64,000 nt of DNA from an uncultured Pelagibacteraceae bacterium (lineage in GTDB: Bacteria > Pseudomonadota > Alphaproteobacteria > Pelagibacterales > Pelagibacteraceae): the NCBI GenBank assembly GCA_902633185.1, contig CACPFN010000001.1, positions 1 to 64,000 on the forward strand. The letters are read 5' to 3'. Below the pieces are notes generated by a model that was not told the DNA's origin, did no database searches, and saw only the letters and a program-made list of their open reading frames with translations. The stretch's first letter is position 1, and every line of letters starts with the position of its first letter. The translations under genes and the position numbers were made by a program. Positions 1-64,000 of the stretch are shown piece after piece.

Positions 1-873
1 GATGGAATTGAGGTATTTATTGGACAAGGACAAAAAGTTGGAATGGGTGGTCATTTGATGGGTCAAAAAGTTACTGACCAAGTTGCAGAAATGAGATCGC
101 TACCTGCAGGTATTGATCAAAGATCTCCAGCAAGACATCCTGATTGGCTGGGTCCAGATGATTTAGCTTTAAAAGTTCAAGAGCTTAGAGAATTAACAAA
201 AAACAAAGTGCCAATTCAATTAAAACTTGGAGCAGCTAAAGTATATGATGATGTAAGGATGGCAGCAAAATGTGATCCTGATTCAATTTATCTTGATGGA
301 ATGGAGGGTTCAACAGGCGCTGGGCCACACATTGCAGCTGCAAACACAGGTATCCCAGGAATTGCTGGAATTAGAGAAGCAAGAAGAGCTTTAGATGATG
401 TAGGTAAAACTGGAAAAGTAACTTTAATTTATGCAGGTGGTGTTAGAGATGGAGCAGATATGGCTAAAGCTTTAGCACTTGGTGCAGACGCAATTGCAAT
501 CGGAACAGGTGCAATGGTGGCTTTAAATTGCAATAAGGAAATACCAGAATCTAACTTTGAAAAAGAAATGGGTGTTCCCGCAGGTCATTGCTACCACTGT
601 CACACGGGTAGATGTCCGGTAGGAGTTGCTACTCAAGATCCTAAATTAAGAAAAAGATTAAATCCTGATGATGCAGCATTAAGAGTATATAATTACTTGC
701 ATGCGATGACATTGGAGGCTCAATTGTTGGCTAGAGCATGTGGAAAAACAAATATTCATTCGCTAGAACCAGAAGATATGGCTGCATTAACAATGGAGGC
801 TTCTGCTTTAGCTAAAGTGCCTCTTGCAGGAACAAATCATACAGTAGGAGTTAAAGATTTCCATAAAATCTAA
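1..873 (+). CDS. FMN-binding glutamate-synthase-family subunit (GlxD / methylglutamate synthase C-like), 5' truncated
   Basis: The reading frame is open from base 1, so the ORF-track start at base 43 is an artefact and the N-terminus lies outside the window. The protein resembles the FMN/Fe-S synthase core of glutamate synthase: a TIM-barrel segment (PIQLKLGAAKVYDD, then GMEGSTGAGP and YAGGVRDGADMAKALALGAD for flavin/substrate binding) followed by a cysteine cluster ending in CPVGVATQ, typical of the 3Fe-4S site. Stand-alone versions occur as GlxD and as subunit C of N-methylglutamate synthase. The neighbours, an Amt transporter and a glutamine-synthetase-like ligase, suit either ammonium or methylamine assimilation. 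The family is confident; the choice between glutamate and N-methylglutamate synthase is inference. Confidence 0.85.
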   Translation, partial: DGIEVFIGQGQKVGMGGHLMGQKVTDQVAEMRSLPAGIDQRSPARHPDWLGPDDLALKVQELRELTKNKVPIQLKLGAAKVYDDVRMAAKCDPDSIYLDGMEGSTGAGPHIAAANTGIPGIAGIREARRALDDVGKTGKVTLIYAGGVRDGADMAKALALGADAIAIGTGAMVALNCNKEIPESNFEKEMGVPAGHCYHCHTGRCPVGVATQDPKLRKRLNPDDAALRVYNYLHAMTLEAQLLARACGKTNIHSLEPEDMAALTMEASALAKVPLAGTNHTVGVKDFHKI

Positions 874-881
874 TAGCAAAT

Positions 882-1292
882 ATGCCAAAGAAAAAAGGTA
901 AGAAAAAAGTCAAATCAAAAGAGATTAAAGGTCAATTAGGCAAGAAAAAAGAGACTGCTAGAGAAAAAATGATTGGCCAAACAATTGGCTATCGATATGA
1001 CGTTAATCTTTTGCCTGACTATAGTCGACTCACTCCATTTTTAAAAAAATATATAGAAGCTATGGGTTGGGATGATCTTAATTGGTTAGAAGATGTTCAT
1101 ATGGGATATGAAGAAAATAGACCTGCTGTATTCGATAGAAATGCAAACGGTTGGGTAACGATACCAAGTAAAATAAAATTACCTAATAATCAGCAGGATA
1201 GAGATATGATAGCTAGAGAATTATTGGTAAAGTTTCAAATGTCCCCGAATCATCCTCTGGTTGACCTTAAAAAAGCATATTTAAAATTCTAA
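882..1292 (+). CDS. Conserved-looking hypothetical protein with lysine-rich N-terminus
   Basis: I do not recognise a family. The 136-residue protein begins with about 35 very lysine-rich residues (MPKKKGKKKVKSKEIKG), likely disordered or nucleic-acid/membrane-surface binding. A compact soluble region rich in aromatic residues follows (GWDDLNWLEDVH, NANGWVTIP). There is no signal peptide or membrane segment. It starts 8 bases after the synthase subunit stop, so it is probably co-transcribed with it, and it precedes amt by about 116 bases. Its position suggests an accessory role in nitrogen assimilation, but nothing in the sequence shows a reaction. Confidence 0.7.
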   Translation: MPKKKGKKKVKSKEIKGQLGKKKETAREKMIGQTIGYRYDVNLLPDYSRLTPFLKKYIEAMGWDDLNWLEDVHMGYEENRPAVFDRNANGWVTIPSKIKLPNNQQDRDMIARELLVKFQMSPNHPLVDLKKAYLKF

Positions 1293-1408
1293 TTTCAATT
1301 TCAAGTTGATAAAATAATTATTAACTTCTACTTTTTATATATAAAATAAAATTGTCAGCGTAAAAAAAATTTCATAGAGTCTGTTAACTATTAATAGGAG
1401 AGAGAAAT

Positions 1409-2809
1409 ATGACTGATCAATTAGGTGCTCTCACAACCTTATTTACAGAATTTTACTATTGGGTAACTGTGGTTCTTATGTTTTTGATCCACGTGGGTTT
1501 CTGTATGTATGAAGTTGGGGCATCTCGTTACAAACATCACCAACATACTCTAATGAAAAATACAATGCTGATACCACTGGTAACAGTCACATGGTTTTTC
1601 TTTGGTTGGTGGATATACTGGGCATTTCCAACAGGACCCGGATTAGCTCCTTCGATTATGACCGAAAGTACTGGTCTAGTTCTTGGAGGTGGATTTGGTG
1701 GAAATGATCTTGCTAATCCTACAAATGCATTGATGGCCGTAAATCTTAATGATCATATAATGGGTGTCTTCTGGGCAGCCTTTTTATTATTTTCATGGAC
1801 TGCAGCTTCAATTGTATCTGGAGCGGTTATTGAAAGGATAACTACTTTTGCATTTGGAATACTTGCAATTGCAATTGGATCTGTTTTCTGGACAATAGAT
1901 GCTTCATGGGGATGGCATTTTGATGGATGGATGTTAAAAATATTAGGATATCACGATGCTTATGCTTCCGGAGTAATTCACGCAATTGCCGGAGGTTTTG
2001 CCTTAGGTGTTCTAATTGTTTTAGGACCAAGAATTGGAAAATTTACATCTAGCGGAGAACCAAGAAACATTGGACCAAGAAATCCTTGGTTAGTGACTGT
2101 TGGATTATTCTTAATTTATACAGGTTTTTGGGGCTTTTACGCTGCATGTAATGTTCCGATTTATGATCTTGGACCTGAATATGGTATGGAAGGTGTAACT
2201 TTCTTTACTGCAACAAACATCTACCTAACTCCCACCACACTTAGTGGAATAACGATGAACTTTTTAATGTCGTTATCTGGAGGGTTGTTAGCAGGGTATG
2301 TGGTCTCGAAGGGAGATCCTTTCTGGACTTATTCATCAGGACTTGCGGGAATAATATGTGCATCTGCAGGTAATGATTTATATCATCCAATACAATCAAT
2401 GATAATCGGTATGATCGGAGTAGTTATAGCTTACAAAATGCATTACTGGGTCGAGAAAAAATATAAAATCGACGATGCGGTTGGAGCGGTAGCTGTTCAT
2501 GGTTATGCTGGATTTGTTGGTCTTGTAATATGTGGTTTTGTTTTAAATGGTTATCCTTCATCTGGATACAGTGTTGGAGCTATGTGGGATGGAACTAATT
2601 ATGCAGCAATTAATCCTCTTGGAATGTTTATCGGCGCAATAATAATGTTTTTTGTACTAGGTATGCTTCCTGGATATATAATTGCAAAAGTTCTTCACGG
2701 AATGGGTAAATTAAGAATACCAAGAGAAGTAGAACTTGCAGGACTTGACTATACAATTATGGAAGAGGCTAAAGAAGACGAAAAAGCTGTAGTCTCAGCC
2801 AGTAGATAA
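1409..2809 (+). CDS. amt: Amt-family ammonium (or methylammonium) transporter
   Basis: This is a polytopic inner-membrane protein of 466 residues with about eleven hydrophobic segments, the usual Amt/Mep length. Family signatures include LNDHIMGVFWAAFLLFSWTAASIV, the pore-histidine regions ASGVIHAIAGG and GAVAVHGYAGF, and the AGNDLYHPIQS-type segment. Amt proteins conduct ammonium or methylammonium into the cell. A strong Shine-Dalgarno (AGGAG) sits 8 bases before the ATG, unusual in this window where most genes overlap, which suggests high expression. The gene follows a roughly 116-base gap that probably holds its promoter. The flanking glutamate-synthase-type subunit and GS-like ligase support a nitrogen-capture role. 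No P-II (glnK) gene is beside it. Confidence 0.93.
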   Translation: MTDQLGALTTLFTEFYYWVTVVLMFLIHVGFCMYEVGASRYKHHQHTLMKNTMLIPLVTVTWFFFGWWIYWAFPTGPGLAPSIMTESTGLVLGGGFGGNDLANPTNALMAVNLNDHIMGVFWAAFLLFSWTAASIVSGAVIERITTFAFGILAIAIGSVFWTIDASWGWHFDGWMLKILGYHDAYASGVIHAIAGGFALGVLIVLGPRIGKFTSSGEPRNIGPRNPWLVTVGLFLIYTGFWGFYAACNVPIYDLGPEYGMEGVTFFTATNIYLTPTTLSGITMNFLMSLSGGLLAGYVVSKGDPFWTYSSGLAGIICASAGNDLYHPIQSMIIGMIGVVIAYKMHYWVEKKYKIDDAVGAVAVHGYAGFVGLVICGFVLNGYPSSGYSVGAMWDGTNYAAINPLGMFIGAIIMFFVLGMLPGYIIAKVLHGMGKLRIPREVELAGLDYTIMEEAKEDEKAVVSASR

Positions 2810-2822
2810 AGGAGGTATGTGA

Positions 2823-3044
2823 ATGGCAACAGTATCAAATTGGATAGATCATTTAAGTGCCTCTGAGGTACAAGGATCTGTCTATCCAGGTGTTGGTTCG
2901 GAAGGAGTGCTAGTTATAATAGCAATTCTTATTTGGGTTGGCTGGCATGTTATTTCATCTAAACAAGAAGATGGTAAGATGAATGCAATTGTCAGAAAAA
3001 AACCAAGTGCTAACGACTGGAAAAGCAATATAACAGACGGTTAA
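2823..3044 (+). CDS. Small single-pass membrane protein downstream of amt
   Basis: The 73-residue protein has one hydrophobic helix around residues 28-44 (GVLVIIAILIWVGWHVI) and a basic, polar C-terminus. It starts 13 bases after amt, with GGAGG just upstream (AAAGGAGGTATGTGAATG), and is followed at once by a strong intrinsic terminator. It is therefore the last gene of the amt transcript. I do not recognise a family. The position suggests a small partner of the transporter, which is inference only. Confidence 0.75.
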   Translation: MATVSNWIDHLSASEVQGSVYPGVGSEGVLVIIAILIWVGWHVISSKQEDGKMNAIVRKKPSANDWKSNITDG

Positions 3045-3051
3045 AACTTTT

Positions 3052-3087
3052 AAGAGGGCGCATGAAATACTGTGCCCTCTTTTTTTT
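3052..3087 (+). terminator. Rho-independent terminator after the amt operon
   Basis: An 11-bp stem (AAGAGGGCGCA pairing with TGTGCCCTCTT, one G-T pair) with an 8-base loop is followed by a run of eight T residues. It lies 8 bases after the small membrane gene. The ATG used by the ORF track for the next gene (3062) falls inside this hairpin, which argues against that start. Confidence 0.9.
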
Positions 3088-3088
3088 A

Positions 3089-3253
3089 ATGCAAAATTCT
3101 GAAGAAAATAATCAAAATGAAAATAAAACTCCTAGCAAAATGGCTCGTCTTGCATGGCCAAAAGCAAAGTATGGAGTAATTATAGCGATATTAATTATTA
3201 TCGGTGTAAATTTAATTTATTACAAAGATTTCTTTTTATCATTTTTTAAATAA
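3089..3253 (+). CDS. Small single-pass membrane protein (start revised from 3062 to 3089)
   Basis: With the start at 3089 (MQNSEENNQNENK) the product is 54 residues: an acidic/asparagine-rich N-terminus, a short basic stretch (MARLAWPKAKYG), one transmembrane helix (VIIAILIIIGVNLIYY) and a short tail. The longer track version starts inside a terminator hairpin and adds only CALFFL-type residues encoded by the stem and T-tract, so I reject it. No clear Shine-Dalgarno is seen. I do not recognise a family. It sits between amt and glnT. Confidence 0.55.
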   Translation: MQNSEENNQNENKTPSKMARLAWPKAKYGVIIAILIIIGVNLIYYKDFFLSFFK

Positions 3254-3270
3254 TTGTGTTACGTTATTAG

Positions 3271-4596
3271 ATGGCAAAAAATTTATTTAAAATTTCAAAA
3301 CAAAAAAAAATTAAATATTTTTTGATAAGTTTTGTAGATTTATTTGGTGTCTTAAGATCAAAATTGGTTCCTGCTCATGCAATAAAAGATATGCAAGTAA
3401 ATGGTGCTGGATTTGCTGGATTTGCAGCCTGGCTAGATATGACACCAGCTGATTCTGATATGTTTGCAATACCTGATCCTGACAGTTTAATTCAACTACC
3501 ATGGAATAAAGAAGTTGGTTGGTTGGCTTCAGATTTATGGATGAATGGTAAACCAGTCGATGCTTCACCAAGGGTGATGTTAAAAAAACAAATAAAAAAA
3601 TTATCTGAATTGGGATATAGCATGAAGTCAGGTGTGGAGTGTGAGTATTTTTTGATTTCTCCTGATGGGAACGCAATTGCAGATAACAGAGATACTCAAT
3701 CTAAACCTTGTTATGACCAGTCTTCATTAATGAGAAGATATGAGCTTATAAAAGAAATATGTGATTGTATGATTGAAATGGGATGGGGTCCTTATCAAAA
3801 TGACCACGAAGATGCTAACGGGCAATTTGAAATGAATTGGGATTATTCAGATTGTCTAAAAACTGCTGATAGACATACTTTTTTTAAATTTATGGTTAAA
3901 ACTATTGCAGAAAAGCATGATTTGAGAGCAACATTTATGCCAAAACCTTTTGAAAATTTAACTGGTAATGGATGTCATGCACATATTTCTTTATGGAAAG
4001 GAAAGAAAAATATCTTTCTTGATAAACATGATAAGCTTGGGCTAAGCAAGACAGCTTATAACTTTTTAGGAGGCATCATGAGACATGCTTCATCCTTATC
4101 TACTTTTTTTAATCCAACAATAAATAGTTACAGACGAATAAATGCTGCACCAACAAAATCTGGTGCCACATGGTCTCCAAGCAGTATATCATATACAGGA
4201 AATAACCGTACACATATGATAAGGGTTCCTGATCCGGGAAGATTTGAATTAAGACTTATGGATGGATCCGCAAATCCTTATTTACTTCAAGCTAGTGTAT
4301 TAGCTGCAGGAATAGAGGGATTAAGTAAAAGAATTAATCCTGGCAAACCTCTTTTTTGTAATATGTATGAGGATTATAAAAAATATCCAAACCTTTCTAA
4401 ATTACCAAATGAACTAAAAGATTCTCTTGATAAAATTGAAAATAATAAAGAAATGAATAAAGCATTTGGAAAAGAAGTAATTAAAAGTTATGTCAAGTTA
4501 AGGACTTCGGAATTAAAAGATTTTAATAATAACGAAAAATTTGATAAGTCCAAACCAATTACAAAATGGGAAAGACAGAATACTCTAGACTGTTAA
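3271..4596 (+). CDS. glnT: Glutamine-synthetase-family ligase (GlnT / gamma-glutamylmethylamide synthetase type)
   Basis: The 441-residue cytoplasmic enzyme is predicted to ligate ammonia, or methylamine in the GmaS subgroup, to glutamate with ATP. Visible GS features are a beta-grasp N-terminal domain, the catalytic glutamate segment SGVECEYFLISPDG, ENLTGNGCHAHISLW at the histidine/ATP site, NNRTHMIRVPDPGRFELRLMDGSANPY with the substrate arginines, and a helical C-terminus. Length fits type III GS/GmaS rather than the roughly 470-residue GlnA. The link with Amt and a GlxD/MgsC-like synthase subunit is the arrangement expected for the N-methylglutamate route, but the sequence alone does not decide between ammonia and methylamine. 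Confidence 0.88.
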   Translation: MAKNLFKISKQKKIKYFLISFVDLFGVLRSKLVPAHAIKDMQVNGAGFAGFAAWLDMTPADSDMFAIPDPDSLIQLPWNKEVGWLASDLWMNGKPVDASPRVMLKKQIKKLSELGYSMKSGVECEYFLISPDGNAIADNRDTQSKPCYDQSSLMRRYELIKEICDCMIEMGWGPYQNDHEDANGQFEMNWDYSDCLKTADRHTFFKFMVKTIAEKHDLRATFMPKPFENLTGNGCHAHISLWKGKKNIFLDKHDKLGLSKTAYNFLGGIMRHASSLSTFFNPTINSYRRINAAPTKSGATWSPSSISYTGNNRTHMIRVPDPGRFELRLMDGSANPYLLQASVLAAGIEGLSKRINPGKPLFCNMYEDYKKYPNLSKLPNELKDSLDKIENNKEMNKAFGKEVIKSYVKLRTSELKDFNNNEKFDKSKPITKWERQNTLDC

Positions 4597-4597
4597 A

Positions 4598-5731
4598 GTG
4601 AAAAGCTTTGATAGTTATAGAAAATGGAAATATACAAAATTTTTATCGAATAAAAATTATAGTTTTAATCGAAATTATATTTTAAATATTATTTCGTCAA
4701 AAATAATCACTGATGCTTTTAATTCTATTTCTAAGTGGAAATACTATAAAAAAACACCGTTATTAAAATTACAGAAACTAAACAAAAATTTAAAACTTAA
4801 TAATATTTTTTACAAAGATGAGTCGAAAAGATTTCATTTAAAATCATTTAAAGCTTTAGGTGGTGCATATGCCGTAGAAAAAATATCTAAAAAGAAAAAA
4901 AATATAATAATATCATCTGCAACAGCTGGAAATCATGGTAGATCAGTTGCTTGGGGTGCTCAAAGATTGGGTTTACAATGTAAAATTTTTGTTAGTCAAT
5001 ATGTAAGTGAAGAGAGAGTAAAAGAAATTGAAAAATTTGGAGCCGATGTAATTCGAGTAAAAGGTAATTACGAAAATTCATTAAACGAGTGTAAAAAATT
5101 ATCAAAAAAGAATAATTGGAATATTGTTCAGGATGTATCTACGAAGAATTATAGTTATGTTCCTTTGTTAACTATGGCTGGTTATTCAATTATGATTAAA
5201 GAAATTTCAAAACAAACTACGCATTATATTACGCATATATTCCTTCAAGCTGGCGTTGGTGGCATGGCAGCAGGTGTAGTTGCAGGAGTTGCAAAATATT
5301 TCAAGAGAATTCCTAAAATAATAATAGTTGAACCAGATGGAGCTGATTGTGTACTTCAAAGCATAAAAAGCAAAAGTTTAAAAAAAATTAAAATAAAAAA
5401 AGAAAGTATAATGGGTGGTATGTCATGCAATGAAATGTCTCTCATACCTTGGCATGTATTAAAAAAGGCTAGTGATTGTTGTGTCACTGTAAATGACTCA
5501 AAAGTTCCTAAAACTGTTGCAATGCTTAAAGACAAGAAACTCAGTAAAAGATCAATAATAGGTGGTGAATGTGCTACACCAGGAATTATCAGTCTTATTA
5601 GTCTCTGTAATAATCCTAAAACAAAGAAATTAATAAATCTTAACGAAAAATCTAATGTTTTAGTTATTGGATGCGAAGGTAATGCAGATGTAAAACTTTA
5701 CAAACAATTGCTAACTAAAGGCAGAAAGTAA
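4598..5731 (+). CDS. dpaL: PLP-dependent diaminopropionate ammonia-lyase-like enzyme
   Basis: A fold-type II PLP enzyme of 377 residues starting at GTG one base after glnT. The PLP lysine lies in HLKSFKALGGAYAV. SATAGNHGRSVAWGAQ is the substrate/cofactor loop, LQAGVGGMAAGVVAGV the phosphate-binding glycine loop, and MGGMSCNEMSLIPW plus GGECATPG are typical of diaminopropionate ammonia-lyase rather than threonine deaminase. Known members release two ammonia molecules from 2,3-diaminopropionate to give pyruvate. Tight coupling to glnT suggests the released ammonia is relevant. A broader serine/threonine dehydratase activity is possible. The first 60 residues are unusually rich in lysine, tyrosine and asparagine. 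Confidence 0.78.
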   Translation: MKSFDSYRKWKYTKFLSNKNYSFNRNYILNIISSKIITDAFNSISKWKYYKKTPLLKLQKLNKNLKLNNIFYKDESKRFHLKSFKALGGAYAVEKISKKKKNIIISSATAGNHGRSVAWGAQRLGLQCKIFVSQYVSEERVKEIEKFGADVIRVKGNYENSLNECKKLSKKNNWNIVQDVSTKNYSYVPLLTMAGYSIMIKEISKQTTHYITHIFLQAGVGGMAAGVVAGVAKYFKRIPKIIIVEPDGADCVLQSIKSKSLKKIKIKKESIMGGMSCNEMSLIPWHVLKKASDCCVTVNDSKVPKTVAMLKDKKLSKRSIIGGECATPGIISLISLCNNPKTKKLINLNEKSNVLVIGCEGNADVKLYKQLLTKGRK

Positions 5732-5736
5732 ATTAT

Positions 5737-7155
5737 ATGTCAAAAAAAGCTGTTGTTTGGATAAGAGACGATTTTAGAATAAAAAATAATTCTGCGTTAT
5801 CTTATGCAACAAATAATTACGATACTGTCACGGCATTGTATATTTATAACAAGAAAAATTTTGATGATGTTAGAGAAGCACAAAAATGGTGGATAAGTAA
5901 ATCATTAATAAATTTTAAAGATGAATTAATTAAATATAATATTGAATTAGAGTTAGTATTTTCTGATGAGATAACTTTTTTTAGTAAAATTAAAGACAAA
6001 CAGAAAATTTCTATTTTTTGGAATAAAATATATGAGCCATCTCAATTAAAGTTAGATGATGAGCTCATTAAAATTTTTGAAAAAAACAAAATACTCTCAA
6101 AATGCTTTAAAGGAAATGTTCTTAATGAATATAAAAATGTTACAAAAGATGATGGAAGCCCTTATAAAGTTTATAGTCCATTTTGGAGAGTTGGAGAACA
6201 AATTTACTTAGATAGTATCCCAAGCAAATCATTAAACGTAAAAAGAGCTAAGAGCAAAATAAAATTATTCAAAAACAATAATGTTCCAGATCAAATTTTA
6301 CCTAAGAAAAATTGGTATAAAAAATTTGAAAAATATTGGGATCCATCTGAAAAACAATCCGAAAAATATTTAAATGAGTTTGTTGAAAATAGAATGTTGA
6401 AATATGGAGTTGATAGAGATTATCCAGCTATAAATGGTTCGTCAAAACTTTCGCCATTCATTAGAAACGGACAAATACACGTAAGTAATATTTGGGACAA
6501 ATGTTATAAATATAAATCAAAAAATATTAGTGTTAAAAAGTATCTAAATGAATTAGGCTGGAGAGAATTTTCACATAGTTTAATTAATTATTTCCCTGAA
6601 ATGCTAAAAGGTAATTTAAGAAAAGAATTTGACAAATTTCCATGGGATAAAAATGCAAAAAATTTGAAAGCTTGGAAAAATGGTATGACTGGATACCCAA
6701 TTGTTGATGCTGGGATGAGACAACTTTATGAAACAGGTTGGATGCATAATAGAATTAGAATGGTAGTTGGTTCTTTTCTTGTAAAACATTTAAGAATTAA
6801 TTGGAAAGAGGGTGAAAAACATTTTAGAAATTGTTTGTTAGATTTTAACGAAGCAAACAATGTTGCACAATGGCAATGGGTTGCTGGCTGTGGTGCAGAT
6901 GCAGCCCCTTATTTTAGAATTTTTAATCCTATATTGCAGGGTGAAAAATTTGATAAACAAGGTCTGTATGTAAAAAAATGGGTACCTGAATTAGAGAGAG
7001 TTCCAAATAAATTTATTCATAAACCATGGGAAATGGAAACTAAATATCAAGAAGCTATAAAAACTAAAATTGGTTCTGATTACCCTTCCCCAATAGTCGT
7101 GCATGAAGAAGCTAGAAACGCAGCTCTAAAAGCATTTCAAACATTAAAAAATTAA
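5737..7155 (+). CDS. phrB: Deoxyribodipyrimidine photolyase (cryptochrome/photolyase family)
   Basis: The 472-residue protein has the N-terminal alpha/beta antenna domain (VVWIRDDFRIKNNSAL) and a helical FAD-binding domain. The latter carries signatures YLNELGWREFSH, GMTGYPIVDAGMRQL, GWMHNRIRMVVGSFLVKHL and AQWQWVAGCGADAAPYFRIFNP, which include the tryptophans of the electron-transfer/lesion pocket. Family enzymes repair UV-induced pyrimidine dimers with blue light, expected in a surface-ocean bacterium. It begins 5 bases after the dpaL-like gene and ends convergently against yjbQ with no gap. Class I CPD photolyase is most likely; a cryptochrome-type role cannot be excluded. Confidence 0.93.
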   Translation: MSKKAVVWIRDDFRIKNNSALSYATNNYDTVTALYIYNKKNFDDVREAQKWWISKSLINFKDELIKYNIELELVFSDEITFFSKIKDKQKISIFWNKIYEPSQLKLDDELIKIFEKNKILSKCFKGNVLNEYKNVTKDDGSPYKVYSPFWRVGEQIYLDSIPSKSLNVKRAKSKIKLFKNNNVPDQILPKKNWYKKFEKYWDPSEKQSEKYLNEFVENRMLKYGVDRDYPAINGSSKLSPFIRNGQIHVSNIWDKCYKYKSKNISVKKYLNELGWREFSHSLINYFPEMLKGNLRKEFDKFPWDKNAKNLKAWKNGMTGYPIVDAGMRQLYETGWMHNRIRMVVGSFLVKHLRINWKEGEKHFRNCLLDFNEANNVAQWQWVAGCGADAAPYFRIFNPILQGEKFDKQGLYVKKWVPELERVPNKFIHKPWEMETKYQEAIKTKIGSDYPSPIVVHEEARNAALKAFQTLKN

Positions 7156-7575
7156 TTAATCTCCAATAAAATGATGAATAATAAGCCTTTTCGTAGAAGC
7201 TAACCTATGTTCAAAAAGGTAAATTCCTTGCCAAGTTCCTAACAAAAGTTGTTTGTTTTTTATACTGAGGGATATTTGATTGTTAGTTAAAGCTGACTTT
7301 ATATGAGCTGGCATATCGTCCTTACCTTCTATTGTATGAACATATAATTTATTATCCATTGGAGCAATTTTATCAAAATAATTAATTAAATCTGATTGAA
7401 CATCTGGATCAGCATTTTCTTGAACAATTAAAGATGCACTAGTGTGCTGTATGCTTAAATTTAAAATACCATTATTAAAATTATTTTTATTTATCCAGTC
7501 TATCGTTTGATCTGTAAATTCATATAATTTTTGACCATTTGTTTTAAGTTCAAGATTAAAAAATTCTTGTCTCAT
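7156..7575 (-). CDS. yjbQ: YjbQ / UPF0047 family protein
   Basis: The 139-residue protein matches the small YjbQ family: NLSIQHTSASLIVQENADPDVQSDL carries the HTSA signature and GTWQGIYLFEHR the C-terminal conserved segment. Family members form trimers and have been linked to weak thiamine-phosphate-synthase-like activity. The physiological role is not settled. Its start overlaps the end of zapE by four bases (ATGA), so it is translationally coupled as the last gene of a long minus-strand operon. Confidence 0.9.
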   Translation of the reverse strand: MRQEFFNLELKTNGQKLYEFTDQTIDWINKNNFNNGILNLSIQHTSASLIVQENADPDVQSDLINYFDKIAPMDNKLYVHTIEGKDDMPAHIKSALTNNQISLSIKNKQLLLGTWQGIYLFEHRLASTKRLIIHHFIGD

Positions 7576-8627
7576 AAATACTTTTTAGATGTTAGTTCAT
7601 ATAATCGGCTAATGGTTCGCTTAAATGGTTTTTCCAATAATCTTGATGATGTGAGTTTATCAATATTTTGTTCTGCACTAATGGCCATAGGTATATTTTG
7701 ATCATATACGATATCTAAAAAAGTAATAAATCTTTGTTGTTGATTCGAATTTAAATCATTAAATGCTGGCACATTTTCCATAACTATAAAAAAACAATTT
7801 TTTACTATTTTAATATAATCTTCTGATCCTAAATTTTTATCACATACTTCTTTAAAAGTTAATCGAACAATACCATCATAAAAATTTTTTAAAATAAATT
7901 TTCTTCCTTTGATGTTTAAAATCTTTTCTTTTAAAATCTTATCTTTAGTCATTACTCTAAATAATTTATTTATTTTAAAATTGTTTTCTTTATTTAAAGG
8001 TGAGTAATATCTTTGAGTTTTATTGCCTTTGGACTTTCTATAATCATCATCTATATTTAATTGATATTCAAATGATTGATTTTGCATTATTTTTATAAAA
8101 GGTTTGAATTGATCTCTTTGCAACCCATCTTTATACAAATTTTCGATTTTTATATTAGAGGTTACAATAATTTTTAAATCTTCTTTAAATATTTCATCAA
8201 ATAATTTTCCAAGTATCATTGCATCTACTATATTTGTAACTTGAAACTCATCAAAATATATTAATTTTGCTTTCGATTTTAATTTTTTAACAAATTTACT
8301 TATTTTATTTTCATCATTTTTATCTTTGGATTGGTGTACAAAATCATGAAAGCTAAGCATAAATTCATTGAAGTGAAGTTTTAATTTTTTACCCTCAACT
8401 AAGTTGAAAAAAAAATCCAATATCATGGTTTTACCCACACCAACATCTCCATAAAGATAAAAGCCTTTTTTATAATTTTTTTTTGATAAAATTTTTGAGA
8501 TAAATGATTTGTAGTTTAATTTATAATATTCTTCTAATATTTTTATGAGTTTTATCTGATGCGAATTAACGTCTAAATTTTTCTTTTTGCAGTAAAGTTT
8601 AAATTCTTTAACAAAACTTTTTTGCAT
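7572..8627 (-). CDS. zapE: ZapE / AFG1-family ATPase
   Basis: A 351-residue AAA-type ATPase. Walker A is YGDVGVGKTM near residues 59-68, Walker B is LIYFDEFQVTNIVDAM, and the C-terminal FLDIVYDQNIPMAIS segment with an arginine-rich end is typical of AFG1/ZapE. In E. coli ZapE is linked to Z-ring stability during constriction. The mitochondrial AFG1 homologue handles misfolded respiratory proteins. In alphaproteobacteria it usually lies near respiratory or TCA genes, and here it shares the operon with acnA. Its start overlaps the preceding cupin stop (TAATG). Confidence 0.9.
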   Translation of the reverse strand: MQKSFVKEFKLYCKKKNLDVNSHQIKLIKILEEYYKLNYKSFISKILSKKNYKKGFYLYGDVGVGKTMILDFFFNLVEGKKLKLHFNEFMLSFHDFVHQSKDKNDENKISKFVKKLKSKAKLIYFDEFQVTNIVDAMILGKLFDEIFKEDLKIIVTSNIKIENLYKDGLQRDQFKPFIKIMQNQSFEYQLNIDDDYRKSKGNKTQRYYSPLNKENNFKINKLFRVMTKDKILKEKILNIKGRKFILKNFYDGIVRLTFKEVCDKNLGSEDYIKIVKNCFFIVMENVPAFNDLNSNQQQRFITFLDIVYDQNIPMAISAEQNIDKLTSSRLLEKPFKRTISRLYELTSKKYL

Positions 8628-9058
8628 TAATTCTTTTTTGAATTAAAATCGATACCATATTCTGATCTTGGTCCTTTTCTTAATCCAAAAGGTCCAGAGA
8701 TAAAAATTGTCATTGGCCTTGTTCCTGGCTCAAGGTCTACTCTATGATATGCATTGGCTGATCTAAATCCAATATATCCAGGTTTTCTCCAGAACTTACC
8801 TTTTTTAGTAGTTTCCCAATAACCGTCTCTCAAAATTATTGTAATATAAGGGAATAGATGATTATGAACTCCATCCCCATGATCATCATCCAACATTTCA
8901 TGAATTAATATATTAAATGGGAACCATTTTGGTCTATTCCTAAATAATAAATAATATCTATTCATCCATGGTTTGGCTTCATTAAATTTTGGGTGAGACG
9001 GCCCCCTATCTAAAACTATTTTTTTTCTTCCAATTTTTTCCAAAAATTTTAATAACAT
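8627..9058 (-). CDS. Cupin-fold protein of unknown function
   Basis: The 143-residue protein has a cupin-like metal motif: DDDHGDGVHNHLFPYITIILRDGYWE, with several histidines, and later YIGFRSANAYHRVDLEPG supplying another histidine. This suits a single-domain metal-binding beta-barrel. I cannot name a substrate. It overlaps zapE by one base and begins directly after the BamB-like gene, so it belongs to the acnA-bamB-zapE operon. It has no signal peptide, so it is probably cytoplasmic. A dioxygenase or a metabolite-binding role are both possible. Confidence 0.72.
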   Translation of the reverse strand: MLLKFLEKIGRKKIVLDRGPSHPKFNEAKPWMNRYYLLFRNRPKWFPFNILIHEMLDDDHGDGVHNHLFPYITIILRDGYWETTKKGKFWRKPGYIGFRSANAYHRVDLEPGTRPMTIFISGPFGLRKGPRSEYGIDFNSKKN

Positions 9059-9708
9059 TAATTTGATCTTATAATTCCATTATTTTTAATTAAAAAAATA
9101 TTGGCATTATTAATAAATGGCCTCGATATTTTTTCATTATTAAATTTAATTACTTTCTCTGTTTCAGAATTAGTTAAATTAATAATCAAAATTCGTCCAT
9201 TATCGGTAGACAAATAAATTTTATTTTTAGCAATAACAAAACCTACTGGTGTAATTTTCTCTCTTTTTTTAAATGTTGAGAAAACATCAGTGATCCTGAT
9301 TATATTTCCAGTCTCAGTATCAATTACAAATAAATATCCTTCCTCAGAAATATTAAAAATATAATTTTCAGAAATAGTAGGCTTTAAACTGGAATTTACA
9401 GTTTGTTTCCATTTTACTATGCCAGTTCTTGTGTCAATTGAGAATAACTCATTTTTATTATTTGAAAAATATATTGTTTCATTATTTAAAATCATTTCTG
9501 AATTTTTTAGACTAAATGCATTTAAGAATATTTCATTGCTCTGAGTAGGTGTTTGCCAAACTAAACTCCCATCATTAATATTTAATGCCGTAAGATCACC
9601 TAAATTATTAAGTGAATAAACAATGTCATCTTTAATAATAACAGATAATTTTTTTTTGAGATTTAATGAATGTATTTTCTGTTTTAAAATTCCATAATTC
9701 ATCTCCAT
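9058..9708 (-). CDS. bamB: BamB-like beta-propeller lipoprotein, C-terminal part (after frameshift)
   Basis: This ORF is the downstream half of a gene interrupted near 9649-9657 by an A9 run (minus strand). The first ~17 residues of the track ORF (MEMNYGILKQKIHSLNL) are read from the wrong frame. Homology to propeller repeats begins at LSVIIKDDIVYSLNNLGDL. Repeated PQQ-like blades are visible: DGSLVWQTPT, TRTGIVKWKQ, DTETGNII. BamB is the outer-membrane-assembly (BAM) lipoprotein. Removing one A fuses this frame with the upstream ORF into a protein of about 422 residues. Confidence 0.75.
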   Translation of the reverse strand: MEMNYGILKQKIHSLNLKKKLSVIIKDDIVYSLNNLGDLTALNINDGSLVWQTPTQSNEIFLNAFSLKNSEMILNNETIYFSNNKNELFSIDTRTGIVKWKQTVNSSLKPTISENYIFNISEEGYLFVIDTETGNIIRITDVFSTFKKREKITPVGFVIAKNKIYLSTDNGRILIINLTNSETEKVIKFNNEKISRPFINNANIFLIKNNGIIRSN

Positions 9709-10327
9709 CTACTATTGAGAAACATCTAATAACATTATCAAAATCAACAGTGACAAATTTATCATTTTTTATAGCAATATTTGAATTAAATGGAGATAGA
9801 CTGTCCTTCTTCCAGTTTAGTTCCCCATTATCTAAATTTAATGAAAAAATATTTGAAAGAGTATCAGCAGCAATAATTTTATTATCTATATAATTAAAAT
9901 ATAATATCGGATTAAGTTTTCTCTCTTTCTTTGAGTAATGATTTGCTTTCCACAAAGTTTCAAATTTTTCATTAATTCTTAATATCGTACCTTTATTATC
10001 AAAATAAATTAGATCATTATTTTCGATAAATAAAATATCTGTATCGATTGAATTAAACTGTTTAATCTTTGAAAATTTAAATGTTTTCTTTTTTTCAAAT
10101 GTTGGCTCAAAGTTTATATGTCCATTATTATTTGTATTATTATTTATAAAACTATTATCTTTAACTAATTTAGAAAGATTTATTTGTATATTTGGATTCA
10201 ATTGTTGTTGAATTGGTTTAATTTCTTCAAATAAAATTTTAGAATTATTATTTTCTACAGATTTATCACTTTGACCACAACTTGATAATAAAAGTAAAAA
10301 GACGAAATATAATACTATCCTACTCAC
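9632..10327 (-). CDS. bamB: BamB-like beta-propeller lipoprotein, N-terminal part (before frameshift)
   Basis: The ORF starts with a lipoprotein signal peptide (MSRIVLYFVFLLLLSSCGQ) whose lipobox cysteine is at residue 17. An asparagine-rich linker and PQQ-like propeller blades follow (NLDNGELNWKKDSL, SIVDGDELWNFKTEN). It then runs out of frame at the A9 tract into IICYY and stops. The mature lipoprotein would face the periplasm at the outer membrane. It follows the yfgM-like gene with an 8-base overlap; the BamB-YfgM pairing is a known conserved neighbourhood. The break is probably a homopolymer sequencing error or slippage rather than true decay, because both halves stay intact. Confidence 0.78.
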   Translation of the reverse strand: MSRIVLYFVFLLLLSSCGQSDKSVENNNSKILFEEIKPIQQQLNPNIQINLSKLVKDNSFINNNTNNNGHINFEPTFEKKKTFKFSKIKQFNSIDTDILFIENNDLIYFDNKGTILRINEKFETLWKANHYSKKERKLNPILYFNYIDNKIIAADTLSNIFSLNLDNGELNWKKDSLSPFNSNIAIKNDKFVTVDFDNVIRCFSIVDGDELWNFKTENTFIKSQKKIICYY

Positions 10328-10964
10328 TGAAACTAGATCTTAGCCTTTTTTGAGCTTTGGTTTTTATTTTTGAGTTATTATTTTCAAGACTAACTATTTG
10401 CTCAAAAAATTCTTTTGATTTTTGCATTTGATTTTTTGATAAATAATATTCTGCCATAATATAAAGACTGTGTGGTTTCCATATACTATCTGCTTTAATT
10501 AAAGGATTAAAAATAGCTAACAATTGATTTTCATCTGAAAAATCTGAATTATATAGGCCTTTTTTAAAGATTGTTAGTTCTTTAAACTTTTTATCCAAAC
10601 CAATATCATTAATTAAAATATCAAAATAATTGTTAATTTCATCTTTTGAATTTATCAAATCGTTATCTAGCAAAAAATAAAAGGCTAGAGGAGAATATGT
10701 TTTGTCTTTAGCATTAATCACCTCTTTAAGATCTGGGATCACATTATATTTATTATCTGCTTCATACCTTATTATAGCTAAGTCGTATTTATCAGCTAAT
10801 TTTTCTTTTTTGCTAGATTGATATTCTTCAAAAGAAAAGTAACCGATTAAAACCAAAATAATTATTACTAATATCGAAATTAAAGAATTTTTATTATTTA
10901 TGAAAAAGTTTTTAATTTTTTCATTACGTGTTTGGGTATTTATTATTTCAATATCTTCATCCAT
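10320..10964 (-). CDS. YfgM-like membrane-anchored TPR protein
   Basis: The 214-residue protein has a charged cytoplasmic N-terminus (about 25 residues), one transmembrane helix (LISILVIIILVLIGYFSF) and a periplasmic helical region with TPR-like repeats (WKPHSLYIMAEYYLSKNQMQKSKEFFEQIV). This matches the YfgM/TPR-like family that sits upstream of bamB in proteobacteria and is linked to Sec-translocon-associated periplasmic chaperones. The start overlaps the acnA stop by one base (TAATG). Confidence 0.8.
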   Translation of the reverse strand: MDEDIEIINTQTRNEKIKNFFINNKNSLISILVIIILVLIGYFSFEEYQSSKKEKLADKYDLAIIRYEADNKYNVIPDLKEVINAKDKTYSPLAFYFLLDNDLINSKDEINNYFDILINDIGLDKKFKELTIFKKGLYNSDFSDENQLLAIFNPLIKADSIWKPHSLYIMAEYYLSKNQMQKSKEFFEQIVSLENNNSKIKTKAQKRLRSSFSE

Positions 10965-13633
10965 TAAATCATGTTCCTAAGTACATATTGTAAAATTCCA
11001 CCATTTTTGTAATACTCTAATTCGTTCTTGGTATCTATTCTACTTAACATTTTAATTCTCTTGATATCTCCAGAAACATATTTGATTTCAACATCAACTT
11101 CATCTCTAGGATCTATACCTTTTTCTAAGTCAATAATAGAAAATAGTTCTGAGCCATCTAATTTTAGATTAGTTCTATTTATTCCATCTTTAAACTGTAA
11201 TGGTAGTATACCCATTCCTATAAGATTTGATCTATGAATTCTCTCAAAACTTTCTGCAAAAACAGCTTTTACACCTAAAAGTTTAGTTCCTTTGGCCGCC
11301 CAATCTCTTGAAGAACCAGTTCCATACTCTTTACCACCAATTACAACTAAATCTGTACCTCTTTTTTTATATTCAACAACCGCATCATAAACTGGCATTA
11401 CTTTTTCCTCAGGGTACAACTTTGTAAAACCACCTTCAGTACCAGGAGCCATTTCATTTCTAATTCTTATATTAGCAAAAGTCCCTCTCATCATAACCTC
11501 ATGATTGCCTCTTCTTGCTCCATAGGAATTATAGTCTTTAGGAAGAATTTGATGTTTCATAAAATATTCTCCAGTCGGACTATCTTTTTGAATTGATCCA
11601 GCAGGTGAAATATGATCAGTGGTAATACTATCACCTAATATTAATAGTGGTCTAGCATCCTTAATTTCTTTAAATCCTTCTGGTTTATCAGGAAGATTGT
11701 CGAAAAATGGAGGTTTTTTTACATATGTTGAATTATCTTCCCAATTATAAATATTGGTTTCATCTGTTTTAATTTTTTGCCATTGTTCTGGTCCTTGGGA
11801 AACATTTGAGTATCTTTTTATAAACATTTCTGCATTTAATGAATTTCTCAATGTTTCTTCTATTTCTTTGTTAGATGGCCATATATCTTTTAAAAAAACA
11901 TCTTTACCATCTTTATCTTTACCTAATGGATCCTTATACAAATCAAATCTCATAGTTCCTGCTATTGCATAAGCAACAACTAATGGCGGAGACGCTAAAT
12001 AGTTTGCTTTTATTAGAGGTGAAATTCTTCCTTCAAAGTTTCTGTTTCCAGATAAAACTGAAACAGCATAAATATTATTATTTTTTATGGAATCTGATAT
12101 GTTATCAGCTAATGGACCTGAATTACCAATACAAGTAGTGCATCCATAACCAACTAAATTAAATCCTAACTTATCTAAATAAATATTTAGCCCAGCTTTT
12201 TCTAGATAGTCTGTAACTACTTGAGATCCAGGTGCTAAAGATGTTTTCACCCAGGGCTTAGTCATTAAACCTTTTTCAATTGCATTTTTTGCAAGTAAAC
12301 CCGCTCCAATTAGTACACTTGGATTAGAAGTATTAGTGCAAGAAGTGATTGCAGCAATTAAAACATCACCATCAGTTATTTTAAATTCTTCTTTTTCAAC
12401 ATTATAAATATTTGGTTCTTCTTTTTTAGTAACTTCTGAAAACACTTTTTTAAAATTTGATGATGCATTAGTTAGCAAAACTTTATCTTGGGGACGTTTT
12501 GGTCCTGAAATAGTCGGCACTATAGTTGACATATCTAAAGATAGAGTGTCTGTAAATTCTACATCTAAACTCGCCCAAAGTCCTTGTTCTTGAGCATACT
12601 GTTTTACAATTTCAACATTTTGATCATCTCTTCCTGAGAATTTTAAATATTTTAAAGTCTCGTCATCTATTGGGAAAAAACCACAAGTTGCACCATACTC
12701 AGGTGCCATATTTGCTATAGTAGCCCTATCTGCTAAAGTCAGATTTTTTAGTCCTTCACCAAAGAATTCAACAAACTTTCCCACAACTCCTTTATCTCTC
12801 AACATTTTAACTACAGTTAAAACAAGATCAGTTGCTGTAGTTCCTTCTGGCATTTTTGATTTCATTTCAAACCCAATAACTTCAGGTATTAACATCGAAA
12901 TAGGTTGACCTAACATTCCAGCTTCAGCTTCAATTCCACCTACGCCCCAGCCTAAAACCGATAGACCATTTACCATAGTTGTATGACTATCTGTTCCAAC
13001 TAAAGTATCTGGGAATATATATTCTTCGCCTTTGTATTTTTCATTCCAGACAACTTTTGAAAGGTATTCCAGATTGACTTGATGACATATTCCAGTTCCC
13101 GGTGGAACTATTCTAAAATTATTGAATGCTTGTTGCCCCCATTTAAGAAAAGAATATCTTTCAGCATTCCGATTAAATTCAATATCAACATTTTCTTTTA
13201 ATGAATTTTTATTTGCAAATTTATCTACTTGTACAGAGTGATCAATTACCAAATCAACTGATGATAATGGATTGATAGTGCTTGGATCTTTATTTTTTTC
13301 TTTTACAGCCTCTCTCATTGCGGCTAAATCTGCAACTGCAGGAATTCCAGTGTAGTCTTGAAGTAAAACTCTCGCAGGCCTATATGCAATTTCTGTATTA
13401 GAACTTTTAGATTTTAACCAATCTTTAATAGCTTCAATTTGATTTTTATTAACCGTTATATCGTCTTCAAATCTTAACAAATTCTCAAGTAAGACCTTCA
13501 ATGATTTTGGAAGCTTTGATATACCTGCTAAGCCATTTTTCTCAGCCTCTTTCAGTGAGTAAAAATTATAACTTTTGCCGTTAACTGAAATTTTAGTTAA
13601 CGAATTGAACGAGTTTTTGTCTCCTGGTTTCAT
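10964..13633 (-). CDS. acnA: Aconitate hydratase A
   Basis: A cytoplasmic [4Fe-4S] TCA-cycle enzyme interconverting citrate and isocitrate. The Fe-S ligand cysteines are visible in AITSCTNTSNP (about residue 432) and YGCTTCIGNSG (about 498 and 501). GKEYGTGSSRDWAAKGT marks the swivelling C-terminal domain. I set the start at MKPGDKNSFNS (13633) because the longer track start (13696) would run 61 bases into lysE, while this ATG lies 2 bases after the lysE stop. The resulting 889 residues match the usual AcnA length. It is the major gene of the minus-strand operon. Confidence 0.95.
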   Translation of the reverse strand: MKPGDKNSFNSLTKISVNGKSYNFYSLKEAEKNGLAGISKLPKSLKVLLENLLRFEDDITVNKNQIEAIKDWLKSKSSNTEIAYRPARVLLQDYTGIPAVADLAAMREAVKEKNKDPSTINPLSSVDLVIDHSVQVDKFANKNSLKENVDIEFNRNAERYSFLKWGQQAFNNFRIVPPGTGICHQVNLEYLSKVVWNEKYKGEEYIFPDTLVGTDSHTTMVNGLSVLGWGVGGIEAEAGMLGQPISMLIPEVIGFEMKSKMPEGTTATDLVLTVVKMLRDKGVVGKFVEFFGEGLKNLTLADRATIANMAPEYGATCGFFPIDDETLKYLKFSGRDDQNVEIVKQYAQEQGLWASLDVEFTDTLSLDMSTIVPTISGPKRPQDKVLLTNASSNFKKVFSEVTKKEEPNIYNVEKEEFKITDGDVLIAAITSCTNTSNPSVLIGAGLLAKNAIEKGLMTKPWVKTSLAPGSQVVTDYLEKAGLNIYLDKLGFNLVGYGCTTCIGNSGPLADNISDSIKNNNIYAVSVLSGNRNFEGRISPLIKANYLASPPLVVAYAIAGTMRFDLYKDPLGKDKDGKDVFLKDIWPSNKEIEETLRNSLNAEMFIKRYSNVSQGPEQWQKIKTDETNIYNWEDNSTYVKKPPFFDNLPDKPEGFKEIKDARPLLILGDSITTDHISPAGSIQKDSPTGEYFMKHQILPKDYNSYGARRGNHEVMMRGTFANIRIRNEMAPGTEGGFTKLYPEEKVMPVYDAVVEYKKRGTDLVVIGGKEYGTGSSRDWAAKGTKLLGVKAVFAESFERIHRSNLIGMGILPLQFKDGINRTNLKLDGSELFSIIDLEKGIDPRDEVDVEIKYVSGDIKRIKMLSRIDTKNELEYYKNGGILQYVLRNMI

Positions 13634-13635
13634 AT

Positions 13636-14226
13636 TTAATAATAAAATGTAGCTATGCAGCCTAATAAAAGCGCTGACATAACATAATTGAACCATTTAA
13701 TAAATTTCTCATTTGTCGCGAATTTTCTCATAAATTTACCAATTAAAGTCCAGAATAAGATACTAAATATAGCAAAGAAAAAGGCAGAAGTTAGGAGCCA
13801 GAAAGAATAAGTAAAAAAGTTATCTCCAGATTCGATATAAGTTGATACTGCAATAATAGCAACGATTACTCCTTTGGGATTTAAGAATTGAAAAAGAAAT
13901 GTTTCTATAAATTTAACGGGTTCTAATTTTTCTTTTTGATTTGATGATTTAGAAAATGAAATTCTGTAAGCCAAATAAACTAAAAATGCAGACCCTGTAA
14001 AAACTAAAATCTTTTGAATTATTGGATATAATTTAAAAACATTAATTAGCCCAAAATTGACTAAAGATAGCATTGAGGTAAAACCAAATATAACACCTAA
14101 CATTAGAGGTATAGTTTTTTTTACTCCATGATTAAAACCTGAATGAGATGCAACAATATTATTTGGGCCAGGTGAGCAACTGGTAACAAAAAAAAATAAA
14201 CTTAATGATAATAGTTCTGGATGCAT
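13636..14226 (-). CDS. LysE/RhtB-family amino-acid exporter
   Basis: A 196-residue protein with about six hydrophobic segments. It has the family signature near the N-terminus (FVTSCSPGPNNIVASHSGFNHG, including the PGPN turn) and FQFLNPKGVIVAIIAVS in the middle. Family members export lysine, threonine, homoserine or related amino acids across the inner membrane. It directly abuts csaA upstream and acnA downstream. The exact substrate cannot be read from the sequence. Confidence 0.88.
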   Translation of the reverse strand: MHPELLSLSLFFFVTSCSPGPNNIVASHSGFNHGVKKTIPLMLGVIFGFTSMLSLVNFGLINVFKLYPIIQKILVFTGSAFLVYLAYRISFSKSSNQKEKLEPVKFIETFLFQFLNPKGVIVAIIAVSTYIESGDNFFTYSFWLLTSAFFFAIFSILFWTLIGKFMRKFATNEKFIKWFNYVMSALLLGCIATFYY

Positions 14227-14568
14227 TTAAGCAATTGGTAATCCATTCTCTGCTTCTTGAGATGGATGAACTAAAGTTACTCTACCTTCTGCATCTATAG
14301 CTCCTAGAATTAATACTTGCGAAACAACACCAGCAATATTTTTTTCTGCAAAATTACAAACACCAATTACTTGTTTTCCTTTAAGATTCTCTTCATTATA
14401 ATAATGAGTAATTTGAGCTGAAGATTGTTTTATCCCTATTTTTTCTCCAAAATCAACTTCTACAACTAATGAAGGTTTTCTTGCTTTTTCATTTTTTCTT
14501 ACAGAGATAATTGTTCCTAATCTAATATCGACTTTATCAAAGTCTTCATACGTAATTTGTTCTTTCAT
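14227..14568 (-). CDS. csaA: CsaA-like tRNA-binding-domain protein
   Basis: The 113-residue protein consists of a single OB-fold tRNA-binding domain: DKVDIRLGTIISVRKNEKARKPSLVVEVDFG, then IKQSSAQITHYY and QVIGVCNFAEKNIAGVVSQVLILGA. This is the pattern of CsaA, a dimeric chaperone/RNA-binding protein linked to protein secretion. It is the first gene of the minus operon running to yjbQ. Only 25 bases separate its start from the divergent argE-like gene, so both promoters must lie in or overlap that gap. Confidence 0.87.
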   Translation of the reverse strand: MKEQITYEDFDKVDIRLGTIISVRKNEKARKPSLVVEVDFGEKIGIKQSSAQITHYYNEENLKGKQVIGVCNFAEKNIAGVVSQVLILGAIDAEGRVTLVHPSQEAENGLPIA

Positions 14569-14593
14569 AAATTTAATATATAATGATTTGTAA

Positions 14594-15781
14594 ATGAGTA
14601 CAGAAAATAATCCTGATAAAATTTATAAAGATTCAATAAGAATATTGACAGATTTGATTGCTTTCAAAACTATTTCTGGAAACGATAATAATAGTCTCAT
14701 TAATTATTGTGATGATATTTTAAAAAATTTAGGAGCAACTTCATTTAGAATTTTTGATGGTGATAAAAAAAGAGTAAATCTTTTTGCTTCTTTAAAATCT
14801 AAAAATGGAAATGGTAAAAAACCGATTATTCTTTCAGGTCATACAGATGTAGTCCCAGTTTCAAAAGGCTGGTCTACTGATCCATTTGTTGCAACTATAA
14901 AAAATGAGAAATTATTTGGGAGAGGTTCTTGTGATATGAAAGGTTTTATTGCATGTGCTTTAGCATATGCTCCTGTATTTATAGAAAATAATTTAGACAG
15001 AGACATTCACTTTTCATTTACATTCGATGAAGAAACTGCATGCATCGGCGCACCATTATTAATAAAAGAATTAAAAAAAAGAGATATTAAAGATGGAATT
15101 TGCATAATTGGTGAGCCAACCAATATGAAAATCATTGATGCCCATAAAGGTATGAATGAATATACAATTCACTTTGGAGGTTTAGCTGGTCATAGTTCTA
15201 AACCAGGCCAAGGTGTTAATGCAGTTGAATATGCATCGAGGTATATAAACAAATTACTAGAAATTAGATCAAAACTAAAAGATAGAGCTCCTAAAGATTG
15301 TATATTTAATCCACCATACTCTACATTATCAGTTGGTGGAGTTTCAGGTGGTATAGCCCATAATGTTATCGCTGATAAATGTAAAGTTGAATGGGAAACT
15401 AGACCGGTTGTCAGAGAAGATGGAGATTTTGTAAATCAAATAATAGACGATTATGTTGATAAAGAATTATTGCCAGAAATGAAAAAAGTTTTTTCAGATG
15501 CTTATATTAAAAAAGAAATTATAGGCGAAGTAGTTGGATTTAATAGATTGAACGATTCCGAGGCTTGTGAATTTGTTTCTAGTATAACTGGTGACAATTC
15601 AAGGGAAGCTGTTTCATTTGGAACAGAGGCTGGACTCTTTCAAGAAGTTGGTATTAGTACAGTAGTTTGTGGACCAGGTTCCATTGAACAGGCTCATAAA
15701 ATTGATGAATATATAGAACTTAGTGAATTAAAGAAATGTCTAGACTTTTTAAAAGGTGTAAAAGATAAATCTATAAATTAA
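14594..15781 (+). CDS. argE: Acetylornithine deacetylase-like M20 metallohydrolase
   Basis: A 395-residue M20 zinc amidohydrolase. Zinc and catalytic motifs are ILSGHTDVVPVS, GRGSCDMKGFIACALA and FTFDEETACIGA. SHSSKPGQGVNAVEYASRYI-like residues mark the lid domain, and the final zinc histidine lies in GPGSIEQAHKIDEYI. ArgE converts N-acetylornithine to ornithine in arginine synthesis. Other M20 enzymes hydrolyse N-acetylated diamines or dipeptides, so the substrate is probable but not certain. It ends in a 4-base convergent overlap with the aldehyde dehydrogenase. Confidence 0.85.
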   Translation: MSTENNPDKIYKDSIRILTDLIAFKTISGNDNNSLINYCDDILKNLGATSFRIFDGDKKRVNLFASLKSKNGNGKKPIILSGHTDVVPVSKGWSTDPFVATIKNEKLFGRGSCDMKGFIACALAYAPVFIENNLDRDIHFSFTFDEETACIGAPLLIKELKKRDIKDGICIIGEPTNMKIIDAHKGMNEYTIHFGGLAGHSSKPGQGVNAVEYASRYINKLLEIRSKLKDRAPKDCIFNPPYSTLSVGGVSGGIAHNVIADKCKVEWETRPVVREDGDFVNQIIDDYVDKELLPEMKKVFSDAYIKKEIIGEVVGFNRLNDSEACEFVSSITGDNSREAVSFGTEAGLFQEVGISTVVCGPGSIEQAHKIDEYIELSELKKCLDFLKGVKDKSIN

Positions 15782-17211
15782 TTCCAACCACCTACAGATT
15801 TAACTTCTAGAAATTCAAGCAATCCTTCTTTACCCGCTTCTCTTCCAATTCCAGAATGTTTGAAACCTCCAAAAGGTGCATCAACTGCAATACCAGCACC
15901 ATTTACATCAACCATTCCAGATCTAAGTTTTCTGGCAACTCTTTGTACCTTTTCCTTATCTTGAGTTTGAATATAGTTTGTTAATCCATAATCAGTATCA
16001 TTTGCAATTTTAATTGCCTCTTCTTCAGTTTCAAATGGAATAACAGATAAAACAGGACCAAATATTTCTGTTCTTGCAATTTCCATTTCATTTTTTACAT
16101 CTGCAAAAACTGTCGGTTTTACATAATAACCATCATTTAATCCTTTTGGTTTTCCAACTCCACCTGCAACTAATTTTGCTCCTTCATCTATTCCTTTTTG
16201 AATTAAACCTTGAATTTTATTGAATTGAGTTTCAGAAATTACAGGACCAATATGCTCTCCATTTTTATTTGGATCATCTACTTTAAATTCATTTGTATAT
16301 TTTCTTAGTCTTTCTATCGCTTCATTATAAATTGATTTTTCAACAAGCATTCTTGTAGGGGCATTACATGATTGTCCTGAATTTCTAAAACATCTGAATG
16401 CACCTCTTTCTATTGCTTCTGCATCAGCATCTTCAAATATAATATTTGCACCTTTTCCTCCTAGCTCCAGACTTACTCTTTTAAAGTCCTTTGCGGCATT
16501 TTGAGAAATTAAAGCCCCTGCTCTTGTAGAGCCAGTGAATGAAATCATATTTACATCTGGATGACTTGTTAATGCATCTCCAGTTATTTCCCCATCTCCA
16601 TTTACTAAATTAAAAACACCTTTCGGAAATTTCGCTTCATCTATTAACTCAGCTATGATCATTGCCGATAAAGGTGCTAGTTCTGAAGGTTTTAAAATCA
16701 TAGTACAACCAGAAGCCAATGCAGGAATGACTTTTAAAGTAACTTGGTTTATTGGCCAGTTCCACGGTGTTATTAATGCGCACACACCTTTAGGCTCATA
16801 TATTATTCTTTGATTTTTTGCATGATCTCCCAAAGGTTTTTCGAACTCAAATTCTTTTAGATAACGAATAAATGATTTTGTATGACTCGCGCCAGTTCCT
16901 GTTTGTAGTTTTGACGCAAAATCTTTTGGCGCTCCCATCTCTTGAATAATTGCATCTGTAATATCATTCCATCTTTTTTTATATAATGAATAAAATACTT
17001 CTAATAATGACAATCTTTCCTCTTTAGAGGTAAATCCCCAAGTTTTAAAAGCTTCTTTAGCTGCTAAAACTGCATCATTGATGTCCTCCTTACTGCCTAA
17101 AGAAATTACTGCACAATTTTTTTCTGTTGCTGGATTTATGACCTCAATATCTTTAGGATTTTTTGGAGGAACCCATGAACCATTAATATAAAAATTTCTC
17201 TTTTCAATCAT
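15778..17211 (-). CDS. NAD(P)-dependent aldehyde dehydrogenase (paralogue 1)
   Basis: A 477-residue ALDH with the general-base glutamate in LELGGKGANII, the catalytic cysteine in FRNSGQSCNAPTRML, the substrate/cofactor segment TPWNWPINQVTLKVIPALASG and the C-terminal FGGFKHSGIGREAG. The Rossmann motif reads FTGSTRAG. The substrate is unknown. It closely resembles the ALDH at 41630-43063 in length and motif wording, so the two are paralogues. It is placed 20 bases downstream of agmatinase, so oxidising the aminoaldehyde derived from putrescine or guanidinobutyrate chemistry is a reasonable guess. Confidence 0.92.
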   Translation of the reverse strand: MIEKRNFYINGSWVPPKNPKDIEVINPATEKNCAVISLGSKEDINDAVLAAKEAFKTWGFTSKEERLSLLEVFYSLYKKRWNDITDAIIQEMGAPKDFASKLQTGTGASHTKSFIRYLKEFEFEKPLGDHAKNQRIIYEPKGVCALITPWNWPINQVTLKVIPALASGCTMILKPSELAPLSAMIIAELIDEAKFPKGVFNLVNGDGEITGDALTSHPDVNMISFTGSTRAGALISQNAAKDFKRVSLELGGKGANIIFEDADAEAIERGAFRCFRNSGQSCNAPTRMLVEKSIYNEAIERLRKYTNEFKVDDPNKNGEHIGPVISETQFNKIQGLIQKGIDEGAKLVAGGVGKPKGLNDGYYVKPTVFADVKNEMEIARTEIFGPVLSVIPFETEEEAIKIANDTDYGLTNYIQTQDKEKVQRVARKLRSGMVDVNGAGIAVDAPFGGFKHSGIGREAGKEGLLEFLEVKSVGGWN

Positions 17212-17231
17212 GCGCGCAAATTATCCTTTCT

Positions 17232-18185
17232 TCATGATTTTGCAAATAAATTTGTTAATTCATAGACAATTGTTGCTGCAGCTAGAGAGGTTACTTCTGC
17301 ATGGTCATAAGCAGGTGCAACTTCAACTACATCTGCAGAAATCAAATTTAAACCTGATAAACCCCTGAGGACGTTTACCATTTCTCTTGTGGTCATTCCT
17401 GCAATTTCAGGTGTTCCTGTACCTGGTGCAAATGCTGGATCTAATACATCAATATCAATGGACAAATATAATGCATTATCACCTACTCTATTTTTTATTC
17501 TTTCAACAATTTTATCAATTCCTTCTGTTTGAAATTCATCACAATGAATAATTTTAAATCCAAAGCTTTCATCATTTTTTATATCATCTCTGCTATAAAG
17601 TGGACCTCTTATACCTACATGCATAGAGGCGTTATCTAAAAATAAATTTTCCTCACGAGCTCTTCTAAATGGAGTGCCATGAGTATATGGTGCTCCAAAG
17701 TAGGTATCCCAGGTATCTAAATGGGCATCAAAATGAACAAGTGATACGGGTCCATTATTCTTTTTATTGGCTGCTCTAAGTAAAGGCACAGCAATTGTGT
17801 GATCTCCTCCAAGGCTTATTATTCCTCCAACTTTATTTAATAAATCGGTTGCTCCTACTTCAATTTGTTTGATGGCTTCATCAATATTAAATGGATTACA
17901 AGTAATGTCACCTGCATCTGCAACTTGTTGTACTTTGAATGGTTCTACATCATAATTAGGATGATAATTAGTCCTTAAATGTCTAGATGCTTGTCTAATA
18001 CTTTGTGGGCCAAATCTTGCACCTGGTCTATAACTAGTTCCTGAATCAAATGGAACTCCGACAATAGCAACATCACAACTTTCTACATCTCTTAGCTCAG
18101 GTAATCTTGCAAATGTTGAAGGGCCCGCATATCTTGGCACTTCTGTGCCACTAACAGGCTGAATAGGTTTTTTAGACTTTGTCAT
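17232..18185 (-). CDS. speB: Agmatinase / ureohydrolase
   Basis: A 317-residue arginase-fold enzyme with the binuclear manganese motifs: GGIISLGGDHTIAVP, VHFDAHLDTWD and YLSIDIDVLDPAFAPGTGTPE. It hydrolyses agmatine to putrescine and urea, or a related guanidino compound such as guanidinobutyrate. Length and the GTPEIAGMTTRE segment favour agmatinase/guanidinobutyrase over arginase. Its ATG overlaps the stop of a 44-codon membrane microprotein (ATGA), and the aldehyde dehydrogenase follows, suggesting a three-gene guanidino/polyamine operon. Confidence 0.9.
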   Translation of the reverse strand: MTKSKKPIQPVSGTEVPRYAGPSTFARLPELRDVESCDVAIVGVPFDSGTSYRPGARFGPQSIRQASRHLRTNYHPNYDVEPFKVQQVADAGDITCNPFNIDEAIKQIEVGATDLLNKVGGIISLGGDHTIAVPLLRAANKKNNGPVSLVHFDAHLDTWDTYFGAPYTHGTPFRRAREENLFLDNASMHVGIRGPLYSRDDIKNDESFGFKIIHCDEFQTEGIDKIVERIKNRVGDNALYLSIDIDVLDPAFAPGTGTPEIAGMTTREMVNVLRGLSGLNLISADVVEVAPAYDHAEVTSLAAATIVYELTNLFAKS

Positions 18186-18316
18186 TTTAGTAATAAGAAT
18201 ATTATTAGAATGATCCAGAAAAAGGGATAATAGAAATATATGTATTTTTTTGCAAACATCTTAGGTACTGACTCATGATCTCTATTAATATTTTTTTTTC
18301 TTTTTCTTTTTTTCAT
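18182..18316 (-). CDS. 44-residue membrane microprotein upstream of speB (too short for ORF track)
   Basis: The minus frame from ATG at 18316 reads a strongly basic N-terminus (MKKRKRKKNINRDHE), then an aromatic/hydrophobic helix (YIYFYYPFFWIILIIFLLL) and ends K-stop. The TGA stop overlaps the speB ATG as ATGA, the usual sign of translational coupling, and the ORF fills most of an otherwise empty gap. The positive-inside layout predicts a single-pass inner-membrane peptide with a cytoplasmic N-terminus. No family is recognised. The poly-A/AGA codons at the start make low-complexity chance possible, but the fit with its neighbour is good. Confidence 0.55.
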   Translation of the reverse strand: MKKRKRKKNINRDHESVPKMFAKKYIYFYYPFFWIILIIFLLLK

Positions 18317-18369
18317 TAAATAAATCCTATCACATTCATATTATATCTAATATCATCAAAATTATTAAA

Positions 18370-19101
18370 ATGAGATATATTATATTAATATTTATATTAT
18401 TTTTTAACTTTTCTTATGTAAATGCAGATGCAATATATAATTTAATTAAAATCCCAAATTTAGAAGTTCATAAAGTTGATAATTTAAATGGTATCAAATA
18501 TTTGGTATCGAAAAGAGGTTTTGTAATTGGTGATACAAATAATATTAAATGTAAGGGCATAAATAACAGTGATTTGGATCGTGAGTTTAATACAATTCAA
18601 AATAATCTGAGAGATTATAACTCAAATTTCTTAAGGAAAATAAATTTGAAATTTGTGGTTCTTTGCAAAAACTTAGAAATTTCAGGCATTAATACAGGAG
18701 GTATACCAGATAATAAATTCAGGACTTTAATTTTAGACTTAACATTTAACCGAAATTATTTCGAAAGAATGATCCATCATGAAATATTTCATATGATTGA
18801 TAACAGTTTTCCTGAGCATTTTAAAAAAAATAAATGGAGTGAACTTAATAATAAAGATTTTTCTTACGCATCATGTTCTACATGCACTGATTTATTAGGT
18901 TTAGATTTAGAAATTACGAAAGGCTTTTTAACAGAATATTCAATGAGCACAGCTGAAGAAGATATGGCTGAAATTTATTCATTATTAAAAACAAACTTTA
19001 AAGAAATAGATTTATTAATTAAAAAAGATAATATTTTAACTAAGAAGAAAAATTTCCTAATTAAAGGTCTTAAAGAAATAGATGAAAAGTTTATTTTTTG
19101 A
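18370..19101 (+). CDS. Secreted putative zinc metalloprotease (HExxH), unknown family
   Basis: The 243-residue protein has a signal peptide (MRYIILIFILFFNFSYVNADA), so it is probably periplasmic. A metalloprotease-type motif HHEIFHMIDNSFPEHF lies near residue 138 (HEIFH = HExxH), with an acidic EEDMAEIYSLL segment downstream that could give the third metal ligand, as in gluzincins. SYASCSTCTDLLG adds two close cysteines. I do not recognise the family beyond a putative zinc peptidase. It abuts the cyclophilin gene with no gap, so the two may act on periplasmic proteins together. Confidence 0.7.
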   Translation: MRYIILIFILFFNFSYVNADAIYNLIKIPNLEVHKVDNLNGIKYLVSKRGFVIGDTNNIKCKGINNSDLDREFNTIQNNLRDYNSNFLRKINLKFVVLCKNLEISGINTGGIPDNKFRTLILDLTFNRNYFERMIHHEIFHMIDNSFPEHFKKNKWSELNNKDFSYASCSTCTDLLGLDLEITKGFLTEYSMSTAEEDMAEIYSLLKTNFKEIDLLIKKDNILTKKKNFLIKGLKEIDEKFIF

Positions 19102-19749
19102 ATGATAAAAAAAATTAAACCATCGCTATCTGAAAAAATATTATTTATTTTTCTAATTCTGCTTATTATTTTAACTTTAGGTTCATTTTATATATTAAAT
19201 AATAAATGTCTTTTTGTAAAAAAAATTGATTTAAATAACTTTAAATTTAAAGATAAACAAAATATTGCAATTATGGAAGTTGAATGCGGTAAAGTTCTAA
19301 TAGAGTTAGATCCAAATATTTCACCAAAAGCTGTAAATCGATTTAAGAAGTTAATAAATAAAGGTTCCTATAATGGTTCAGCTTTTTATCGAGTAATAGA
19401 AAATACTTTAATACAAGCTGGAGATATTGAATATGGAAACATATCTAATATAAATTATTCTAAAGTAGGAACTGGTAAGTCTGGTTTAGGAACAATTAAA
19501 TCTGAGCTCAGTGATAATTTTTTATTTAATGCTGGCTCCGTGGCTTTTGCTAGGAAAGATCAATTCGACACAGAAGACAGCGAATTTTTTATTACTTTAA
19601 TAGATATACCAATATATCAAGGTGAATATACTCCAATTGGAAGAGTAATTGCAGGAATGGACTCTTTAAAAAAAATTAAAGTAGGAAATAAATCAACTTA
19701 TGTATTAAAACCTGATTATATTAAAAATATAAAGTTTTTAGTTAACTAG
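19102..19749 (+). CDS. Membrane-anchored cyclophilin-type peptidyl-prolyl isomerase
   Basis: A 215-residue protein. An N-terminal transmembrane helix (ILFIFLILLIILTLGSFYIL) is followed by a cyclophilin domain from about residue 52: VECGKVLIELDPNISPKAVNRFKKLI, GSAFYRVIENTLIQAGD, and SVAFARKDQFDTEDSEFFITL. The domain is a shortened bacterial cyclophilin, probably facing the periplasm. It is encoded directly after the HExxH protein and overlaps the convergent beta-oxidation gene by 12 bases. Some active-site residues differ from the human cyclophilin consensus (for example, ENTLIQAGD in place of the usual FMIQGGD). Confidence 0.85.
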   Translation: MIKKIKPSLSEKILFIFLILLIILTLGSFYILNNKCLFVKKIDLNNFKFKDKQNIAIMEVECGKVLIELDPNISPKAVNRFKKLINKGSYNGSAFYRVIENTLIQAGDIEYGNISNINYSKVGTGKSGLGTIKSELSDNFLFNAGSVAFARKDQFDTEDSEFFITLIDIPIYQGEYTPIGRVIAGMDSLKKIKVGNKSTYVLKPDYIKNIKFLVN

Positions 19750-21960
19750 TGGTTTTCCAGTAGATAATGTGTGTTTAATTCGATCTTGGGTTTTACTTGT
19801 CTCAATTAATTTCATGAAAGCATCTAACTCTAATTTAAACAACTGATCTTCTGTAAGAGTTTTATCTATAGTTGTATCACCGCCACTTAAAACATTTGCT
19901 AACTCTGTTCCAACCATCATTCCATGATCTAATATAATTTTATCATTATACAGTTTTTCTAACATACTAACCATTTTGTCTTTTAAAGATTTACCGGATA
20001 AGTTAAATGTGCATTCTTTAGGAGGAGTAAATTCTTTATTTTGATCCAAAATTTTTCTTGCTTCATTTAATAGACTATTTCTGCTCATAATTTTTTTATT
20101 TTCAGGGATTAAATACTTTAGAGGTTCAGCTTCTACTGGTGATGTTGCAGTTTTTGCATAACCAATGATGTCAAAAACTTTTAAAGGTGCAAAATCTGGG
20201 TCATTTTTTGCCTCTTCTGTTTGAGACCATCTCCATAACATTTCTTTACATCCTCCTCCGGCTGGAACTAAACCAACCAATGTTTCAACTAATCCAACAA
20301 CAATATTTGTATGCGAAGCAACAAAGTTACTTTGTACTAAAACTTCAAAACCCCCTCCAAGTGTAAGACCTGATGGTGCTGAAACTACTGGAAATTTTGA
20401 GTATTTTAAGTGTTTACATGTTTCTTGAAAATAACCGACAAATTTTTCTATTGATTTAAAGTCACCTTTATCTGCAAAATTCATAGTATATGTTAAATTA
20501 ACACCAGCAGAAAACTGCATACTTTCATTAATAATTATCAATGGTTTGTCTGTAGCGTTTTTTAATGAGTCCATTGAGTCGTAATCCAAAGCGTTTGCTT
20601 TAGTTGTAAATTCGACAATGTTAAATTCAGGAAATCTGTAAATTTCAGCAGAATTATTTTTATCAAGTTTAAGTGCTCTTGGTTTAATTTTTCCTAAAGT
20701 TTCAATTTCAGTATATTGTTGTCTCTCACCATAAAAATTTTCATCTTTAGATTTTGATAAATTTTCTAAAAATTTATTTCCTTCAAAATTATCAATTTTT
20801 TGAAAAAAATTATTTACTCCAATTTCTTTTAACATTTCAAAAGGCCCTCTAGACCAATTGAAGCCAAGTCTCATTGCTTCATCGATGTCGTTAAACTTAT
20901 CTGTAATACCTGGAACTAATGAAGAAGAATATTTTATTATTTTAGAAATTACTGACCAAGCATAATCTCCATATTTATCTCCACGATTAATTAATTTTTT
21001 TAAATCAACTTTTTCAGATTTAATATCTATTTTTTTTGAAGGAGAATATTCCCCAGTTTCAAGATTGATGGCCTCTAAAATTTTCTTACCACCCTCCTTA
21101 TTCATTCTATAAAATCCACCTTTGCCTTTTCGGCCGGTATATCCAGTCTCTATTAATTTTTTCACAAGTGGCATTTCTCTTGCTACAGGTTGAAATGGAT
21201 CGCTTTCAGGTAATTCTTTAATAAAACTTTTTAATACATCTGCCATTAAATCAATACCAATTAGGTCATACAATCCAAATACTCCAGTTTTAGGTATACC
21301 CATTGGTCTACCAAAGACAGCGTCAGCCTCTTCTACACTGAGTTTCATTTTAAATGCTTCTGTCATTGCAATTTGCATTGCATAAACTCCAATTCTATTA
21401 CCTAAAAATCCTGGAGTGTCATTACAAATAATTGCACCTTTACCTAAGTCTATTTCACAAAAGTCTTTTAAAAGTTTAACTTTATCTAAATCACTTTCAT
21501 TACTTTTTACTATTTCCAGTAAATCCATGTATCTAACAGGATTAAAGAAGTGGGTTATGCAGAAATCCTTTTTGTCTTGATCAGATAATTTTTCTGATAG
21601 AACGCTTATTGGAATTGATGAGGTATTAGAAGAAATAACAGATTCTTTTTTTCTATGTTTAAAAATTTTTTCGTAAATATTATGTTTTATATCTATTCTT
21701 TCTACAACAGCTTCTACAATCCAATCTGCATTCGAAACCACATCAAAGTTTTCTTCAATGTTTCCTACGTGGATATTATCTAATTTTGATTTATCTATTA
21801 ATAAAGGAGGTCTAGATTTTCCTATTCTCTCTTTAGCCTTTTGACTAATTTCAGTAGTTAAATCCAACAAAGTGACAGGAACATTTGCGTTACACAAATG
21901 TGCAGCTATACCGCTCCCCATTGTTCCAGAACCAATTACAACTACATTATTTATTTTCAT
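19738..21960 (-). CDS. 3-hydroxyacyl-CoA dehydrogenase / enoyl-CoA hydratase fusion (FadN-type order)
   Basis: A 740-residue bifunctional beta-oxidation enzyme. The NAD-binding hydroxyacyl-CoA dehydrogenase comes first (VVIGSGTMGSGIAAHLCNA at residues 7-25; THFFNPVRYMDLLEIV with the catalytic histidine; then the helical domain AVFGRPMGIPKTGVF). The crotonase domain comes last (LTLGGGFEVLVQSN, VVGLVETLVGLVPAGGGCKEML). This is the reverse of E. coli FadB, where hydratase is N-terminal, and matches the FadN-like arrangement. It converts enoyl-CoA to ketoacyl-CoA. No thiolase or acyl-CoA dehydrogenase is adjacent; the nearest thiolase is at 33931. Confidence 0.9.
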   Translation of the reverse strand: MKINNVVVIGSGTMGSGIAAHLCNANVPVTLLDLTTEISQKAKERIGKSRPPLLIDKSKLDNIHVGNIEENFDVVSNADWIVEAVVERIDIKHNIYEKIFKHRKKESVISSNTSSIPISVLSEKLSDQDKKDFCITHFFNPVRYMDLLEIVKSNESDLDKVKLLKDFCEIDLGKGAIICNDTPGFLGNRIGVYAMQIAMTEAFKMKLSVEEADAVFGRPMGIPKTGVFGLYDLIGIDLMADVLKSFIKELPESDPFQPVAREMPLVKKLIETGYTGRKGKGGFYRMNKEGGKKILEAINLETGEYSPSKKIDIKSEKVDLKKLINRGDKYGDYAWSVISKIIKYSSSLVPGITDKFNDIDEAMRLGFNWSRGPFEMLKEIGVNNFFQKIDNFEGNKFLENLSKSKDENFYGERQQYTEIETLGKIKPRALKLDKNNSAEIYRFPEFNIVEFTTKANALDYDSMDSLKNATDKPLIIINESMQFSAGVNLTYTMNFADKGDFKSIEKFVGYFQETCKHLKYSKFPVVSAPSGLTLGGGFEVLVQSNFVASHTNIVVGLVETLVGLVPAGGGCKEMLWRWSQTEEAKNDPDFAPLKVFDIIGYAKTATSPVEAEPLKYLIPENKKIMSRNSLLNEARKILDQNKEFTPPKECTFNLSGKSLKDKMVSMLEKLYNDKIILDHGMMVGTELANVLSGGDTTIDKTLTEDQLFKLELDAFMKLIETSKTQDRIKHTLSTGKPLVN

Positions 21961-22017
21961 AAAGAAGGTTTCTTATATTAAATTGAGACTGAGTAGGAAA
22001 TAAAATAAATGTCATAA

Positions 22018-24045
22018 CTACTGCTGTAAACTTGCTAGTTCTTCAATATTAATATGACATCTAATTGCGTTACCATTTTCACCTATTTGCCATGGTGGAA
22101 CCTCTGAATTACAAATATCACCTATTTTCCTAGGGCATCTTCCTTGAAAAGAACAGCCTTTCTCGGGGGGTTTTTCCTCTACAATATCCTCAGCTACTAA
22201 TTTTGGTTTTATATCTGGATCTGGTTCCAAAACAGCACCTAATAATACTTCAGTATAAGGATGTGATGGAAATTTGTAAACATTTTGAGAAGGACCAATT
22301 TCACATAACCTTCCTTGATATAAAACTGCAACTCTATCACTAATTGCTCTAACAACAGCTAGATCATGAGAAACAAATACATAGGTTGTTCCTAGATCTT
22401 CTTTTAATTGTTGTAATAAGTTTAAAACAGCTGCTTGAACCGAAACATCTAAAGCTGATGTAACCTCATCACACAAAATTATATCTGGCTTAGCAGCAAA
22501 TGCTCTTGCAACTGCAACTCTTTGTTTCTCACCACCTGATAATTGTCTAGGATATCTTGACATATAAAATTCTCCTAACCTTACTTTTTTTAGTAGATCG
22601 ATTATATTTTTTTTTAATTCTTCTCCTGATAAATTAAAATACAACTTTAGAGGTTGGGAAAGTATTTGCTCAACTGTGTGGTTTGGATTTAATGACTCGT
22701 CTGGATTTTGAAATATAAGTTGTATTGCTCTAAGATCATTTGGATTTCTCATTTTTAAATTAGAGGATAATATACGATCATTTTCAAATTTAATTTGACC
22801 ATCTTTTGTTTTGAGTAAGCCAGCGATTGATTTTAATATAGTAGACTTACCACTTCCAGACTCACCAACCAGGGCAATAGTCTCTCCTTTTTTTATATCT
22901 ATATTTATATCTTTAACTGTTGGGTTTTGATCAGAAATTTTATTTAGTAATTGATCAAAAAATTTCTGCTTTGCATAACTAATTGAAACATCCTTTAATT
23001 TTAAAATTTCATTTCCTTCACCATTATTTGATTTTTTTGTTATTGAAGTTTGTAAATTATTATTTTGGTTTATTAATTCTTTATAATTAAAACATCTGAC
23101 ATTGGTATCTAATTCTTTAATATGTTCCAGATCTGGTGAATTTTTTTTACAATTATCAGTTGCTAAGTTACATCTATCATAAAAACTGCAACCTTCATTT
23201 ATGCTTCCAGGCTGAGGTTGGCTTCCTGGCATAGAAGCTGGAAGTCCAGATAATGAAAGTTTAGGTATCGATTTTAGTAATCCATAAGTATAAGGATGAA
23301 TAGGTTCCTTTAATATTTTTCTTGCTGGTCCTTCTAAAACAATTTCTCCCGCATACATTACAACTATTCTATCACTAACTTGTGCTATAGCTCCAAGATC
23401 ATGACTAACATAGATCATAGATGTTCCAGTATCTTTTGCTATAAATCTTAATAGTTCTAAGACATGCGCTTGTGTAGTAACGTCTAATCCAGTAGTTGGC
23501 TCATCTAATAAAAGTAAATCTGGTTTGCCAGCCAATGCCATTGCAACAGCCACTCTTTGTTGCTGCCCTCCAGAAAGCTCGTGTGGATAACGAAAAGCCA
23601 TAGTTTCTGGTGAAGGAAGTCTAACTTTATTTAGTAACTCTGAAATTTTTTTATCTCTCTCTCTTTTGTTTAGATCTGTATGTAATTTTAATGCTTCATC
23701 AATTTGGTATCCAATTTTTAAATTCGGTGTTAATGCTTGTCCTGCATTTTGAGGTATCATGGCTATTTTTCTACCTCTAATTTTTTCTAGCTGTCTACTG
23801 CTCATCTTCAATAAATCCTCAGATTTAAAGAGGCATTCACCCTTAAGAGGAAATAAGCCTTGTTTTATATAGCCCATCATAGCAAGTGCCAATGTGCTTT
23901 TTCCAGAGCCCGACTCCCCTACTATCCCTACAGTCTCTCCTTTTTTTATATTAGTTGAAACATTTCTAAGTATTGAAATTTGTTTGCCTTTCTGACTGTT
24001 AAATCCAATTGATAAATTTTTAACACTTTCAATTATTTCATTCAT
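22018..24045 (-). CDS. Peptide-family ABC transporter ATPase, DppD-DppF fusion
   Basis: One 675-residue protein contains two ABC domains. The first has Walker A GESGSGKSTLALAM and signature LSGGQQQRVAVAMALA, the second GESGSGKSTILKSI and LSGGEKQRVAVARAFA. Each is followed by an oligopeptide-type C-terminal extension rich in cysteines (GCSFYDRCNLATDNC; GCSFQGRCPRKIGDIC), a region reported to hold Fe-S clusters in Dpp systems. Separate DppD and DppF genes are fused here, giving an obligate heterodimeric engine. It is directly joined to the permease genes, and is the last gene of the importer operon. Confidence 0.93.
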   Translation of the reverse strand: MNEIIESVKNLSIGFNSQKGKQISILRNVSTNIKKGETVGIVGESGSGKSTLALAMMGYIKQGLFPLKGECLFKSEDLLKMSSRQLEKIRGRKIAMIPQNAGQALTPNLKIGYQIDEALKLHTDLNKRERDKKISELLNKVRLPSPETMAFRYPHELSGGQQQRVAVAMALAGKPDLLLLDEPTTGLDVTTQAHVLELLRFIAKDTGTSMIYVSHDLGAIAQVSDRIVVMYAGEIVLEGPARKILKEPIHPYTYGLLKSIPKLSLSGLPASMPGSQPQPGSINEGCSFYDRCNLATDNCKKNSPDLEHIKELDTNVRCFNYKELINQNNNLQTSITKKSNNGEGNEILKLKDVSISYAKQKFFDQLLNKISDQNPTVKDINIDIKKGETIALVGESGSGKSTILKSIAGLLKTKDGQIKFENDRILSSNLKMRNPNDLRAIQLIFQNPDESLNPNHTVEQILSQPLKLYFNLSGEELKKNIIDLLKKVRLGEFYMSRYPRQLSGGEKQRVAVARAFAAKPDIILCDEVTSALDVSVQAAVLNLLQQLKEDLGTTYVFVSHDLAVVRAISDRVAVLYQGRLCEIGPSQNVYKFPSHPYTEVLLGAVLEPDPDIKPKLVAEDIVEEKPPEKGCSFQGRCPRKIGDICNSEVPPWQIGENGNAIRCHINIEELASLQQ

Positions 24046-24939
24046 TTAAACAGGTGCCTTGGTTGAACGATCAATTCCTAAAGCTTTTGCAAATGCATCA
24101 GCAGTTAAATTTATTCCAATTATTAACGAACTTAATCCTACTATTGGAGCAATTACAGACCAGTATGCAAACGACATCAATCCTCTAGCATTGGATATCA
24201 TTAAACCCCAATCAGGCGTTGGCGGACTTACACCAAAACCTAAGAATGACAATGAGCTAAATCCTAATAACATCCAAGACCATCTCATTGCTCCTTCTAC
24301 TAATATAGCGTCTCTAACATTTGGAATAATTTCATTCCAAATAATAGACATGTTGCTATGACCTCTAGCTCTGGCTGAAACTATAAAGTCTTTAGCAATA
24401 ACGTCGTGAGTAGCAGCTCTAGCAACTCTCACTATTCCTTTACCATAAAAAAAACCTAGTGCAGGAATTAAAACCTCTGTTGATGTTCCTAAAAGAGAAA
24501 CAATTAATAACATTGCAAGTATCCAAGGGATAGAAAGAAACGCATCAACAACTCTCATTACAACATCGTCAATTTTACCTCCAACTAAACCACAAAAAAT
24601 TCCAAGTAAACCTCCCCACAGAAGAGCTATAAGTGATCCAAAGAAAGTTACTGTAAGAGCTGTTCGACCTCCAAGTATTGTTCTTGTAAAAACATCTCTA
24701 CCCAAGCTATCTGTTCCAAACCAATGTTCAGCAGAAGGTGCAAGTAACATGGTATTTGGGCTAATTGCTTTATAATCGTATGGTGCAATGTAAGGACTTA
24801 TTAATGCTAAGACTACATGAAATAGTACAATTGTAAGTCCAATTAATCCAGAAGGCTTGGAGGCCATAGTTTTTAAAATCTCAAAAGCCTTTTCTAGCTT
24901 ATTTTTTTGTTTATCTTTTATAATTAAATTACTCTCCAT
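24046..24939 (-). CDS. Peptide-family ABC transporter permease (DppC-like)
   Basis: A 297-residue inner-membrane permease. It has an N-terminal helix, a DppC-type periplasmic segment (HWFGTDSLGRDVFTRTILGGR) and five further hydrophobic segments. The cytoplasmic coupling (EAA) loop is seen in DFIVSARARGHSNMSIIWNEIIPNV. It abuts the fused ATPase downstream and is one base from the DppB-like gene upstream. The substrate is set by the binding protein encoded at the operon start. Confidence 0.93.
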   Translation of the reverse strand: MESNLIIKDKQKNKLEKAFEILKTMASKPSGLIGLTIVLFHVVLALISPYIAPYDYKAISPNTMLLAPSAEHWFGTDSLGRDVFTRTILGGRTALTVTFFGSLIALLWGGLLGIFCGLVGGKIDDVVMRVVDAFLSIPWILAMLLIVSLLGTSTEVLIPALGFFYGKGIVRVARAATHDVIAKDFIVSARARGHSNMSIIWNEIIPNVRDAILVEGAMRWSWMLLGFSSLSFLGFGVSPPTPDWGLMISNARGLMSFAYWSVIAPIVGLSSLIIGINLTADAFAKALGIDRSTKAPV

Positions 24940-24940
24940 T

Positions 24941-25897
24941 TTATTTTCTTATCTGTAAACTTTTTAATCTTGGATTAAGCATTAGTGTCATTAAATCTGC
25001 TATTAAATTTATTCCCACATAGATAGATGCCAATATTATTGCTAATGCTTGAACAACAGGCAAATCTCTATTTGATATAGACTCAATTACTAGTCTGCCT
25101 AAACCTGGATAATTAAAAACAACTTCTGTAACAACAACACCACCTAACAACCAAGCAATTGTTAACGCTACTACATTTATTGCTGGTAATAATGCGTTTG
25201 GCAATACATGTCTAAATACCATTTTCCAATATGGAACACCTTTTAAAATTGCCATTTGTACATAATCACTAGCCATTACTTGAATTACACTTGAACGTAC
25301 CATTCTTGCCATGTGTGCGGTCATAATCATTGAAATTGCAACAACAGGTAAAATTATATTTGAGAGTAATTCATAAAAAGTTGCATCCGATGGTATAATC
25401 ACAATGCCTGGTAGCCAACCAAGCCAAATTGCAACAATTAAAATAAGCAAAGTAGCACTAATAAACTCCGGAATAGTCATTGAAAAAATTGTAATAGTAG
25501 AGATCATAATATCTGGAAGCTTATCTCTCCAAAGAGCAGTTATTATTCCTAATACGATTGCTAAAGGAATTCCTATAAGTATTGAAACAGAGGCTAAAAC
25601 TAAAGAGTTTTTAACTCTTGGACCAAGTACTTCATTAATTGGCATTTCACCACTTAAAGAGTAACCAAAATCACCTCGTACAACATTTGATGCCCAGTCC
25701 AAGTATCTTTCATAAGCAGGAACATCAAGACCAAGTCTTTTTATGCAAGCATCAAGAGCTGCTCCATAAGCTTCTCTTTCTAAATATGTTGTGCATGCAT
25801 CACCTGGTAAAACTTCAACACCTACAAATGTAATCAATGAAACTATAAATAAAGTGATAAGTCCTAGTCCAATTCTTTTTAAAATTAATAAAAGCAT
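24941..25897 (-). CDS. Peptide-family ABC transporter permease (DppB-like)
   Basis: A 318-residue permease with the DppB pattern: N-terminal helix (LGLITLFIVSLITFVGVEVLPGD), the RYLDWASNVVRGDFGYSLSG periplasmic segment and an EAA loop DYVQMAILKGVPYWKMVFRHVLPN. VVTEVVFNYPGLGRLVIESI is typical of the family. A short insertion with two cysteines (GDACTTYLEREAYGAALDACIKRLGL) follows the first helix, where many DppB proteins have a cysteine-free loop. A strong hairpin separates it from the binding-protein gene upstream. Confidence 0.93.
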   Translation of the reverse strand: MLLLILKRIGLGLITLFIVSLITFVGVEVLPGDACTTYLEREAYGAALDACIKRLGLDVPAYERYLDWASNVVRGDFGYSLSGEMPINEVLGPRVKNSLVLASVSILIGIPLAIVLGIITALWRDKLPDIMISTITIFSMTIPEFISATLLILIVAIWLGWLPGIVIIPSDATFYELLSNIILPVVAISMIMTAHMARMVRSSVIQVMASDYVQMAILKGVPYWKMVFRHVLPNALLPAINVVALTIAWLLGGVVVTEVVFNYPGLGRLVIESISNRDLPVVQALAIILASIYVGINLIADLMTLMLNPRLKSLQIRK

Positions 25898-25945
25898 AAG
25901 ATTAACTAGAACTTTTTAACAAAAATAAATTAAATAGAAATAAAA

Positions 25946-25971
25946 TAAAGGCCGCTAGTTTGCGGCCTTTA
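25946..25971 (-). terminator. Hairpin/attenuator between binding-protein and permease genes
   Basis: A perfect 10-bp stem (TAAAGGCCGC with GCGGCCTTTA, 6-base loop) lies 11 bases after the binding-protein stop; on the minus strand it is followed by a T-rich tail (TTTATTTTATTTC). Its position inside the operon suggests partial termination or 3'-end protection, so that the binding protein mRNA is more abundant than the membrane components. Confidence 0.8.
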
Positions 25972-25982
25972 TCTAAATACTT

Positions 25983-27470
25983 TTAGTCAACTTTAACTTT
26001 ATGCCACTGTATAGAAAAGTGATCTACAGCATCAAGGTTTTTAACTTTTGATGAAGTAACTACAAGTCTAGATACGTGGTATGGGATCATTGTTCCACTT
26101 TGTTCCCATAAAGTCATTTGAGCATTTTGATATGCTTTTTTTCTTTTATTGAAATCCAGCTCACTTCTAGCATCAGCTAAATTTTTATCAAAGTCAGCAT
26201 TTTTGAAATAAGATTCATTCCATTTTGCTCCACTATGATATGCTTCATGTAAGATTGTGTCTGCTGGTCTTTGGTTCCAACGTGTCATTGAAACTGGCTT
26301 TTTCATCCAAACCTCATTCCAATAACCTTTAGATGGTACCATCTCAATATTAACTTTAATACCCGCTTTTGCAACTTGTTGCTGAACAACTTCTGCAATC
26401 GTTGGCCAAGTTGGTTCTAAAGTTGCTGGGTAAACAGTCAATTCAATTCCATTTGGAAATCCTGCTTCTCTTAGTAAATTTTTTGCTTTACTAATATTTT
26501 GAGGACAATCCATTTGTAAACGGTACTGATCAGATGGCATTACAGGTGTATCGCAAGATACAGTTGCTGCACCTCCCATAACTAGATCTACAAGTTCTTG
26601 TCTATCAACTGCTAACCTAAAAGCTTTTCTTACTTTAGGATTATCAAATGGAGCAGTATCAGTTCTCATAACCACACCTCTCCAGTTTCCAGTTGGAATT
26701 ACAGTTGTTGTAAATTTAGAATTACTATCAAAAATCTTTTTTTGATTGAAAGGAACATATCTGTTCATATCAATTTGACCTGTTAAAAGCGCCTGAATTC
26801 TTGCTTGAGCATCTGGGATAGCTATGACGTGAACTTCCGCAACCCCTGGTGCACCTTCCCAATATTCTGGGTTAGCTTTTAGAATTGTAGTTCCTTCTGG
26901 GTCAAATTTATCAACCATGAATGGTCCAGTACCAACCCCGGTTTGTCCTATAGTGTCTCCTGATCCTTCAGGTATCATTCTTAATCTGTAGTCAGTTAAT
27001 AATAACGGAAAGTCAGCAAATGAAGTTGATAACTTCATTTTAACTGTATGCTGATCAACTACCTCAATATCTTCAACTACATTTAAACTTTTTCTAACTG
27101 GAGATCCGATATCAGGATCTTTGGCTCTCATTAGAGAATATTTTACATCTGGAGCATCAAATGCTGATCCATCATGAAAATATATTCCTTTTCTTAAATT
27201 AAATGTCCATTCAGTTGCATCAGAATTAGCACTCCAATCTGTTGATAATGAAGGTGATGGAACACCGTTCATATCAGGTCTCACTAATCTATTTTGTGTT
27301 TTGATGACAACTTGAAATAAACGCCCTTTTGTTATGGCATCTAAGTTAGTATCTTTTCCAAATCCAAGATCATGTGATACTTTAAATACTCCACTTGATG
27401 CATTGGCAATAGAAAAAGATAATATCAGTGACATAAAAGTCGCTGAAAAAACTTTAAGTATGTATTTCAT
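25983..27470 (-). CDS. Peptide/nickel-family (SBP_bac_5) periplasmic binding protein
   Basis: A 495-residue exported protein with a signal peptide (MKYILKVFSATFMSLILSFSIANAS). The family-5 solute-binding fold is seen in VSHDLGFGKDTNLDAI, EWTFNLRKGIYFHDGSAFDAPDVKYSL, GTGPFMVDKFDPEGTTILKANPEYW and the NPKVRKAFRLAVDRQELVDLV helix. It captures a peptide, opine or related compound in the periplasm for the DppBC-DF-like importer. A good Shine-Dalgarno (GAGGGAA) precedes the ATG, in line with high expression. It is the first gene of the minus operon. The 141-base gap to the divergent + operon should carry both promoters. Confidence 0.92.
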   Translation of the reverse strand: MKYILKVFSATFMSLILSFSIANASSGVFKVSHDLGFGKDTNLDAITKGRLFQVVIKTQNRLVRPDMNGVPSPSLSTDWSANSDATEWTFNLRKGIYFHDGSAFDAPDVKYSLMRAKDPDIGSPVRKSLNVVEDIEVVDQHTVKMKLSTSFADFPLLLTDYRLRMIPEGSGDTIGQTGVGTGPFMVDKFDPEGTTILKANPEYWEGAPGVAEVHVIAIPDAQARIQALLTGQIDMNRYVPFNQKKIFDSNSKFTTTVIPTGNWRGVVMRTDTAPFDNPKVRKAFRLAVDRQELVDLVMGGAATVSCDTPVMPSDQYRLQMDCPQNISKAKNLLREAGFPNGIELTVYPATLEPTWPTIAEVVQQQVAKAGIKVNIEMVPSKGYWNEVWMKKPVSMTRWNQRPADTILHEAYHSGAKWNESYFKNADFDKNLADARSELDFNKRKKAYQNAQMTLWEQSGTMIPYHVSRLVVTSSKVKNLDAVDHFSIQWHKVKVD

Positions 27471-27611
27471 AAGTTCCCTCTTTTTCTTTCGTTGTTTAAA
27501 TAATCAAAAAGATAACAATTCCAGAACTAGATAACAACATGCAAAATGTAGTGATTCATCTACTAATTGAATAGATATTTTAATTAATATACACTTTTTC
27601 TAAATTTATAA

Positions 27612-28835
27612 ATGCAAAACGAATTAAACAAAGTCAGATTTTCTGTAAAACCTTTAAAATCAAATGATAATAAAGTTGTTGAACTTGCTAGAACTGTAGG
27701 CATACATCCTCTAGCATATCAAGAACTTCCCTACGATCCTGAGTATTCATTTTATGCAGGAAGATTAAATCCAGAAGTGCTTTCACACGCTACTGCTGAT
27801 GAGATGTATTGGAAAGTAAGACAAGAGGTAATTTTTCGTCATACTGGTGAACATCCATATGAAATATCTGGTCCCGATGCAGAAAAACTTTTACAAAAAA
27901 TATTCACAAGAGATATCTCAAAAGTAAAAGTAGGAAGATGCTCGTACCAATTTGCTTGTTACAATGATGGAGGTATGCTGACAGATGGAGTTTTACTAAA
28001 ACTTGAAGAAAATAAATTTTGGTTTGTTCAGGCTGATGGAGATCTTTTTTCATGGTATAAAGCTCACACTGATAATCTTAATGTAAAAATTTCTGATCCA
28101 GACGTTTGGGTAAGTCAAATTCAGGGACCAAAATCTATGGATCTTTTAAAAGTTTTAAGTAAAGAGACTTTTCCTGACAATTGGAAATATTTTGATTGGA
28201 AAGAAATTACTATACTAAATGAAAAGGTAATCATAAGTAGATCGGGATTTAGTAATGAACTTGGTTGGGAAATTTATTTTAGAAAAAATAATAATATTGA
28301 AAAAGTTGGGGATTATATTCTTGAGGAAGGAAAAAAAATGGGAATGATACTCACAGGCACTCCTGGTTTCAGATGTAAAAGAATAGAATCTGGATTGTTA
28401 TCGGCTGGGCAAGACTTTAATCATGAAACAAATCCATATGATGTTGGTTTAGCTAAGTATGTCGATTTAAAAAAAAATTATTTTATTGGAAAATCAGCGT
28501 TGATGACTGCAGACAAAGAAAAAAGATGTTGGGGAATACGAGTTGAAAATGGAACAGGTTTAAAAGGAACTTACGTAAAATTTAATAATGAAATAATTGG
28601 AAAAATTACATCAAGCACTTGGTCACCTTTTCAAAAATGTGGTGTTGGAATAGTTTTAATGAATTCTACAAAACATAAACCAGGATTAATTGTGGATGTT
28701 AATTGTAATGATAATAAAATTCATAAAGGTGAGATATGCACCTTGCCAATGTATGACTTTAAAAATGAAATTGTAAGAGGTTTAAAAATTGATATTCCAA
28801 CAGGTCCTTCTCCGTGGTCAGGAATAAAAAAATAA
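27612..28835 (+). CDS. GcvT/aminomethyltransferase-family THF-dependent protein
   Basis: A 407-residue GcvT-fold protein: GEHPYEISGPDAEKLLQKIFTRD, GGMLTDGVLLKLEENKFWF, WVSQIQGPKSMDLLKVL, SRSGFSNELGWEIYF and the C-terminal RIESGLLSAGQDFNHETNPYDVGLAKYV. This fold binds tetrahydrofolate and accepts one-carbon groups from N-methyl or S-methyl compounds. An N-terminal extension of about 60 residues precedes the fold. It is the first gene of a seven-gene operon that also contains a DmdA-like paralogue, so a methylated substrate is likely. It is too divergent from GcvT, sarcosine or dimethylglycine dehydrogenase domains for me to name the substrate. Confidence 0.82.
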   Translation: MQNELNKVRFSVKPLKSNDNKVVELARTVGIHPLAYQELPYDPEYSFYAGRLNPEVLSHATADEMYWKVRQEVIFRHTGEHPYEISGPDAEKLLQKIFTRDISKVKVGRCSYQFACYNDGGMLTDGVLLKLEENKFWFVQADGDLFSWYKAHTDNLNVKISDPDVWVSQIQGPKSMDLLKVLSKETFPDNWKYFDWKEITILNEKVIISRSGFSNELGWEIYFRKNNNIEKVGDYILEEGKKMGMILTGTPGFRCKRIESGLLSAGQDFNHETNPYDVGLAKYVDLKKNYFIGKSALMTADKEKRCWGIRVENGTGLKGTYVKFNNEIIGKITSSTWSPFQKCGVGIVLMNSTKHKPGLIVDVNCNDNKIHKGEICTLPMYDFKNEIVRGLKIDIPTGPSPWSGIKK

Positions 28836-29509
28836 TAATAGCAATTGGTGGTGGTGGATTTACACATTCTTCTGATGAGGACTTGGATGAATATGTTATA
28901 AATCAAGTTAATAAATCAAATATCAATATCGGTTTTTTACCTACGGCTAGCAATGATAATCAAGAAAAGACTGATCTTTTTTATAAAAGATTTAAATCAC
29001 AAAAATTTAAATTATCTCATTTTAATCTCTGTTCAAGTGTGGAAGGTTTTAATGAATGGATGTTAAACAAAGATATAATTTATGTAGGGGGTGGCAATAC
29101 CTCTGAAATGATTAATATTTGGAAGAGAAATGATCTTATCAAAGTATTTAAAGATGCATATGAAAAAGGAATAATTCTGAGTGGAATAAGTGCAGGTGCT
29201 GTCTGTTGGTTTGATTGGATATTGTCAGACTCAGTCAATGATGAGCTAAGTCCATTAAAAGGAATAAATTTATTAGATGGGAGCTGCACTCCGCATTCTT
29301 CTGATAAAAATCGACTTCGACAATTTATTTCAGAAATTCAAGACGGAAATTTGCCAGATGGAATAGCTATTGATGATGGTGTAGCTGTGCTTTTTATTGA
29401 CGGAGTTCCTTCAGATGTTTATTCTTCGAGAATTAATCATGATGCTTATTATGTTACTAAACATGATAAGATTAGTTTAAAAACATATATAAAGAAATTA
29501 AATGGATAA
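28814..29509 (+). CDS. Peptidase E-like (family S51) protein
   Basis: A 231-residue class-I-glutamine-amidotransferase-fold hydrolase. The nucleophile serine sits in LSGISAGAVCWF (Ser126), with a YVGGGNTSEMI loop before it. This is the pattern of dipeptidase E (Asp-X dipeptides) and cyanophycinase relatives. The likely GTG start overlaps the preceding gene by 22 bases, and the end overlaps the next by 8, so it is firmly in the operon. Its substrate is unknown. A role in releasing an amino-acid moiety from an imported compound would fit the peptide-type importer encoded divergently. Confidence 0.83.
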   Translation: MVRNKKIIIAIGGGGFTHSSDEDLDEYVINQVNKSNINIGFLPTASNDNQEKTDLFYKRFKSQKFKLSHFNLCSSVEGFNEWMLNKDIIYVGGGNTSEMINIWKRNDLIKVFKDAYEKGIILSGISAGAVCWFDWILSDSVNDELSPLKGINLLDGSCTPHSSDKNRLRQFISEIQDGNLPDGIAIDDGVAVLFIDGVPSDVYSSRINHDAYYVTKHDKISLKTYIKKLNG

Positions 29510-30662
29510 TATTAAAGCCAGTAATAAAATTTTTAGCATTGAAGACGCAAAAAAACTATCGAAGAAAAGATTACCAAAGCTAGTTTATGATTTTATTGAC
29601 GGTGCATCTGGAGATGAAAAGTTATCAGAAATTAATAGTTTTGCTTTAGATCAAATACGTCTTGAGCCAAGAGTTCTAAGAAATGTAGAGGAAAGAAAAC
29701 TAAAAAAAAATATTCTTGGATTTAACTATGACTATCCTTTTGGTTTTGCCCCAATGGGTATGACAAATCTTTCATGGCCAGGTGCAGACTCAATGCTGGC
29801 AAAAGAGAGTGCAAGAAATAATATACCAACTTGTGTATCGATGGCTTCCACAACTACCTTAGAAAAAATGTATGAGTTTTCAGAAGGTCATTCATGGCTT
29901 CAACTTTATATTTTTCAGGATGAAGCTTTTGTCATGGAATTGCTCGATAGAGCAGAAAAAACTGGTTATGAAGTTGCTATACTTACTGTTGATGTTCCGG
30001 TTTTATCTAGGAGAACTAGAGATGATAAGAATGGATTTTCATATCCATTTAAAATTGGACCTAAACAATTTTTTGATTTTGCAACTCATCCAGTTTGGTC
30101 AATATCTACATTACTTAATGGAATACCAAAGCCAATGAACTACGAAACTTCAAAAAGTGGAAAAGGTATTTTTAAAAGAAAAGAAAGTAGAGGAAAAACA
30201 GATTGGGAAACTTTAAAAAGAGTAAGAAATAAATGGAAAGGCAAATTAATTGTAAAAGGTGTCATGTCATCTGATGATGCAGTTAAAATTAAAGAAATGG
30301 GCGCTGATGCTATTCAAGTTTCAAATCATGGAGGTAGACAATTAGATAGTGCCTCAGCAGCAATAAATATTCTACCTTTTATTAGAGAGGCAGTGGGAAA
30401 TAATTTTCCAATTATTTTTGATAGTGGAATAAGAAGTGGAAGCGATATTGTAAGATCATTAGCTTTAGGAGCAGATTTTTCAATGATTGGAAGACCTGTA
30501 ATGTATGCGATGGGTGCTGACGGAGCTAGCGGGCTAAGAAGAATTGTAGACATAATTAAAGAAGAAACTAGCACAACACTAGGTTTGGTTGGATTAAACG
30601 ATATTAATGAAGTTTCTTCTGATATAATTGAACAGAAACTTTTTATGAATACAACTTACTAA
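29502..30662 (+). CDS. FMN-dependent alpha-hydroxyacid oxidase/dehydrogenase (LldD-like)
   Basis: A 386-residue TIM-barrel flavoprotein. It has the N-terminal FIDGASGDEKL segment, the flavin loop FGFAPMGMTNLSWPGAD, LQLYIFQDEAF and the catalytic SNHGGRQLD with active-site His at about 276. ADFSMIGRPVMYAMGADG lies near the C-terminus. Such enzymes oxidise L-2-hydroxyacids (lactate, glycolate, mandelate) to 2-oxoacids, passing electrons to quinone or oxygen. The next gene encodes a ThDP enzyme able to act on 2-oxoacids, so the pair resembles mandelate dehydrogenase plus benzoylformate decarboxylase in logic. The substrate is unidentified. Confidence 0.88.
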   Translation: MDNIKASNKIFSIEDAKKLSKKRLPKLVYDFIDGASGDEKLSEINSFALDQIRLEPRVLRNVEERKLKKNILGFNYDYPFGFAPMGMTNLSWPGADSMLAKESARNNIPTCVSMASTTTLEKMYEFSEGHSWLQLYIFQDEAFVMELLDRAEKTGYEVAILTVDVPVLSRRTRDDKNGFSYPFKIGPKQFFDFATHPVWSISTLLNGIPKPMNYETSKSGKGIFKRKESRGKTDWETLKRVRNKWKGKLIVKGVMSSDDAVKIKEMGADAIQVSNHGGRQLDSASAAINILPFIREAVGNNFPIIFDSGIRSGSDIVRSLALGADFSMIGRPVMYAMGADGASGLRRIVDIIKEETSTTLGLVGLNDINEVSSDIIEQKLFMNTTY

Positions 30663-30663
30663 T

Positions 30664-32403
30664 ATGGAAAAAAAAATAAGAGGTGGAGCATTAATTGCAA
30701 GAGCATTAAAAGATAAAGGTATTAATAAAGTTTTTACTCTATCTGGTGGATTTTGTAATCCTGCAATTGAAGGTTTCATGGAATGTCAAATTGATGTAGT
30801 TAATTGTCCTCATGAACAGATAGCTGGACACTTAGCAGATGGACACACAAGAATTACAAGAAAACCATCTGTATGTTTAGTTGGGCCAGAAGGTTTTGCA
30901 AATGCAGTACCATCAATGATGGAAGCATGGGGAGAAAGAACACCGATAATTTATATAACTGGATCAAGTAGTTTAAAAAGACAAGGCTCAGGAGGCTTTA
31001 AAGAAATTGATGATGTTTCAATAGCTGCTCCTCTTACAAAATACAGCGCAAGCATTACAGATGGAACAAGAATTAGAGAATTTGTTGATAAAGCTTACAG
31101 AATTGCAACGAATGGATATCCTGGGGCTGTTCACCTAAGTTTACCAGTGGATATAATGTTTTCTTCATTTGAGGAAAATGTTGGACTTGAAGAAAGACCA
31201 TTTTCACATAAAGCAAAGCCAGTTGCTAAAGCATGGCCAGATCCAAATGCTCTATCAAAAATTCTTGAGCTCGCATGTAATGCAAAAAAACCTGTCATAA
31301 TTGGAGGACATGGTGTTTGGTGGTCAAACTCAGAAAAAAATTTAGAGACTGCGGGTGAAAGTTTAAATATTCCAGTTTTTAATGTGCCATACCATCAAAA
31401 ACTTTTGGGAGAAGAGGCAAATGCATATATGGGTTTAGCAGATATTCATCAATATCCACCTTCAGAATTTGCATTACATAACTCAGATTTAGTTTTAATG
31501 ATTGGCGCAAGGTTGGATAACCAAATGAATTTTGGTAACCCTCCTTTTATTCCAAAAACAACAACTTTAGTTTGTATTAACGGTTCCCATGAAGAAATTG
31601 AGTTTAACAGAGCAGCTGATCATAACCTATTATGTGATCCAGGAGTATTTTTAGATACTCTATGTAATTTAAAGAAAAATAATAAATGGAATTTAGGAAA
31701 TAGTTGGTTTCAAGATAACAAAAATAGAAAAAAAGATTGGGTGGATAAATCTTTAAATGAATTAAAAATTGAAGCGGATAAAGCCAAAAAAAATGGTGGA
31801 AAAATTCATCCGCTGCAATTAGCGTTAGATGTTCAAGACGCAATGGATGAGAAAGATTGGCTTGTAATTGATGGAGGAAATACTCATTTCTGGTCGGAGA
31901 TCGCAATAAATTTAGCTGGTGCTCAAGGAAAAAAATTGGGTGGAATTTTACATCCTGGCACATTTAGTATGCTGGGTGTTGGTGTATCATTTGCATTATC
32001 TGCAAAAAATAATAACCCTAAATCAAATGTAATTTTAATTAGTGGAGATGGTGCATTTTTATCTGGAGGCATGTCTATAGAAACTGCATTTTTTGAAAAG
32101 AAACCAATCGTTGTTGTTATTGACAATAATGGTGGCTTAGCATCAATTGGTCAACAACAAGAAAGACTGTTTGAAAGCGGAAAAAGAGTTGCAACAGACT
32201 TTAGAGATATACCTTTCCACAGTATATTTGAAGGCTTTGGTGGTCATGGAGAATTAGTAACGAAAAGAGAAGAATTGGGTCCAGCACTAAAAAGAGCTAT
32301 TGCAAGCGGTAAAACAGCTTGTGTAAATGTAAAAGCTAAACCAGTATTAAGTCCAATTGTTGCTGCTGTCGCCAGCAAGAGAGAGAAATCGTCAATAGAG
32401 TAA
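30664..32403 (+). CDS. ThDP-dependent enzyme of the acetolactate synthase/decarboxylase superfamily
   Basis: A 579-residue three-domain ThDP enzyme. The catalytic glutamate is in CPHEQIAGHLADGH (Glu51), the central domain carries KKPVIIGGHGVWW, and the ThDP/Mg motif is SGDGAFLSGGMSIETAFFEKKPIVVVIDNNGG (GDG at ~461-463, NN at ~488-489; shown in parts). It could be a 2-oxoacid decarboxylase, a carboligase or a 2-hydroxyacyl-CoA lyase. No acetolactate-synthase regulatory subunit is nearby, which argues against branched-chain synthesis. It starts 1 base after the alpha-hydroxyacid oxidase stop, so the two may work in sequence. Confidence 0.86.
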   Translation: MEKKIRGGALIARALKDKGINKVFTLSGGFCNPAIEGFMECQIDVVNCPHEQIAGHLADGHTRITRKPSVCLVGPEGFANAVPSMMEAWGERTPIIYITGSSSLKRQGSGGFKEIDDVSIAAPLTKYSASITDGTRIREFVDKAYRIATNGYPGAVHLSLPVDIMFSSFEENVGLEERPFSHKAKPVAKAWPDPNALSKILELACNAKKPVIIGGHGVWWSNSEKNLETAGESLNIPVFNVPYHQKLLGEEANAYMGLADIHQYPPSEFALHNSDLVLMIGARLDNQMNFGNPPFIPKTTTLVCINGSHEEIEFNRAADHNLLCDPGVFLDTLCNLKKNNKWNLGNSWFQDNKNRKKDWVDKSLNELKIEADKAKKNGGKIHPLQLALDVQDAMDEKDWLVIDGGNTHFWSEIAINLAGAQGKKLGGILHPGTFSMLGVGVSFALSAKNNNPKSNVILISGDGAFLSGGMSIETAFFEKKPIVVVIDNNGGLASIGQQQERLFESGKRVATDFRDIPFHSIFEGFGGHGELVTKREELGPALKRAIASGKTACVNVKAKPVLSPIVAAVASKREKSSIE

Positions 32404-32404
32404 A

Positions 32405-32740
32405 ATGGCAAAATTTAGCTCACATTTATTGAATGGTTCTAATGGAACTCATGCAAGTAACGTCAAAGTAAAGATTTATCAAATACAATCCTCAAAATTA
32501 AAAAAGCTTTTTTTGAATACAAAGACTGATGGAAATGGTAGGATTAATCAGCATTTCAATCTTAGCAAAAAAGATTGTAAATGCGATTATGAAATGATTT
32601 GTGATATTAAAAGATACTTTAAAAAGAATAAAATTGTGGGTGAAATAGTTGTAAAATTTAAAATGACTGATAATAAAAAAAATTATCACTTGCCAATAAT
32701 AATTTCTCCTAACAGCTATACAGTTTGGTGGTCAAAATAA
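32405..32740 (+). CDS. Transthyretin-like / hydroxyisourate hydrolase-family protein, degenerate C-terminus
   Basis: The 111-residue protein follows the transthyretin-like fold pattern: FSSHLLNGSNGTHASNVKVKIYQ, TKTDGNGRIN, IKRYFKK and NYHLPIIISPNSYTVWW. Hydroxyisourate hydrolases use two histidines, an arginine and the C-terminal YRGS. Here the positions matching both histidines (His7, His95) and the arginine (Arg46) are kept, but the last four residues read WWSK. No other purine-catabolism gene is in the window. A changed substrate is likely. It lies between the ThDP enzyme and DmdA-like genes with gaps of 1-3 bases. Confidence 0.75.
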   Translation: MAKFSSHLLNGSNGTHASNVKVKIYQIQSSKLKKLFLNTKTDGNGRINQHFNLSKKDCKCDYEMICDIKRYFKKNKIVGEIVVKFKMTDNKKNYHLPIIISPNSYTVWWSK

Positions 32741-32743
32741 TAT

Positions 32744-33907
32744 ATGGCTTCGTTGATACAAAGCAAAATTAGTACAAAACTAAATATGTCTAGGAGAATA
32801 AGAAGAACTCCTTACACCAAGAGAGTTGAAGAATGTGGTGTAACTGATTTTACTGTTGTAAATCATATGCTTTTACCAAAAAGATTTCAGAAATCTGTTG
32901 AGGATGATTATTGGCATTTAAATGAACATGTTCAGCTATGGGATGTTTCTTGTCAAAGACAAGTTCAAATATCAGGTCCAGACGCTAGTTTATTAGTACA
33001 AAAAATGACGCCAAGATCATTAAAAAATATGGAGACTGGAAAATGTTTTTATATTCCTATGATAGATGAAAATGCTGGAATGATAAATGATCCAGTGTTG
33101 TTAAAGTTAGATGATGATATGTTTTGGATTTCAATTGCAGACTCTGATGTATTGCTTTGGGCAAAAGGTATTGCAGTTGGTTTAAATCTAAATGTGAGCA
33201 TAACAGAACCAGATGTATATCCTCTTGCAGTACAAGGTCCAAAGTCTGAAGATTTGATGGCATCAATATTCGGAGAAGATATTAGAAAATTAAAATTTTT
33301 TAATTTTAGAATATTTGATTTTTTAGGTACTAAACAAGTTATTGCAAGGTCAGGATATAGCAAACAAGATGGATTTGAGATTTATTTTAAATGCTTTGAA
33401 GATTACTTCGACAAAAATGAAATGGGAGAAAAAATTTGGGATATAATATGGAAAGCGGGGAAAGAATTTAATATTGCTCCAGGATGCCCAAATTTAATTG
33501 ACAGAATAGAAGCAGGATTAATGTCATATGGAAATGATTTTACGAAAGAAAATAATCCATTTGAGTGCAACTTAGAAAAATATTGTAGTGACAAAAGCGA
33601 TCATGATTTCATTGGAAAAAATGCTTTAGATAATATTAAGAAACAAGGTGTAAAACAAAAATTAAAAGGAGTATTATTTGATGGTGTAGATTGTCCCCCA
33701 TGTTCAATTCCTTTTCCGCTATATTCAAAAGATAAGAAATTAATTGGTAAAATTACTTCAGGGATTTATTCTCCAAAATTCAAAAAAAATATTGGTTTAT
33801 CCATGATTTTAAATGAATTTTGTGAAATAGGGTCAGAAGTTTTAGTGCACACTCCGGATAATAAATTAAGAAAAGGAATTGTGTCCTCTTTACCATTTTC
33901 AAAATAA
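32744..33907 (+). CDS. dmdA: DMSP demethylase (DmdA)-like GcvT-family protein
   Basis: A 387-residue GcvT-fold protein that resembles SAR11 DmdA throughout as I recall that family: RRTPYTKRVEECGVTDFTVVNHMLLP near the start, HVQLWDVSCQRQVQISGPDA, LLQ/VQKMTPR, PLAVQGPKSEDLMASIFGED, ARSGYSKQDGFEIYF and CPNLIDRIEAGLMSYGNDFT. DmdA transfers a methyl group from dimethylsulfoniopropionate to tetrahydrofolate, giving methylmercaptopropionate. No dmdB, dmdC or dmdD-type CoA ligase is beside it; the neighbours are a thiolase and ThDP/FMN enzymes. It may therefore be a DmdA paralogue with another methylated substrate. Confidence 0.72.
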   Translation: MASLIQSKISTKLNMSRRIRRTPYTKRVEECGVTDFTVVNHMLLPKRFQKSVEDDYWHLNEHVQLWDVSCQRQVQISGPDASLLVQKMTPRSLKNMETGKCFYIPMIDENAGMINDPVLLKLDDDMFWISIADSDVLLWAKGIAVGLNLNVSITEPDVYPLAVQGPKSEDLMASIFGEDIRKLKFFNFRIFDFLGTKQVIARSGYSKQDGFEIYFKCFEDYFDKNEMGEKIWDIIWKAGKEFNIAPGCPNLIDRIEAGLMSYGNDFTKENNPFECNLEKYCSDKSDHDFIGKNALDNIKKQGVKQKLKGVLFDGVDCPPCSIPFPLYSKDKKLIGKITSGIYSPKFKKNIGLSMILNEFCEIGSEVLVHTPDNKLRKGIVSSLPFSK

Positions 33908-33930
33908 TAATTAGTGGGTATAAGTCTTAT

Positions 33931-35055
33931 ATGAAAAGAGCAGTTATCGCAGGATATTCAAGATCACCTTTTACAATGGCAAGAAAAGGTGAATTAATTG
34001 ATGTTAAGCCTGTAAATATGTTTGCAGAGGTTGTTAAAAATCTTGTATCTAAAACAAAAGTAAATCCTGCTCATATTGAAGATATTGTTGTTGGTTGTGC
34101 TTTCCAAGTTGGAGAGCAGAGTTTTAATATTGGGAAACTCACAACATTTTTATCTGGAATGGAAATACATACATCTGGAATGACTGTCGATAGATGGTGT
34201 GGTTCATCTATGGAAGCTATTCATGTTGCAGCAGGTAAAATAGCAATGGGCGCAGGAAAAGTTTTCGTATGTGGGGGTGTTGAAAGTATGACTAGAGTTA
34301 CAACTGGCTTTGAACCAATACCTTATCCTTACACAGATAAAGAAAATCCAAATGTTTATTTTTCAATGGGAATAACTGCTGAAAATGTTGCCAAGAGATA
34401 TAAAATTTCAAGAACTGAACAACAAGAGTTTGCAATTCAAAGTCATCAAAAAGCTAATGAAGCTGAAGTAAATGGTAAATTTAAAAATGAAATAGTTGAA
34501 ATTGCTGGTTGCACAAAAGATGGAAACATACGTCCAAAAAGTAATCAAGAAACTTTAGATGGTTTAAAACTTGCATTTGATCAAGAAGGAACTGTTACTG
34601 CAGCAACATCCTCACCTCTTACCGATGGAGCAGCAGCAACATTGATATGTGAAGAAAGTTATGCAAAAGAAAATGGATTAGAAATTTTGGGTAGAATTGT
34701 TTCAACTGGAGTTAAAGGATGTGAACCAGATGTAATGGGACTTGGACCTATAGGAGCGACTAAGAAAGCATTAGAGAGAGCAAATTTATCAATTAATGAT
34801 ATCGATATTGTAGAGATTAATGAAGCTTTTGCTTCTCAATCAATAGCATGCTTAAAAGATCTTGGTATCGATCAAAAAAAAGCTAATTTAGATGGTGGAG
34901 CTTTAGCACTGGGACACCCTCTAGGAGCAACAGGAGCTAGAATTACTGGTAAAGCTGCAGATTTGCTTAGACGTGAAAATAAGAAATATGCTTTATCTAC
35001 TCAATGTATAGGTTTAGGAATGGGTATTGCGACCATAATTGAGTCTGTTAATTGA
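33931..35055 (+). CDS. Acetyl-CoA acetyltransferase / thiolase
   Basis: A 374-residue thiolase. The acyl-enzyme cysteine lies in TVDRWCGSSMEAIHVAA, the second domain has EINEAFASQSIA, the catalytic histidine is in LALGHPLGATGARI and the C-terminal cysteine in STQCIGLGMG. It condenses or cleaves acyl-CoA units. Slightly short compared with the usual 390, as a small loop region is reduced. It is the last gene of the + operon, 23 bases after the DmdA-like gene, and meets potC head-on with no gap. It could serve ketone-body handling, for example acetoacetate from carnitine cleavage, once activated. Confidence 0.92.
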   Translation: MKRAVIAGYSRSPFTMARKGELIDVKPVNMFAEVVKNLVSKTKVNPAHIEDIVVGCAFQVGEQSFNIGKLTTFLSGMEIHTSGMTVDRWCGSSMEAIHVAAGKIAMGAGKVFVCGGVESMTRVTTGFEPIPYPYTDKENPNVYFSMGITAENVAKRYKISRTEQQEFAIQSHQKANEAEVNGKFKNEIVEIAGCTKDGNIRPKSNQETLDGLKLAFDQEGTVTAATSSPLTDGAAATLICEESYAKENGLEILGRIVSTGVKGCEPDVMGLGPIGATKKALERANLSINDIDIVEINEAFASQSIACLKDLGIDQKKANLDGGALALGHPLGATGARITGKAADLLRRENKKYALSTQCIGLGMGIATIIESVN

Positions 35056-35910
35056 TTATCTATTAATTCCTCTCAAACGTTCTGATCTTCTCCTCAATAA
35101 CTCTGCACTAATAAGTATTAAAGTAGATAAAACAATCAAACACGTAGCAACAGCTAAAATTGTTGGACTTAATTGTTCCCTCAATCCTGTCCACATTTGA
35201 ACTGGGATAGTTGTATTTTCAAGTCCTGCTAAAAATAAAACTACTACGACTTCATCAAAGGAAGTTACAAAAGCAAATAAACCACCTGATATTACACCAG
35301 GCAAAATTAATGGAAGTGTTACTTTCATAAATGTATTTACTGGATTGCTGCCTAAACTGGCTGCTGCTCTCGTCACACTATGATCAAAACCTGATAATGT
35401 TGCAGTAACTGTTATTACAACGAAAGGTGTTCCTAAAATTATATGAGCTAAAACTATTCCTGTATGAGTTGCTGCTAAACCTGCCTTTGCCATAAAAAAA
35501 AATATTGCAACACCAGATATAATAAGTGGAACTATCATAGGTGAAATCAAAGTTGCCATTATTATTCCTTTAAAAGGCATGTGTCTGCTACTCAAACCTA
35601 ATGCAGCAACTGTTCCTAAAATTACTGATCCTAAAGTTGCAAATATAGCAATAATAAAACTATTCTTTGCAGCAAGGCCCCATGGATTTTTTGTACCGTA
35701 AACCATATCTTTATACCATCTTAAGGAAAAAGCATCTGGGTCTAAATTCTTCATTCCTTCTGAAAAAACAAGAAACTCTTCTGCATTAAATGATAATGGA
35801 AATATTACAAACAAAGGTGCTATTAAAAAAATAAAAACAAAAGTACATATAGTAATGTAAAAGTAGTGCCAAATTCTATATCTAGTTTCTGTATACTTTG
35901 GTAATGCCAT
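35056..35910 (-). CDS. potC: Pot-type ABC transporter permease (PotC-like)
   Basis: An inner-membrane permease, about 284 residues from the preferred start MALPKYTETRY (35910), which lies one base after the potB stop. The track's TTG start at 35940 would overlap potB by 29 bases. The EAA loop is AAASLGSNPVNTFMKVTLPLILPG and the family segment GLFAFVTSFDEVVVVLFLAG is present. It forms the membrane channel with PotB. The importer is of the spermidine/putrescine type, but this class also carries other amines and betaine-like compounds. Confidence 0.92.
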   Translation of the reverse strand: MALPKYTETRYRIWHYFYITICTFVFIFLIAPLFVIFPLSFNAEEFLVFSEGMKNLDPDAFSLRWYKDMVYGTKNPWGLAAKNSFIIAIFATLGSVILGTVAALGLSSRHMPFKGIIMATLISPMIVPLIISGVAIFFFMAKAGLAATHTGIVLAHIILGTPFVVITVTATLSGFDHSVTRAAASLGSNPVNTFMKVTLPLILPGVISGGLFAFVTSFDEVVVVLFLAGLENTTIPVQMWTGLREQLSPTILAVATCLIVLSTLILISAELLRRRSERLRGINR

Positions 35911-35911
35911 A

Positions 35912-37174
35912 CTAACCCAACTTAATATTATCAACTCCAACTAATTTATTATAAAGCCAATAAATAACTAAAACTCCTCCAAGCAACATAAGTCCCATTG
36001 CTGAAGCAAAACTCCAATCTAATGTAGTTTTCATATGATATGCAATTTGGTTGCTAATTAAGGTTCCTGATGCTCCACCAACTAATGCGGGAGTAATATA
36101 ATATCCAATTGCTAAAATAAAAACTAAAAGACAACCTGCACCAATACCTGGTATTGTTAATGGAAAATATACTTTCCAAAAAGCTATAAAAGGTGTCCCA
36201 CCTAACGACTTACCCGCCCTCATTAAACTTGGCGAGATAGTTTTCATTACACTGTAGAGTGGTAAAACCATAAATGGTAATAAAATTTGCGTCATTGCAA
36301 CATAAGTTCCAACTTTATTGTACATCATCTCTGGCCTATTATCGTCTGATACAAGCCCTATAATTACAAAGAAATCATTAACTACTCCTTGCTGTTGAAG
36401 TAAAATCATCCAGCTAGCTGTTCTAACTAATAATGACGTCCAAAATGGAAGAAGAACACAAATCATCAATAAATTACTGTACTTCATTGGGAGAGTTGCT
36501 AGTAAATGGGCTATTGGGTAACCCATTAAAAAGCAGAATACCGTAACAAAGAAAGCAACCTCTACTGTTCTCAACCATAAAATTCTATGTATTCTTCTAT
36601 CCTCACTGACTTGAGTAATTTTGTTATCTTCATTCAAATACATATCCATAGCCTTTAAATATTTAGCTGATGTATAAGGAGGTGCAGTTCTTTTAATTGC
36701 TTGCCAGTACTCTACATTTCTCCATCTCTTATGAACCTTCATTATTTGTTCTTTAATACTTTGTGTCTCGTCAATTTTATCTCTTTTTACCTGTCTGAAT
36801 AATTTTTTTGTAATGGTGTTGAACCCATTTTTTTCTTTGTTAAGCCTTTGAGCTAATTTTCCATGTTCTTTTTTATCAACAAGAATTTTAAAATCAGATA
36901 AGAATGAAGCAAATACTTCTTCGGATGGAAGTTCTTTACCATCCCATGTTTCCATAGATTTAAATGTTTTTGGAAGCATGTTTGTAATCATTTTATCATC
37001 AATACTTCTTGTAAACATTTCTCCGATTGGAAAAATATAAGTAATAATCAAAAAAAGTAGTAGTGGAGCAACAAGTAAAAATGCTTTAATTTTATTTTTC
37101 CTTTCAGCTTTTTTTAAACTTATTTCTAAAGGAATTCCATCTGTTGTAAGTATTTGTTTTGTTTCGTTGCTCAT
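35912..37174 (-). CDS. potB: Pot-type ABC transporter permease (PotB-like) with long periplasmic insertion
   Basis: A 420-residue permease, longer than the usual 280-300. After the first helix (AFLLVAPLLLFLIITYIF, residues 31-49) there is an insertion of about 130 charged residues before the second helix (VAFFVTVFCFLMGYPIAHLL). The ending is normal, with the EAA loop AGKSLGGTPFIAFWKVYFPLTIPG. The insertion should lie in the periplasm, where it could contact the binding protein. The ATG sits only 10 bases after a strong hairpin that separates this gene from potD. Confidence 0.9.
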   Translation of the reverse strand: MSNETKQILTTDGIPLEISLKKAERKNKIKAFLLVAPLLLFLIITYIFPIGEMFTRSIDDKMITNMLPKTFKSMETWDGKELPSEEVFASFLSDFKILVDKKEHGKLAQRLNKEKNGFNTITKKLFRQVKRDKIDETQSIKEQIMKVHKRWRNVEYWQAIKRTAPPYTSAKYLKAMDMYLNEDNKITQVSEDRRIHRILWLRTVEVAFFVTVFCFLMGYPIAHLLATLPMKYSNLLMICVLLPFWTSLLVRTASWMILLQQQGVVNDFFVIIGLVSDDNRPEMMYNKVGTYVAMTQILLPFMVLPLYSVMKTISPSLMRAGKSLGGTPFIAFWKVYFPLTIPGIGAGCLLVFILAIGYYITPALVGGASGTLISNQIAYHMKTTLDWSFASAMGLMLLGGVLVIYWLYNKLVGVDNIKLG

Positions 37175-37183
37175 AAATAAAAA

Positions 37184-37204
37184 GGGCGACTTAAAAAGTC
37201 GCCC
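37184..37204 (-). terminator. Hairpin/attenuator between potD and potB
   Basis: A perfect 9-bp stem (GGGCGACTT with AAGTCGCCC, 3-base loop); on the minus strand it is followed by TTTTTATTT and then the potB ATG. It is a textbook intrinsic terminator by shape but lies inside the transport operon, so it probably limits permease expression relative to the binding protein. Confidence 0.82.
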
Positions 37205-37241
37205 TATATATATTATATTATACTAGTCTTTTATACTATTT

Positions 37242-38357
37242 TTATAGACCAGCTTTCATAGCTTCCCACTTCTCACCAAGTTCTGTGCCGTTATCAGCCC
37301 AGAAAAATGGATCAACTAAAAAGTATTTTTTAGTGTTTGCAGGAGCAGTTGGCATTTCTGGCATCATTTCAGTTTTACCATCTTTGTACCAAGGCTCATT
37401 TGCTTTGATAATTTCTAAAGATGATAATCTGTATGGAGCGTATGCAATATATTTAGCACTTCCAGCTAACATTTCAGTGTTAGTCATCATTGCTAAAGCT
37501 TTTTTAGCATTAGCTTCATCTGGTCCACCTTTAACAAGTGCGAAATATTCATAGTCAAGACCTTGTCCATCCCATACTTGTACAAGTGGTGCACCTTCAC
37601 CAACTATTGCGTTAAAAAATCTTCCATTCCAGCCAGTTGCCATTACAACTTCACCACTCATTAAAAGTTCTGGTGGTTGAGCACCTGCAGACCAGAATAC
37701 ACATCCACCATTAGGATCTGTACAAAGCTCTTTAATCTTGTTCATTGCTCTATTAACACCAGCTTCAGTTTCTAGTAATTTGTAGATCTCAGATCCACCT
37801 TTACCCATGTAAACTCCGTCACCAGCTAAAGCGATTTCTAGATTTGTAAGAGCAGATTTGTAAATAGCTCTTTTTCCTGGAAATTTTTTAGTGTTAAAGA
37901 AATCTTTTATAGTCGATGGTGTGCCGTCAACATTGTTACTGTTATAAGCATAGTTCCAAGAATATAAAATATTTCCTACTGCACATTTACTTGGCATTGG
38001 AGCAAAGAAATCTTCACTTGCAGGAGTTCCATCTGGAGCTGCAGGGAAGTCTTTGTCAAAATCGAATTCGACGAAAATTCCTTCGTCACATCCGTTGATA
38101 GTATCAAATGCGAATACATCGATAATATCCCAAGTAATTGCACCTGCTTCTTTTTGAGCTTTGATCTCAGATAATCCACCTGAATAATCTACCCAGTTGA
38201 TATCAACACCAAGAGCTTTTGCAGTTGGATCACCATACCCTAGCTTTTGAGACTCTGTATAAGCTCCACCCCAAGATGCTACTGTAACCGCAAATGCAGA
38301 TGAAGTTATTGAAAGAGCAAAAGAAAGAGCAAGTAATAATTTACTTAATTTTTTCAT
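37242..38357 (-). CDS. potD: Pot-type periplasmic binding protein (PotD-like)
   Basis: A 371-residue exported protein with a signal peptide (MKKLSKLLLALSFALSITSSAFA). The family-1 spermidine/putrescine-binding pattern is seen in VASWGGAYTESQKLGYGDPTAKALG, DIIDVFAFDTINGCDEG and a tryptophan-rich ligand cleft (FWSAGAQPPELLMSGEVVMATGWNG). The Shine-Dalgarno is near perfect (GGAGGA five bases before the ATG), suggesting high expression. The ligand is not determined by the sequence. The adjacent EutD/EutA-like genes raise the possibility of a cyclic or quaternary amine osmolyte instead of a polyamine. Confidence 0.9.
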   Translation of the reverse strand: MKKLSKLLLALSFALSITSSAFAVTVASWGGAYTESQKLGYGDPTAKALGVDINWVDYSGGLSEIKAQKEAGAITWDIIDVFAFDTINGCDEGIFVEFDFDKDFPAAPDGTPASEDFFAPMPSKCAVGNILYSWNYAYNSNNVDGTPSTIKDFFNTKKFPGKRAIYKSALTNLEIALAGDGVYMGKGGSEIYKLLETEAGVNRAMNKIKELCTDPNGGCVFWSAGAQPPELLMSGEVVMATGWNGRFFNAIVGEGAPLVQVWDGQGLDYEYFALVKGGPDEANAKKALAMMTNTEMLAGSAKYIAYAPYRLSSLEIIKANEPWYKDGKTEMMPEMPTAPANTKKYFLVDPFFWADNGTELGEKWEAMKAGL

Positions 38358-38472
38358 TTATCCTCCGTTTAAACGTTTAATATAAATTAATTTATATATG
38401 CGAAGTACAACAAAAACGAAATTCAGAGTCAACAGGCCATTTTGTTATAGGAATACTGGGATATTTAAGAAA

Positions 38473-39558
38473 TTATTTAGGATCTAGAGCTCTTGCGTCT
38501 TGACTGTTCCATCCTACTTTAATCTCATTGCCCAATTTTAAATCTAGCTCATTTGAGCTATTTGGAACTTTTAAAATAAATTCTTTATTACCTAAAAGAT
38601 CTAATCTTAATCTAGTATGATCACCATGGTAGATGACTTCTTCAATTTTTCCGGTTTGATTATTATCCATTTTATCTTTTGGATTTATTAATGCTCTCTC
38701 TGGTCTTATTGAAACTGTTGTTTTGTCACCTTTGGAATTAACTGAAATTGGATTAGCTAAAATTTCACCATTTTGTAATTTAACTTTACAAACATTTTTT
38801 GAAATGTCTGTCACTTCTCCGCCAAAAGTATTATTTTCACCTATAAACTCTGCAACAAACGAATTAACTGGCTCTTCATATAATTTATCTGGACTTGATA
38901 ATTGTTGAACCTTACCATCATTAAACACTGCAATTCTATTTGACATTGTTAATGCTTCTCCTTGATCGTGTGTAACGTAAACCACGGTAACACCAATATT
39001 TTCATGGATATGTTTTATTTCGTATTGCATACTTTCTCTTAAGTTTTTATCTAAAGCTCCAAGGGGCTCATCCATTAAAACTACTGCTGGATCAAATACG
39101 AGAGCTCTTGCAACCGCTACCCTTTGTTGTTGTCCTCCCGACAATTGTGCAGGCATCCTACTTTCAAATCCTGAAAGAGAAACCATCGACAAAGCTTTAT
39201 CTACTTTTTTATCAATCTCATCTTTTTGAACTTTTCTTACTCTTAAGGGAAATGCTAAATTTTCATAAACTGTCATATGAGGAAACAATGCATAATTTTG
39301 GAAAACCATTCCAATTCCTCTTTTGTGTGGTGGAATATTTGAAATAGGATTAGAGTCTAAATAAATTTCGCCATTAGTTGGGGTTTCAAATCCAGCTAAC
39401 ATCATTAAACAAGTTGTTTTTCCTGAACCAGATGGGCCAAGCATAGTGATGAACTCGCCCTCTGAGATATTAAGATTTAAATCTTTTACTACTAAAACTT
39501 TACCATCGTAACTTTTATCAACTTTATCGAACTTAACGAATTCTGTATTTTTAGACAT
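38473..39558 (-). CDS. potA: Pot-type ABC transporter ATPase (PotA-like)
   Basis: A 361-residue ATPase. Walker A GPSGSGKTTCLMML, Q-loop VFQNYALFPHMTVYENL, signature LSGGQQQRVAVARALV, Walker B VVLMDEPLGALD and H-loop VVYVTHDQGEAL are all present. A C-terminal TOBE domain follows (SIRPERALINP, IYHGDHTRLRLDL). It is the first gene of the minus Pot operon, ahead of potD with a 115-base gap. That order (A, D, B, C) puts the binding protein second. Confidence 0.94.
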   Translation of the reverse strand: MSKNTEFVKFDKVDKSYDGKVLVVKDLNLNISEGEFITMLGPSGSGKTTCLMMLAGFETPTNGEIYLDSNPISNIPPHKRGIGMVFQNYALFPHMTVYENLAFPLRVRKVQKDEIDKKVDKALSMVSLSGFESRMPAQLSGGQQQRVAVARALVFDPAVVLMDEPLGALDKNLRESMQYEIKHIHENIGVTVVYVTHDQGEALTMSNRIAVFNDGKVQQLSSPDKLYEEPVNSFVAEFIGENNTFGGEVTDISKNVCKVKLQNGEILANPISVNSKGDKTTVSIRPERALINPKDKMDNNQTGKIEEVIYHGDHTRLRLDLLGNKEFILKVPNSSNELDLKLGNEIKVGWNSQDARALDPK

Positions 39559-39596
39559 TCAGTGTTTAAAACATTTAAGAAGTTAATTATCAATAG

Positions 39597-40769
39597 CTAA
39601 TAGTTCTTAATATGTAGCTCTTTTGGAAAATTACAGAATAATTCACAACCTTTGTCGGTAACTCGAATTGCTTCTGATGCTTCTACTCCCCAATTACCAA
39701 ACTGCATTACTGCAATCATATGAAAACAAACATTTGGTTCAAGTATTGTCATATCTCCTTTATATATATTTAAAGTATGCTCTCCCCAATCTGGTGGATA
39801 TCCAATGCCTATCGAGTAACCCGTTCTTGATTTCTTCTCGATACCATATTTATCTAAAATTTTCCAAAAAGCTTGGGCAACATCATTTGCTGTGTTTCCA
39901 GGTTTTGTAGCATCAATTCCAGCTTGTAAAGCTTCAATAGTTTTATTCATGGTATCAATTTTTAATTGATCAGGTTTACCTAATAAAATTGTTCGAGCCA
40001 TAGGTGCGTGATATCTTTTATATACACCTGAAAGTTCAATTATAGTTGCTTCACCTTCAACAAATTTATCTTGAGTTGCTGTTAAATGTGAAGCGGATGT
40101 ACCTTTTCCAGTTGGAAGAAGCGTTGCGATACTAGAATATTCACCTCCAAATTCTTCTGTACCGTAAAACAAAGACTTTTGAATTTCTCCAACAGCATCA
40201 CATTGTCTTGTACCAGGTTTAATTACTTCCATTGCTGTTTGCATTCCTTTTTGAGAAATTAAAGCAGCAGACTTCATATAATTTATCTCCGCATTGGATT
40301 TAATTAATCTAGCCCAATTAACTAGTCGATCAGAATCGATAATGTTTGCGTCTGGCAATCCCTGCTTAATCTTTTCATAACAAAAAGCTGTAAAATAATG
40401 AGCATCCATTTCAACTCCAATGGACAGTTTATCCCATTTTTTTTCTTTAATTACTTTGGTCAAGTAATCATAAGGATGTTTTGGCCAAGTATGAATATAA
40501 CTCTCATCATAAACAATAATATTATCTTTATTTAAATAGGTCTTTATATATGCCCCACCCGCATCTTGATCTCTTACAAAGCAAATTGGTTCTTTTGAAT
40601 CAACATGCACTAATACACATTGTGCATAATAAAAAGACCAGGCATCGTAGCCTGTAAGATAATTCATGTTATTTGTGTCGTGAGAAATAATTAAATCAAT
40701 TTTTTTCTCTCTCATCAGAGATTGAACTTTTATTAGTCTTTGTTTGTATTCCTCTTTTGAAAAAGACAT
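39597..40769 (-). CDS. Ectoine hydrolase-like (EutD/DoeA) creatinase-fold protein
   Basis: A 390-residue pita-bread-fold protein of the M24/creatinase superfamily. Segments MNYLTGYDAWSFYYAQCV, GGEYSSIATLLPTG, YKRYHAPMARTILLG, EKKSRTGYSIGIGYPPDWGEH and NWGVEASEAIRV resemble ectoine hydrolase DoeA/EutD far more than prolidase. The aspartates and histidine that hold two metals in true M24 peptidases are not in place (for example, IELSG and HAPMAR), as in creatinase-type members that hydrolyse small cyclic or guanidino compounds without metal. It begins just 3 bases after a EutA-like gene, a known partner in ectoine utilisation, and precedes a Pot importer. Confidence 0.75.
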   Translation of the reverse strand: MSFSKEEYKQRLIKVQSLMREKKIDLIISHDTNNMNYLTGYDAWSFYYAQCVLVHVDSKEPICFVRDQDAGGAYIKTYLNKDNIIVYDESYIHTWPKHPYDYLTKVIKEKKWDKLSIGVEMDAHYFTAFCYEKIKQGLPDANIIDSDRLVNWARLIKSNAEINYMKSAALISQKGMQTAMEVIKPGTRQCDAVGEIQKSLFYGTEEFGGEYSSIATLLPTGKGTSASHLTATQDKFVEGEATIIELSGVYKRYHAPMARTILLGKPDQLKIDTMNKTIEALQAGIDATKPGNTANDVAQAFWKILDKYGIEKKSRTGYSIGIGYPPDWGEHTLNIYKGDMTILEPNVCFHMIAVMQFGNWGVEASEAIRVTDKGCELFCNFPKELHIKNY

Positions 40770-40772
40770 AGA

Positions 40773-41513
40773 TTAATCAAACAGTCTTCCAAATCCTTTT
40801 ACAGATTTATTTTCACCTATGTTTTCCAAAGACTCCCATATTAATGCTTGGTTACTTGAAAGAACTGGTATTCCAAGTTTATCTTCTAATTTTTGTATCA
40901 AAGGTAAAACTGGTAAAGCAGTACATGATACAAATAAAGCATCTGACTCACTTACATCTAAGTTTATAAGAACATCAAACAGATAATTTTGATCTACTTT
41001 ACCAATCTCCATGTCAGAATGAATATCAAAGTATGAATTTGAGGTGATTTCAAAACCAGACGTTTTAAAGTAATCAACAACATCATCGTTAACTTTTTTA
41101 CTATAAGGCGTGAATATAGAAAGTTTTTTAATATTTAATTTTTTCAATGCTTTCAAAGCTGCTGTGCTTGGTGTTGAAAGTTTTGCCTCAGGTTTTGCTG
41201 CTTGTATTTTATTTTTAATATTATCATATCCTGCTGCTATAGTTCCTGATGTACAAGCATATACAACACAATCTAATTTTTGCTCTGGTAAGATATCTTT
41301 TGTGACTTGAGTAATATTCTCTGACATTTTGATCAAATTCTCTTTAGTTAAAGGGTTGTAACATTCTATTCTATTTACAAAAAAATCAATTTTTTTATCT
41401 TTAATTACACTTATAAAATCTTTTTCAATCACTAGATCGGTTGCTAAAGCGATGAGCCCAATACGTGGATTTTGGTTATTTTCAAACTTTGGTTCTATTT
41501 TTTGTGATTTCAT
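40773..41513 (-). CDS. EutA-like Asp/Glu racemase-superfamily protein
   Basis: About 246 residues from MKSQKIEPK (41513), preferred over the track start MWWYIIF at 41534, which is hydrophobic and lacks conservation. Two active-site cysteines are visible in the expected places: VVYACTSGTIAAG and LFVSCTALPVLPLI. A typical IPVLSSNQALIWESL stretch follows. The family includes maleate isomerase, arylmalonate decarboxylase and EutA, an ectoine-utilisation protein. The next gene encodes a EutD/DoeA-like hydrolase, which makes EutA the best guess; its reaction in that pathway is uncertain. Confidence 0.75.
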   Translation of the reverse strand: MKSQKIEPKFENNQNPRIGLIALATDLVIEKDFISVIKDKKIDFFVNRIECYNPLTKENLIKMSENITQVTKDILPEQKLDCVVYACTSGTIAAGYDNIKNKIQAAKPEAKLSTPSTAALKALKKLNIKKLSIFTPYSKKVNDDVVDYFKTSGFEITSNSYFDIHSDMEIGKVDQNYLFDVLINLDVSESDALFVSCTALPVLPLIQKLEDKLGIPVLSSNQALIWESLENIGENKSVKGFGRLFD

Positions 41514-41629
41514 AAATATAATATACCACCACATATTGATTAATCATTAAAATTTAAAAACTGCATCTAATTTCTTGAATGGTAAGAGTAAATAAACGTA
41601 TAATAAGAAAAATTAATTTTGAAATAAAA

Positions 41630-43063
41630 ATGCTCGATAAAAAAAAGTTTTATATCAATGGCAGATGGGTTGAGCCAGTAAACAAGAATGAATGTGAAGT
41701 TATTAATCCATCAACAGAAGAAGTTTGTGCAATTATAAGTCTTGGAAGCTCTGATGATACAAATGCTGCAGTCAAAGCAGCAAAATTTGCTTTTGAGACT
41801 TGGAAAGATACTTCAAAAGAAGAAAGGTTAAATTTATTAGAAAAATTATTAAAAATTTATAACTCTAGATGGGATGATATGACTGATGCTATTACTACAG
41901 AGCTTGGTTGTCCTAAAGATTGGTGTTCGGCTAATCAAACATCTTCTGGTGCAGGTCATATAGAAGACTTTATAAAAAGATTAAAAGATTTTGAATTCGA
42001 ACCAGGTTTTGATAAGGGGTCTACTAATCATATTGTATATGAGCCAATTGGAGTTTGCGGATTAATCACACCTTGGAATTGGCCTATAAATCAAATTGCT
42101 TTAAAAGTAATTCCAGCTTTTGCTACTGGATGTACAATGGTACTTAAGCCATCTGAAATTGCACCATTATCAGGAATGCTATTTGCAGAGATGATAGATG
42201 AGGCTGGATTTCCGGCTGGAGTATTTAATTTGGTGAATGGTGATGGGCCTGGTGTTGGAACTGACCTGTCAGGACATCCTGATGTTGATATGGTCTCATT
42301 TACAGGATCTACTAGAGCTGGAAAATTAATTACAAAGAATGCTGCTGAGACTATAAAAAGAGTTTGTCTTGAACTTGGTGGTAAAGGTGGAAATATTGTT
42401 TTTGCTGATGCATATCCTGATGCAGTTAGAGATGGCATTAGAAACGTAATGAGTAATTCAGGTCAATCCTGTGACGCTCCAACTAGAATGCTTGTTGAAA
42501 AATCAATTTATAAAAGAGCTGTTGAAGAAGCTGCAGACGAAGCAAATAAAATTAAAGTTGATCTTGCTTCAAAAGCTGGCGATCATATAGGACCTGTAAT
42601 TTCAAAAACTCAATTTGATAAAATTCAGAGCCTAATAAATAGTGGCATTAAAGAAGGTGCTACTTTAATAGCAGGTGGACCTGATAAACCTGAAGACTTA
42701 AAGAAAGGTTATTTTATTAAACCGACAGTGTTCACTGATGTTAATAATAATATGAGAATTGCAAAAGAGGAAATATTTGGACCAGTATTGTCAATTATTC
42801 CTTTTGAAAATGAAGAGGAAGCTATCCAAATTACAAATGACACAGAATATGGATTAGGAAACTATTTACAAACAGAGGATAAAGAAAAAGCAAAAAGAGT
42901 CTCAAAAAAATTAAGGTCTGGAATTGTATATGTAAATCATAAAGCAGCTGACTCTGGAACTCCTTTTGGTGGATATAGGCAATCTGGAAATGGGCGTGAA
43001 GGTGGAACTTGGGGATTGCATGAATATCTAGAGGTAAAAACTATTACTGAATGGAAAAATTAA
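41630..43063 (+). CDS. NAD(P)-dependent aldehyde dehydrogenase (paralogue 2)
   Basis: A 477-residue ALDH from MLDKKKFYINGRW (41630). The track's GTG/ATG-type upstream start at 41579 adds a basic tail that its paralogue lacks. The catalytic glutamate is in LELGGKGGNIV and the cysteine in SNSGQSCDAPTRML; TPWNWPINQIALKVIPAFATG and FGGYRQSGNGREGG complete the pattern. Nearly identical motif wording to the ALDH at 15778-17211 marks them as paralogues. Divergent from the eutA-like gene, it could oxidise an aldehyde from the ectoine or related amine pathway. It starts a five-gene + operon. Confidence 0.9.
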   Translation: MLDKKKFYINGRWVEPVNKNECEVINPSTEEVCAIISLGSSDDTNAAVKAAKFAFETWKDTSKEERLNLLEKLLKIYNSRWDDMTDAITTELGCPKDWCSANQTSSGAGHIEDFIKRLKDFEFEPGFDKGSTNHIVYEPIGVCGLITPWNWPINQIALKVIPAFATGCTMVLKPSEIAPLSGMLFAEMIDEAGFPAGVFNLVNGDGPGVGTDLSGHPDVDMVSFTGSTRAGKLITKNAAETIKRVCLELGGKGGNIVFADAYPDAVRDGIRNVMSNSGQSCDAPTRMLVEKSIYKRAVEEAADEANKIKVDLASKAGDHIGPVISKTQFDKIQSLINSGIKEGATLIAGGPDKPEDLKKGYFIKPTVFTDVNNNMRIAKEEIFGPVLSIIPFENEEEAIQITNDTEYGLGNYLQTEDKEKAKRVSKKLRSGIVYVNHKAADSGTPFGGYRQSGNGREGGTWGLHEYLEVKTITEWKN

Positions 43064-43064
43064 A

Positions 43065-43445
43065 ATGCTTGGTTATGTAATGGTTGGAACCAATAACTTA
43101 AAAAAAGCAATAATTTTTTATGATGAAGTCTTAAAAGTTTTAAATCTAGAAAGAAATTATAAAGATGAAGTTTGTGCTGGTTACACAGAAAAAAATGGTG
43201 ATGGAACTATAGAGTTTTATGTGACCAAACCTGTCAATATGAAAGAGGCAACAAATGGAAATGGAACGCAAGTTTCATTTATTACATCATCTAGAGATAT
43301 AGTTGATAAGTTTCATGAAATTGGAGTTAAGGCAGGTGGAAAAAGTGAAGGAGCTGGAGGCGAAAGACCAGAAGGTTCTGGAGTTTACTATTCTTATATT
43401 CGAGATCTTGATAATAATAAAATTTGTGCTTTCACAAACAATTAA
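43065..43445 (+). CDS. Glyoxalase/VOC-superfamily protein
   Basis: A 126-residue protein with the paired beta-alpha-beta-beta-beta layout of the vicinal-oxygen-chelate fold: MLGYVMVGTNNLKKAIIFYDEVL and GSGVYYSYIRDLDNNKICAFT, the latter with the aspartate-rich end of the second module. It may isomerise or conjugate a small carbonyl compound. The metal ligands are not all evident. It sits one base after the aldehyde dehydrogenase and shares its stop codon bases with the next start (TAATG), so it is firmly in the operon. Confidence 0.85.
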   Translation: MLGYVMVGTNNLKKAIIFYDEVLKVLNLERNYKDEVCAGYTEKNGDGTIEFYVTKPVNMKEATNGNGTQVSFITSSRDIVDKFHEIGVKAGGKSEGAGGERPEGSGVYYSYIRDLDNNKICAFTNN

Positions 43446-44356
43446 TGTCTTACACTTTAATTCAAGAAAAAATTGATCAAGGAAAAATTATTGTACTTGA
43501 TGGAGGTATAGGTGCTGAGCTTGAAAAAAAAGGAGCTAAAATGGATCAAAACCTCTGGTGTGGAAAATGTTCTGTTGATAGCCCAGAATTTCTAAAAGAA
43601 GTTCATGAAAATTATATTGATGCAGGTGCTGATGTTATTACAACAAATACTTATGCTACAACTCCAATTTCCCTTAGAAAACACGGATATGAAAACTCAA
43701 TTGAATTATTTAATAAACAAGCAGTTCAAATTGCAAAACAAGCAATTGATAATTCAAAAAAGAGCGTCTGTTTAGCAGGAAGTGTTTCGAGTTATGGAAG
43801 TTTTCTTAAACTTGGAATAAAGAACATGAAGCCATGTTTTAATGAACAGATTAAAATTTTATCAAATGAGGGTGTTGATTTAATAATTTTAGAAGCAATG
43901 ACATCTCAAGCAGAAATCGTTGAGACTATGCTTGAGTGTTCTTCAAATATAAAGTTACCTGTTTGGCTTTCTATTTCCTGTGTAATAGATCAGAATACAA
44001 AAAATATTACACTTGGCTATGATGATGTGAAGAATAAAACTGAAATTTACGAGGATTTAGAAGAATCGTTGATAAATTTTAGTAAATTACATAAGGGGCC
44101 AATTTTAATTGCTCACTCAGATATTAAAACAACGAGTGCAGCTTTAGACACTGCATTAAAAAATTACAATGGAGTTATTGGTGCTTACCCTAACAAAGGC
44201 TATTACGAAAAACCAAATTGGAAGTTTGTAGATAATTTTTCACCCAATGATTATTTGGAAGTTGCAAAAAAATGGGTTAGCAAAGGTGTAAAAATTGTTG
44301 GTGGTTGTTGTGGTATAGGGGTTGAAGAGATAAAAGCTGTTTCAATTTTGAAGTAA
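43445..44356 (+). CDS. Homocysteine S-methyltransferase-family protein (paralogue 1)
   Basis: A 303-residue zinc enzyme (start MSYTLIQEK at 43445, overlapping the VOC stop as TAATG; the track start at 43424 lies in the upstream gene). The TIM-barrel motifs are IIVLDGGIGAELEKKGA, DAGADVITTNTYATTP, and the zinc cysteines in SISCVIDQ and GGCCGIG. Family members transfer a methyl group from S-methylmethionine, glycine betaine or DMSP to homocysteine, giving methionine. In this osmolyte-rich window a betaine-type donor is attractive, but the donor cannot be read from the sequence. Confidence 0.87.
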   Translation: MSYTLIQEKIDQGKIIVLDGGIGAELEKKGAKMDQNLWCGKCSVDSPEFLKEVHENYIDAGADVITTNTYATTPISLRKHGYENSIELFNKQAVQIAKQAIDNSKKSVCLAGSVSSYGSFLKLGIKNMKPCFNEQIKILSNEGVDLIILEAMTSQAEIVETMLECSSNIKLPVWLSISCVIDQNTKNITLGYDDVKNKTEIYEDLEESLINFSKLHKGPILIAHSDIKTTSAALDTALKNYNGVIGAYPNKGYYEKPNWKFVDNFSPNDYLEVAKKWVSKGVKIVGGCCGIGVEEIKAVSILK

Positions 44357-44373
44357 TAATATATTGTAAAATT

Positions 44374-44829
44374 ATGAAAACTTTTATTGGTGGTATTGGT
44401 TGTTTTTGGGACGAAACTAAATACGATGGTATAAAAGGAATATTATCTACCGAATGTGGTTACTGCGGAGGTGATGATCCCAACGTTACTTACAAAGCAG
44501 TTTGTGGTGGAGATACAGGTCACATAGAAGTAGTTAAAGTTCAATATGATGAAAACATTTTAAGCTATGAAGATATGGTCAGATTATTTTTTAAACTCCA
44601 TGACTCAACTCAAAAAAATAGACAAGGAACTTATGTAGGAATTCAATATCGTTCTGAGATATTTTATAATAATGATAATGAAAAAAATACCGCAGAGAAG
44701 ATTTTAAAAGAAATGAATGAGAAATTAGATGGAAAAGTTACTACAAAGATTTCCAAAGAAAAAAACTATTGTAAAGCAGAAGGCTATCATCAAAAGTACG
44801 AGAAAAATAAATCTCTTAAGTTTGGATAA
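44374..44829 (+). CDS. msrA: Peptide methionine sulfoxide reductase MsrA
   Basis: The 151-residue enzyme has the GGIGCFWDETKYDGIKG active site (reactive cysteine in GCFW), ECGYCGGDDPNVTYKAVCGGDTGHIEVV, and the resolving region NYCKAEGYHQKY near the end. It reduces methionine-S-sulfoxide in proteins or free, using thioredoxin. It is about 17 residues shorter than the typical 170. It follows the homocysteine methyltransferase by 17 bases, linking methionine formation with its repair. Confidence 0.92.
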   Translation: MKTFIGGIGCFWDETKYDGIKGILSTECGYCGGDDPNVTYKAVCGGDTGHIEVVKVQYDENILSYEDMVRLFFKLHDSTQKNRQGTYVGIQYRSEIFYNNDNEKNTAEKILKEMNEKLDGKVTTKISKEKNYCKAEGYHQKYEKNKSLKFG

Positions 44830-44840
44830 AAAATACTAAT

Positions 44841-45998
44841 TTGAAAAAAATTATTTCAGAAAAAAATCCAGAATTAGTTACAAGAAAAGATAATAAAGCT
44901 CAATGGAATCTCCCAAATAAAAGGAGGTTGGGTTTTAGAAATTTGTATAAAATTAACAGATATGGAATATACCTTAGATCAGATTTTGTTCTAAAATTAA
45001 AAAAAAAAATTAATAAGAGAATTGGTAAATTATCTTCTGTAAAAAACCTAACTAAAAATAAAGCTTTTTGCTCTCTGATAGTTGGTAAAGATCAGGATAT
45101 TTTATTCGAGCAGTACGCAAAGGACTTTTCTACAAATCAGCCTCAAACAATTATGTCAATTACAAAAATGTTTATACATTTATTTGTGGGAGAGCTGATA
45201 GACAGAAAAGTAATTAACTTGAATAAGAAAATTTCATTTTACTTGCCAAAAATTGGCAGTGGTTATGCAAATGCAAAAGTAAAAGACGTTTTAGACATGA
45301 ACATTGTAAATCTATATAGCGAAGATTATACAAAAGCTTATTCGTCTTCATTTTTACATGAGCCTGTAGGAGGATGGAGACTGCCGATTAAAGGTAAAAA
45401 CTTTCAAAGCCAGGAACAATATTTAAATTCAATTAAATCTTTAAAAAGCAGAGATTTAAAAAATTATACCGATCTGGCGCATTATAAATCAGCTAATACC
45501 GATGTTATTGGACTAATTGTCGAAAAAGTAAGTAAAAAAAGTTTAAGACAATGGCTGTTGGAAACTGTTGAAGCGACAGGATTTGAAGAAGGATTGTATA
45601 TAGGCACAGATAGATTTGGAACACCGTGGATGTCTGGAGGTGGAAGTTTAATTACAAGAGATTTTTTAAGAATGGGTTTACTTTTTTCCAGGTTTGGAAA
45701 AGGTATAAATGGAAAAAATATTGGTTCTAAAACTTTTTTGAGTAAAACTATTAATAGTGAGGGACCCAAATACATTCAATTATCTAAGAACAAATTTGTC
45801 TGTTATGTAAATTCATTAATGAAATGTGGTAACTGGATTGGTCACTCTGGATATGGGGGCCAATTTTTAGGAATAAATTTGAAAACAAAAGTTGTTGCTG
45901 CGTTTTTTTCTGTCTTAGAAACTAAATCTGCAACAAATGAAAAATATAAAAAAGATATGGTAAATATGATAGACCAAATAATTAGTAAAGATTACTAA
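44841..45998 (+). CDS. Beta-lactamase-fold serine hydrolase (class C-like)
   Basis: A 385-residue protein starting at TTG. The SxxK nucleophile is in MSITKMFIHLFVG (Ser-Ile-Thr-Lys), a YKSAN tyrosine motif follows and HSGYGGQ takes the place of the KTG box. These are features of the penicillin-binding-protein-like esterases/amidases and 6-aminohexanoate-dimer-hydrolase type enzymes. There is no signal peptide, so it is likely cytoplasmic and not an antibiotic-resistance lactamase. It ends convergently one base from the next gene. The substrate is unknown; a small amide or ester is plausible. Confidence 0.82.
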   Translation: MKKIISEKNPELVTRKDNKAQWNLPNKRRLGFRNLYKINRYGIYLRSDFVLKLKKKINKRIGKLSSVKNLTKNKAFCSLIVGKDQDILFEQYAKDFSTNQPQTIMSITKMFIHLFVGELIDRKVINLNKKISFYLPKIGSGYANAKVKDVLDMNIVNLYSEDYTKAYSSSFLHEPVGGWRLPIKGKNFQSQEQYLNSIKSLKSRDLKNYTDLAHYKSANTDVIGLIVEKVSKKSLRQWLLETVEATGFEEGLYIGTDRFGTPWMSGGGSLITRDFLRMGLLFSRFGKGINGKNIGSKTFLSKTINSEGPKYIQLSKNKFVCYVNSLMKCGNWIGHSGYGGQFLGINLKTKVVAAFFSVLETKSATNEKYKKDMVNMIDQIISKDY

Positions 45999-45999
45999 A

Positions 46000-46983
46000 T
46001 TAAGAAAATTTAGTTATTAAGGATTTTAAATGTTTATCTGTGACGCCACAACAACCCCCAATAATTTTTACCTGATCGTCTATTAACTCAGAACACTTAT
46101 CAACAAATTCAATTTCATTTTCAGTTATTAATGCCTGCATAGTACTAGTGTCAAATTTATGAATCTCTGGATAGAACATAATTGGCCCATTCCAATTTGA
46201 TTTTAAAACTTTCATTCCCTCTTTTGTATCAACAAACCAACTATGCATTATGCCATAAACATCTCCACCTATAGATTTGAGTGAATTAATTATTTCAGCA
46301 AAATTTATAATTTTATCTTCAGGAAGGAATTTTGGCTCATCAGGATATTTTAAAGGGTCATATACAATAGATCTCTCTTTTTCAGCTCTAAAATTTCTAC
46401 CTACTACGGTTTCATCAAATTTGCTTATGCAGCAACTTAATCCAACCCAGACAGGTAAACCTGTTTCCAAAGCTGAATTAAGCAAAATTTTAGCGTGATC
46501 AATATCTAAAAGCATTTCAAGAATAAGCACTTCAACTCCCTCTTCTTTTAATACCTTCGCTTGTTCTTTATAATTTTTTTCTTCTTTTGCAAATGATGGT
46601 ACGAATTTAGTGTCAGGTCTAAATTCATTTTCAGCCAAAGCTAAATATGTTGACATGCTTCCAGCAATTTTAATTTTTTTTCCAGAATTTTTGACTGCTT
46701 GTCTTGCTAACTTAACTGTATCAATGTTAATTTTTATAGTCTGATCTCCTAAATTTGAAGGCTCAAGACAATGCCTTGCAGTTCCAAAAGTATTGGTTGT
46801 TATCATATCACATCCGGCGTTTATATGACTTTCGTGTACTTTGATTACTATTTCTGGTGAGAAAACATTTGCTAAGCCAGAAAATGCTGGTCCCATTTTT
46901 CCACCAAGTCTCTGAATTTCTGAACCTGTTCCACCATCTAAGAAAACTTTTTTTTTTGATTTCAATAATTCATTAATATTCAT
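46000..46983 (-). CDS. Homocysteine S-methyltransferase-family protein (paralogue 2)
   Basis: A 327-residue enzyme of the same family as 43445-44356: VFLDGGTGSEIQRLGGKMGP, NAGCDMITTNTFGTARH, GLSCCISK and the C-terminal zinc pair GGCCGVTD. Its length and FSPEIVIKVHESHINAG wording are closer to betaine-type homocysteine methyltransferases. It converges on the serine-hydrolase gene and begins within the stop of the DMT transporter (TAATG). Methyl donor not identifiable from the sequence. The presence of two paralogues 2 kb apart on opposite strands suggests different donors. Confidence 0.85.
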   Translation of the reverse strand: MNINELLKSKKKVFLDGGTGSEIQRLGGKMGPAFSGLANVFSPEIVIKVHESHINAGCDMITTNTFGTARHCLEPSNLGDQTIKINIDTVKLARQAVKNSGKKIKIAGSMSTYLALAENEFRPDTKFVPSFAKEEKNYKEQAKVLKEEGVEVLILEMLLDIDHAKILLNSALETGLPVWVGLSCCISKFDETVVGRNFRAEKERSIVYDPLKYPDEPKFLPEDKIINFAEIINSLKSIGGDVYGIMHSWFVDTKEGMKVLKSNWNGPIMFYPEIHKFDTSTMQALITENEIEFVDKCSELIDDQVKIIGGCCGVTDKHLKSLITKFS

Positions 46984-47885
46984 TACGCTAATTTCTTCTC
47001 TGATTTTGGAACATATACAACTTCAATTACACCACCAAGAATTATCAGAATACTTCCTAGGGTTTCTCTCCAACCAAAAGGTTCATTTGTTAAAATACTA
47101 GCACTAATAACACCAACAATTATTTCAGCTAGAAATAAAATAGATGATAAGCCGGCTCCTAATTTACTTGGAGCCCAAAAGATTATTATCCCTGTAGGAA
47201 TAAAATAAAATATCGAAATAAGTAATAAAAAAGTGGACATTGACATGATAACCTCCACTGATGGAACTGGTCCTAAATAATCTACTAAGAATAACCCAAT
47301 AGGTATACTGGCTAAACCTCCATAAAAAAAGAATGTGAATATAATTGGAAAGACGCCATCTGTTTTAATTATTTCCATTCTAATTAAACCAGCACCAAAT
47401 AGTGCACCTCCAGCAAGGGCTAACCAATCCCCTGCATTTTGAGGTAACGGAATTATATTCTCTTGACTGAATACAATCCATAAACCTCCTAGTGCTAAAC
47501 CTAATGTGATTACCCTCTTCCAACCAAATTTCTTTTTTAAAAATATAATTTCAAATATTGTTGTCCAAACAGGTATCATGTAAAACATGATTAATGCTTT
47601 AACTACATCAGTAAGAAGAAAGCTAAGAGCATAACAAACAAATCCACTTCCAACAAAAAAACCAGTGAGAGGAAATTCCAATCCAATAGACTTTCCTTTT
47701 ATAACTCTCCAAATTGCGACTGGTGATAATATTAATATTCCAACTGCCATTTGGGATATCGTTCCCCAGCCACCAGTCAAACCTCCATCTTCTAGTATTC
47801 TTTGAGGTAACCAATAAATTCCCCAAGAACCGGCGGCAATAGCCAATGCAAATGAAATTTTAAAATGATGGGGGTGTCTGGTCAT
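46983..47885 (-). CDS. DMT/EamA-superfamily transporter
   Basis: A 300-residue inner-membrane protein with about ten hydrophobic helices in two EamA repeats (ALAIAAGSWGIYWLPQRIL; ALFGAGLIRMEIIKTDG). It probably exports or imports a small organic metabolite; the direction is not given by the sequence. It is co-transcribed between the amidase and the homocysteine methyltransferase, with gaps of 2 bases and a 1-base overlap. Confidence 0.88.
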   Translation of the reverse strand: MTRHPHHFKISFALAIAAGSWGIYWLPQRILEDGGLTGGWGTISQMAVGILILSPVAIWRVIKGKSIGLEFPLTGFFVGSGFVCYALSFLLTDVVKALIMFYMIPVWTTIFEIIFLKKKFGWKRVITLGLALGGLWIVFSQENIIPLPQNAGDWLALAGGALFGAGLIRMEIIKTDGVFPIIFTFFFYGGLASIPIGLFLVDYLGPVPSVEVIMSMSTFLLLISIFYFIPTGIIIFWAPSKLGAGLSSILFLAEIIVGVISASILTNEPFGWRETLGSILIILGGVIEVVYVPKSEKKLA

Positions 47886-47887
47886 TA

Positions 47888-49300
47888 TTATTGCATTAAT
47901 TTTGGTTTAAATTTTGAAAAGTTAAAAATTTGTTCATAAGATTTGGCAAACTTAATTACTTTATTATCTTCTTTAACATTTGCTATAATCTGCATTCCCA
48001 TCGGTAGCCCTTTATTATTAAAACCTACTGGAATAGATATAGTTGGCAAACCAAGTAAACTTGATAATGTATAGACTTCCATATATCTATGATAAGTGTC
48101 AATTTTATTATTATTGATAAATTCAGGATTATTTAGGTTCTTTTCAAATGGAAATAATTGAGCCGAAGGTAATGCTAAAAAATCATAATGCTTAAATAGT
48201 TTTTGAATTTTATCCATAGATTTATTTCTTATTTCTATTGCTTTTAAAACATCGTTTGTTTCGATGCTTTTCCCTTTTTTATATTCCCAATATGCTTGGG
48301 AAGGTAATTCATTTAAATTTTTTAAATTATATAACAAGAAGTTTTCATATAATGTTTTGGCTCTTAATGTTGTCCAAGAATACCATAATTCTCCAGAGTT
48401 AATTTCAGTTTTTAAATTTTCAACATTTAAACTATTTGATTGTAATTTTTTTAAAATATTTTCACATAATTCTATAATTCCATCTTCATACTTATATTGT
48501 TCGTTTAGATCAATACACCATCCAATTTTTAAATCTGAAAGTTTTCTATTATTTATATCTTTAAGATCAAAAGATAATTTATCCTTTACATTCTTCCCTT
48601 TTATATAGTTAAATAAAAATTCCATGTCATTTGGAGTCCTAGCAAAACATCCAGTTGTAGATATTAAAGGAAAATCTTTTAAATTTTTAATTTCAAATCT
48701 ATCTTCTGCAATCGCACCAGGTGTTGGTCTTAATCCATAAATATTTGCATATGCTGCTGGGTTTCTACAAGATCCCATCATATCTGTGCCATCTGCAAAA
48801 GGAATTAAATTTGCCGCAACAGCTGCTGCTGCACCACCAGAAGACCCTCCTGCTGACTTACTATAATCATAAACATTGGAGGTGGCACCATAAACTCTGT
48901 TAGTAGTATGACAACCAACAGCAAATTCAGAGAGATTTGTTTTACCAATTAAAATTGTGTTATTTCTATAATTATCTACTAATAAAGAGTCCTGTTTTGG
49001 TATATTTTTTAATAACTCTTTATATCCATAGCATGTTACCTCGTTTTTAATATCAAATAATTCTTTAACAGCAATTGGAAGTCCATAAATATCATCTTTG
49101 TCATTATCACTATTAAAATTTTCATCTTTTAATTTTGCTTCTTCAGTTATTTTTGTTTCATCTATATGTGAAATAATAGCATTTAACTTTGGGTTGAATT
49201 TTTTTATTCTATCTAAATAGAAATTTACTACCTCTGCAATTTTAATTTCTCTATTTTTAATTTTTGAAATTATTTGATGAACAGAAAAATTCTCAAGCAC
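47888..49300 (-). CDS. Amidase-signature enzyme
   Basis: A 470-residue amidase-signature hydrolase. The Ser-cisSer-Lys triad region is visible: GLPIAVKELFDIKNEV (lysine), then SKSAGGSSGGAAAAVAANL with the serines, and ADGTDMMGSCRNPAAYANIYGLRPT. It hydrolyses a small carboxamide to ammonia and acid. It is not GatA, since gatB and gatC are absent and the C-terminus is short. It starts 10 bases after the iron alcohol dehydrogenase. The substrate is unknown; a released-ammonia role matches the nitrogen-scavenging content of the window. Confidence 0.9.
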   Translation of the reverse strand: MLENFSVHQIISKIKNREIKIAEVVNFYLDRIKKFNPKLNAIISHIDETKITEEAKLKDENFNSDNDKDDIYGLPIAVKELFDIKNEVTCYGYKELLKNIPKQDSLLVDNYRNNTILIGKTNLSEFAVGCHTTNRVYGATSNVYDYSKSAGGSSGGAAAAVAANLIPFADGTDMMGSCRNPAAYANIYGLRPTPGAIAEDRFEIKNLKDFPLISTTGCFARTPNDMEFLFNYIKGKNVKDKLSFDLKDINNRKLSDLKIGWCIDLNEQYKYEDGIIELCENILKKLQSNSLNVENLKTEINSGELWYSWTTLRAKTLYENFLLYNLKNLNELPSQAYWEYKKGKSIETNDVLKAIEIRNKSMDKIQKLFKHYDFLALPSAQLFPFEKNLNNPEFINNNKIDTYHRYMEVYTLSSLLGLPTISIPVGFNNKGLPMGMQIIANVKEDNKVIKFAKSYEQIFNFSKFKPKLMQ

Positions 49301-49310
49301 TTAATCAAAC

Positions 49311-50501
49311 CTATCTTGCTTGTCTAATACTCTCTAAAACTAAAGTCTTGACCTCATCTAATGATGCCTTTTTAGGATTTTGTCCATAAGCTTGGTCTAG
49401 CATTGATTTCTTTGCTATTCTATCTTTGCAATCTTCTGGTACTCCCAATTCGTTTAATCCTTTAGGGATTTGTAATCTATCTAGAATTATATTTAAGTTG
49501 TCTTGAAAACTTTCAATTGAATGGTTTTCAAATTGCATAGCCTCCGACATTCTTTTTACTTTTTCTTCTAATCCAGGCAAATTATATTTCATGACTGCGG
49601 GAAGTATAATTGCATTAGTCAATCCATGATGAGTATTATATTCAGCGCCAACCATATGTGAAATTGCATGAACTAAACCTAGACCTTTTAAGAAAGCTAT
49701 TCCACCCAAATAAGATCCAATAATCATTCCTCCTCTAGCTAAGAGATTATCAGGCTCCTCTACAGCTGCATAAAGTGATTTTGAAATTAAATTCAAACTT
49801 TCCAATGCAGAACCATCACAAAGTGGATGAAACATAGGAACACTATAACCTTCAATTGCATGTATCATTGCATCTATACCGGTCCAGGCAGTAAGATTTG
49901 CTGGTAATTTTAAAGTTAACTCTGGATCTACTAAAGCTAAACATGGTCGGGCATCTGGATGCCATAAACAAAACTTCATTCCTTTTTCAAGATGAGTGAC
50001 CATGGCAGTAACTTCTGTTTCAGCGCCAGTTCCTGCTGTAGTTGGAATAGTAATTATTTTTGGAAAAGGATTTTCCATAGTTAATTTTGGTGGCTCTTTT
50101 TCAAATTCAAAATCCCATAACGGTACACCGCTATCAACTGTAAGAGAAATTGCTTTTCCTCCATCCATTGCACTTCCGCCGCCTATTGCGATTATTGCAT
50201 CATGATTGCCTTCACGAAATTTTTTACATCCAGAATCTATTTCATCATCTCTAGGATTTGGCGATATATTTGAATAAATATCTGATTTGATTTTTGAATC
50301 ATTAAGTAAATTTTGTAAATCACTTATAAATGGTAAATTTACACTACCACTATCAGTAACGATTAATGCATTATTTATTTTAAAATTTTTGCAAAACTTT
50401 CCAATTTCTTTAAATCTTCCAGGCCCATAAGCTGTAAAAGTTGGGAATGTCCAATCCTGATTATTTAATAAAAATTCTTCATTAAGCTTAAAATTTTGCA
50501 T
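49311..50501 (-). CDS. Iron-containing alcohol dehydrogenase
   Basis: A 396-residue group III alcohol dehydrogenase. The NAD-binding region is AIIAIGGGSAMDGGKAISL, followed by TIPTTAGTGAETEVTAMVTH. The metal site includes GIDAMIHAIEGYSV, GLVHAISHMVGAEYNTHHGLTNAIILP with the histidine ligands. The substrate may be an alcohol, an aldehyde or a methanol-like compound. It leads the four-gene minus operon (ADH, amidase, DMT, homocysteine methyltransferase). Confidence 0.92.
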   Translation of the reverse strand: MQNFKLNEEFLLNNQDWTFPTFTAYGPGRFKEIGKFCKNFKINNALIVTDSGSVNLPFISDLQNLLNDSKIKSDIYSNISPNPRDDEIDSGCKKFREGNHDAIIAIGGGSAMDGGKAISLTVDSGVPLWDFEFEKEPPKLTMENPFPKIITIPTTAGTGAETEVTAMVTHLEKGMKFCLWHPDARPCLALVDPELTLKLPANLTAWTGIDAMIHAIEGYSVPMFHPLCDGSALESLNLISKSLYAAVEEPDNLLARGGMIIGSYLGGIAFLKGLGLVHAISHMVGAEYNTHHGLTNAIILPAVMKYNLPGLEEKVKRMSEAMQFENHSIESFQDNLNIILDRLQIPKGLNELGVPEDCKDRIAKKSMLDQAYGQNPKKASLDEVKTLVLESIRQAR

Positions 50502-50539
50502 AATATTTTAAAAACTTATACTAATTTCAATATTATTAA

Positions 50540-51472
50540 ATGAAAATTTCATCTGAAAAAACAGATCTAAAAAAAACATATTTAGCAATTGCTACAATGC
50601 TATTAGCAATTTTGTGTATAGATCTTTACATGGTTATTATTAAATTTTTAGGTAATGAATACTCAATAATTCAATTAACTTTATTTAGAAATGTAGCAGC
50701 AATTATACCTTTGCTATTATTAATCTTATTCACAAATGAATTTTCAACAATATTTAAAAACATAGGAAATAAGTTTTTGATATTGAGCTGTTTGAGAGGA
50801 ATATGTTTTCTTTCTATGAATGTATTCATTTTCATCTCAGTAGTAAATCTGGAATTTGCAACAGCAATGACGTTAACCTTCTCGTCACCCTTCTTTATAG
50901 TTATACTATCAATAATTTTATTGAGTGAAAAAATTGGTATTTATAGATGGTCAGCAGTTATAATTGGTTTTGTTGGTGTAGTAATGATAATGAAACCAAC
51001 CAGTGAAATTTTTAGTTTGTACTCAATATTTCCAATTCTAACAGCTATAGCATGGGCTTTCACTGTGATAATTTTAAAATTCATTCAAGGCAATCATTCA
51101 ACTGCAAAAATTCAGTTATACACATTAATTTTTAATGTCATTGGTGGTTTACTTTTATTTTTTGTAACTACAGGACATGTTGAAATTAAAAATTTTAAAG
51201 ATTTTATTTTGATGACAATGACTGGAGTTTTGGGTGGTACAGCAGCAATATTATTTATTTATTCTTATCGTTTAATTTCAGCAAGTAAAATTGCTTCATT
51301 TGAGTATCTTGGTATACCTTCATCTTTTATTCTTGGTTGGATTTTCTTTAATGAAGCTCCATGGAGCCAACTATTTCCTGGAGTAATAGTAATTATTTTT
51401 GCTGGTATGATTATTATATGGAGAGATAATATTAAAAAGAAATCAATAGAAGGTAATAAGCAAATTTATTGA
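50540..51472 (+). CDS. DMT/EamA-superfamily transporter
   Basis: A 310-residue membrane protein with about ten helices and two EamA repeats (for example, YLAIATMLLAILCIDLYMVI; IIGFVGVVMIMKPTSE). The N-terminal repeat ends in a LSEKIGIYRWSAVIIG segment typical of S-adenosylmethionine/permease-type DMT proteins. It starts 38 bases from the divergent alcohol dehydrogenase and overlaps proV by seven bases at its convergent end. Similar wording (IGIYRWSA vs IGIRRWSA) is seen in the partial gene at the window end. Confidence 0.88.
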   Translation: MKISSEKTDLKKTYLAIATMLLAILCIDLYMVIIKFLGNEYSIIQLTLFRNVAAIIPLLLLILFTNEFSTIFKNIGNKFLILSCLRGICFLSMNVFIFISVVNLEFATAMTLTFSSPFFIVILSIILLSEKIGIYRWSAVIIGFVGVVMIMKPTSEIFSLYSIFPILTAIAWAFTVIILKFIQGNHSTAKIQLYTLIFNVIGGLLLFFVTTGHVEIKNFKDFILMTMTGVLGGTAAILFIYSYRLISASKIASFEYLGIPSSFILGWIFFNEAPWSQLFPGVIVIIFAGMIIIWRDNIKKKSIEGNKQIY

Positions 51473-52512
51473 TTTGATCTCATAGATTTCATGACTATTA
51501 CTCTGTCTATTTCACCTAATAGCTTTCCACTTTCATTACAAACTACAGGATAAGTTTTATCATTATCAATTAGCCTATCTATTAAATTTTCAATTTTAGA
51601 ATTATCTAAAATATTATCTTTTCCATTCTCAAATAAATTTTTTGTTTCATTGCAGCATTCTGTTCTCATGACTTTGCCTGCACTTAATACTTTATATTTA
51701 GGAACATCTTCGCAAAAATCTTTAACATATTGATCTTTTGGATTAGATACAATTTCTTCTGGTGTACCAACTTGAGAAACTTCTCCATCTTTCATAATTG
51801 CAATGTGATCACCCATTTTAATTGCCTCTAAAAAGTCGTGAGTTATAAATACCATAGTTTTTTGAAGCTTTTCTTGGATCTTTAAAAGCTCATCTTGCAT
51901 TTCTCTTCTTATCAAAGGATCCAAAGCCGAAAATGGTTCATCGAAAATTAATATTTCAGGATCCACAGCTAATGCTCTTGCAAGTCCTACTCTTTGCTGC
52001 ATACCTCCAGATAATTCTCTTGGATAATTATTATGCCAACCATCTAAGCCAACCATTTTTAAAACTTCCATTGACTTTTCTGTTCTTATATCTTTTTTTG
52101 TTCCCCTTACTTCTAATCCATAACCGATATTTTCTAGGACTGTTCTATGAGGAAATAAACCAAAATGTTGGAAAACCATACTCATTTTATTTCTTCTTAA
52201 TTCCAATAATTCACTTGCACTCATTTTTGTAACTTCAACATCATCCATTTTCACCATGCCAGCTGTTGGTTCAATCAATCTCGAAATGCATCTCACTAGT
52301 GTTGATTTTCCACTACCAGATAATCCCATTACTACAAATGTTTCTCCTTTTTGAATTGAAAAACTGACATCTTTTACAGCAACAACATGTCCTGTCTTTT
52401 CTTGAACTTCCTTAATAGTTAAATTTTTATCAAGGTTTTTAATAATTCTCTTTTCGTCTGGTCCAAATAACTTCCATATATTTGTACAAGTGATTTTTTG
52501 TTCTACAGCCAT
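51466..52512 (-). CDS. proV: Glycine betaine/proline-type ABC transporter ATPase (ProV/OpuAA)
   Basis: A 348-residue ATPase with Walker A GLSGSGKSTLVRCI, signature ELSGGMQQRVGLARALA, Walker B EILIFDEPFSALD and H-loop MVFITHDFLEAIKMGD. An N-terminal extension (KITCTNIWKLFGPDEKRIIKNL) is typical of ProV, and a shortened C-terminal CBS-like end (NDKTYPVVCNESGKLLGEIDR) may be the remnant of its osmosensing module. It is transcribed away from the proW-proX pair, so the three components are split across a 77-base divergent promoter region. Confidence 0.94.
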   Translation of the reverse strand: MAVEQKITCTNIWKLFGPDEKRIIKNLDKNLTIKEVQEKTGHVVAVKDVSFSIQKGETFVVMGLSGSGKSTLVRCISRLIEPTAGMVKMDDVEVTKMSASELLELRRNKMSMVFQHFGLFPHRTVLENIGYGLEVRGTKKDIRTEKSMEVLKMVGLDGWHNNYPRELSGGMQQRVGLARALAVDPEILIFDEPFSALDPLIRREMQDELLKIQEKLQKTMVFITHDFLEAIKMGDHIAIMKDGEVSQVGTPEEIVSNPKDQYVKDFCEDVPKYKVLSAGKVMRTECCNETKNLFENGKDNILDNSKIENLIDRLIDNDKTYPVVCNESGKLLGEIDRVIVMKSMRSNQ

Positions 52513-52589
52513 TTTTAATAAATAATATTACTTCAAAAATAGACAATATTTTACTTTAAATGTAAAATTATTTATTTTAACTTGCTAAC

Positions 52590-54710
52590 ATGGCTACTAG
52601 AACTGATTTAATAGATAAATCAAATCAATCAAAAAACATAATAACTTATGTAATTATTGGAGTTGTTTTTTTAGTAGCACTCTGGCTATCTACTCAAAGT
52701 GAAGGGCCGTCAAAGTTTCCTAAAGAAGTCACTGATAAATTTACATTTACAGCTTGGGTGAACGACGGAGAAGATTATTTAAAAAAAAATTACAGATGGG
52801 TTACTAAAATTATTGCAAGCTATATAAAAGAAACTTATTATTTTTTAGAAGACTTTTTACTTGAATCTCCTTGGATTTTAATAGCAACAATAATTGTAAT
52901 ACCCTGCATAATTGCAGGTGGTTTGCGATTGGGAATTTACTCTTCTTTTGTAGTTTATTTTTGGGGAGCAACGGGAATGTGGGAACCATCCTTGCAAACA
53001 GTGGCATTGATGGGTTTGTCAGTTTTATTATGTGTATTTTTTGGATTTATACTGGGTGTGTTGTGTTCACAAAGTAATAGATTTGAAAATTTCATGAAGC
53101 CAGTATTAGATACTATGCAAGTAATGCCAGCATTTGTGTATTTGTTCCCAGCATTATTTTTTTTTGGGATAGGAGGTGCGCCAGCAATATTGGCTACAAT
53201 GATATATGCAATGCCTCCAATAATAAGATTGACAAACACTGGTATAAGACAAGTGCCAGCTCAAACAATTGAGTCAGCGACTTCCTTTGGTTCAAGTAAA
53301 CTTCAATTGTTATTTAAAATTAAAATTCCATTATCTTTACCAAGTATAATGATGGGTATTAACCAAGTAATAATGATGGCATTGGCATTAGTGGTTCTTG
53401 CATGTTTTATAGGTGCCGAGGGTATTGGTGGACAAGTTTGGCAAGCAATAAGAAGATTGGATGTTGGTTGGGCAATGGAAGGTGGGCTATGTATTTTATT
53501 TATGGCGATAATGTTTGATAGATTTAGTTTAGCGTTTAGCAAAGATAAAGATAGACTTCCTTCAGATGTTCAAAGATTTTATTTACTTCCTCAAAGTTGG
53601 GAAAAATATCAAATCGCAAAAATTTTAGAAATGCCATTAAGTTTTGGAAATAAAATTTTAAAAATCATATGTCAAACAGTTACATCTGCTATAGCAACAG
53701 TATTTAGAGTCTTAGTTTCAATTTTTAATAAATCTACAGCAGAAAACATCGGTGAATTTATTAGCAAAAGATATTATGTTATTCCTTATTTTTTAGTTTT
53801 ATTTCTAATTGCATTTATAGATCATTACTTTTTAGAAATAGGAACATTTCCAAAAGAATGGAAATTATCAATAAGACAACCAATTACTAATGCAGTAGAA
53901 AGCTTGACTGTAAATCCAGGATTTATTTCTTTTGCAAAAGGTTTAAGAGCTTTTGTTTATTTAAATTTGTTAAGACCTTTAGATGTTTTTCTAACTCAAA
54001 TACCTTGGTGGTATACATTAGCAGTATTTTCGGCTTTAGGTTACGTAACTGTTGGAATAAGATTTGCAATAATTACAGCAGTCCTTCTTCTATTTATTGG
54101 TGCATGTGGAATATGGACACAATCAATGATAACTTTATCTTCAGTACTTGTATCAGTAGTGCTGTGTTTTGTTATAGGAGTTCCTCTTGGAATAATTGCA
54201 TCTTACAATGAAAGATTTAGAAATATTCAAAACGTTGTGTTGGATGCAATGCAAACACTTCCTTATTTCTGTTATTTAATTCCTGTTCTAATGTTTTTTG
54301 GTGGTGGAACAGTGTCAGCTGTTCTTGCAACTGTAATATATTCAATTCCACCAATAATTCGATTAACTTCGCTAGGTTTAACACAAGTTTCTGGCACTTA
54401 CTCTGAAGTATCGAGATCATTTGGTGGAACACTTATTCAAACATTAAATAAAGTTAAGTTCCCATTAGCTATTCCAAGTTTAGTTATTGGATTTAATCAG
54501 ACTGTAATTATGGCTTTTGCTATGCAAATTGTTACACCACTTATTGGTGGTAAGGGTTTAGGTTTAGAAGTATTTAATGGTCTTGCGAGATCAGATACTG
54601 GAAGAGGATTGGCAGCTGGAATTGGAATCGTATTACTAGCTATTATTATTGATAGAATTACACTTGCGTGGACAAAGAAACAAAGAGAAGCTTTAGGCTT
54701 AATAAGCTAA
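52590..54710 (+). CDS. proW: Double-length glycine betaine-type ABC permease (two ProW domains fused)
   Basis: A 706-residue protein containing two ProW-type permease halves. Each has its own coupling segment: VPAQTIESATSFGSSKLQLLFKIKIPLSLPS near residue 210-240 and VSGTYSEVSRSFGGTLIQTLNKVKFPLAIPS near 600-630 (shown in parts). Other paired motifs are PVLDTMQVMPAFVYL and VVLDAMQTLPYFCYL. Normal ProW is a single half that works as a homodimer; here one chain provides both halves, which are no longer identical. It imports a quaternary-amine osmolyte with ProV and ProX. Confidence 0.92.
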   Translation: MATRTDLIDKSNQSKNIITYVIIGVVFLVALWLSTQSEGPSKFPKEVTDKFTFTAWVNDGEDYLKKNYRWVTKIIASYIKETYYFLEDFLLESPWILIATIIVIPCIIAGGLRLGIYSSFVVYFWGATGMWEPSLQTVALMGLSVLLCVFFGFILGVLCSQSNRFENFMKPVLDTMQVMPAFVYLFPALFFFGIGGAPAILATMIYAMPPIIRLTNTGIRQVPAQTIESATSFGSSKLQLLFKIKIPLSLPSIMMGINQVIMMALALVVLACFIGAEGIGGQVWQAIRRLDVGWAMEGGLCILFMAIMFDRFSLAFSKDKDRLPSDVQRFYLLPQSWEKYQIAKILEMPLSFGNKILKIICQTVTSAIATVFRVLVSIFNKSTAENIGEFISKRYYVIPYFLVLFLIAFIDHYFLEIGTFPKEWKLSIRQPITNAVESLTVNPGFISFAKGLRAFVYLNLLRPLDVFLTQIPWWYTLAVFSALGYVTVGIRFAIITAVLLLFIGACGIWTQSMITLSSVLVSVVLCFVIGVPLGIIASYNERFRNIQNVVLDAMQTLPYFCYLIPVLMFFGGGTVSAVLATVIYSIPPIIRLTSLGLTQVSGTYSEVSRSFGGTLIQTLNKVKFPLAIPSLVIGFNQTVIMAFAMQIVTPLIGGKGLGLEVFNGLARSDTGRGLAAGIGIVLLAIIIDRITLAWTKKQREALGLIS

Positions 54711-54712
54711 GA

Positions 54713-54728
54713 CAAATAGTACTATTTG
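54713..54728. promoter_or_regulatory. Perfect 16-base palindrome between proW and proX
   Basis: CAAATAGTACTATTTG is its own reverse complement. It starts two bases after the proW stop and lies 68 bases before proX. No T-run follows it, so it is unlikely to be a terminator. It could be a regulator binding site or a small mRNA hairpin that sets the proW:proX ratio. By chance a palindrome this long is unusual, though AT-richness raises the odds. Confidence 0.4.
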
Positions 54729-54796
54729 CGTGGTTTACATACCAATACATTTTGATCTAAAATGTGTTTTTAATTAATTAAAAAGAGAGGAAATAA

Positions 54797-55801
54797 ATGA
54801 AGTTATCAAAAAAGATATCAGCACTAATTCTTTCTGTAGCTCTGTTAATTGGAAGCTTTGGTCAAGCTAATGCAGCCAAAAGACTTCATGCAGCTATAGC
54901 AGATTGGACTGGTGGGATAATTACTTGCGAAGTTGCCGTAGCAATTCTTGAAAGAGAAATGGGATACAAAATTAAACAAACTGTATTTCCTTCAGGAACT
55001 GGTTTATGGGAAGCAATCGCTGCAGGTGAGTTAGACTTCGCTTGCGAAAGTTGGCCAAGTTACGCTGAAGCTGACACTGTTATGTTAAAAGAGGACTTAA
55101 TATACGAAGGTAAAGTCGTCGGGACATACAGTGGTGATGGAAGTGTAGACTTACTTGGAACAGCAGGAATAATTGGTATGTCAGACTACTGGATACCGAG
55201 ATATGCTGCTGAAGAACTAGGTATTAAAACTTGGAAAGACTTAAATAAACACAAAGCAAAATTTGCAACAATTGAAAGTGGTAAGAAAGGTAGACTTATT
55301 GGATGTCCGGTTGCAGGTTGGAACTGTCATGACCAAAAAAGACTTGATCTTTTAGGAATAGACTTCCAGGCTGATGAACTTGGAACAGAAGCTGCTGCTA
55401 TCGCAGAAGCAAAAGCTGCTTACATGCGAAAAGAGCCATTCCTACTTTATCTATGGTCACCACATTGGTTCTTTGGTGAGTATGATATGGTTGGTGTACA
55501 ACTTCCAGAACACAAAACTTGTGACAGCTTCACTGAAGCAAATAACTGGAAAGATTGTGGAACCGCTGCATGGCCAGCAACTGGTTGGGCTAAAGATTAC
55601 ACGATGAACTACGGAAACCCAGCTACTTTTGCTAGTGCAGAACATGCTGATGCTAAGAAGTTCTTTGAAAAAATGTCTTTACAAAATATTGACCAAGCTA
55701 AAATGTTAGTTGAAGTTGATATTAAGAAAAGAGATGTAAAAGAAGTTGTTAATGAGTGGTTAGACAATAATCCAGATAAATGGAAAAGTTGGCTTCCATA
55801 A
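54797..55801 (+). CDS. proX: Glycine betaine-type periplasmic binding protein (ProX)
   Basis: A 334-residue exported protein with signal peptide MKLSKKISALILSVALLIGSFGQANA and the OpuAC fold: LHAAIADWTGGIITCEVAVAIL, ELDFACESWPSYAEADTV and GWAKDYTMNYGNPATF. Aromatic residues that could form a cation-pi cage for a quaternary amine are common, as in betaine-binding proteins. It contains several cysteines, which is less usual for this family. A clear Shine-Dalgarno (GAGAGG) precedes the ATG, and a strong terminator follows. The adjacent carnitine-type genes make carnitine or gamma-butyrobetaine possible ligands besides glycine betaine. Confidence 0.92.
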   Translation: MKLSKKISALILSVALLIGSFGQANAAKRLHAAIADWTGGIITCEVAVAILEREMGYKIKQTVFPSGTGLWEAIAAGELDFACESWPSYAEADTVMLKEDLIYEGKVVGTYSGDGSVDLLGTAGIIGMSDYWIPRYAAEELGIKTWKDLNKHKAKFATIESGKKGRLIGCPVAGWNCHDQKRLDLLGIDFQADELGTEAAAIAEAKAAYMRKEPFLLYLWSPHWFFGEYDMVGVQLPEHKTCDSFTEANNWKDCGTAAWPATGWAKDYTMNYGNPATFASAEHADAKKFFEKMSLQNIDQAKMLVEVDIKKRDVKEVVNEWLDNNPDKWKSWLP

Positions 55802-55823
55802 TAACTTTAAAAATAAATTAGAT

Positions 55824-55854
55824 AAAAAGGGCTTTGATTTTCAAAGCCCTTTTT
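55824..55854. terminator. Bidirectional intrinsic terminator between proX and the dioxygenase gene
   Basis: A 14-bp perfect stem (AAAAAGGGCTTTGA with TCAAAGCCCTTTTT, 3-base loop) flanked by A and T runs. It lies 22 bases after the proX stop, and just before the convergent dioxygenase stop, so it can end transcripts from both sides. Confidence 0.93.
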
Positions 55855-55856
55855 TT

Positions 55857-56981
55857 TTATTTCTTAAGATAATTTAATCTACCCACAATTTCATCTCTAT
55901 CCATGTAATAACCTTGTAGGTGTCTGTGTCCAGAATTTGGATCGAACTCAGTTCTTCCATGAAGCACTCTTCTATTATTGAATGTATATATATCTCCTGG
56001 TCTTAGCCTAAATTTTATTTGAAATTTGTCATCGTGTAAAAGTTTTCCAAATTTATGATGAGATTTATAAACTTTATCCATTTGATCTGGGTGACAATCT
56101 AAGGCGTCCATGGTTGCAGTACTAAATCTAACATCATTATAATCACCATCTTTTGTTAGACTTATTGCAGTGCCATAAAAGCTTCTATGAGCTTCTTGTG
56201 TATAATCTTTGTCTCTAAACTTTAAAGGAATTTTTGTCAGCGTATCAAAGGTATCTCTGTCGTTATTCTTTAAATATTCTGCTACAGCGAATGCATCTAC
56301 TGCTGATGAGTCACCTCCTTTTGCTGAATTAACTAAACAATGTAAAAATTGATACCCTGGAGGATTTTCAAACCATGGTAAATCCATATGATTTTGAAGT
56401 GCATGAGCTGTATAAGCTGAGTTATTCGGTTTTGGTATATTTATAACTTCAAAAGGTGTTTTAAAAAATGTCTCTCTTGTGTGGCTAATTCTATTTAAAA
56501 CAGGAAACGCAGAATTTTTTTCTACTGGAGCATTATAAACTATTGCTATTCCTTTATAATGAAGAAGCTCTAACCATTTAATTAATCCCTCTTCAGAAGA
56601 TATTATTTCATTGTGATCTATATATATATTATCAATATTTTTTTCTAAACTGCTATCCCATAATTTGTAAGGTGATTTGTATTTTTCATTATTTTTTATT
56701 GTGTAGCAATTTTCTCTAAGCCAATTAATATCATAATGGCTTACATGATTTCCCTCACTCCACTCTATTTCTAATTTACCATCGCTATTAAGATTATATT
56801 TTTTTGGGTTTATATTTTCTGATACATCTAAAATATTAAACATTCGATGCCTGGAATCTTTATCGTGTGCTGTAGGGCAATTATCTCTCAGCCACATATA
56901 ATTAAATCTACTCTCTTTCCCGTCATCCCAAATTACTTGAAGATAAGTCCCGTTTTTTGAGATTTTTGAAATTGAGTACAT
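55857..56981 (-). CDS. Gamma-butyrobetaine dioxygenase-like 2-oxoglutarate/Fe(II) oxygenase
   Basis: About 374 residues from MYSISKISKNG (56981; the track TTG start adds four residues). The N-terminal domain (residues 1-95, WDDGKESRFNYMWLRDNCPTAH) is the GBBH-like zinc-domain relative, here without the full Cys-x-Cys-x2-Cys set. The TauD-type barrel follows. Iron ligands are likely His198 and Asp200 in NHMDLPWFENPP, and His341 in NRRVLHGRTEF. Such enzymes hydroxylate gamma-butyrobetaine to L-carnitine (or trimethyllysine). Genes for carnitine dehydrogenase and dehydrocarnitine cleavage lie 1.3-4 kb away, which strongly supports gamma-butyrobetaine. Confidence 0.85.
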   Translation of the reverse strand: MYSISKISKNGTYLQVIWDDGKESRFNYMWLRDNCPTAHDKDSRHRMFNILDVSENINPKKYNLNSDGKLEIEWSEGNHVSHYDINWLRENCYTIKNNEKYKSPYKLWDSSLEKNIDNIYIDHNEIISSEEGLIKWLELLHYKGIAIVYNAPVEKNSAFPVLNRISHTRETFFKTPFEVINIPKPNNSAYTAHALQNHMDLPWFENPPGYQFLHCLVNSAKGGDSSAVDAFAVAEYLKNNDRDTFDTLTKIPLKFRDKDYTQEAHRSFYGTAISLTKDGDYNDVRFSTATMDALDCHPDQMDKVYKSHHKFGKLLHDDKFQIKFRLRPGDIYTFNNRRVLHGRTEFDPNSGHRHLQGYYMDRDEIVGRLNYLKK

Positions 56982-57083
56982 AATCAATATCAATATAAAA
57001 TAATTTAATGCTCAATTCAATTATTAGTTGACATATTAATAGTTGGAAGATTTGTTAGTTTGAATTATCTTTTAAAATTAAAA

Positions 57084-57869
57084 ATGAGCATTGCCTTAAA
57101 AAATAAAAAAATAATCATATCCGCAGGAGGTTCGGGTATTGGATGGAGTTCGGCAAAAATATTTTTAGATAAAGGTGCAACAGTATATCTTTGTGATATC
57201 AATTCAGCTTTTCTAAATAAATGCAAGAAGCACAAGCTCAATAATAAAAAATTATTTGTATTTCAGTGTGATGCTTCGGATGAGAATCAAGTAAAAAATT
57301 TTTTTAGCAAAATATTAAAAAAAACAAAAAAAATTGATGCTCTTATAAATAACGTTGGAATTGCTGGGCCAACTGGGACACTTGAAAAATTAAAAAGTCA
57401 GGATTGGGAAAATACATTAAAGGTAAACGTTATTAGCCATTTTTATTTTTCAAAATATTCAATTCCAATGCTAAAAAAAAATAAAGGTGGAGCTATAATA
57501 AATTTATCATCAACCGCAGGTATATTTGGATTTCCATTAAGATCCCCTTACTGCGCAAGTAAGTGGGCAGTTGTTGGTATAACCAAAACACTGGCAATGG
57601 AACTAGGAAAATTTAAAATTAGAGTAAACGCTATTTGTCCTGGAACCATAAAGGGAGATAGAATGGGTAGAGTAATAAGGGATAAATCGAAGTTTTTAAA
57701 TGTTTCAAAAAAATTAATAGAAAAAGAATTTGTTTCAATGACTTCAATGAATACATGGGTCTATGAAGAGGATATTGGAAGAATTTGTAGCTTTTTAATT
57801 TCGAATGATGCACCAAGGATATCAGGACAAGTAATTGCTGTAGACGGCAATACTCTAAGAATGCATTAG
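57084..57869 (+). CDS. Short-chain dehydrogenase/reductase
   Basis: A 261-residue SDR from MSIALKNKK (57084), which I prefer over the TTG at 57060. Cofactor glycines ISAGGSGIGWSSA, the NNVGIAGP motif, and the catalytic SSTAG plus YCASKWA (Tyr-xxx-Lys) are in place. The end (GQVIAVDGNTLRMH) is typical. It oxidises or reduces a hydroxy/oxo group with NAD(P). It lies between two minus-strand genes of the carnitine block. A role on an aldehyde or alcohol intermediate, such as 3-hydroxy compounds, is plausible. Substrate unknown. Confidence 0.87.
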   Translation: MSIALKNKKIIISAGGSGIGWSSAKIFLDKGATVYLCDINSAFLNKCKKHKLNNKKLFVFQCDASDENQVKNFFSKILKKTKKIDALINNVGIAGPTGTLEKLKSQDWENTLKVNVISHFYFSKYSIPMLKKNKGGAIINLSSTAGIFGFPLRSPYCASKWAVVGITKTLAMELGKFKIRVNAICPGTIKGDRMGRVIRDKSKFLNVSKKLIEKEFVSMTSMNTWVYEEDIGRICSFLISNDAPRISGQVIAVDGNTLRMH

Positions 57870-57872
57870 TAT

Positions 57873-58286
57873 TTAAACTTTAATATTTTTTTCGCTTATT
57901 TCCATAAATGGAAAATGAGACTCTTTATAGTGTATGTTCTCTGCTTTATTTAAAAAATTAATATCGTCTAGTAAACCTGCATATAAATAGTATTTTTTAT
58001 ACTTTTCTACATAAGTTAAAATAGGAGCAGCACATTTCCCACAAAAATGTTTTTTAATTTTATTACCACTGCCACCTTCATGTTCATAAATTTTTAATTT
58101 AGACTTATCTATATCTATTGCTCCATCTCTAAGTAATATAATTGTCATTATTCCTCCTATTTTTTTTCTACAATCAATACAATGACAATTGAAAACTAAA
58201 GGGACTTCATCAAGCTTAACCTTAAAAGTTATATTTCCACAGATACATCCACCAGTTTTATTTATAAAAATTTTTTTTTTCATCAA
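57873..58286 (-). CDS. GFA/Mss4-type zinc protein (paralogue 1)
   Basis: A 137-residue protein of the GFA (glutathione-dependent formaldehyde-activating-like) family. Zinc cysteines are visible in TGGCICGNITFKV, NCHCIDCRKKIGG and KHFCGKCAAPI. It is the last gene of the minus operon starting with the BKACE gene, overlapping the carnitine dehydrogenase stop by four bases (ATGA). Biochemical roles of most GFA proteins are unsettled. A formaldehyde- or thiol-handling role fits demethylation of betaines, but that is inference. Confidence 0.85.
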   Translation of the reverse strand: MMKKKIFINKTGGCICGNITFKVKLDEVPLVFNCHCIDCRKKIGGIMTIILLRDGAIDIDKSKLKIYEHEGGSGNKIKKHFCGKCAAPILTYVEKYKKYYLYAGLLDDINFLNKAENIHYKESHFPFMEISEKNIKV

Positions 58287-59224
58287 TTTCTAATTTTATT
58301 CTCATATTTTTTTCTAATTTTTAATACATCAACTAAATATTGGTCCCTAATATTTGAAAGCATATTAATTGATTTACCTTTAGCTTGTTTTTTTGTGCCT
58401 GATATAAGTTTATCAGATAATTTATTTGTTAACTTTGGAGCTTTTAATTTTGTCCAAGGTAATTTTAAGGCTGGACCAAATTGCTTTAACATATGTTTCA
58501 TTCCCGCATTACCTCCAGCAAGATGAAAGGTTAAAAAAGTGCCCATTATTGAGTATCTAAGACCTGGTCCATCTTCTATTGCACGATCTAATTCCTGTGT
58601 TGTTGCATAATTTTCATTAATAATATGTAGACCCTCTCTCCACAATGCCTCTTGAAGTCTATCCGATAAATAACCTGGTAATTCTTTTTTAAGCATGATT
58701 GGCCTCATTGAGATTGATTTGTAATATTTGTTTGCATCTGAAAGAAACTTTCTTGTAGTTTTTTTTCCAGGAACTATTTCAACTGCTGGCAATAAATACG
58801 CTGGGTTAAATGGATGTCCAATTATGCCTCTTTGAGGATTTTTACTCTTAGAAAAAATTTTAGAGGGTAAAAGTCCTGACGAACTTGATGAAATAATTAC
58901 ATCTGATTTTACATAATTAGAGATTTTTTGGATTAAATCAGTTTTAACTTTATAATTCTCTAATACACTTTCTTGAACAAAATCCACATTCGAAAGAGCC
59001 TTTTCCAACGAATTAAAGAATTTTAAATTTTTAATTAAAATTTTTTTTCCAAAAAGTTTTTTTATACTTTTTGAAGTTCTTTTTATTTCTTTTAAAACAT
59101 AATTTTTAAGATTTTTGTTTTGATCATATGCATGAACAATTTTGTTGTGAGCTAAATTCCTTATTATCCAGCCAGTTCCTATGACACCAGTTCCAACTAT
59201 TCCTACAGTTTTAATTTTTGACAT
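58283..59224 (-). CDS. lcdH: L-carnitine 3-dehydrogenase
   Basis: The 313-residue NAD-dependent dehydrogenase is of the 3-hydroxyacyl-CoA-dehydrogenase superfamily. The Rossmann glycines are VGTGVIGTGW, the catalytic histidine lies in GIIGHPFNPAYLLPAVEIVPG (His137), and the C-terminal half has RLQEALWREGLHIINENYATT, DGPGLRYSIMGTFLTFHLAGGNAGM and FGPALKLPWTKL. These are hallmarks of carnitine dehydrogenase, and unlike fatty-acid enzymes. It oxidises L-carnitine to 3-dehydrocarnitine. It starts within the stop codon of the BKACE gene (TAATG), so both products are made together. Some bacteria carry it fused to a thioesterase; here it stands alone, with a separate thioesterase at 61036. Confidence 0.9.
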   Translation of the reverse strand: MSKIKTVGIVGTGVIGTGWIIRNLAHNKIVHAYDQNKNLKNYVLKEIKRTSKSIKKLFGKKILIKNLKFFNSLEKALSNVDFVQESVLENYKVKTDLIQKISNYVKSDVIISSSSSGLLPSKIFSKSKNPQRGIIGHPFNPAYLLPAVEIVPGKKTTRKFLSDANKYYKSISMRPIMLKKELPGYLSDRLQEALWREGLHIINENYATTQELDRAIEDGPGLRYSIMGTFLTFHLAGGNAGMKHMLKQFGPALKLPWTKLKAPKLTNKLSDKLISGTKKQAKGKSINMLSNIRDQYLVDVLKIRKKYENKIRN

Positions 59225-60111
59225 TACTTGTGTTTTACAAGCTTTAATTTTTCTCTTGTTTCTGAAGGTGACATAATCTCTACACCAAGATCTGTGACGA
59301 TCCTTATGGCTTTCTCAACTAATTGAGGATTTGTTGCCAATTTACCTTTGGATAAATATAAATTATCCTCTAAACCAACTCTTGGGTTACCTCCCATTAC
59401 AACAGTTTGAGCAACATAGGGCATTTCGTTTTTAGATATTGCAAAACCTGACCATATACCTTCTTTAGGCATTATATCTTTCATTGCTTGCATAGCTAAT
59501 GGTGTTGCCGGTGCTCCCCATGGAATTCCTAAACACATTTGAAAAAGAGGAGGATCACTTAATAATCCCTCTTTGTATAATTGAGCACCAAACCACATAT
59601 TTCCTAAATCAAAAGCTTCTATTTCAGGTTTAACTTTTATTTCTTGAAGTTTTTTTGCAGCTTTTCTTAAATCGTTAGGTGTATTGACTGTTATAACAGA
59701 ACTATCTCCAAAATTTAAAGTGCCACAATCAAGTGTGCATATTTCTGGGAGAAATTTTTCTGCATTAGCAATTCTCTCCATTACATTTGCCATGTCTGTC
59801 ATTGGACCGAAATCTAAAGGGTTCTTACCTTGGCCGATATCTAAATCACCACCCATGCCTGTTGTTAGATTAAGAATTACATCTGTTTCAGATGATCTCA
59901 CTCTGTCAACCACTTCTTTATAAAGCTCAAGTCGTCTACTTGGGGTTCCATCTTCTTCTCTGACATGGATATGGGCAATTGCAGCACCAGCTTTAGCAGA
60001 CTCTATTGCTGCTTTTGCAATTTGTTCTGGAGTTTTAGGTAAATCAGGATGTTTGGTTGCTGTATCACCAGATCCTGTTACTGCACACGAGATGAAGACC
60101 TTATTGTTCAT
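59224..60111 (-). CDS. Dehydrocarnitine-cleaving BKACE enzyme (beta-keto acid cleavage enzyme)
   Basis: A 295-residue zinc TIM-barrel of the BKACE (DUF849) family: FISCAVTGSGDTATKHPDLP at the start, a His-x-His zinc pair in GAAIAHIHVREEDG (His47, His49), ICTLDCGTLNFGDS and MGGNPRVGLEDNLYLSKG. In carnitine catabolism this enzyme uses acetyl-CoA to split 3-dehydrocarnitine into betainyl-CoA and acetoacetate. The following gene encodes carnitine dehydrogenase with a one-base overlap, which fits the direction of the pathway. Other BKACE members take different beta-keto acids, but the context is decisive here. Confidence 0.9.
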   Translation of the reverse strand: MNNKVFISCAVTGSGDTATKHPDLPKTPEQIAKAAIESAKAGAAIAHIHVREEDGTPSRRLELYKEVVDRVRSSETDVILNLTTGMGGDLDIGQGKNPLDFGPMTDMANVMERIANAEKFLPEICTLDCGTLNFGDSSVITVNTPNDLRKAAKKLQEIKVKPEIEAFDLGNMWFGAQLYKEGLLSDPPLFQMCLGIPWGAPATPLAMQAMKDIMPKEGIWSGFAISKNEMPYVAQTVVMGGNPRVGLEDNLYLSKGKLATNPQLVEKAIRIVTDLGVEIMSPSETREKLKLVKHK

Positions 60112-60170
60112 TTTTATTTCTAGAAAAATATAATATCATATCATTAACAATTATAAGAAATAAAAATTAA
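60112..60170. promoter_or_regulatory. Divergent promoter region between BKACE and CitE-like operons
   Basis: This 59-base AT-rich spacer (for example, AAATATAATATCATATCATT) is the only space for promoters of both divergent operons of the carnitine block. A TATAAT occurs around 60129, giving a possible -10, but no convincing -35 is seen. No obvious operator palindrome is found. Confidence 0.4.
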
Positions 60171-61031
60171 ATGGACTTAAATAAACTAAGGGTTAGACGT
60201 AGCTTTATATTTACACCAGGTCTTCAACCAAAGATGTTTCCAAAAGCCTTGGCTTCAGGGGCTGATATGGTTTGTATAGAATTAGAAGATGGAATAGCCA
60301 TGAAAGATAAAAATGAGGCAAGGAAGAATACTATTGAAGCATTAAAAACACTAGAACTAAAAAATGATGTTGAATTAGTTGTTAGATTAAATTGTCAAAG
60401 AACTAAAAACGGTCTTTTAGACTTAGAAGCAATCGCATCAAATAAATTAAAAGTTAAAGCAATTATGCTACCAAAGGTAAAAACACCTGATGAAATTAAA
60501 TTTATCGATGACATGTTGACTGATTGTGGTTTAGATACTGATCTTCATGTTATAATGGAGACCAATCAAGCTCTTGAAAGTATTTATGATATTGCACATT
60601 CTAGTGACAGAATAGTTGCTTTATATTTTGGTGGAGAGGATATGGCAGCAGAATTAAGAGTAGAAAATAAACTAGAAAATTTAGTTTATGCAAGATCAAG
60701 ATTAGTTCATGCTGGCGCAAGTAAAGGAGTTGATGTTATTGATGTTCCTTATTTAAATTTAGAAGATATGGAAGGAATGAAAAAAGAAGCCCACTTTGTA
60801 AAAAATTTAGGTTTCACTGGAAAAGGATCAATTCATCCAAAACAAATAAGTATTTTAAATGAAATTTTTACACCATCTGAAGAGGAAATAAGTAAAGCTA
60901 AAAAAATTATGGATCAATTTAAAAAGGCAAATACAGGTTTAGTTGTAATTGACGGTAAATTGATAGAAAGACCTGTTTTAAGAGAAATGCAAAGAAAATT
61001 GTTAGTAGCGAATAAAATAAATAAAAGCTAA
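60171..61031 (+). CDS. HpcH/HpaI (CitE-like) CoA-ester lyase/aldolase
   Basis: The 286-residue TIM-barrel protein resembles CitE/malyl-CoA lyase: RRSFIFTPGLQPKMFPKALASGADMVCIELEDG, then MLPKVKTPDEI, HVIMETNQALES and FTGKGSIHPKQISILNEIF near the end. The glutamates in ELEDG and VIMETN are the usual Mg ligands. It would cleave or condense a CoA ester such as malyl-, citramalyl- or related CoA. It heads the + operon with a thioesterase and a GMC oxidoreductase. Its job in carnitine use is not known; handling the acetyl-CoA/acetoacetate arm is one guess. Confidence 0.85.
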   Translation: MDLNKLRVRRSFIFTPGLQPKMFPKALASGADMVCIELEDGIAMKDKNEARKNTIEALKTLELKNDVELVVRLNCQRTKNGLLDLEAIASNKLKVKAIMLPKVKTPDEIKFIDDMLTDCGLDTDLHVIMETNQALESIYDIAHSSDRIVALYFGGEDMAAELRVENKLENLVYARSRLVHAGASKGVDVIDVPYLNLEDMEGMKKEAHFVKNLGFTGKGSIHPKQISILNEIFTPSEEEISKAKKIMDQFKKANTGLVVIDGKLIERPVLREMQRKLLVANKINKS

Positions 61032-61035
61032 TAAA

Positions 61036-61503
61036 ATGACATTTCATTTAGCTTCGAGAAAAATAATAAAAGATTGGACGGATTATAATGAGCATATGAA
61101 CATGGCTTATTATGTTTTAATTTTTGATGAAGCATGGGAAACAATGCTTAATAAATTTGAGATGGGCGGAGCTAAAGCACAAATAAATAAAAGAAGTACA
61201 ATGGTGGTTGAAACAAGAACAACTTATGACAATGAAGTTAAAGAAAACGAAGAAGTTGATATTTATTGCACTTTCTTTGATCATGATAAGAAAAGATTAC
61301 ATTTAAAATGTGAGATGATAGAAAAAAAAACAGGAAAACTTGCTGCAACTACAGAAAGTATATCTCTTTATATTGATCTTGAAAAAAGAAAAGTTACAGA
61401 ATTTGAAGAAGATAAAATAAAAATGATGGATGATTTTATTAACGAAAATAAAAATAGTTTTAAATCAGATAAATTAGTACTTGCAGATAAACTTAAAAAG
61501 TAA
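61036..61503 (+). CDS. Hotdog-fold thioesterase, probable betainyl-CoA thioesterase
   Basis: A 155-residue 4-hydroxybenzoyl-CoA-thioesterase-like protein. The N-terminal IIKDWTDYNEHMNMAYYVLIFDEA segment contains the active-site aspartate and the HMN turn, and the wording resembles thioesterases linked with carnitine dehydrogenase. Beta strands MVVETRTTYDNEVKENEEVDI and TESISLYIDLEKRKV complete the fold. It would release glycine betaine from betainyl-CoA, the product of the BKACE reaction. It lies 4 bases after the CitE-like gene and abuts the GMC oxidoreductase. Confidence 0.82.
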   Translation: MTFHLASRKIIKDWTDYNEHMNMAYYVLIFDEAWETMLNKFEMGGAKAQINKRSTMVVETRTTYDNEVKENEEVDIYCTFFDHDKKRLHLKCEMIEKKTGKLAATTESISLYIDLEKRKVTEFEEDKIKMMDDFINENKNSFKSDKLVLADKLKK

Positions 61504-63084
61504 ATGAATTTTGACTACATAATTGTTGGAGCTGGTACAGCAGGATGTGTTCTTGCAAATAGATTAAGTGAAAATGGGAAATTTAATGTTGCCTTGTTTG
61601 AGGCAGGTGGATCTAGTGATATTTGGAAAGTTAATATGCCTTTGGCAATTTTATATGCAATGCATGATCCCAAATATAATTATAAATATTTTTCAGAACC
61701 AGAGCCTAACTTAAATAACAGAAGATTATTTTGTCCTAGAGGTAAAATGGTAGGTGGATGCTCTGCTCATAATGGGATGGTTTATGTTCGAGGAAATAAA
61801 AATGACTATGATAGATGGGCATCATTTGGTTTGAAATCATGGTCTTACGAAAATGTTTTACCTTTTTTTAAAAAAATTGAGACATGGTCTGAAGGAGAGA
61901 ATGAATTTAGAGGTGGAAAAGGAATTTTACCAGTAAATCAATCCAAAAACAAAAATCCATTATTTAGTGCTTTTATTAACGCTTCTGTTGAAGCAGGGTA
62001 TAAAAAAAATAATGACATGAACGGAGAAGACCAAGAAGGATTTGGAATGTATGATATCACAATTCATAAAGGTCAAAGGGCTAGCGCTTCAAAGTATTAT
62101 CTAGAACCTGCAAAAAAAAGAAAAAATTTAAAAGTCTTTACCAATTCTTTTGCTGAAAGGATTATTTTTGAGGGAAAAAAAGCAGTTGGAATAGAGGTAA
62201 ATATCAAAAATAAAGTCACAAAGGTTTATGCTAACAAAGAAGTTGTTTTAAGTGGAGGTTCAATCAATTCACCACAACTATTAATGTTATCAGGTGTAGG
62301 ACCTGAAAAAGATTTAAAAGATAAAGGAATTAATGTTGTACATTCTTTAGAGGGAGTAGGCCAAAATTTACAAGATCATTTAGAAACCTACATTCAGCAA
62401 GAATGTAAGACTAAAGATACACTTTATTCTTATGTTAATAAAATAAATATGCTTAAAATTGGTATTCAATGGTTTCTTTCAAAAAGTGGTCCATGTTCTA
62501 CTTCATTTTTAGAAGCAGGTGGTTTCTGCAAATCTTCAGAAGACAAAAGCTATCCAAATATTCAATTTCATTTTTTTCCAGCATTTGTAATCGATCATGG
62601 ATTAGTTGATCCTGACAGACATGGTTATCAATTACATGCAAGTTTGAATCAACCTAAAAGTAGAGGGCATATTAAACTAAATAGTTCAAATCCATACGAT
62701 TATCCTAAAATTCAATTTAATTATTTAGAAGATGAATATGATTTAAAAGAAACAATTAAGTGTGTTCGTGTAGCTAGGAAAATTTTAAGTCAAGATTCAA
62801 TGAAACCATACGCTGGAAAAGAAATAGGACCAGGTGAAAATGCAGCAGATGATGAACAAATTACTGAGTATATCAGATCAAAAGCCGAAACAGCTTATCA
62901 CCCATCCTGTACATTAAAAATGGGTGTGGATAAAATGGCGGTAGTTGACGAAAAATTGAAAGTTCATGGTTTGGAAAGTTTAAGAGTTGCAGATGCTTCT
63001 GTTATGCCAGAGATCACAAGCGGTAATTTAAATGCACCAACTTTAATGATAGGTGAAAGAGCAGCTGACTTTATCCTTAATTAG
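61504..63084 (+). CDS. GMC-family FAD oxidoreductase (choline dehydrogenase-like)
   Basis: A 526-residue flavoprotein. The FAD motif is YIIVGAGTAGCVLANRLSENG at the N-terminus, GGCSAHNGMVYVRGN is the GMC signature 1, SGGSINSPQLLMLSGVGP is signature 2, and AYHPSCTLKMG with the catalytic histidine and SGNLNAPTLMIGERAADFI end the chain. The family includes choline dehydrogenase (BetA), which makes betaine aldehyde, and other alcohol oxidases. In a block that yields glycine betaine it could feed choline into the same pool, but no betaine-aldehyde dehydrogenase is adjacent. Overlaps the convergent GFA gene by 8 bases. Confidence 0.9.
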   Translation: MNFDYIIVGAGTAGCVLANRLSENGKFNVALFEAGGSSDIWKVNMPLAILYAMHDPKYNYKYFSEPEPNLNNRRLFCPRGKMVGGCSAHNGMVYVRGNKNDYDRWASFGLKSWSYENVLPFFKKIETWSEGENEFRGGKGILPVNQSKNKNPLFSAFINASVEAGYKKNNDMNGEDQEGFGMYDITIHKGQRASASKYYLEPAKKRKNLKVFTNSFAERIIFEGKKAVGIEVNIKNKVTKVYANKEVVLSGGSINSPQLLMLSGVGPEKDLKDKGINVVHSLEGVGQNLQDHLETYIQQECKTKDTLYSYVNKINMLKIGIQWFLSKSGPCSTSFLEAGGFCKSSEDKSYPNIQFHFFPAFVIDHGLVDPDRHGYQLHASLNQPKSRGHIKLNSSNPYDYPKIQFNYLEDEYDLKETIKCVRVARKILSQDSMKPYAGKEIGPGENAADDEQITEYIRSKAETAYHPSCTLKMGVDKMAVVDEKLKVHGLESLRVADASVMPEITSGNLNAPTLMIGERAADFILN

Positions 63085-63553
63085 ACTCGAGATATTCTTT
63101 ATATCTATCTAAACTTTCTTTAGGCCAAGCAATTTTAGGATCATACATTTCATCATAGCAAATATCTTTGTTTACAATATTTATCCATGGATCTTTACTT
63201 TTAACAAATATGTGTGCTTGAGGTGGAAAAAGCTCTGGATTAGATAAAGTATTTGTTCTGATACTTATCCTTTTAACAGCGAATTCATAGTCAGAATAAA
63301 TGTAAACACCACACTTTTTGCAAAAGTAAACCTTGCAGCTTTTTCCACTGCCTGCAATTAACTTCTTTTCTAAAAGCTCACCTTTGATATCTAATGAACT
63401 TTCAAAAATACTAGTATTAACGACGAAAGATGATCCGGTTATTTTCTTACAATCTTTACAATGACAAGCATGTGTAAATAAAGGCTTAGATTTAATAGTA
63501 TATTCAATTTCTCCACAAATACAGCTACCAGAAATTGGTTTAAAATCTTCCAT
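63077..63553 (-). CDS. GFA/Mss4-type zinc protein (paralogue 2)
   Basis: A 158-residue GFA-family protein: GSCICGEIEYTIKSKP, HACHCKDCKKITGSSF and VYFCKKCGVYIYSD contain the zinc cysteines, and the middle LIAGSGKSCKVYF matches LLEKKLIAGSGKS-type family wording. A longer relative of the protein at 57873. It is transcribed on its own, divergently from a DMT transporter. A role with formaldehyde or glutathione conjugates is possible but not shown. Confidence 0.85.
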   Translation of the reverse strand: MEDFKPISGSCICGEIEYTIKSKPLFTHACHCKDCKKITGSSFVVNTSIFESSLDIKGELLEKKLIAGSGKSCKVYFCKKCGVYIYSDYEFAVKRISIRTNTLSNPELFPPQAHIFVKSKDPWINIVNKDICYDEMYDPKIAWPKESLDRYKEYLESN

Positions 63554-63615
63554 AAATACTTTTTAGAGTATCTTATTAATTATGAAGGTTAAAGTTTTTT
63601 TGATATAGCTGCGAT

Positions 63616-64000
63616 ATGCAAACAAACAATAATACAAAGGGTATTTTTTTTATTATGACTGGAATGGCTTTTTTTTCCATTCAAGATTCATTAATAAAAT
63701 TTATTTTTGAAGATATTGCATTATTTGAGTTATATTTGGGAAGAACTTTAATACAAGCGACTATTCTCATATCCTTTTTTTTAATAACAAAAAAAAAAAT
63801 TACTCTTAAAACGCATTATCCTTTTTTAACTTTAGTTAGAGTTGTTTGTTTTTTTTTTGGATTTGCTTTTTTTTATATTTCTTTAACCTTTATGTCTTTG
63901 GCGATGGTTAGTGCTTTGTTTTTCTCATGTCCTTTCTTTATGTCTATGTTTGCTAAATTTTTCTTAAAAGAACAAATTGGAATTAGAAGATGGAGTGCAA
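63616..64000 (+). CDS. DMT/EamA-superfamily transporter, 3' truncated by window end
   Basis: An open frame from ATG at 63616 runs past the window end, and so is absent from the ORF track. The first ~128 residues read MQTNNNTKGIFFIMTGMAFF, then LGRTLIQATILISFFLI, LVRVVCFFFGFAFFYISLTF and FLKEQIGIRRWSA, which is the first EamA repeat. This is the same family as 50540-51472. It starts 62 bases from the divergent GFA gene. Confidence 0.85.
   Translation, partial: MQTNNNTKGIFFIMTGMAFFSIQDSLIKFIFEDIALFELYLGRTLIQATILISFFLITKKKITLKTHYPFLTLVRVVCFFFGFAFFYISLTFMSLAMVSALFFSCPFFMSMFAKFFLKEQIGIRRWSA

Follow-up and report, generated by a model that had tools for sequence, protein, structure and literature searches.

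Organisation of the locus

The 64,000 bases of DNA analysed here (the window) derive from an uncultured member of the Pelagibacteraceae, and contain at 27612-35055 seven open reading frames, g1 to g7, all on the forward strand (Table 1). The intergenic gaps from g1 to g7 are -22, -8, 1, 1, 3 and 23 bases, and the predicted products carry, in order, the Pfam domains GCV_T, Peptidase_S51, FMN_dh, three TPP_enzyme domains (N, M and C), Transthyretin, GCV_T and Thiolase. An earlier note on this DNA had described a seven-gene operon with these coordinates and protein families, and the reading frames, gaps and domain matches bear it out. The window was also searched for riboswitches at gathering threshold and for tRNA genes, and none was found.

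The operon is flanked by two importers. A Dpp-type importer lies upstream of g1, divergently transcribed and 141 bases away, and a Pot-type importer lies downstream of g7 in convergent orientation. The Dpp importer, of which the earlier note made no mention, is part of the system; Dpp-SBP5 adjoins the core genes in other lineages too. Membership of the Pot-type importer is less certain: it is linked to these genes in SAR11 and, outside SAR11, at a single locus (L179). The best PDB matches of the solute-binding protein SBP5 are YliB, a heme-binding protein, an unnamed binding protein and AgaA. Such matches would agree with a peptide- or opine-like ligand but do not identify it.

Table 1. Genes of the operon and of the flanking importers, with positions in the window
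Feature	Coordinates	Strand	Remarks
g1, GcvTa, THF-type methyltransferase paralogue of the DmdA/GcvT family	27612..28835	+	407 aa; PF01571/PF08669
g2, S51-family serine hydrolase	28814..29509	+	231 aa; GTG start; 22-base overlap with g1; PF03575 8e-36
g3, FMN-dependent L-2-hydroxyacid dehydrogenase, mandelate/lactate dehydrogenase type	29502..30662	+	386 aa; PF01070 7e-118
g4, ThDP-dependent enzyme, OXC/HACL/benzaldehyde-lyase branch	30664..32403	+	579 aa; catalytic Glu52 and GDG...NN
g5, transthyretin/HIUase-like hydrolase, distinct subfamily	32405..32740	+	111 aa; PF00576 7e-20
g6, DmdA paralogue (DmdA2)	32744..33907	+	387 aa; NF009133 534 bits
g7, acetyl-CoA acyltransferase (thiolase)	33931..35055	+	374 aa; TIGR01930 409 bits, cut-off 240
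SBP5, solute-binding protein of the Dpp-type importer	25983..27470	-	PF00496; adjoins operon in relatives
DppB	24941-25897	-	adjacent in SAR116-like loci; Dpp set 55-82% identity
DppC	24046-24939	-	part of the same Dpp block, 22018..25897
DppD-DppF fusion ATPase	22018-24045	-	part of the Dpp block 22018..25897
Pot-type ABC importer	35056..39558	-	convergent; less certain member of the system

Conservation of the cluster

With g4 as query on named genomes, 80 Pelagibacteraceae loci were collected and read gene by gene. All seven genes occur in identical order in 66 of them, or in 67 if L089 is counted, where g3 is split into two pieces; most of the incomplete loci are interrupted by contig ends. 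Protein identity across the SAR11 loci is ~55-100%, and both the Dpp and the Pot importer hold their positions. In the family sample g1 was detected at E <= 1e-60 in 15 of 77 high-quality genomes, so that the island is frequent, though not a core feature. The expectation that the whole set would be conserved in SAR11, and that its products act together, is thus upheld: gene order is kept in relatives, and the genes were not found scattered.

The pathway is not restricted to SAR11. A core quartet, g3-g4-g5-g6, encoding the FMN dehydrogenase, the ThDP enzyme, the transthyretin-like hydrolase and the DmdA paralogue, is kept in three further alphaproteobacterial families. The g4 gene is present in 61 of 150 genomes of a second order (1.6 Mb genomes; loci L133 and L158), in 12 of 298 genomes of a third family with 4 Mb genomes, probably Rhodobacteraceae, and in 22 of 61 genomes of a fourth, probably SAR116; the quartet surrounds it in nearly all the non-SAR11 loci read. 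A phylum-wide sample added one genome only. Plasmid records gave no match to the g4 enzyme at 1e-80, and the DmdA matches among them were to canonical DmdA or to other DmdA-like systems.

The usual partners of the quartet are a Dpp importer, an S51 hydrolase and a second demethylase, variously arranged. In the SAR116-like plan Dpp-SBP5 is divergent from an S51-MttB pair, which is followed by a LysR gene and then the quartet; L237 has S51-MttB-FMN-ThDP-TTR-DmdA on a single strand, that is, the SAR11 plan with MttB replacing GcvTa; and in the second order, that of G356, the operon runs SBP5-PF02574-GcvTa-FMN-ThDP-TTR-DmdA-OsmC-crotonase. In the majority of third-family loci no gene for S51, Dpp or a second demethylase lies less than about 10 kb from the quartet, so these three components may be accessory. 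Among the loci tallied, the g7 thiolase was not found in the core cluster of the non-SAR11 lineages; it is a SAR11-only addition, as is the CoA-linked end step that the earlier note had made part of the pathway logic.

The compactness of SAR11 genomes, and the lineage-limited occurrence of the thiolase and the Pot importer, would also suit a coincidence in which genes of several pathways have been packed together by genome streamlining. The order of the quartet is, however, kept in unrelated families with 4 Mb genomes. Such cross-family synteny contradicts chance clustering, which we consider scarcely credible and have rejected.

Some further neighbours differ from locus to locus, and no inference is built on them: a Cys/Met-type PLP enzyme in L179, carnitine 3-dehydrogenase with BKACE in L176, and HutF in L181 all lie beside the core.

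The DmdA paralogue g6 and DMSP

The g6 protein lies well over the cut-off of the curated DMSP-demethylase model NF009133 (534.4 bits vs 410), and its best PDB match is 3tfh. The equivalent of the THF-binding Glu204 is Glu in 47/47 g6 sequences and that of Tyr206 is Tyr in 46/47. At its THF end, then, g6 looks like DmdA, and it is a putative methyltransferase acting on DMSP or on another methyl donor. All 47 sequences also carry Val32 and Gln63, where DMSP-type enzymes have Tyr32 and Glu63; position 63 is Gln in one other relative as well. In a tree of 35 sequences, which was made by a quick method, has some long branches and therefore deserves limited confidence, all g6 sequences form one group (SH-aLRT 94) beside the canonical DmdA of SAR11 and Phaeobacter, and the Marivivens DmdA, from a dmdABCD operon, falls outside this grouping. 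Judged by these comparisons of sequence, g6 is a clade separate from DMSP-type DmdA and nested in the DmdA radiation.

The likeness to the DMSP demethylation pathway (DmdA-DmdB-DmdC-DmdD) lies in this paralogue, from which the methyl group would presumably pass to THF. The operon differs in having no DmdB, DmdC or DmdD, and in combining a Val32/Gln63 protein with FMN, ThDP and transthyretin-like partners; a separate dmdABC-like set is present in the same genome, where a canonical DmdA (575 bits) is encoded beside AMP-binding (DmdB-like) and acyl-CoA dehydrogenase (DmdC-like) genes. It might nevertheless be argued, from the NF009133 score and from the nesting of g6 within the DmdA radiation, that g6 is a second DMSP demethylase and the operon an expanded DMSP pathway. 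A Trp residue in DmdA has been linked to DMSP specificity (PMC7487153), and the corresponding residue in g6 is Tyr. Trp197 was rejected as a marker: Tyr is also found there in the Phaeobacter DmdA, whose gene has dmdD and an AMP-binding gene as neighbours. The residue therefore does not exclude DMSP as the g6 substrate, and it settles the matter in neither direction. Set against it are the canonical DmdA with its DmdB-like and DmdC-like genes already in the genome, the fixed Val32/Gln63 pair, and the fact that DMSP demethylation has no need of an FMN, ThDP or transthyretin-like step. On balance we judge it quite improbable.

GcvTa and its alternation with MttB

The two GcvT-type proteins had been taken together as THF methyl-acceptors. 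Both do contain GCV_T, but they are not equivalent, g6 being the core DmdA paralogue and g1 standing in the place of MttB. GcvTa falls below the cut-offs both for DmdA (204 bits vs 410 for NF009133) and for the GcvT of glycine cleavage (140.9 bits vs 300 for PRK00389), passes no NCBIfam cut-off, and forms a clade of its own (SH-aLRT 99).

The second demethylase depends on the lineage: GcvTa in SAR11, GcvTa together with a PF02574 protein in the second lineage, and MttB in the two others, the cluster carrying it in SAR116-like and some roseobacter-like genomes. MttB and GcvTa were found together in none of all the loci tallied. The S51 gene directly adjoins GcvTa in SAR11, matching its pairing in SAR116-like genomes, where a g2-type S51 gene directly adjoins MttB in 11 loci with gaps of -38 to +42 bases. 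MttB (PF06253) is absent from 9/9 SAR11 and second-order (G356-order) genomes tested and present in 6/6 other genomes tested, in 4-9 copies each. B12-binding domains divide the two groups alike: they are near-absent in the SAR11/second-order group, single matches being found in two SAR11 genomes, and are present in the other group. No corrinoid protein was recognised in the loci examined. The non-pyrrolysine MttB proteins studied so far are demethylases of specific quaternary amines (PMC8604678); Pelagibacteraceae are without MtgC, and in marine bacteria there are a number of pfam06253 genes whose products may act on other methylated compounds (PMC12478193). From the alternation of the two proteins, the absence of MttB and B12 proteins, and these reports on MtgC and MttB, we infer that GcvTa substitutes for MttB: it seems to fill the role of a quaternary-amine demethylase without cobalamin. 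The system thereby resembles cobalamin-dependent quaternary-amine demethylation (MtgB/MtgC/MtgD; MtpB, MtcB, MtyB) in the MttB-superfamily gene of the SAR116-like and some roseobacter-like clusters; it differs from MtgB/MtgC/MtgD-type systems in that SAR11 lacks MttB and has the THF-type GcvTa, and in its quartet, which is foreign to known pathways.

Hydrolases, FMN enzyme and ThDP enzyme

In g2 the GxSAGA serine and a distal His are visible, and the protein lies far under the cyanophycinase and PepE cut-offs. The FMN_dh domain of g3 retains the catalytic Lys, His and Arg that mark FMN-type L-2-hydroxyacid dehydrogenases. Its closest relatives are lactate oxidase and mandelate dehydrogenase, the latter among its best PDB matches, and the equivalent of glycolate oxidase Tyr24 is Phe in most members. 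In other lineages, PanE-type and Ldh_2 enzymes or an FAD-type dehydrogenase neighbour the quartet, or an SDR replaces the FMN enzyme, and this recurrence of 2-hydroxyacid/2-oxoacid redox enzymes strengthens a 2-hydroxyacid reading.

The ThDP enzyme g4 retains the catalytic Glu52 and the GDG...NN motif, and scores below the curated OXC and HACL cut-offs (238 bits vs 600 for HACL). The Arg that follows GANT in aligned oxalyl-CoA/2-hydroxyacyl-CoA enzymes is Glu in g4 and its aligned orthologues, a weak argument against a CoA thioester as substrate. There is a parallel with the mandelate pathway, in which FMN-dependent (S)-mandelate dehydrogenase and the ThDP enzyme benzoylformate decarboxylase convert a 2-hydroxyacid via the 2-oxoacid into an aldehyde, and g3 is indeed near mandelate dehydrogenase; the affinities of g4, however, lie with oxalyl-CoA decarboxylase, 2-hydroxyacyl-CoA lyase and benzaldehyde lyase, and the operon adds demethylases and a hydrolase.

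The small protein g5 shares with 5-hydroxyisourate hydrolase (HIUase) the transthyretin fold family and the active-site His, Arg and His, and scores under the HIUase cut-off (72.6 bits vs 87.45 for TIGR02962). Its subfamily motif is SHxLN..G[TN]HA ... YHxP...YSxWxS. Nearly all members read GTHA or GNHA where HIUases have GxP, and in aligned members the C-terminal YRGS motif of HIUases is lost and WxS stands in its place; no purine catabolic genes accompany g5 in the loci examined. For both g5 and g4, which fail the curated cut-offs of their relatives, the roles proposed below are suggested at the level of family resemblance only.

A proposed catabolic pathway

Gene content, linkage, conservation, the alternative second demethylases and the retained catalytic residues are observations; from them we infer the reactions that follow, their order and the class of substrate. 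The Dpp/SBP5 importer would take up a methylated compound of the quaternary ammonium or sulfonium type, amino-acid- or peptide-like, which the S51 hydrolase g2 might release from an amide or peptide conjugate. One methyl group would be removed by GcvTa, elsewhere replaced by MttB or joined by the PF02574 methyltransferase, and another transferred by DmdA2 (g6) to tetrahydrofolate, feeding SAR11 C1 oxidation. The transthyretin-like hydrolase g5 would open a lactone or lactam ring that adjoins a hydroxyl group to give a 2-hydroxy acid. This the FMN dehydrogenase g3 would oxidise to the 2-oxo acid, the electrons entering the respiratory chain. Decarboxylation or cleavage of the 2-oxo acid would then fall to the ThDP enzyme g4, and in SAR11 the thiolase g7 would finish the CoA-bound product. 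The combination of demethylation, 2-hydroxyacid oxidation and a ThDP step, already put forward in the earlier note and now accompanied by the redox-enzyme families found beside the core elsewhere, remains the best reading; the import would be an amino-acid-like compound, quaternary or sulfonium, that either contains a 2-hydroxy acid or gives rise to one. Like that note, which knew of no described pathway with this set, our literature search found none, although a description elsewhere is possible. That SAR11 has here, in cobalamin-free form, its own version of a catabolic island common to several marine alphaproteobacterial families, degrading a methylated amino-acid- or peptide-like compound, has in our estimation about an even chance of being right.

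A single substrate is hard to reconcile with the fact that the relatives of DmdA are sulfonium demethylases and MttB points to quaternary ammonium compounds; given these two signals, the two demethylases may act on different molecules. The neatest single candidate, in that it uses all four core chemistries, is 4-dimethylsulfonio-2-hydroxybutyrate (DMSHB). DmdA2 would convert this sulfonium compound into 4-methylthio-2-hydroxybutyrate, the FMN enzyme would give the keto acid of methionine, and the ThDP enzyme would give methional and hence methylthiopropionate, with the transthyretin-like enzyme hydrolysing the alpha-hydroxy-butyrolactone that arises by spontaneous loss of DMS. The position of g6 among DMSP demethylases in the tree is in keeping with this, as are the PF02574 protein (homocysteine S-methyltransferase family), the OsmC and crotonase pair and the Cys/Met-type PLP enzyme that adjoin the core elsewhere. 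It leaves unexplained MttB, S51 and the peptide-type importer, as well as the genes that L176 has for carnitine dehydrogenase and BKACE, and DMSHB is known chiefly as a biosynthetic intermediate. It is a candidate only, and a rather unlikely one.

A mycosporine-like amino acid, or some other amino-acid conjugate with a methoxy group, would suit the peptide-type importer and the S51 hydrolase. The demethylases would in that case take an O-methyl group, and the ThDP enzyme would open a cyclic 1,2-diketone as IolD does; the GcvT relatives LigM and DesA, which are O-demethylases, are weak matches. But the demethylases of the operon are much nearer DmdA than LigM or DesA, MttB indicates quaternary amines, and mycosporine cores have one methoxy group only, all of which makes such a substrate very improbable. 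The headgroup of betaine lipids (DGTS) and ergothioneine were weighed on their chemistry, with no decisive evidence, and one literature search on betaine lipids yielded nothing on this gene set. Gonyol, whose degradation pathway is not known (PMC12911362), was rejected since its 3-hydroxyl group misfits a 2-hydroxyacid dehydrogenase; it would fit the carnitine dehydrogenase and BKACE beside g6 in L176.

Implications

SAR11 bacteria and their relatives dominate heterotrophy in the surface ocean and live largely on small methylated compounds. The sharing of one importer and enzyme set among four families of marine alphaproteobacteria marks a nutrient that has yet to be named. The set also occurs in lineages that have cultured members and whose genomes are large and complete, which makes it directly testable. 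It is conceivable, and we hold the view tentatively, that this is a new, ocean-wide pathway for an abundant and unrecognised methylated metabolite, in which a transthyretin-family hydrolase has a new function and a THF-dependent enzyme takes over from a cobalamin-dependent quaternary-amine demethylase. Since the g6 clade passes the DMSP-demethylase model, g6-type genes are likely to be miscounted as DMSP demethylase in surveys, and ocean dmdA counts may include an enzyme for another compound. The alternation of MttB and GcvTa, finally, suggests a means by which lineages free of B12 may bypass a step that needs cobalamin.

Neighbouring and related genes

Several SAR116-like loci, and one or more SAR11 loci, have a TRAP transporter next to the cluster; its large permease is a homologue of the large permease in locus L173. 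In the SAR11 locus L089 the FMN gene (g3) gave two separate matches, possibly reflecting a frameshift. Within the window, two homocysteine S-methyltransferase family genes (PF02574; 29% identical to each other) lie on either side of a gene for MsrA and one of the beta-lactamase family. Also in the window, 5' of the Pot-type importer genes and on their strand, are two further genes, one of the M24 creatinase/prolidase family and one of the arylmalonate decarboxylase family.

In genome G1298 a distant (34–39%) ThDP paralogue is adjoined by GMC oxidoreductases, in one case together with a DmdA-like gene. Plasmids of Loktanella and Phaeobacter carry a DmdA-like gene together with OsmC, enoyl-CoA hydratase and acyl-CoA synthetase genes; in L133, a locus of the second order, g6 (DmdA2) is likewise followed by OsmC and crotonase genes. 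The plasmid set apparently constitutes a separate DmdA-like system.

Coordinates of the neighbouring and related genes
Feature	Location	Coordinates
TRAP transporter	L074 (SAR11)	14392-16500
TRAP transporter	L198 (SAR116-like)	15914-18808
PF02574 pair and enclosed genes	window	43424-46983
M24 and decarboxylase genes	window	39597-41534
ThDP paralogue, GMC oxidoreductases	L183 (G1298)	3738-8198
ThDP paralogue, GMC oxidoreductases	L184 (G1298)	9047-16114
DmdA-like gene set	L188 (plasmid)	6995-11142
DmdA-like gene set	L190 (plasmid)	6968-11066
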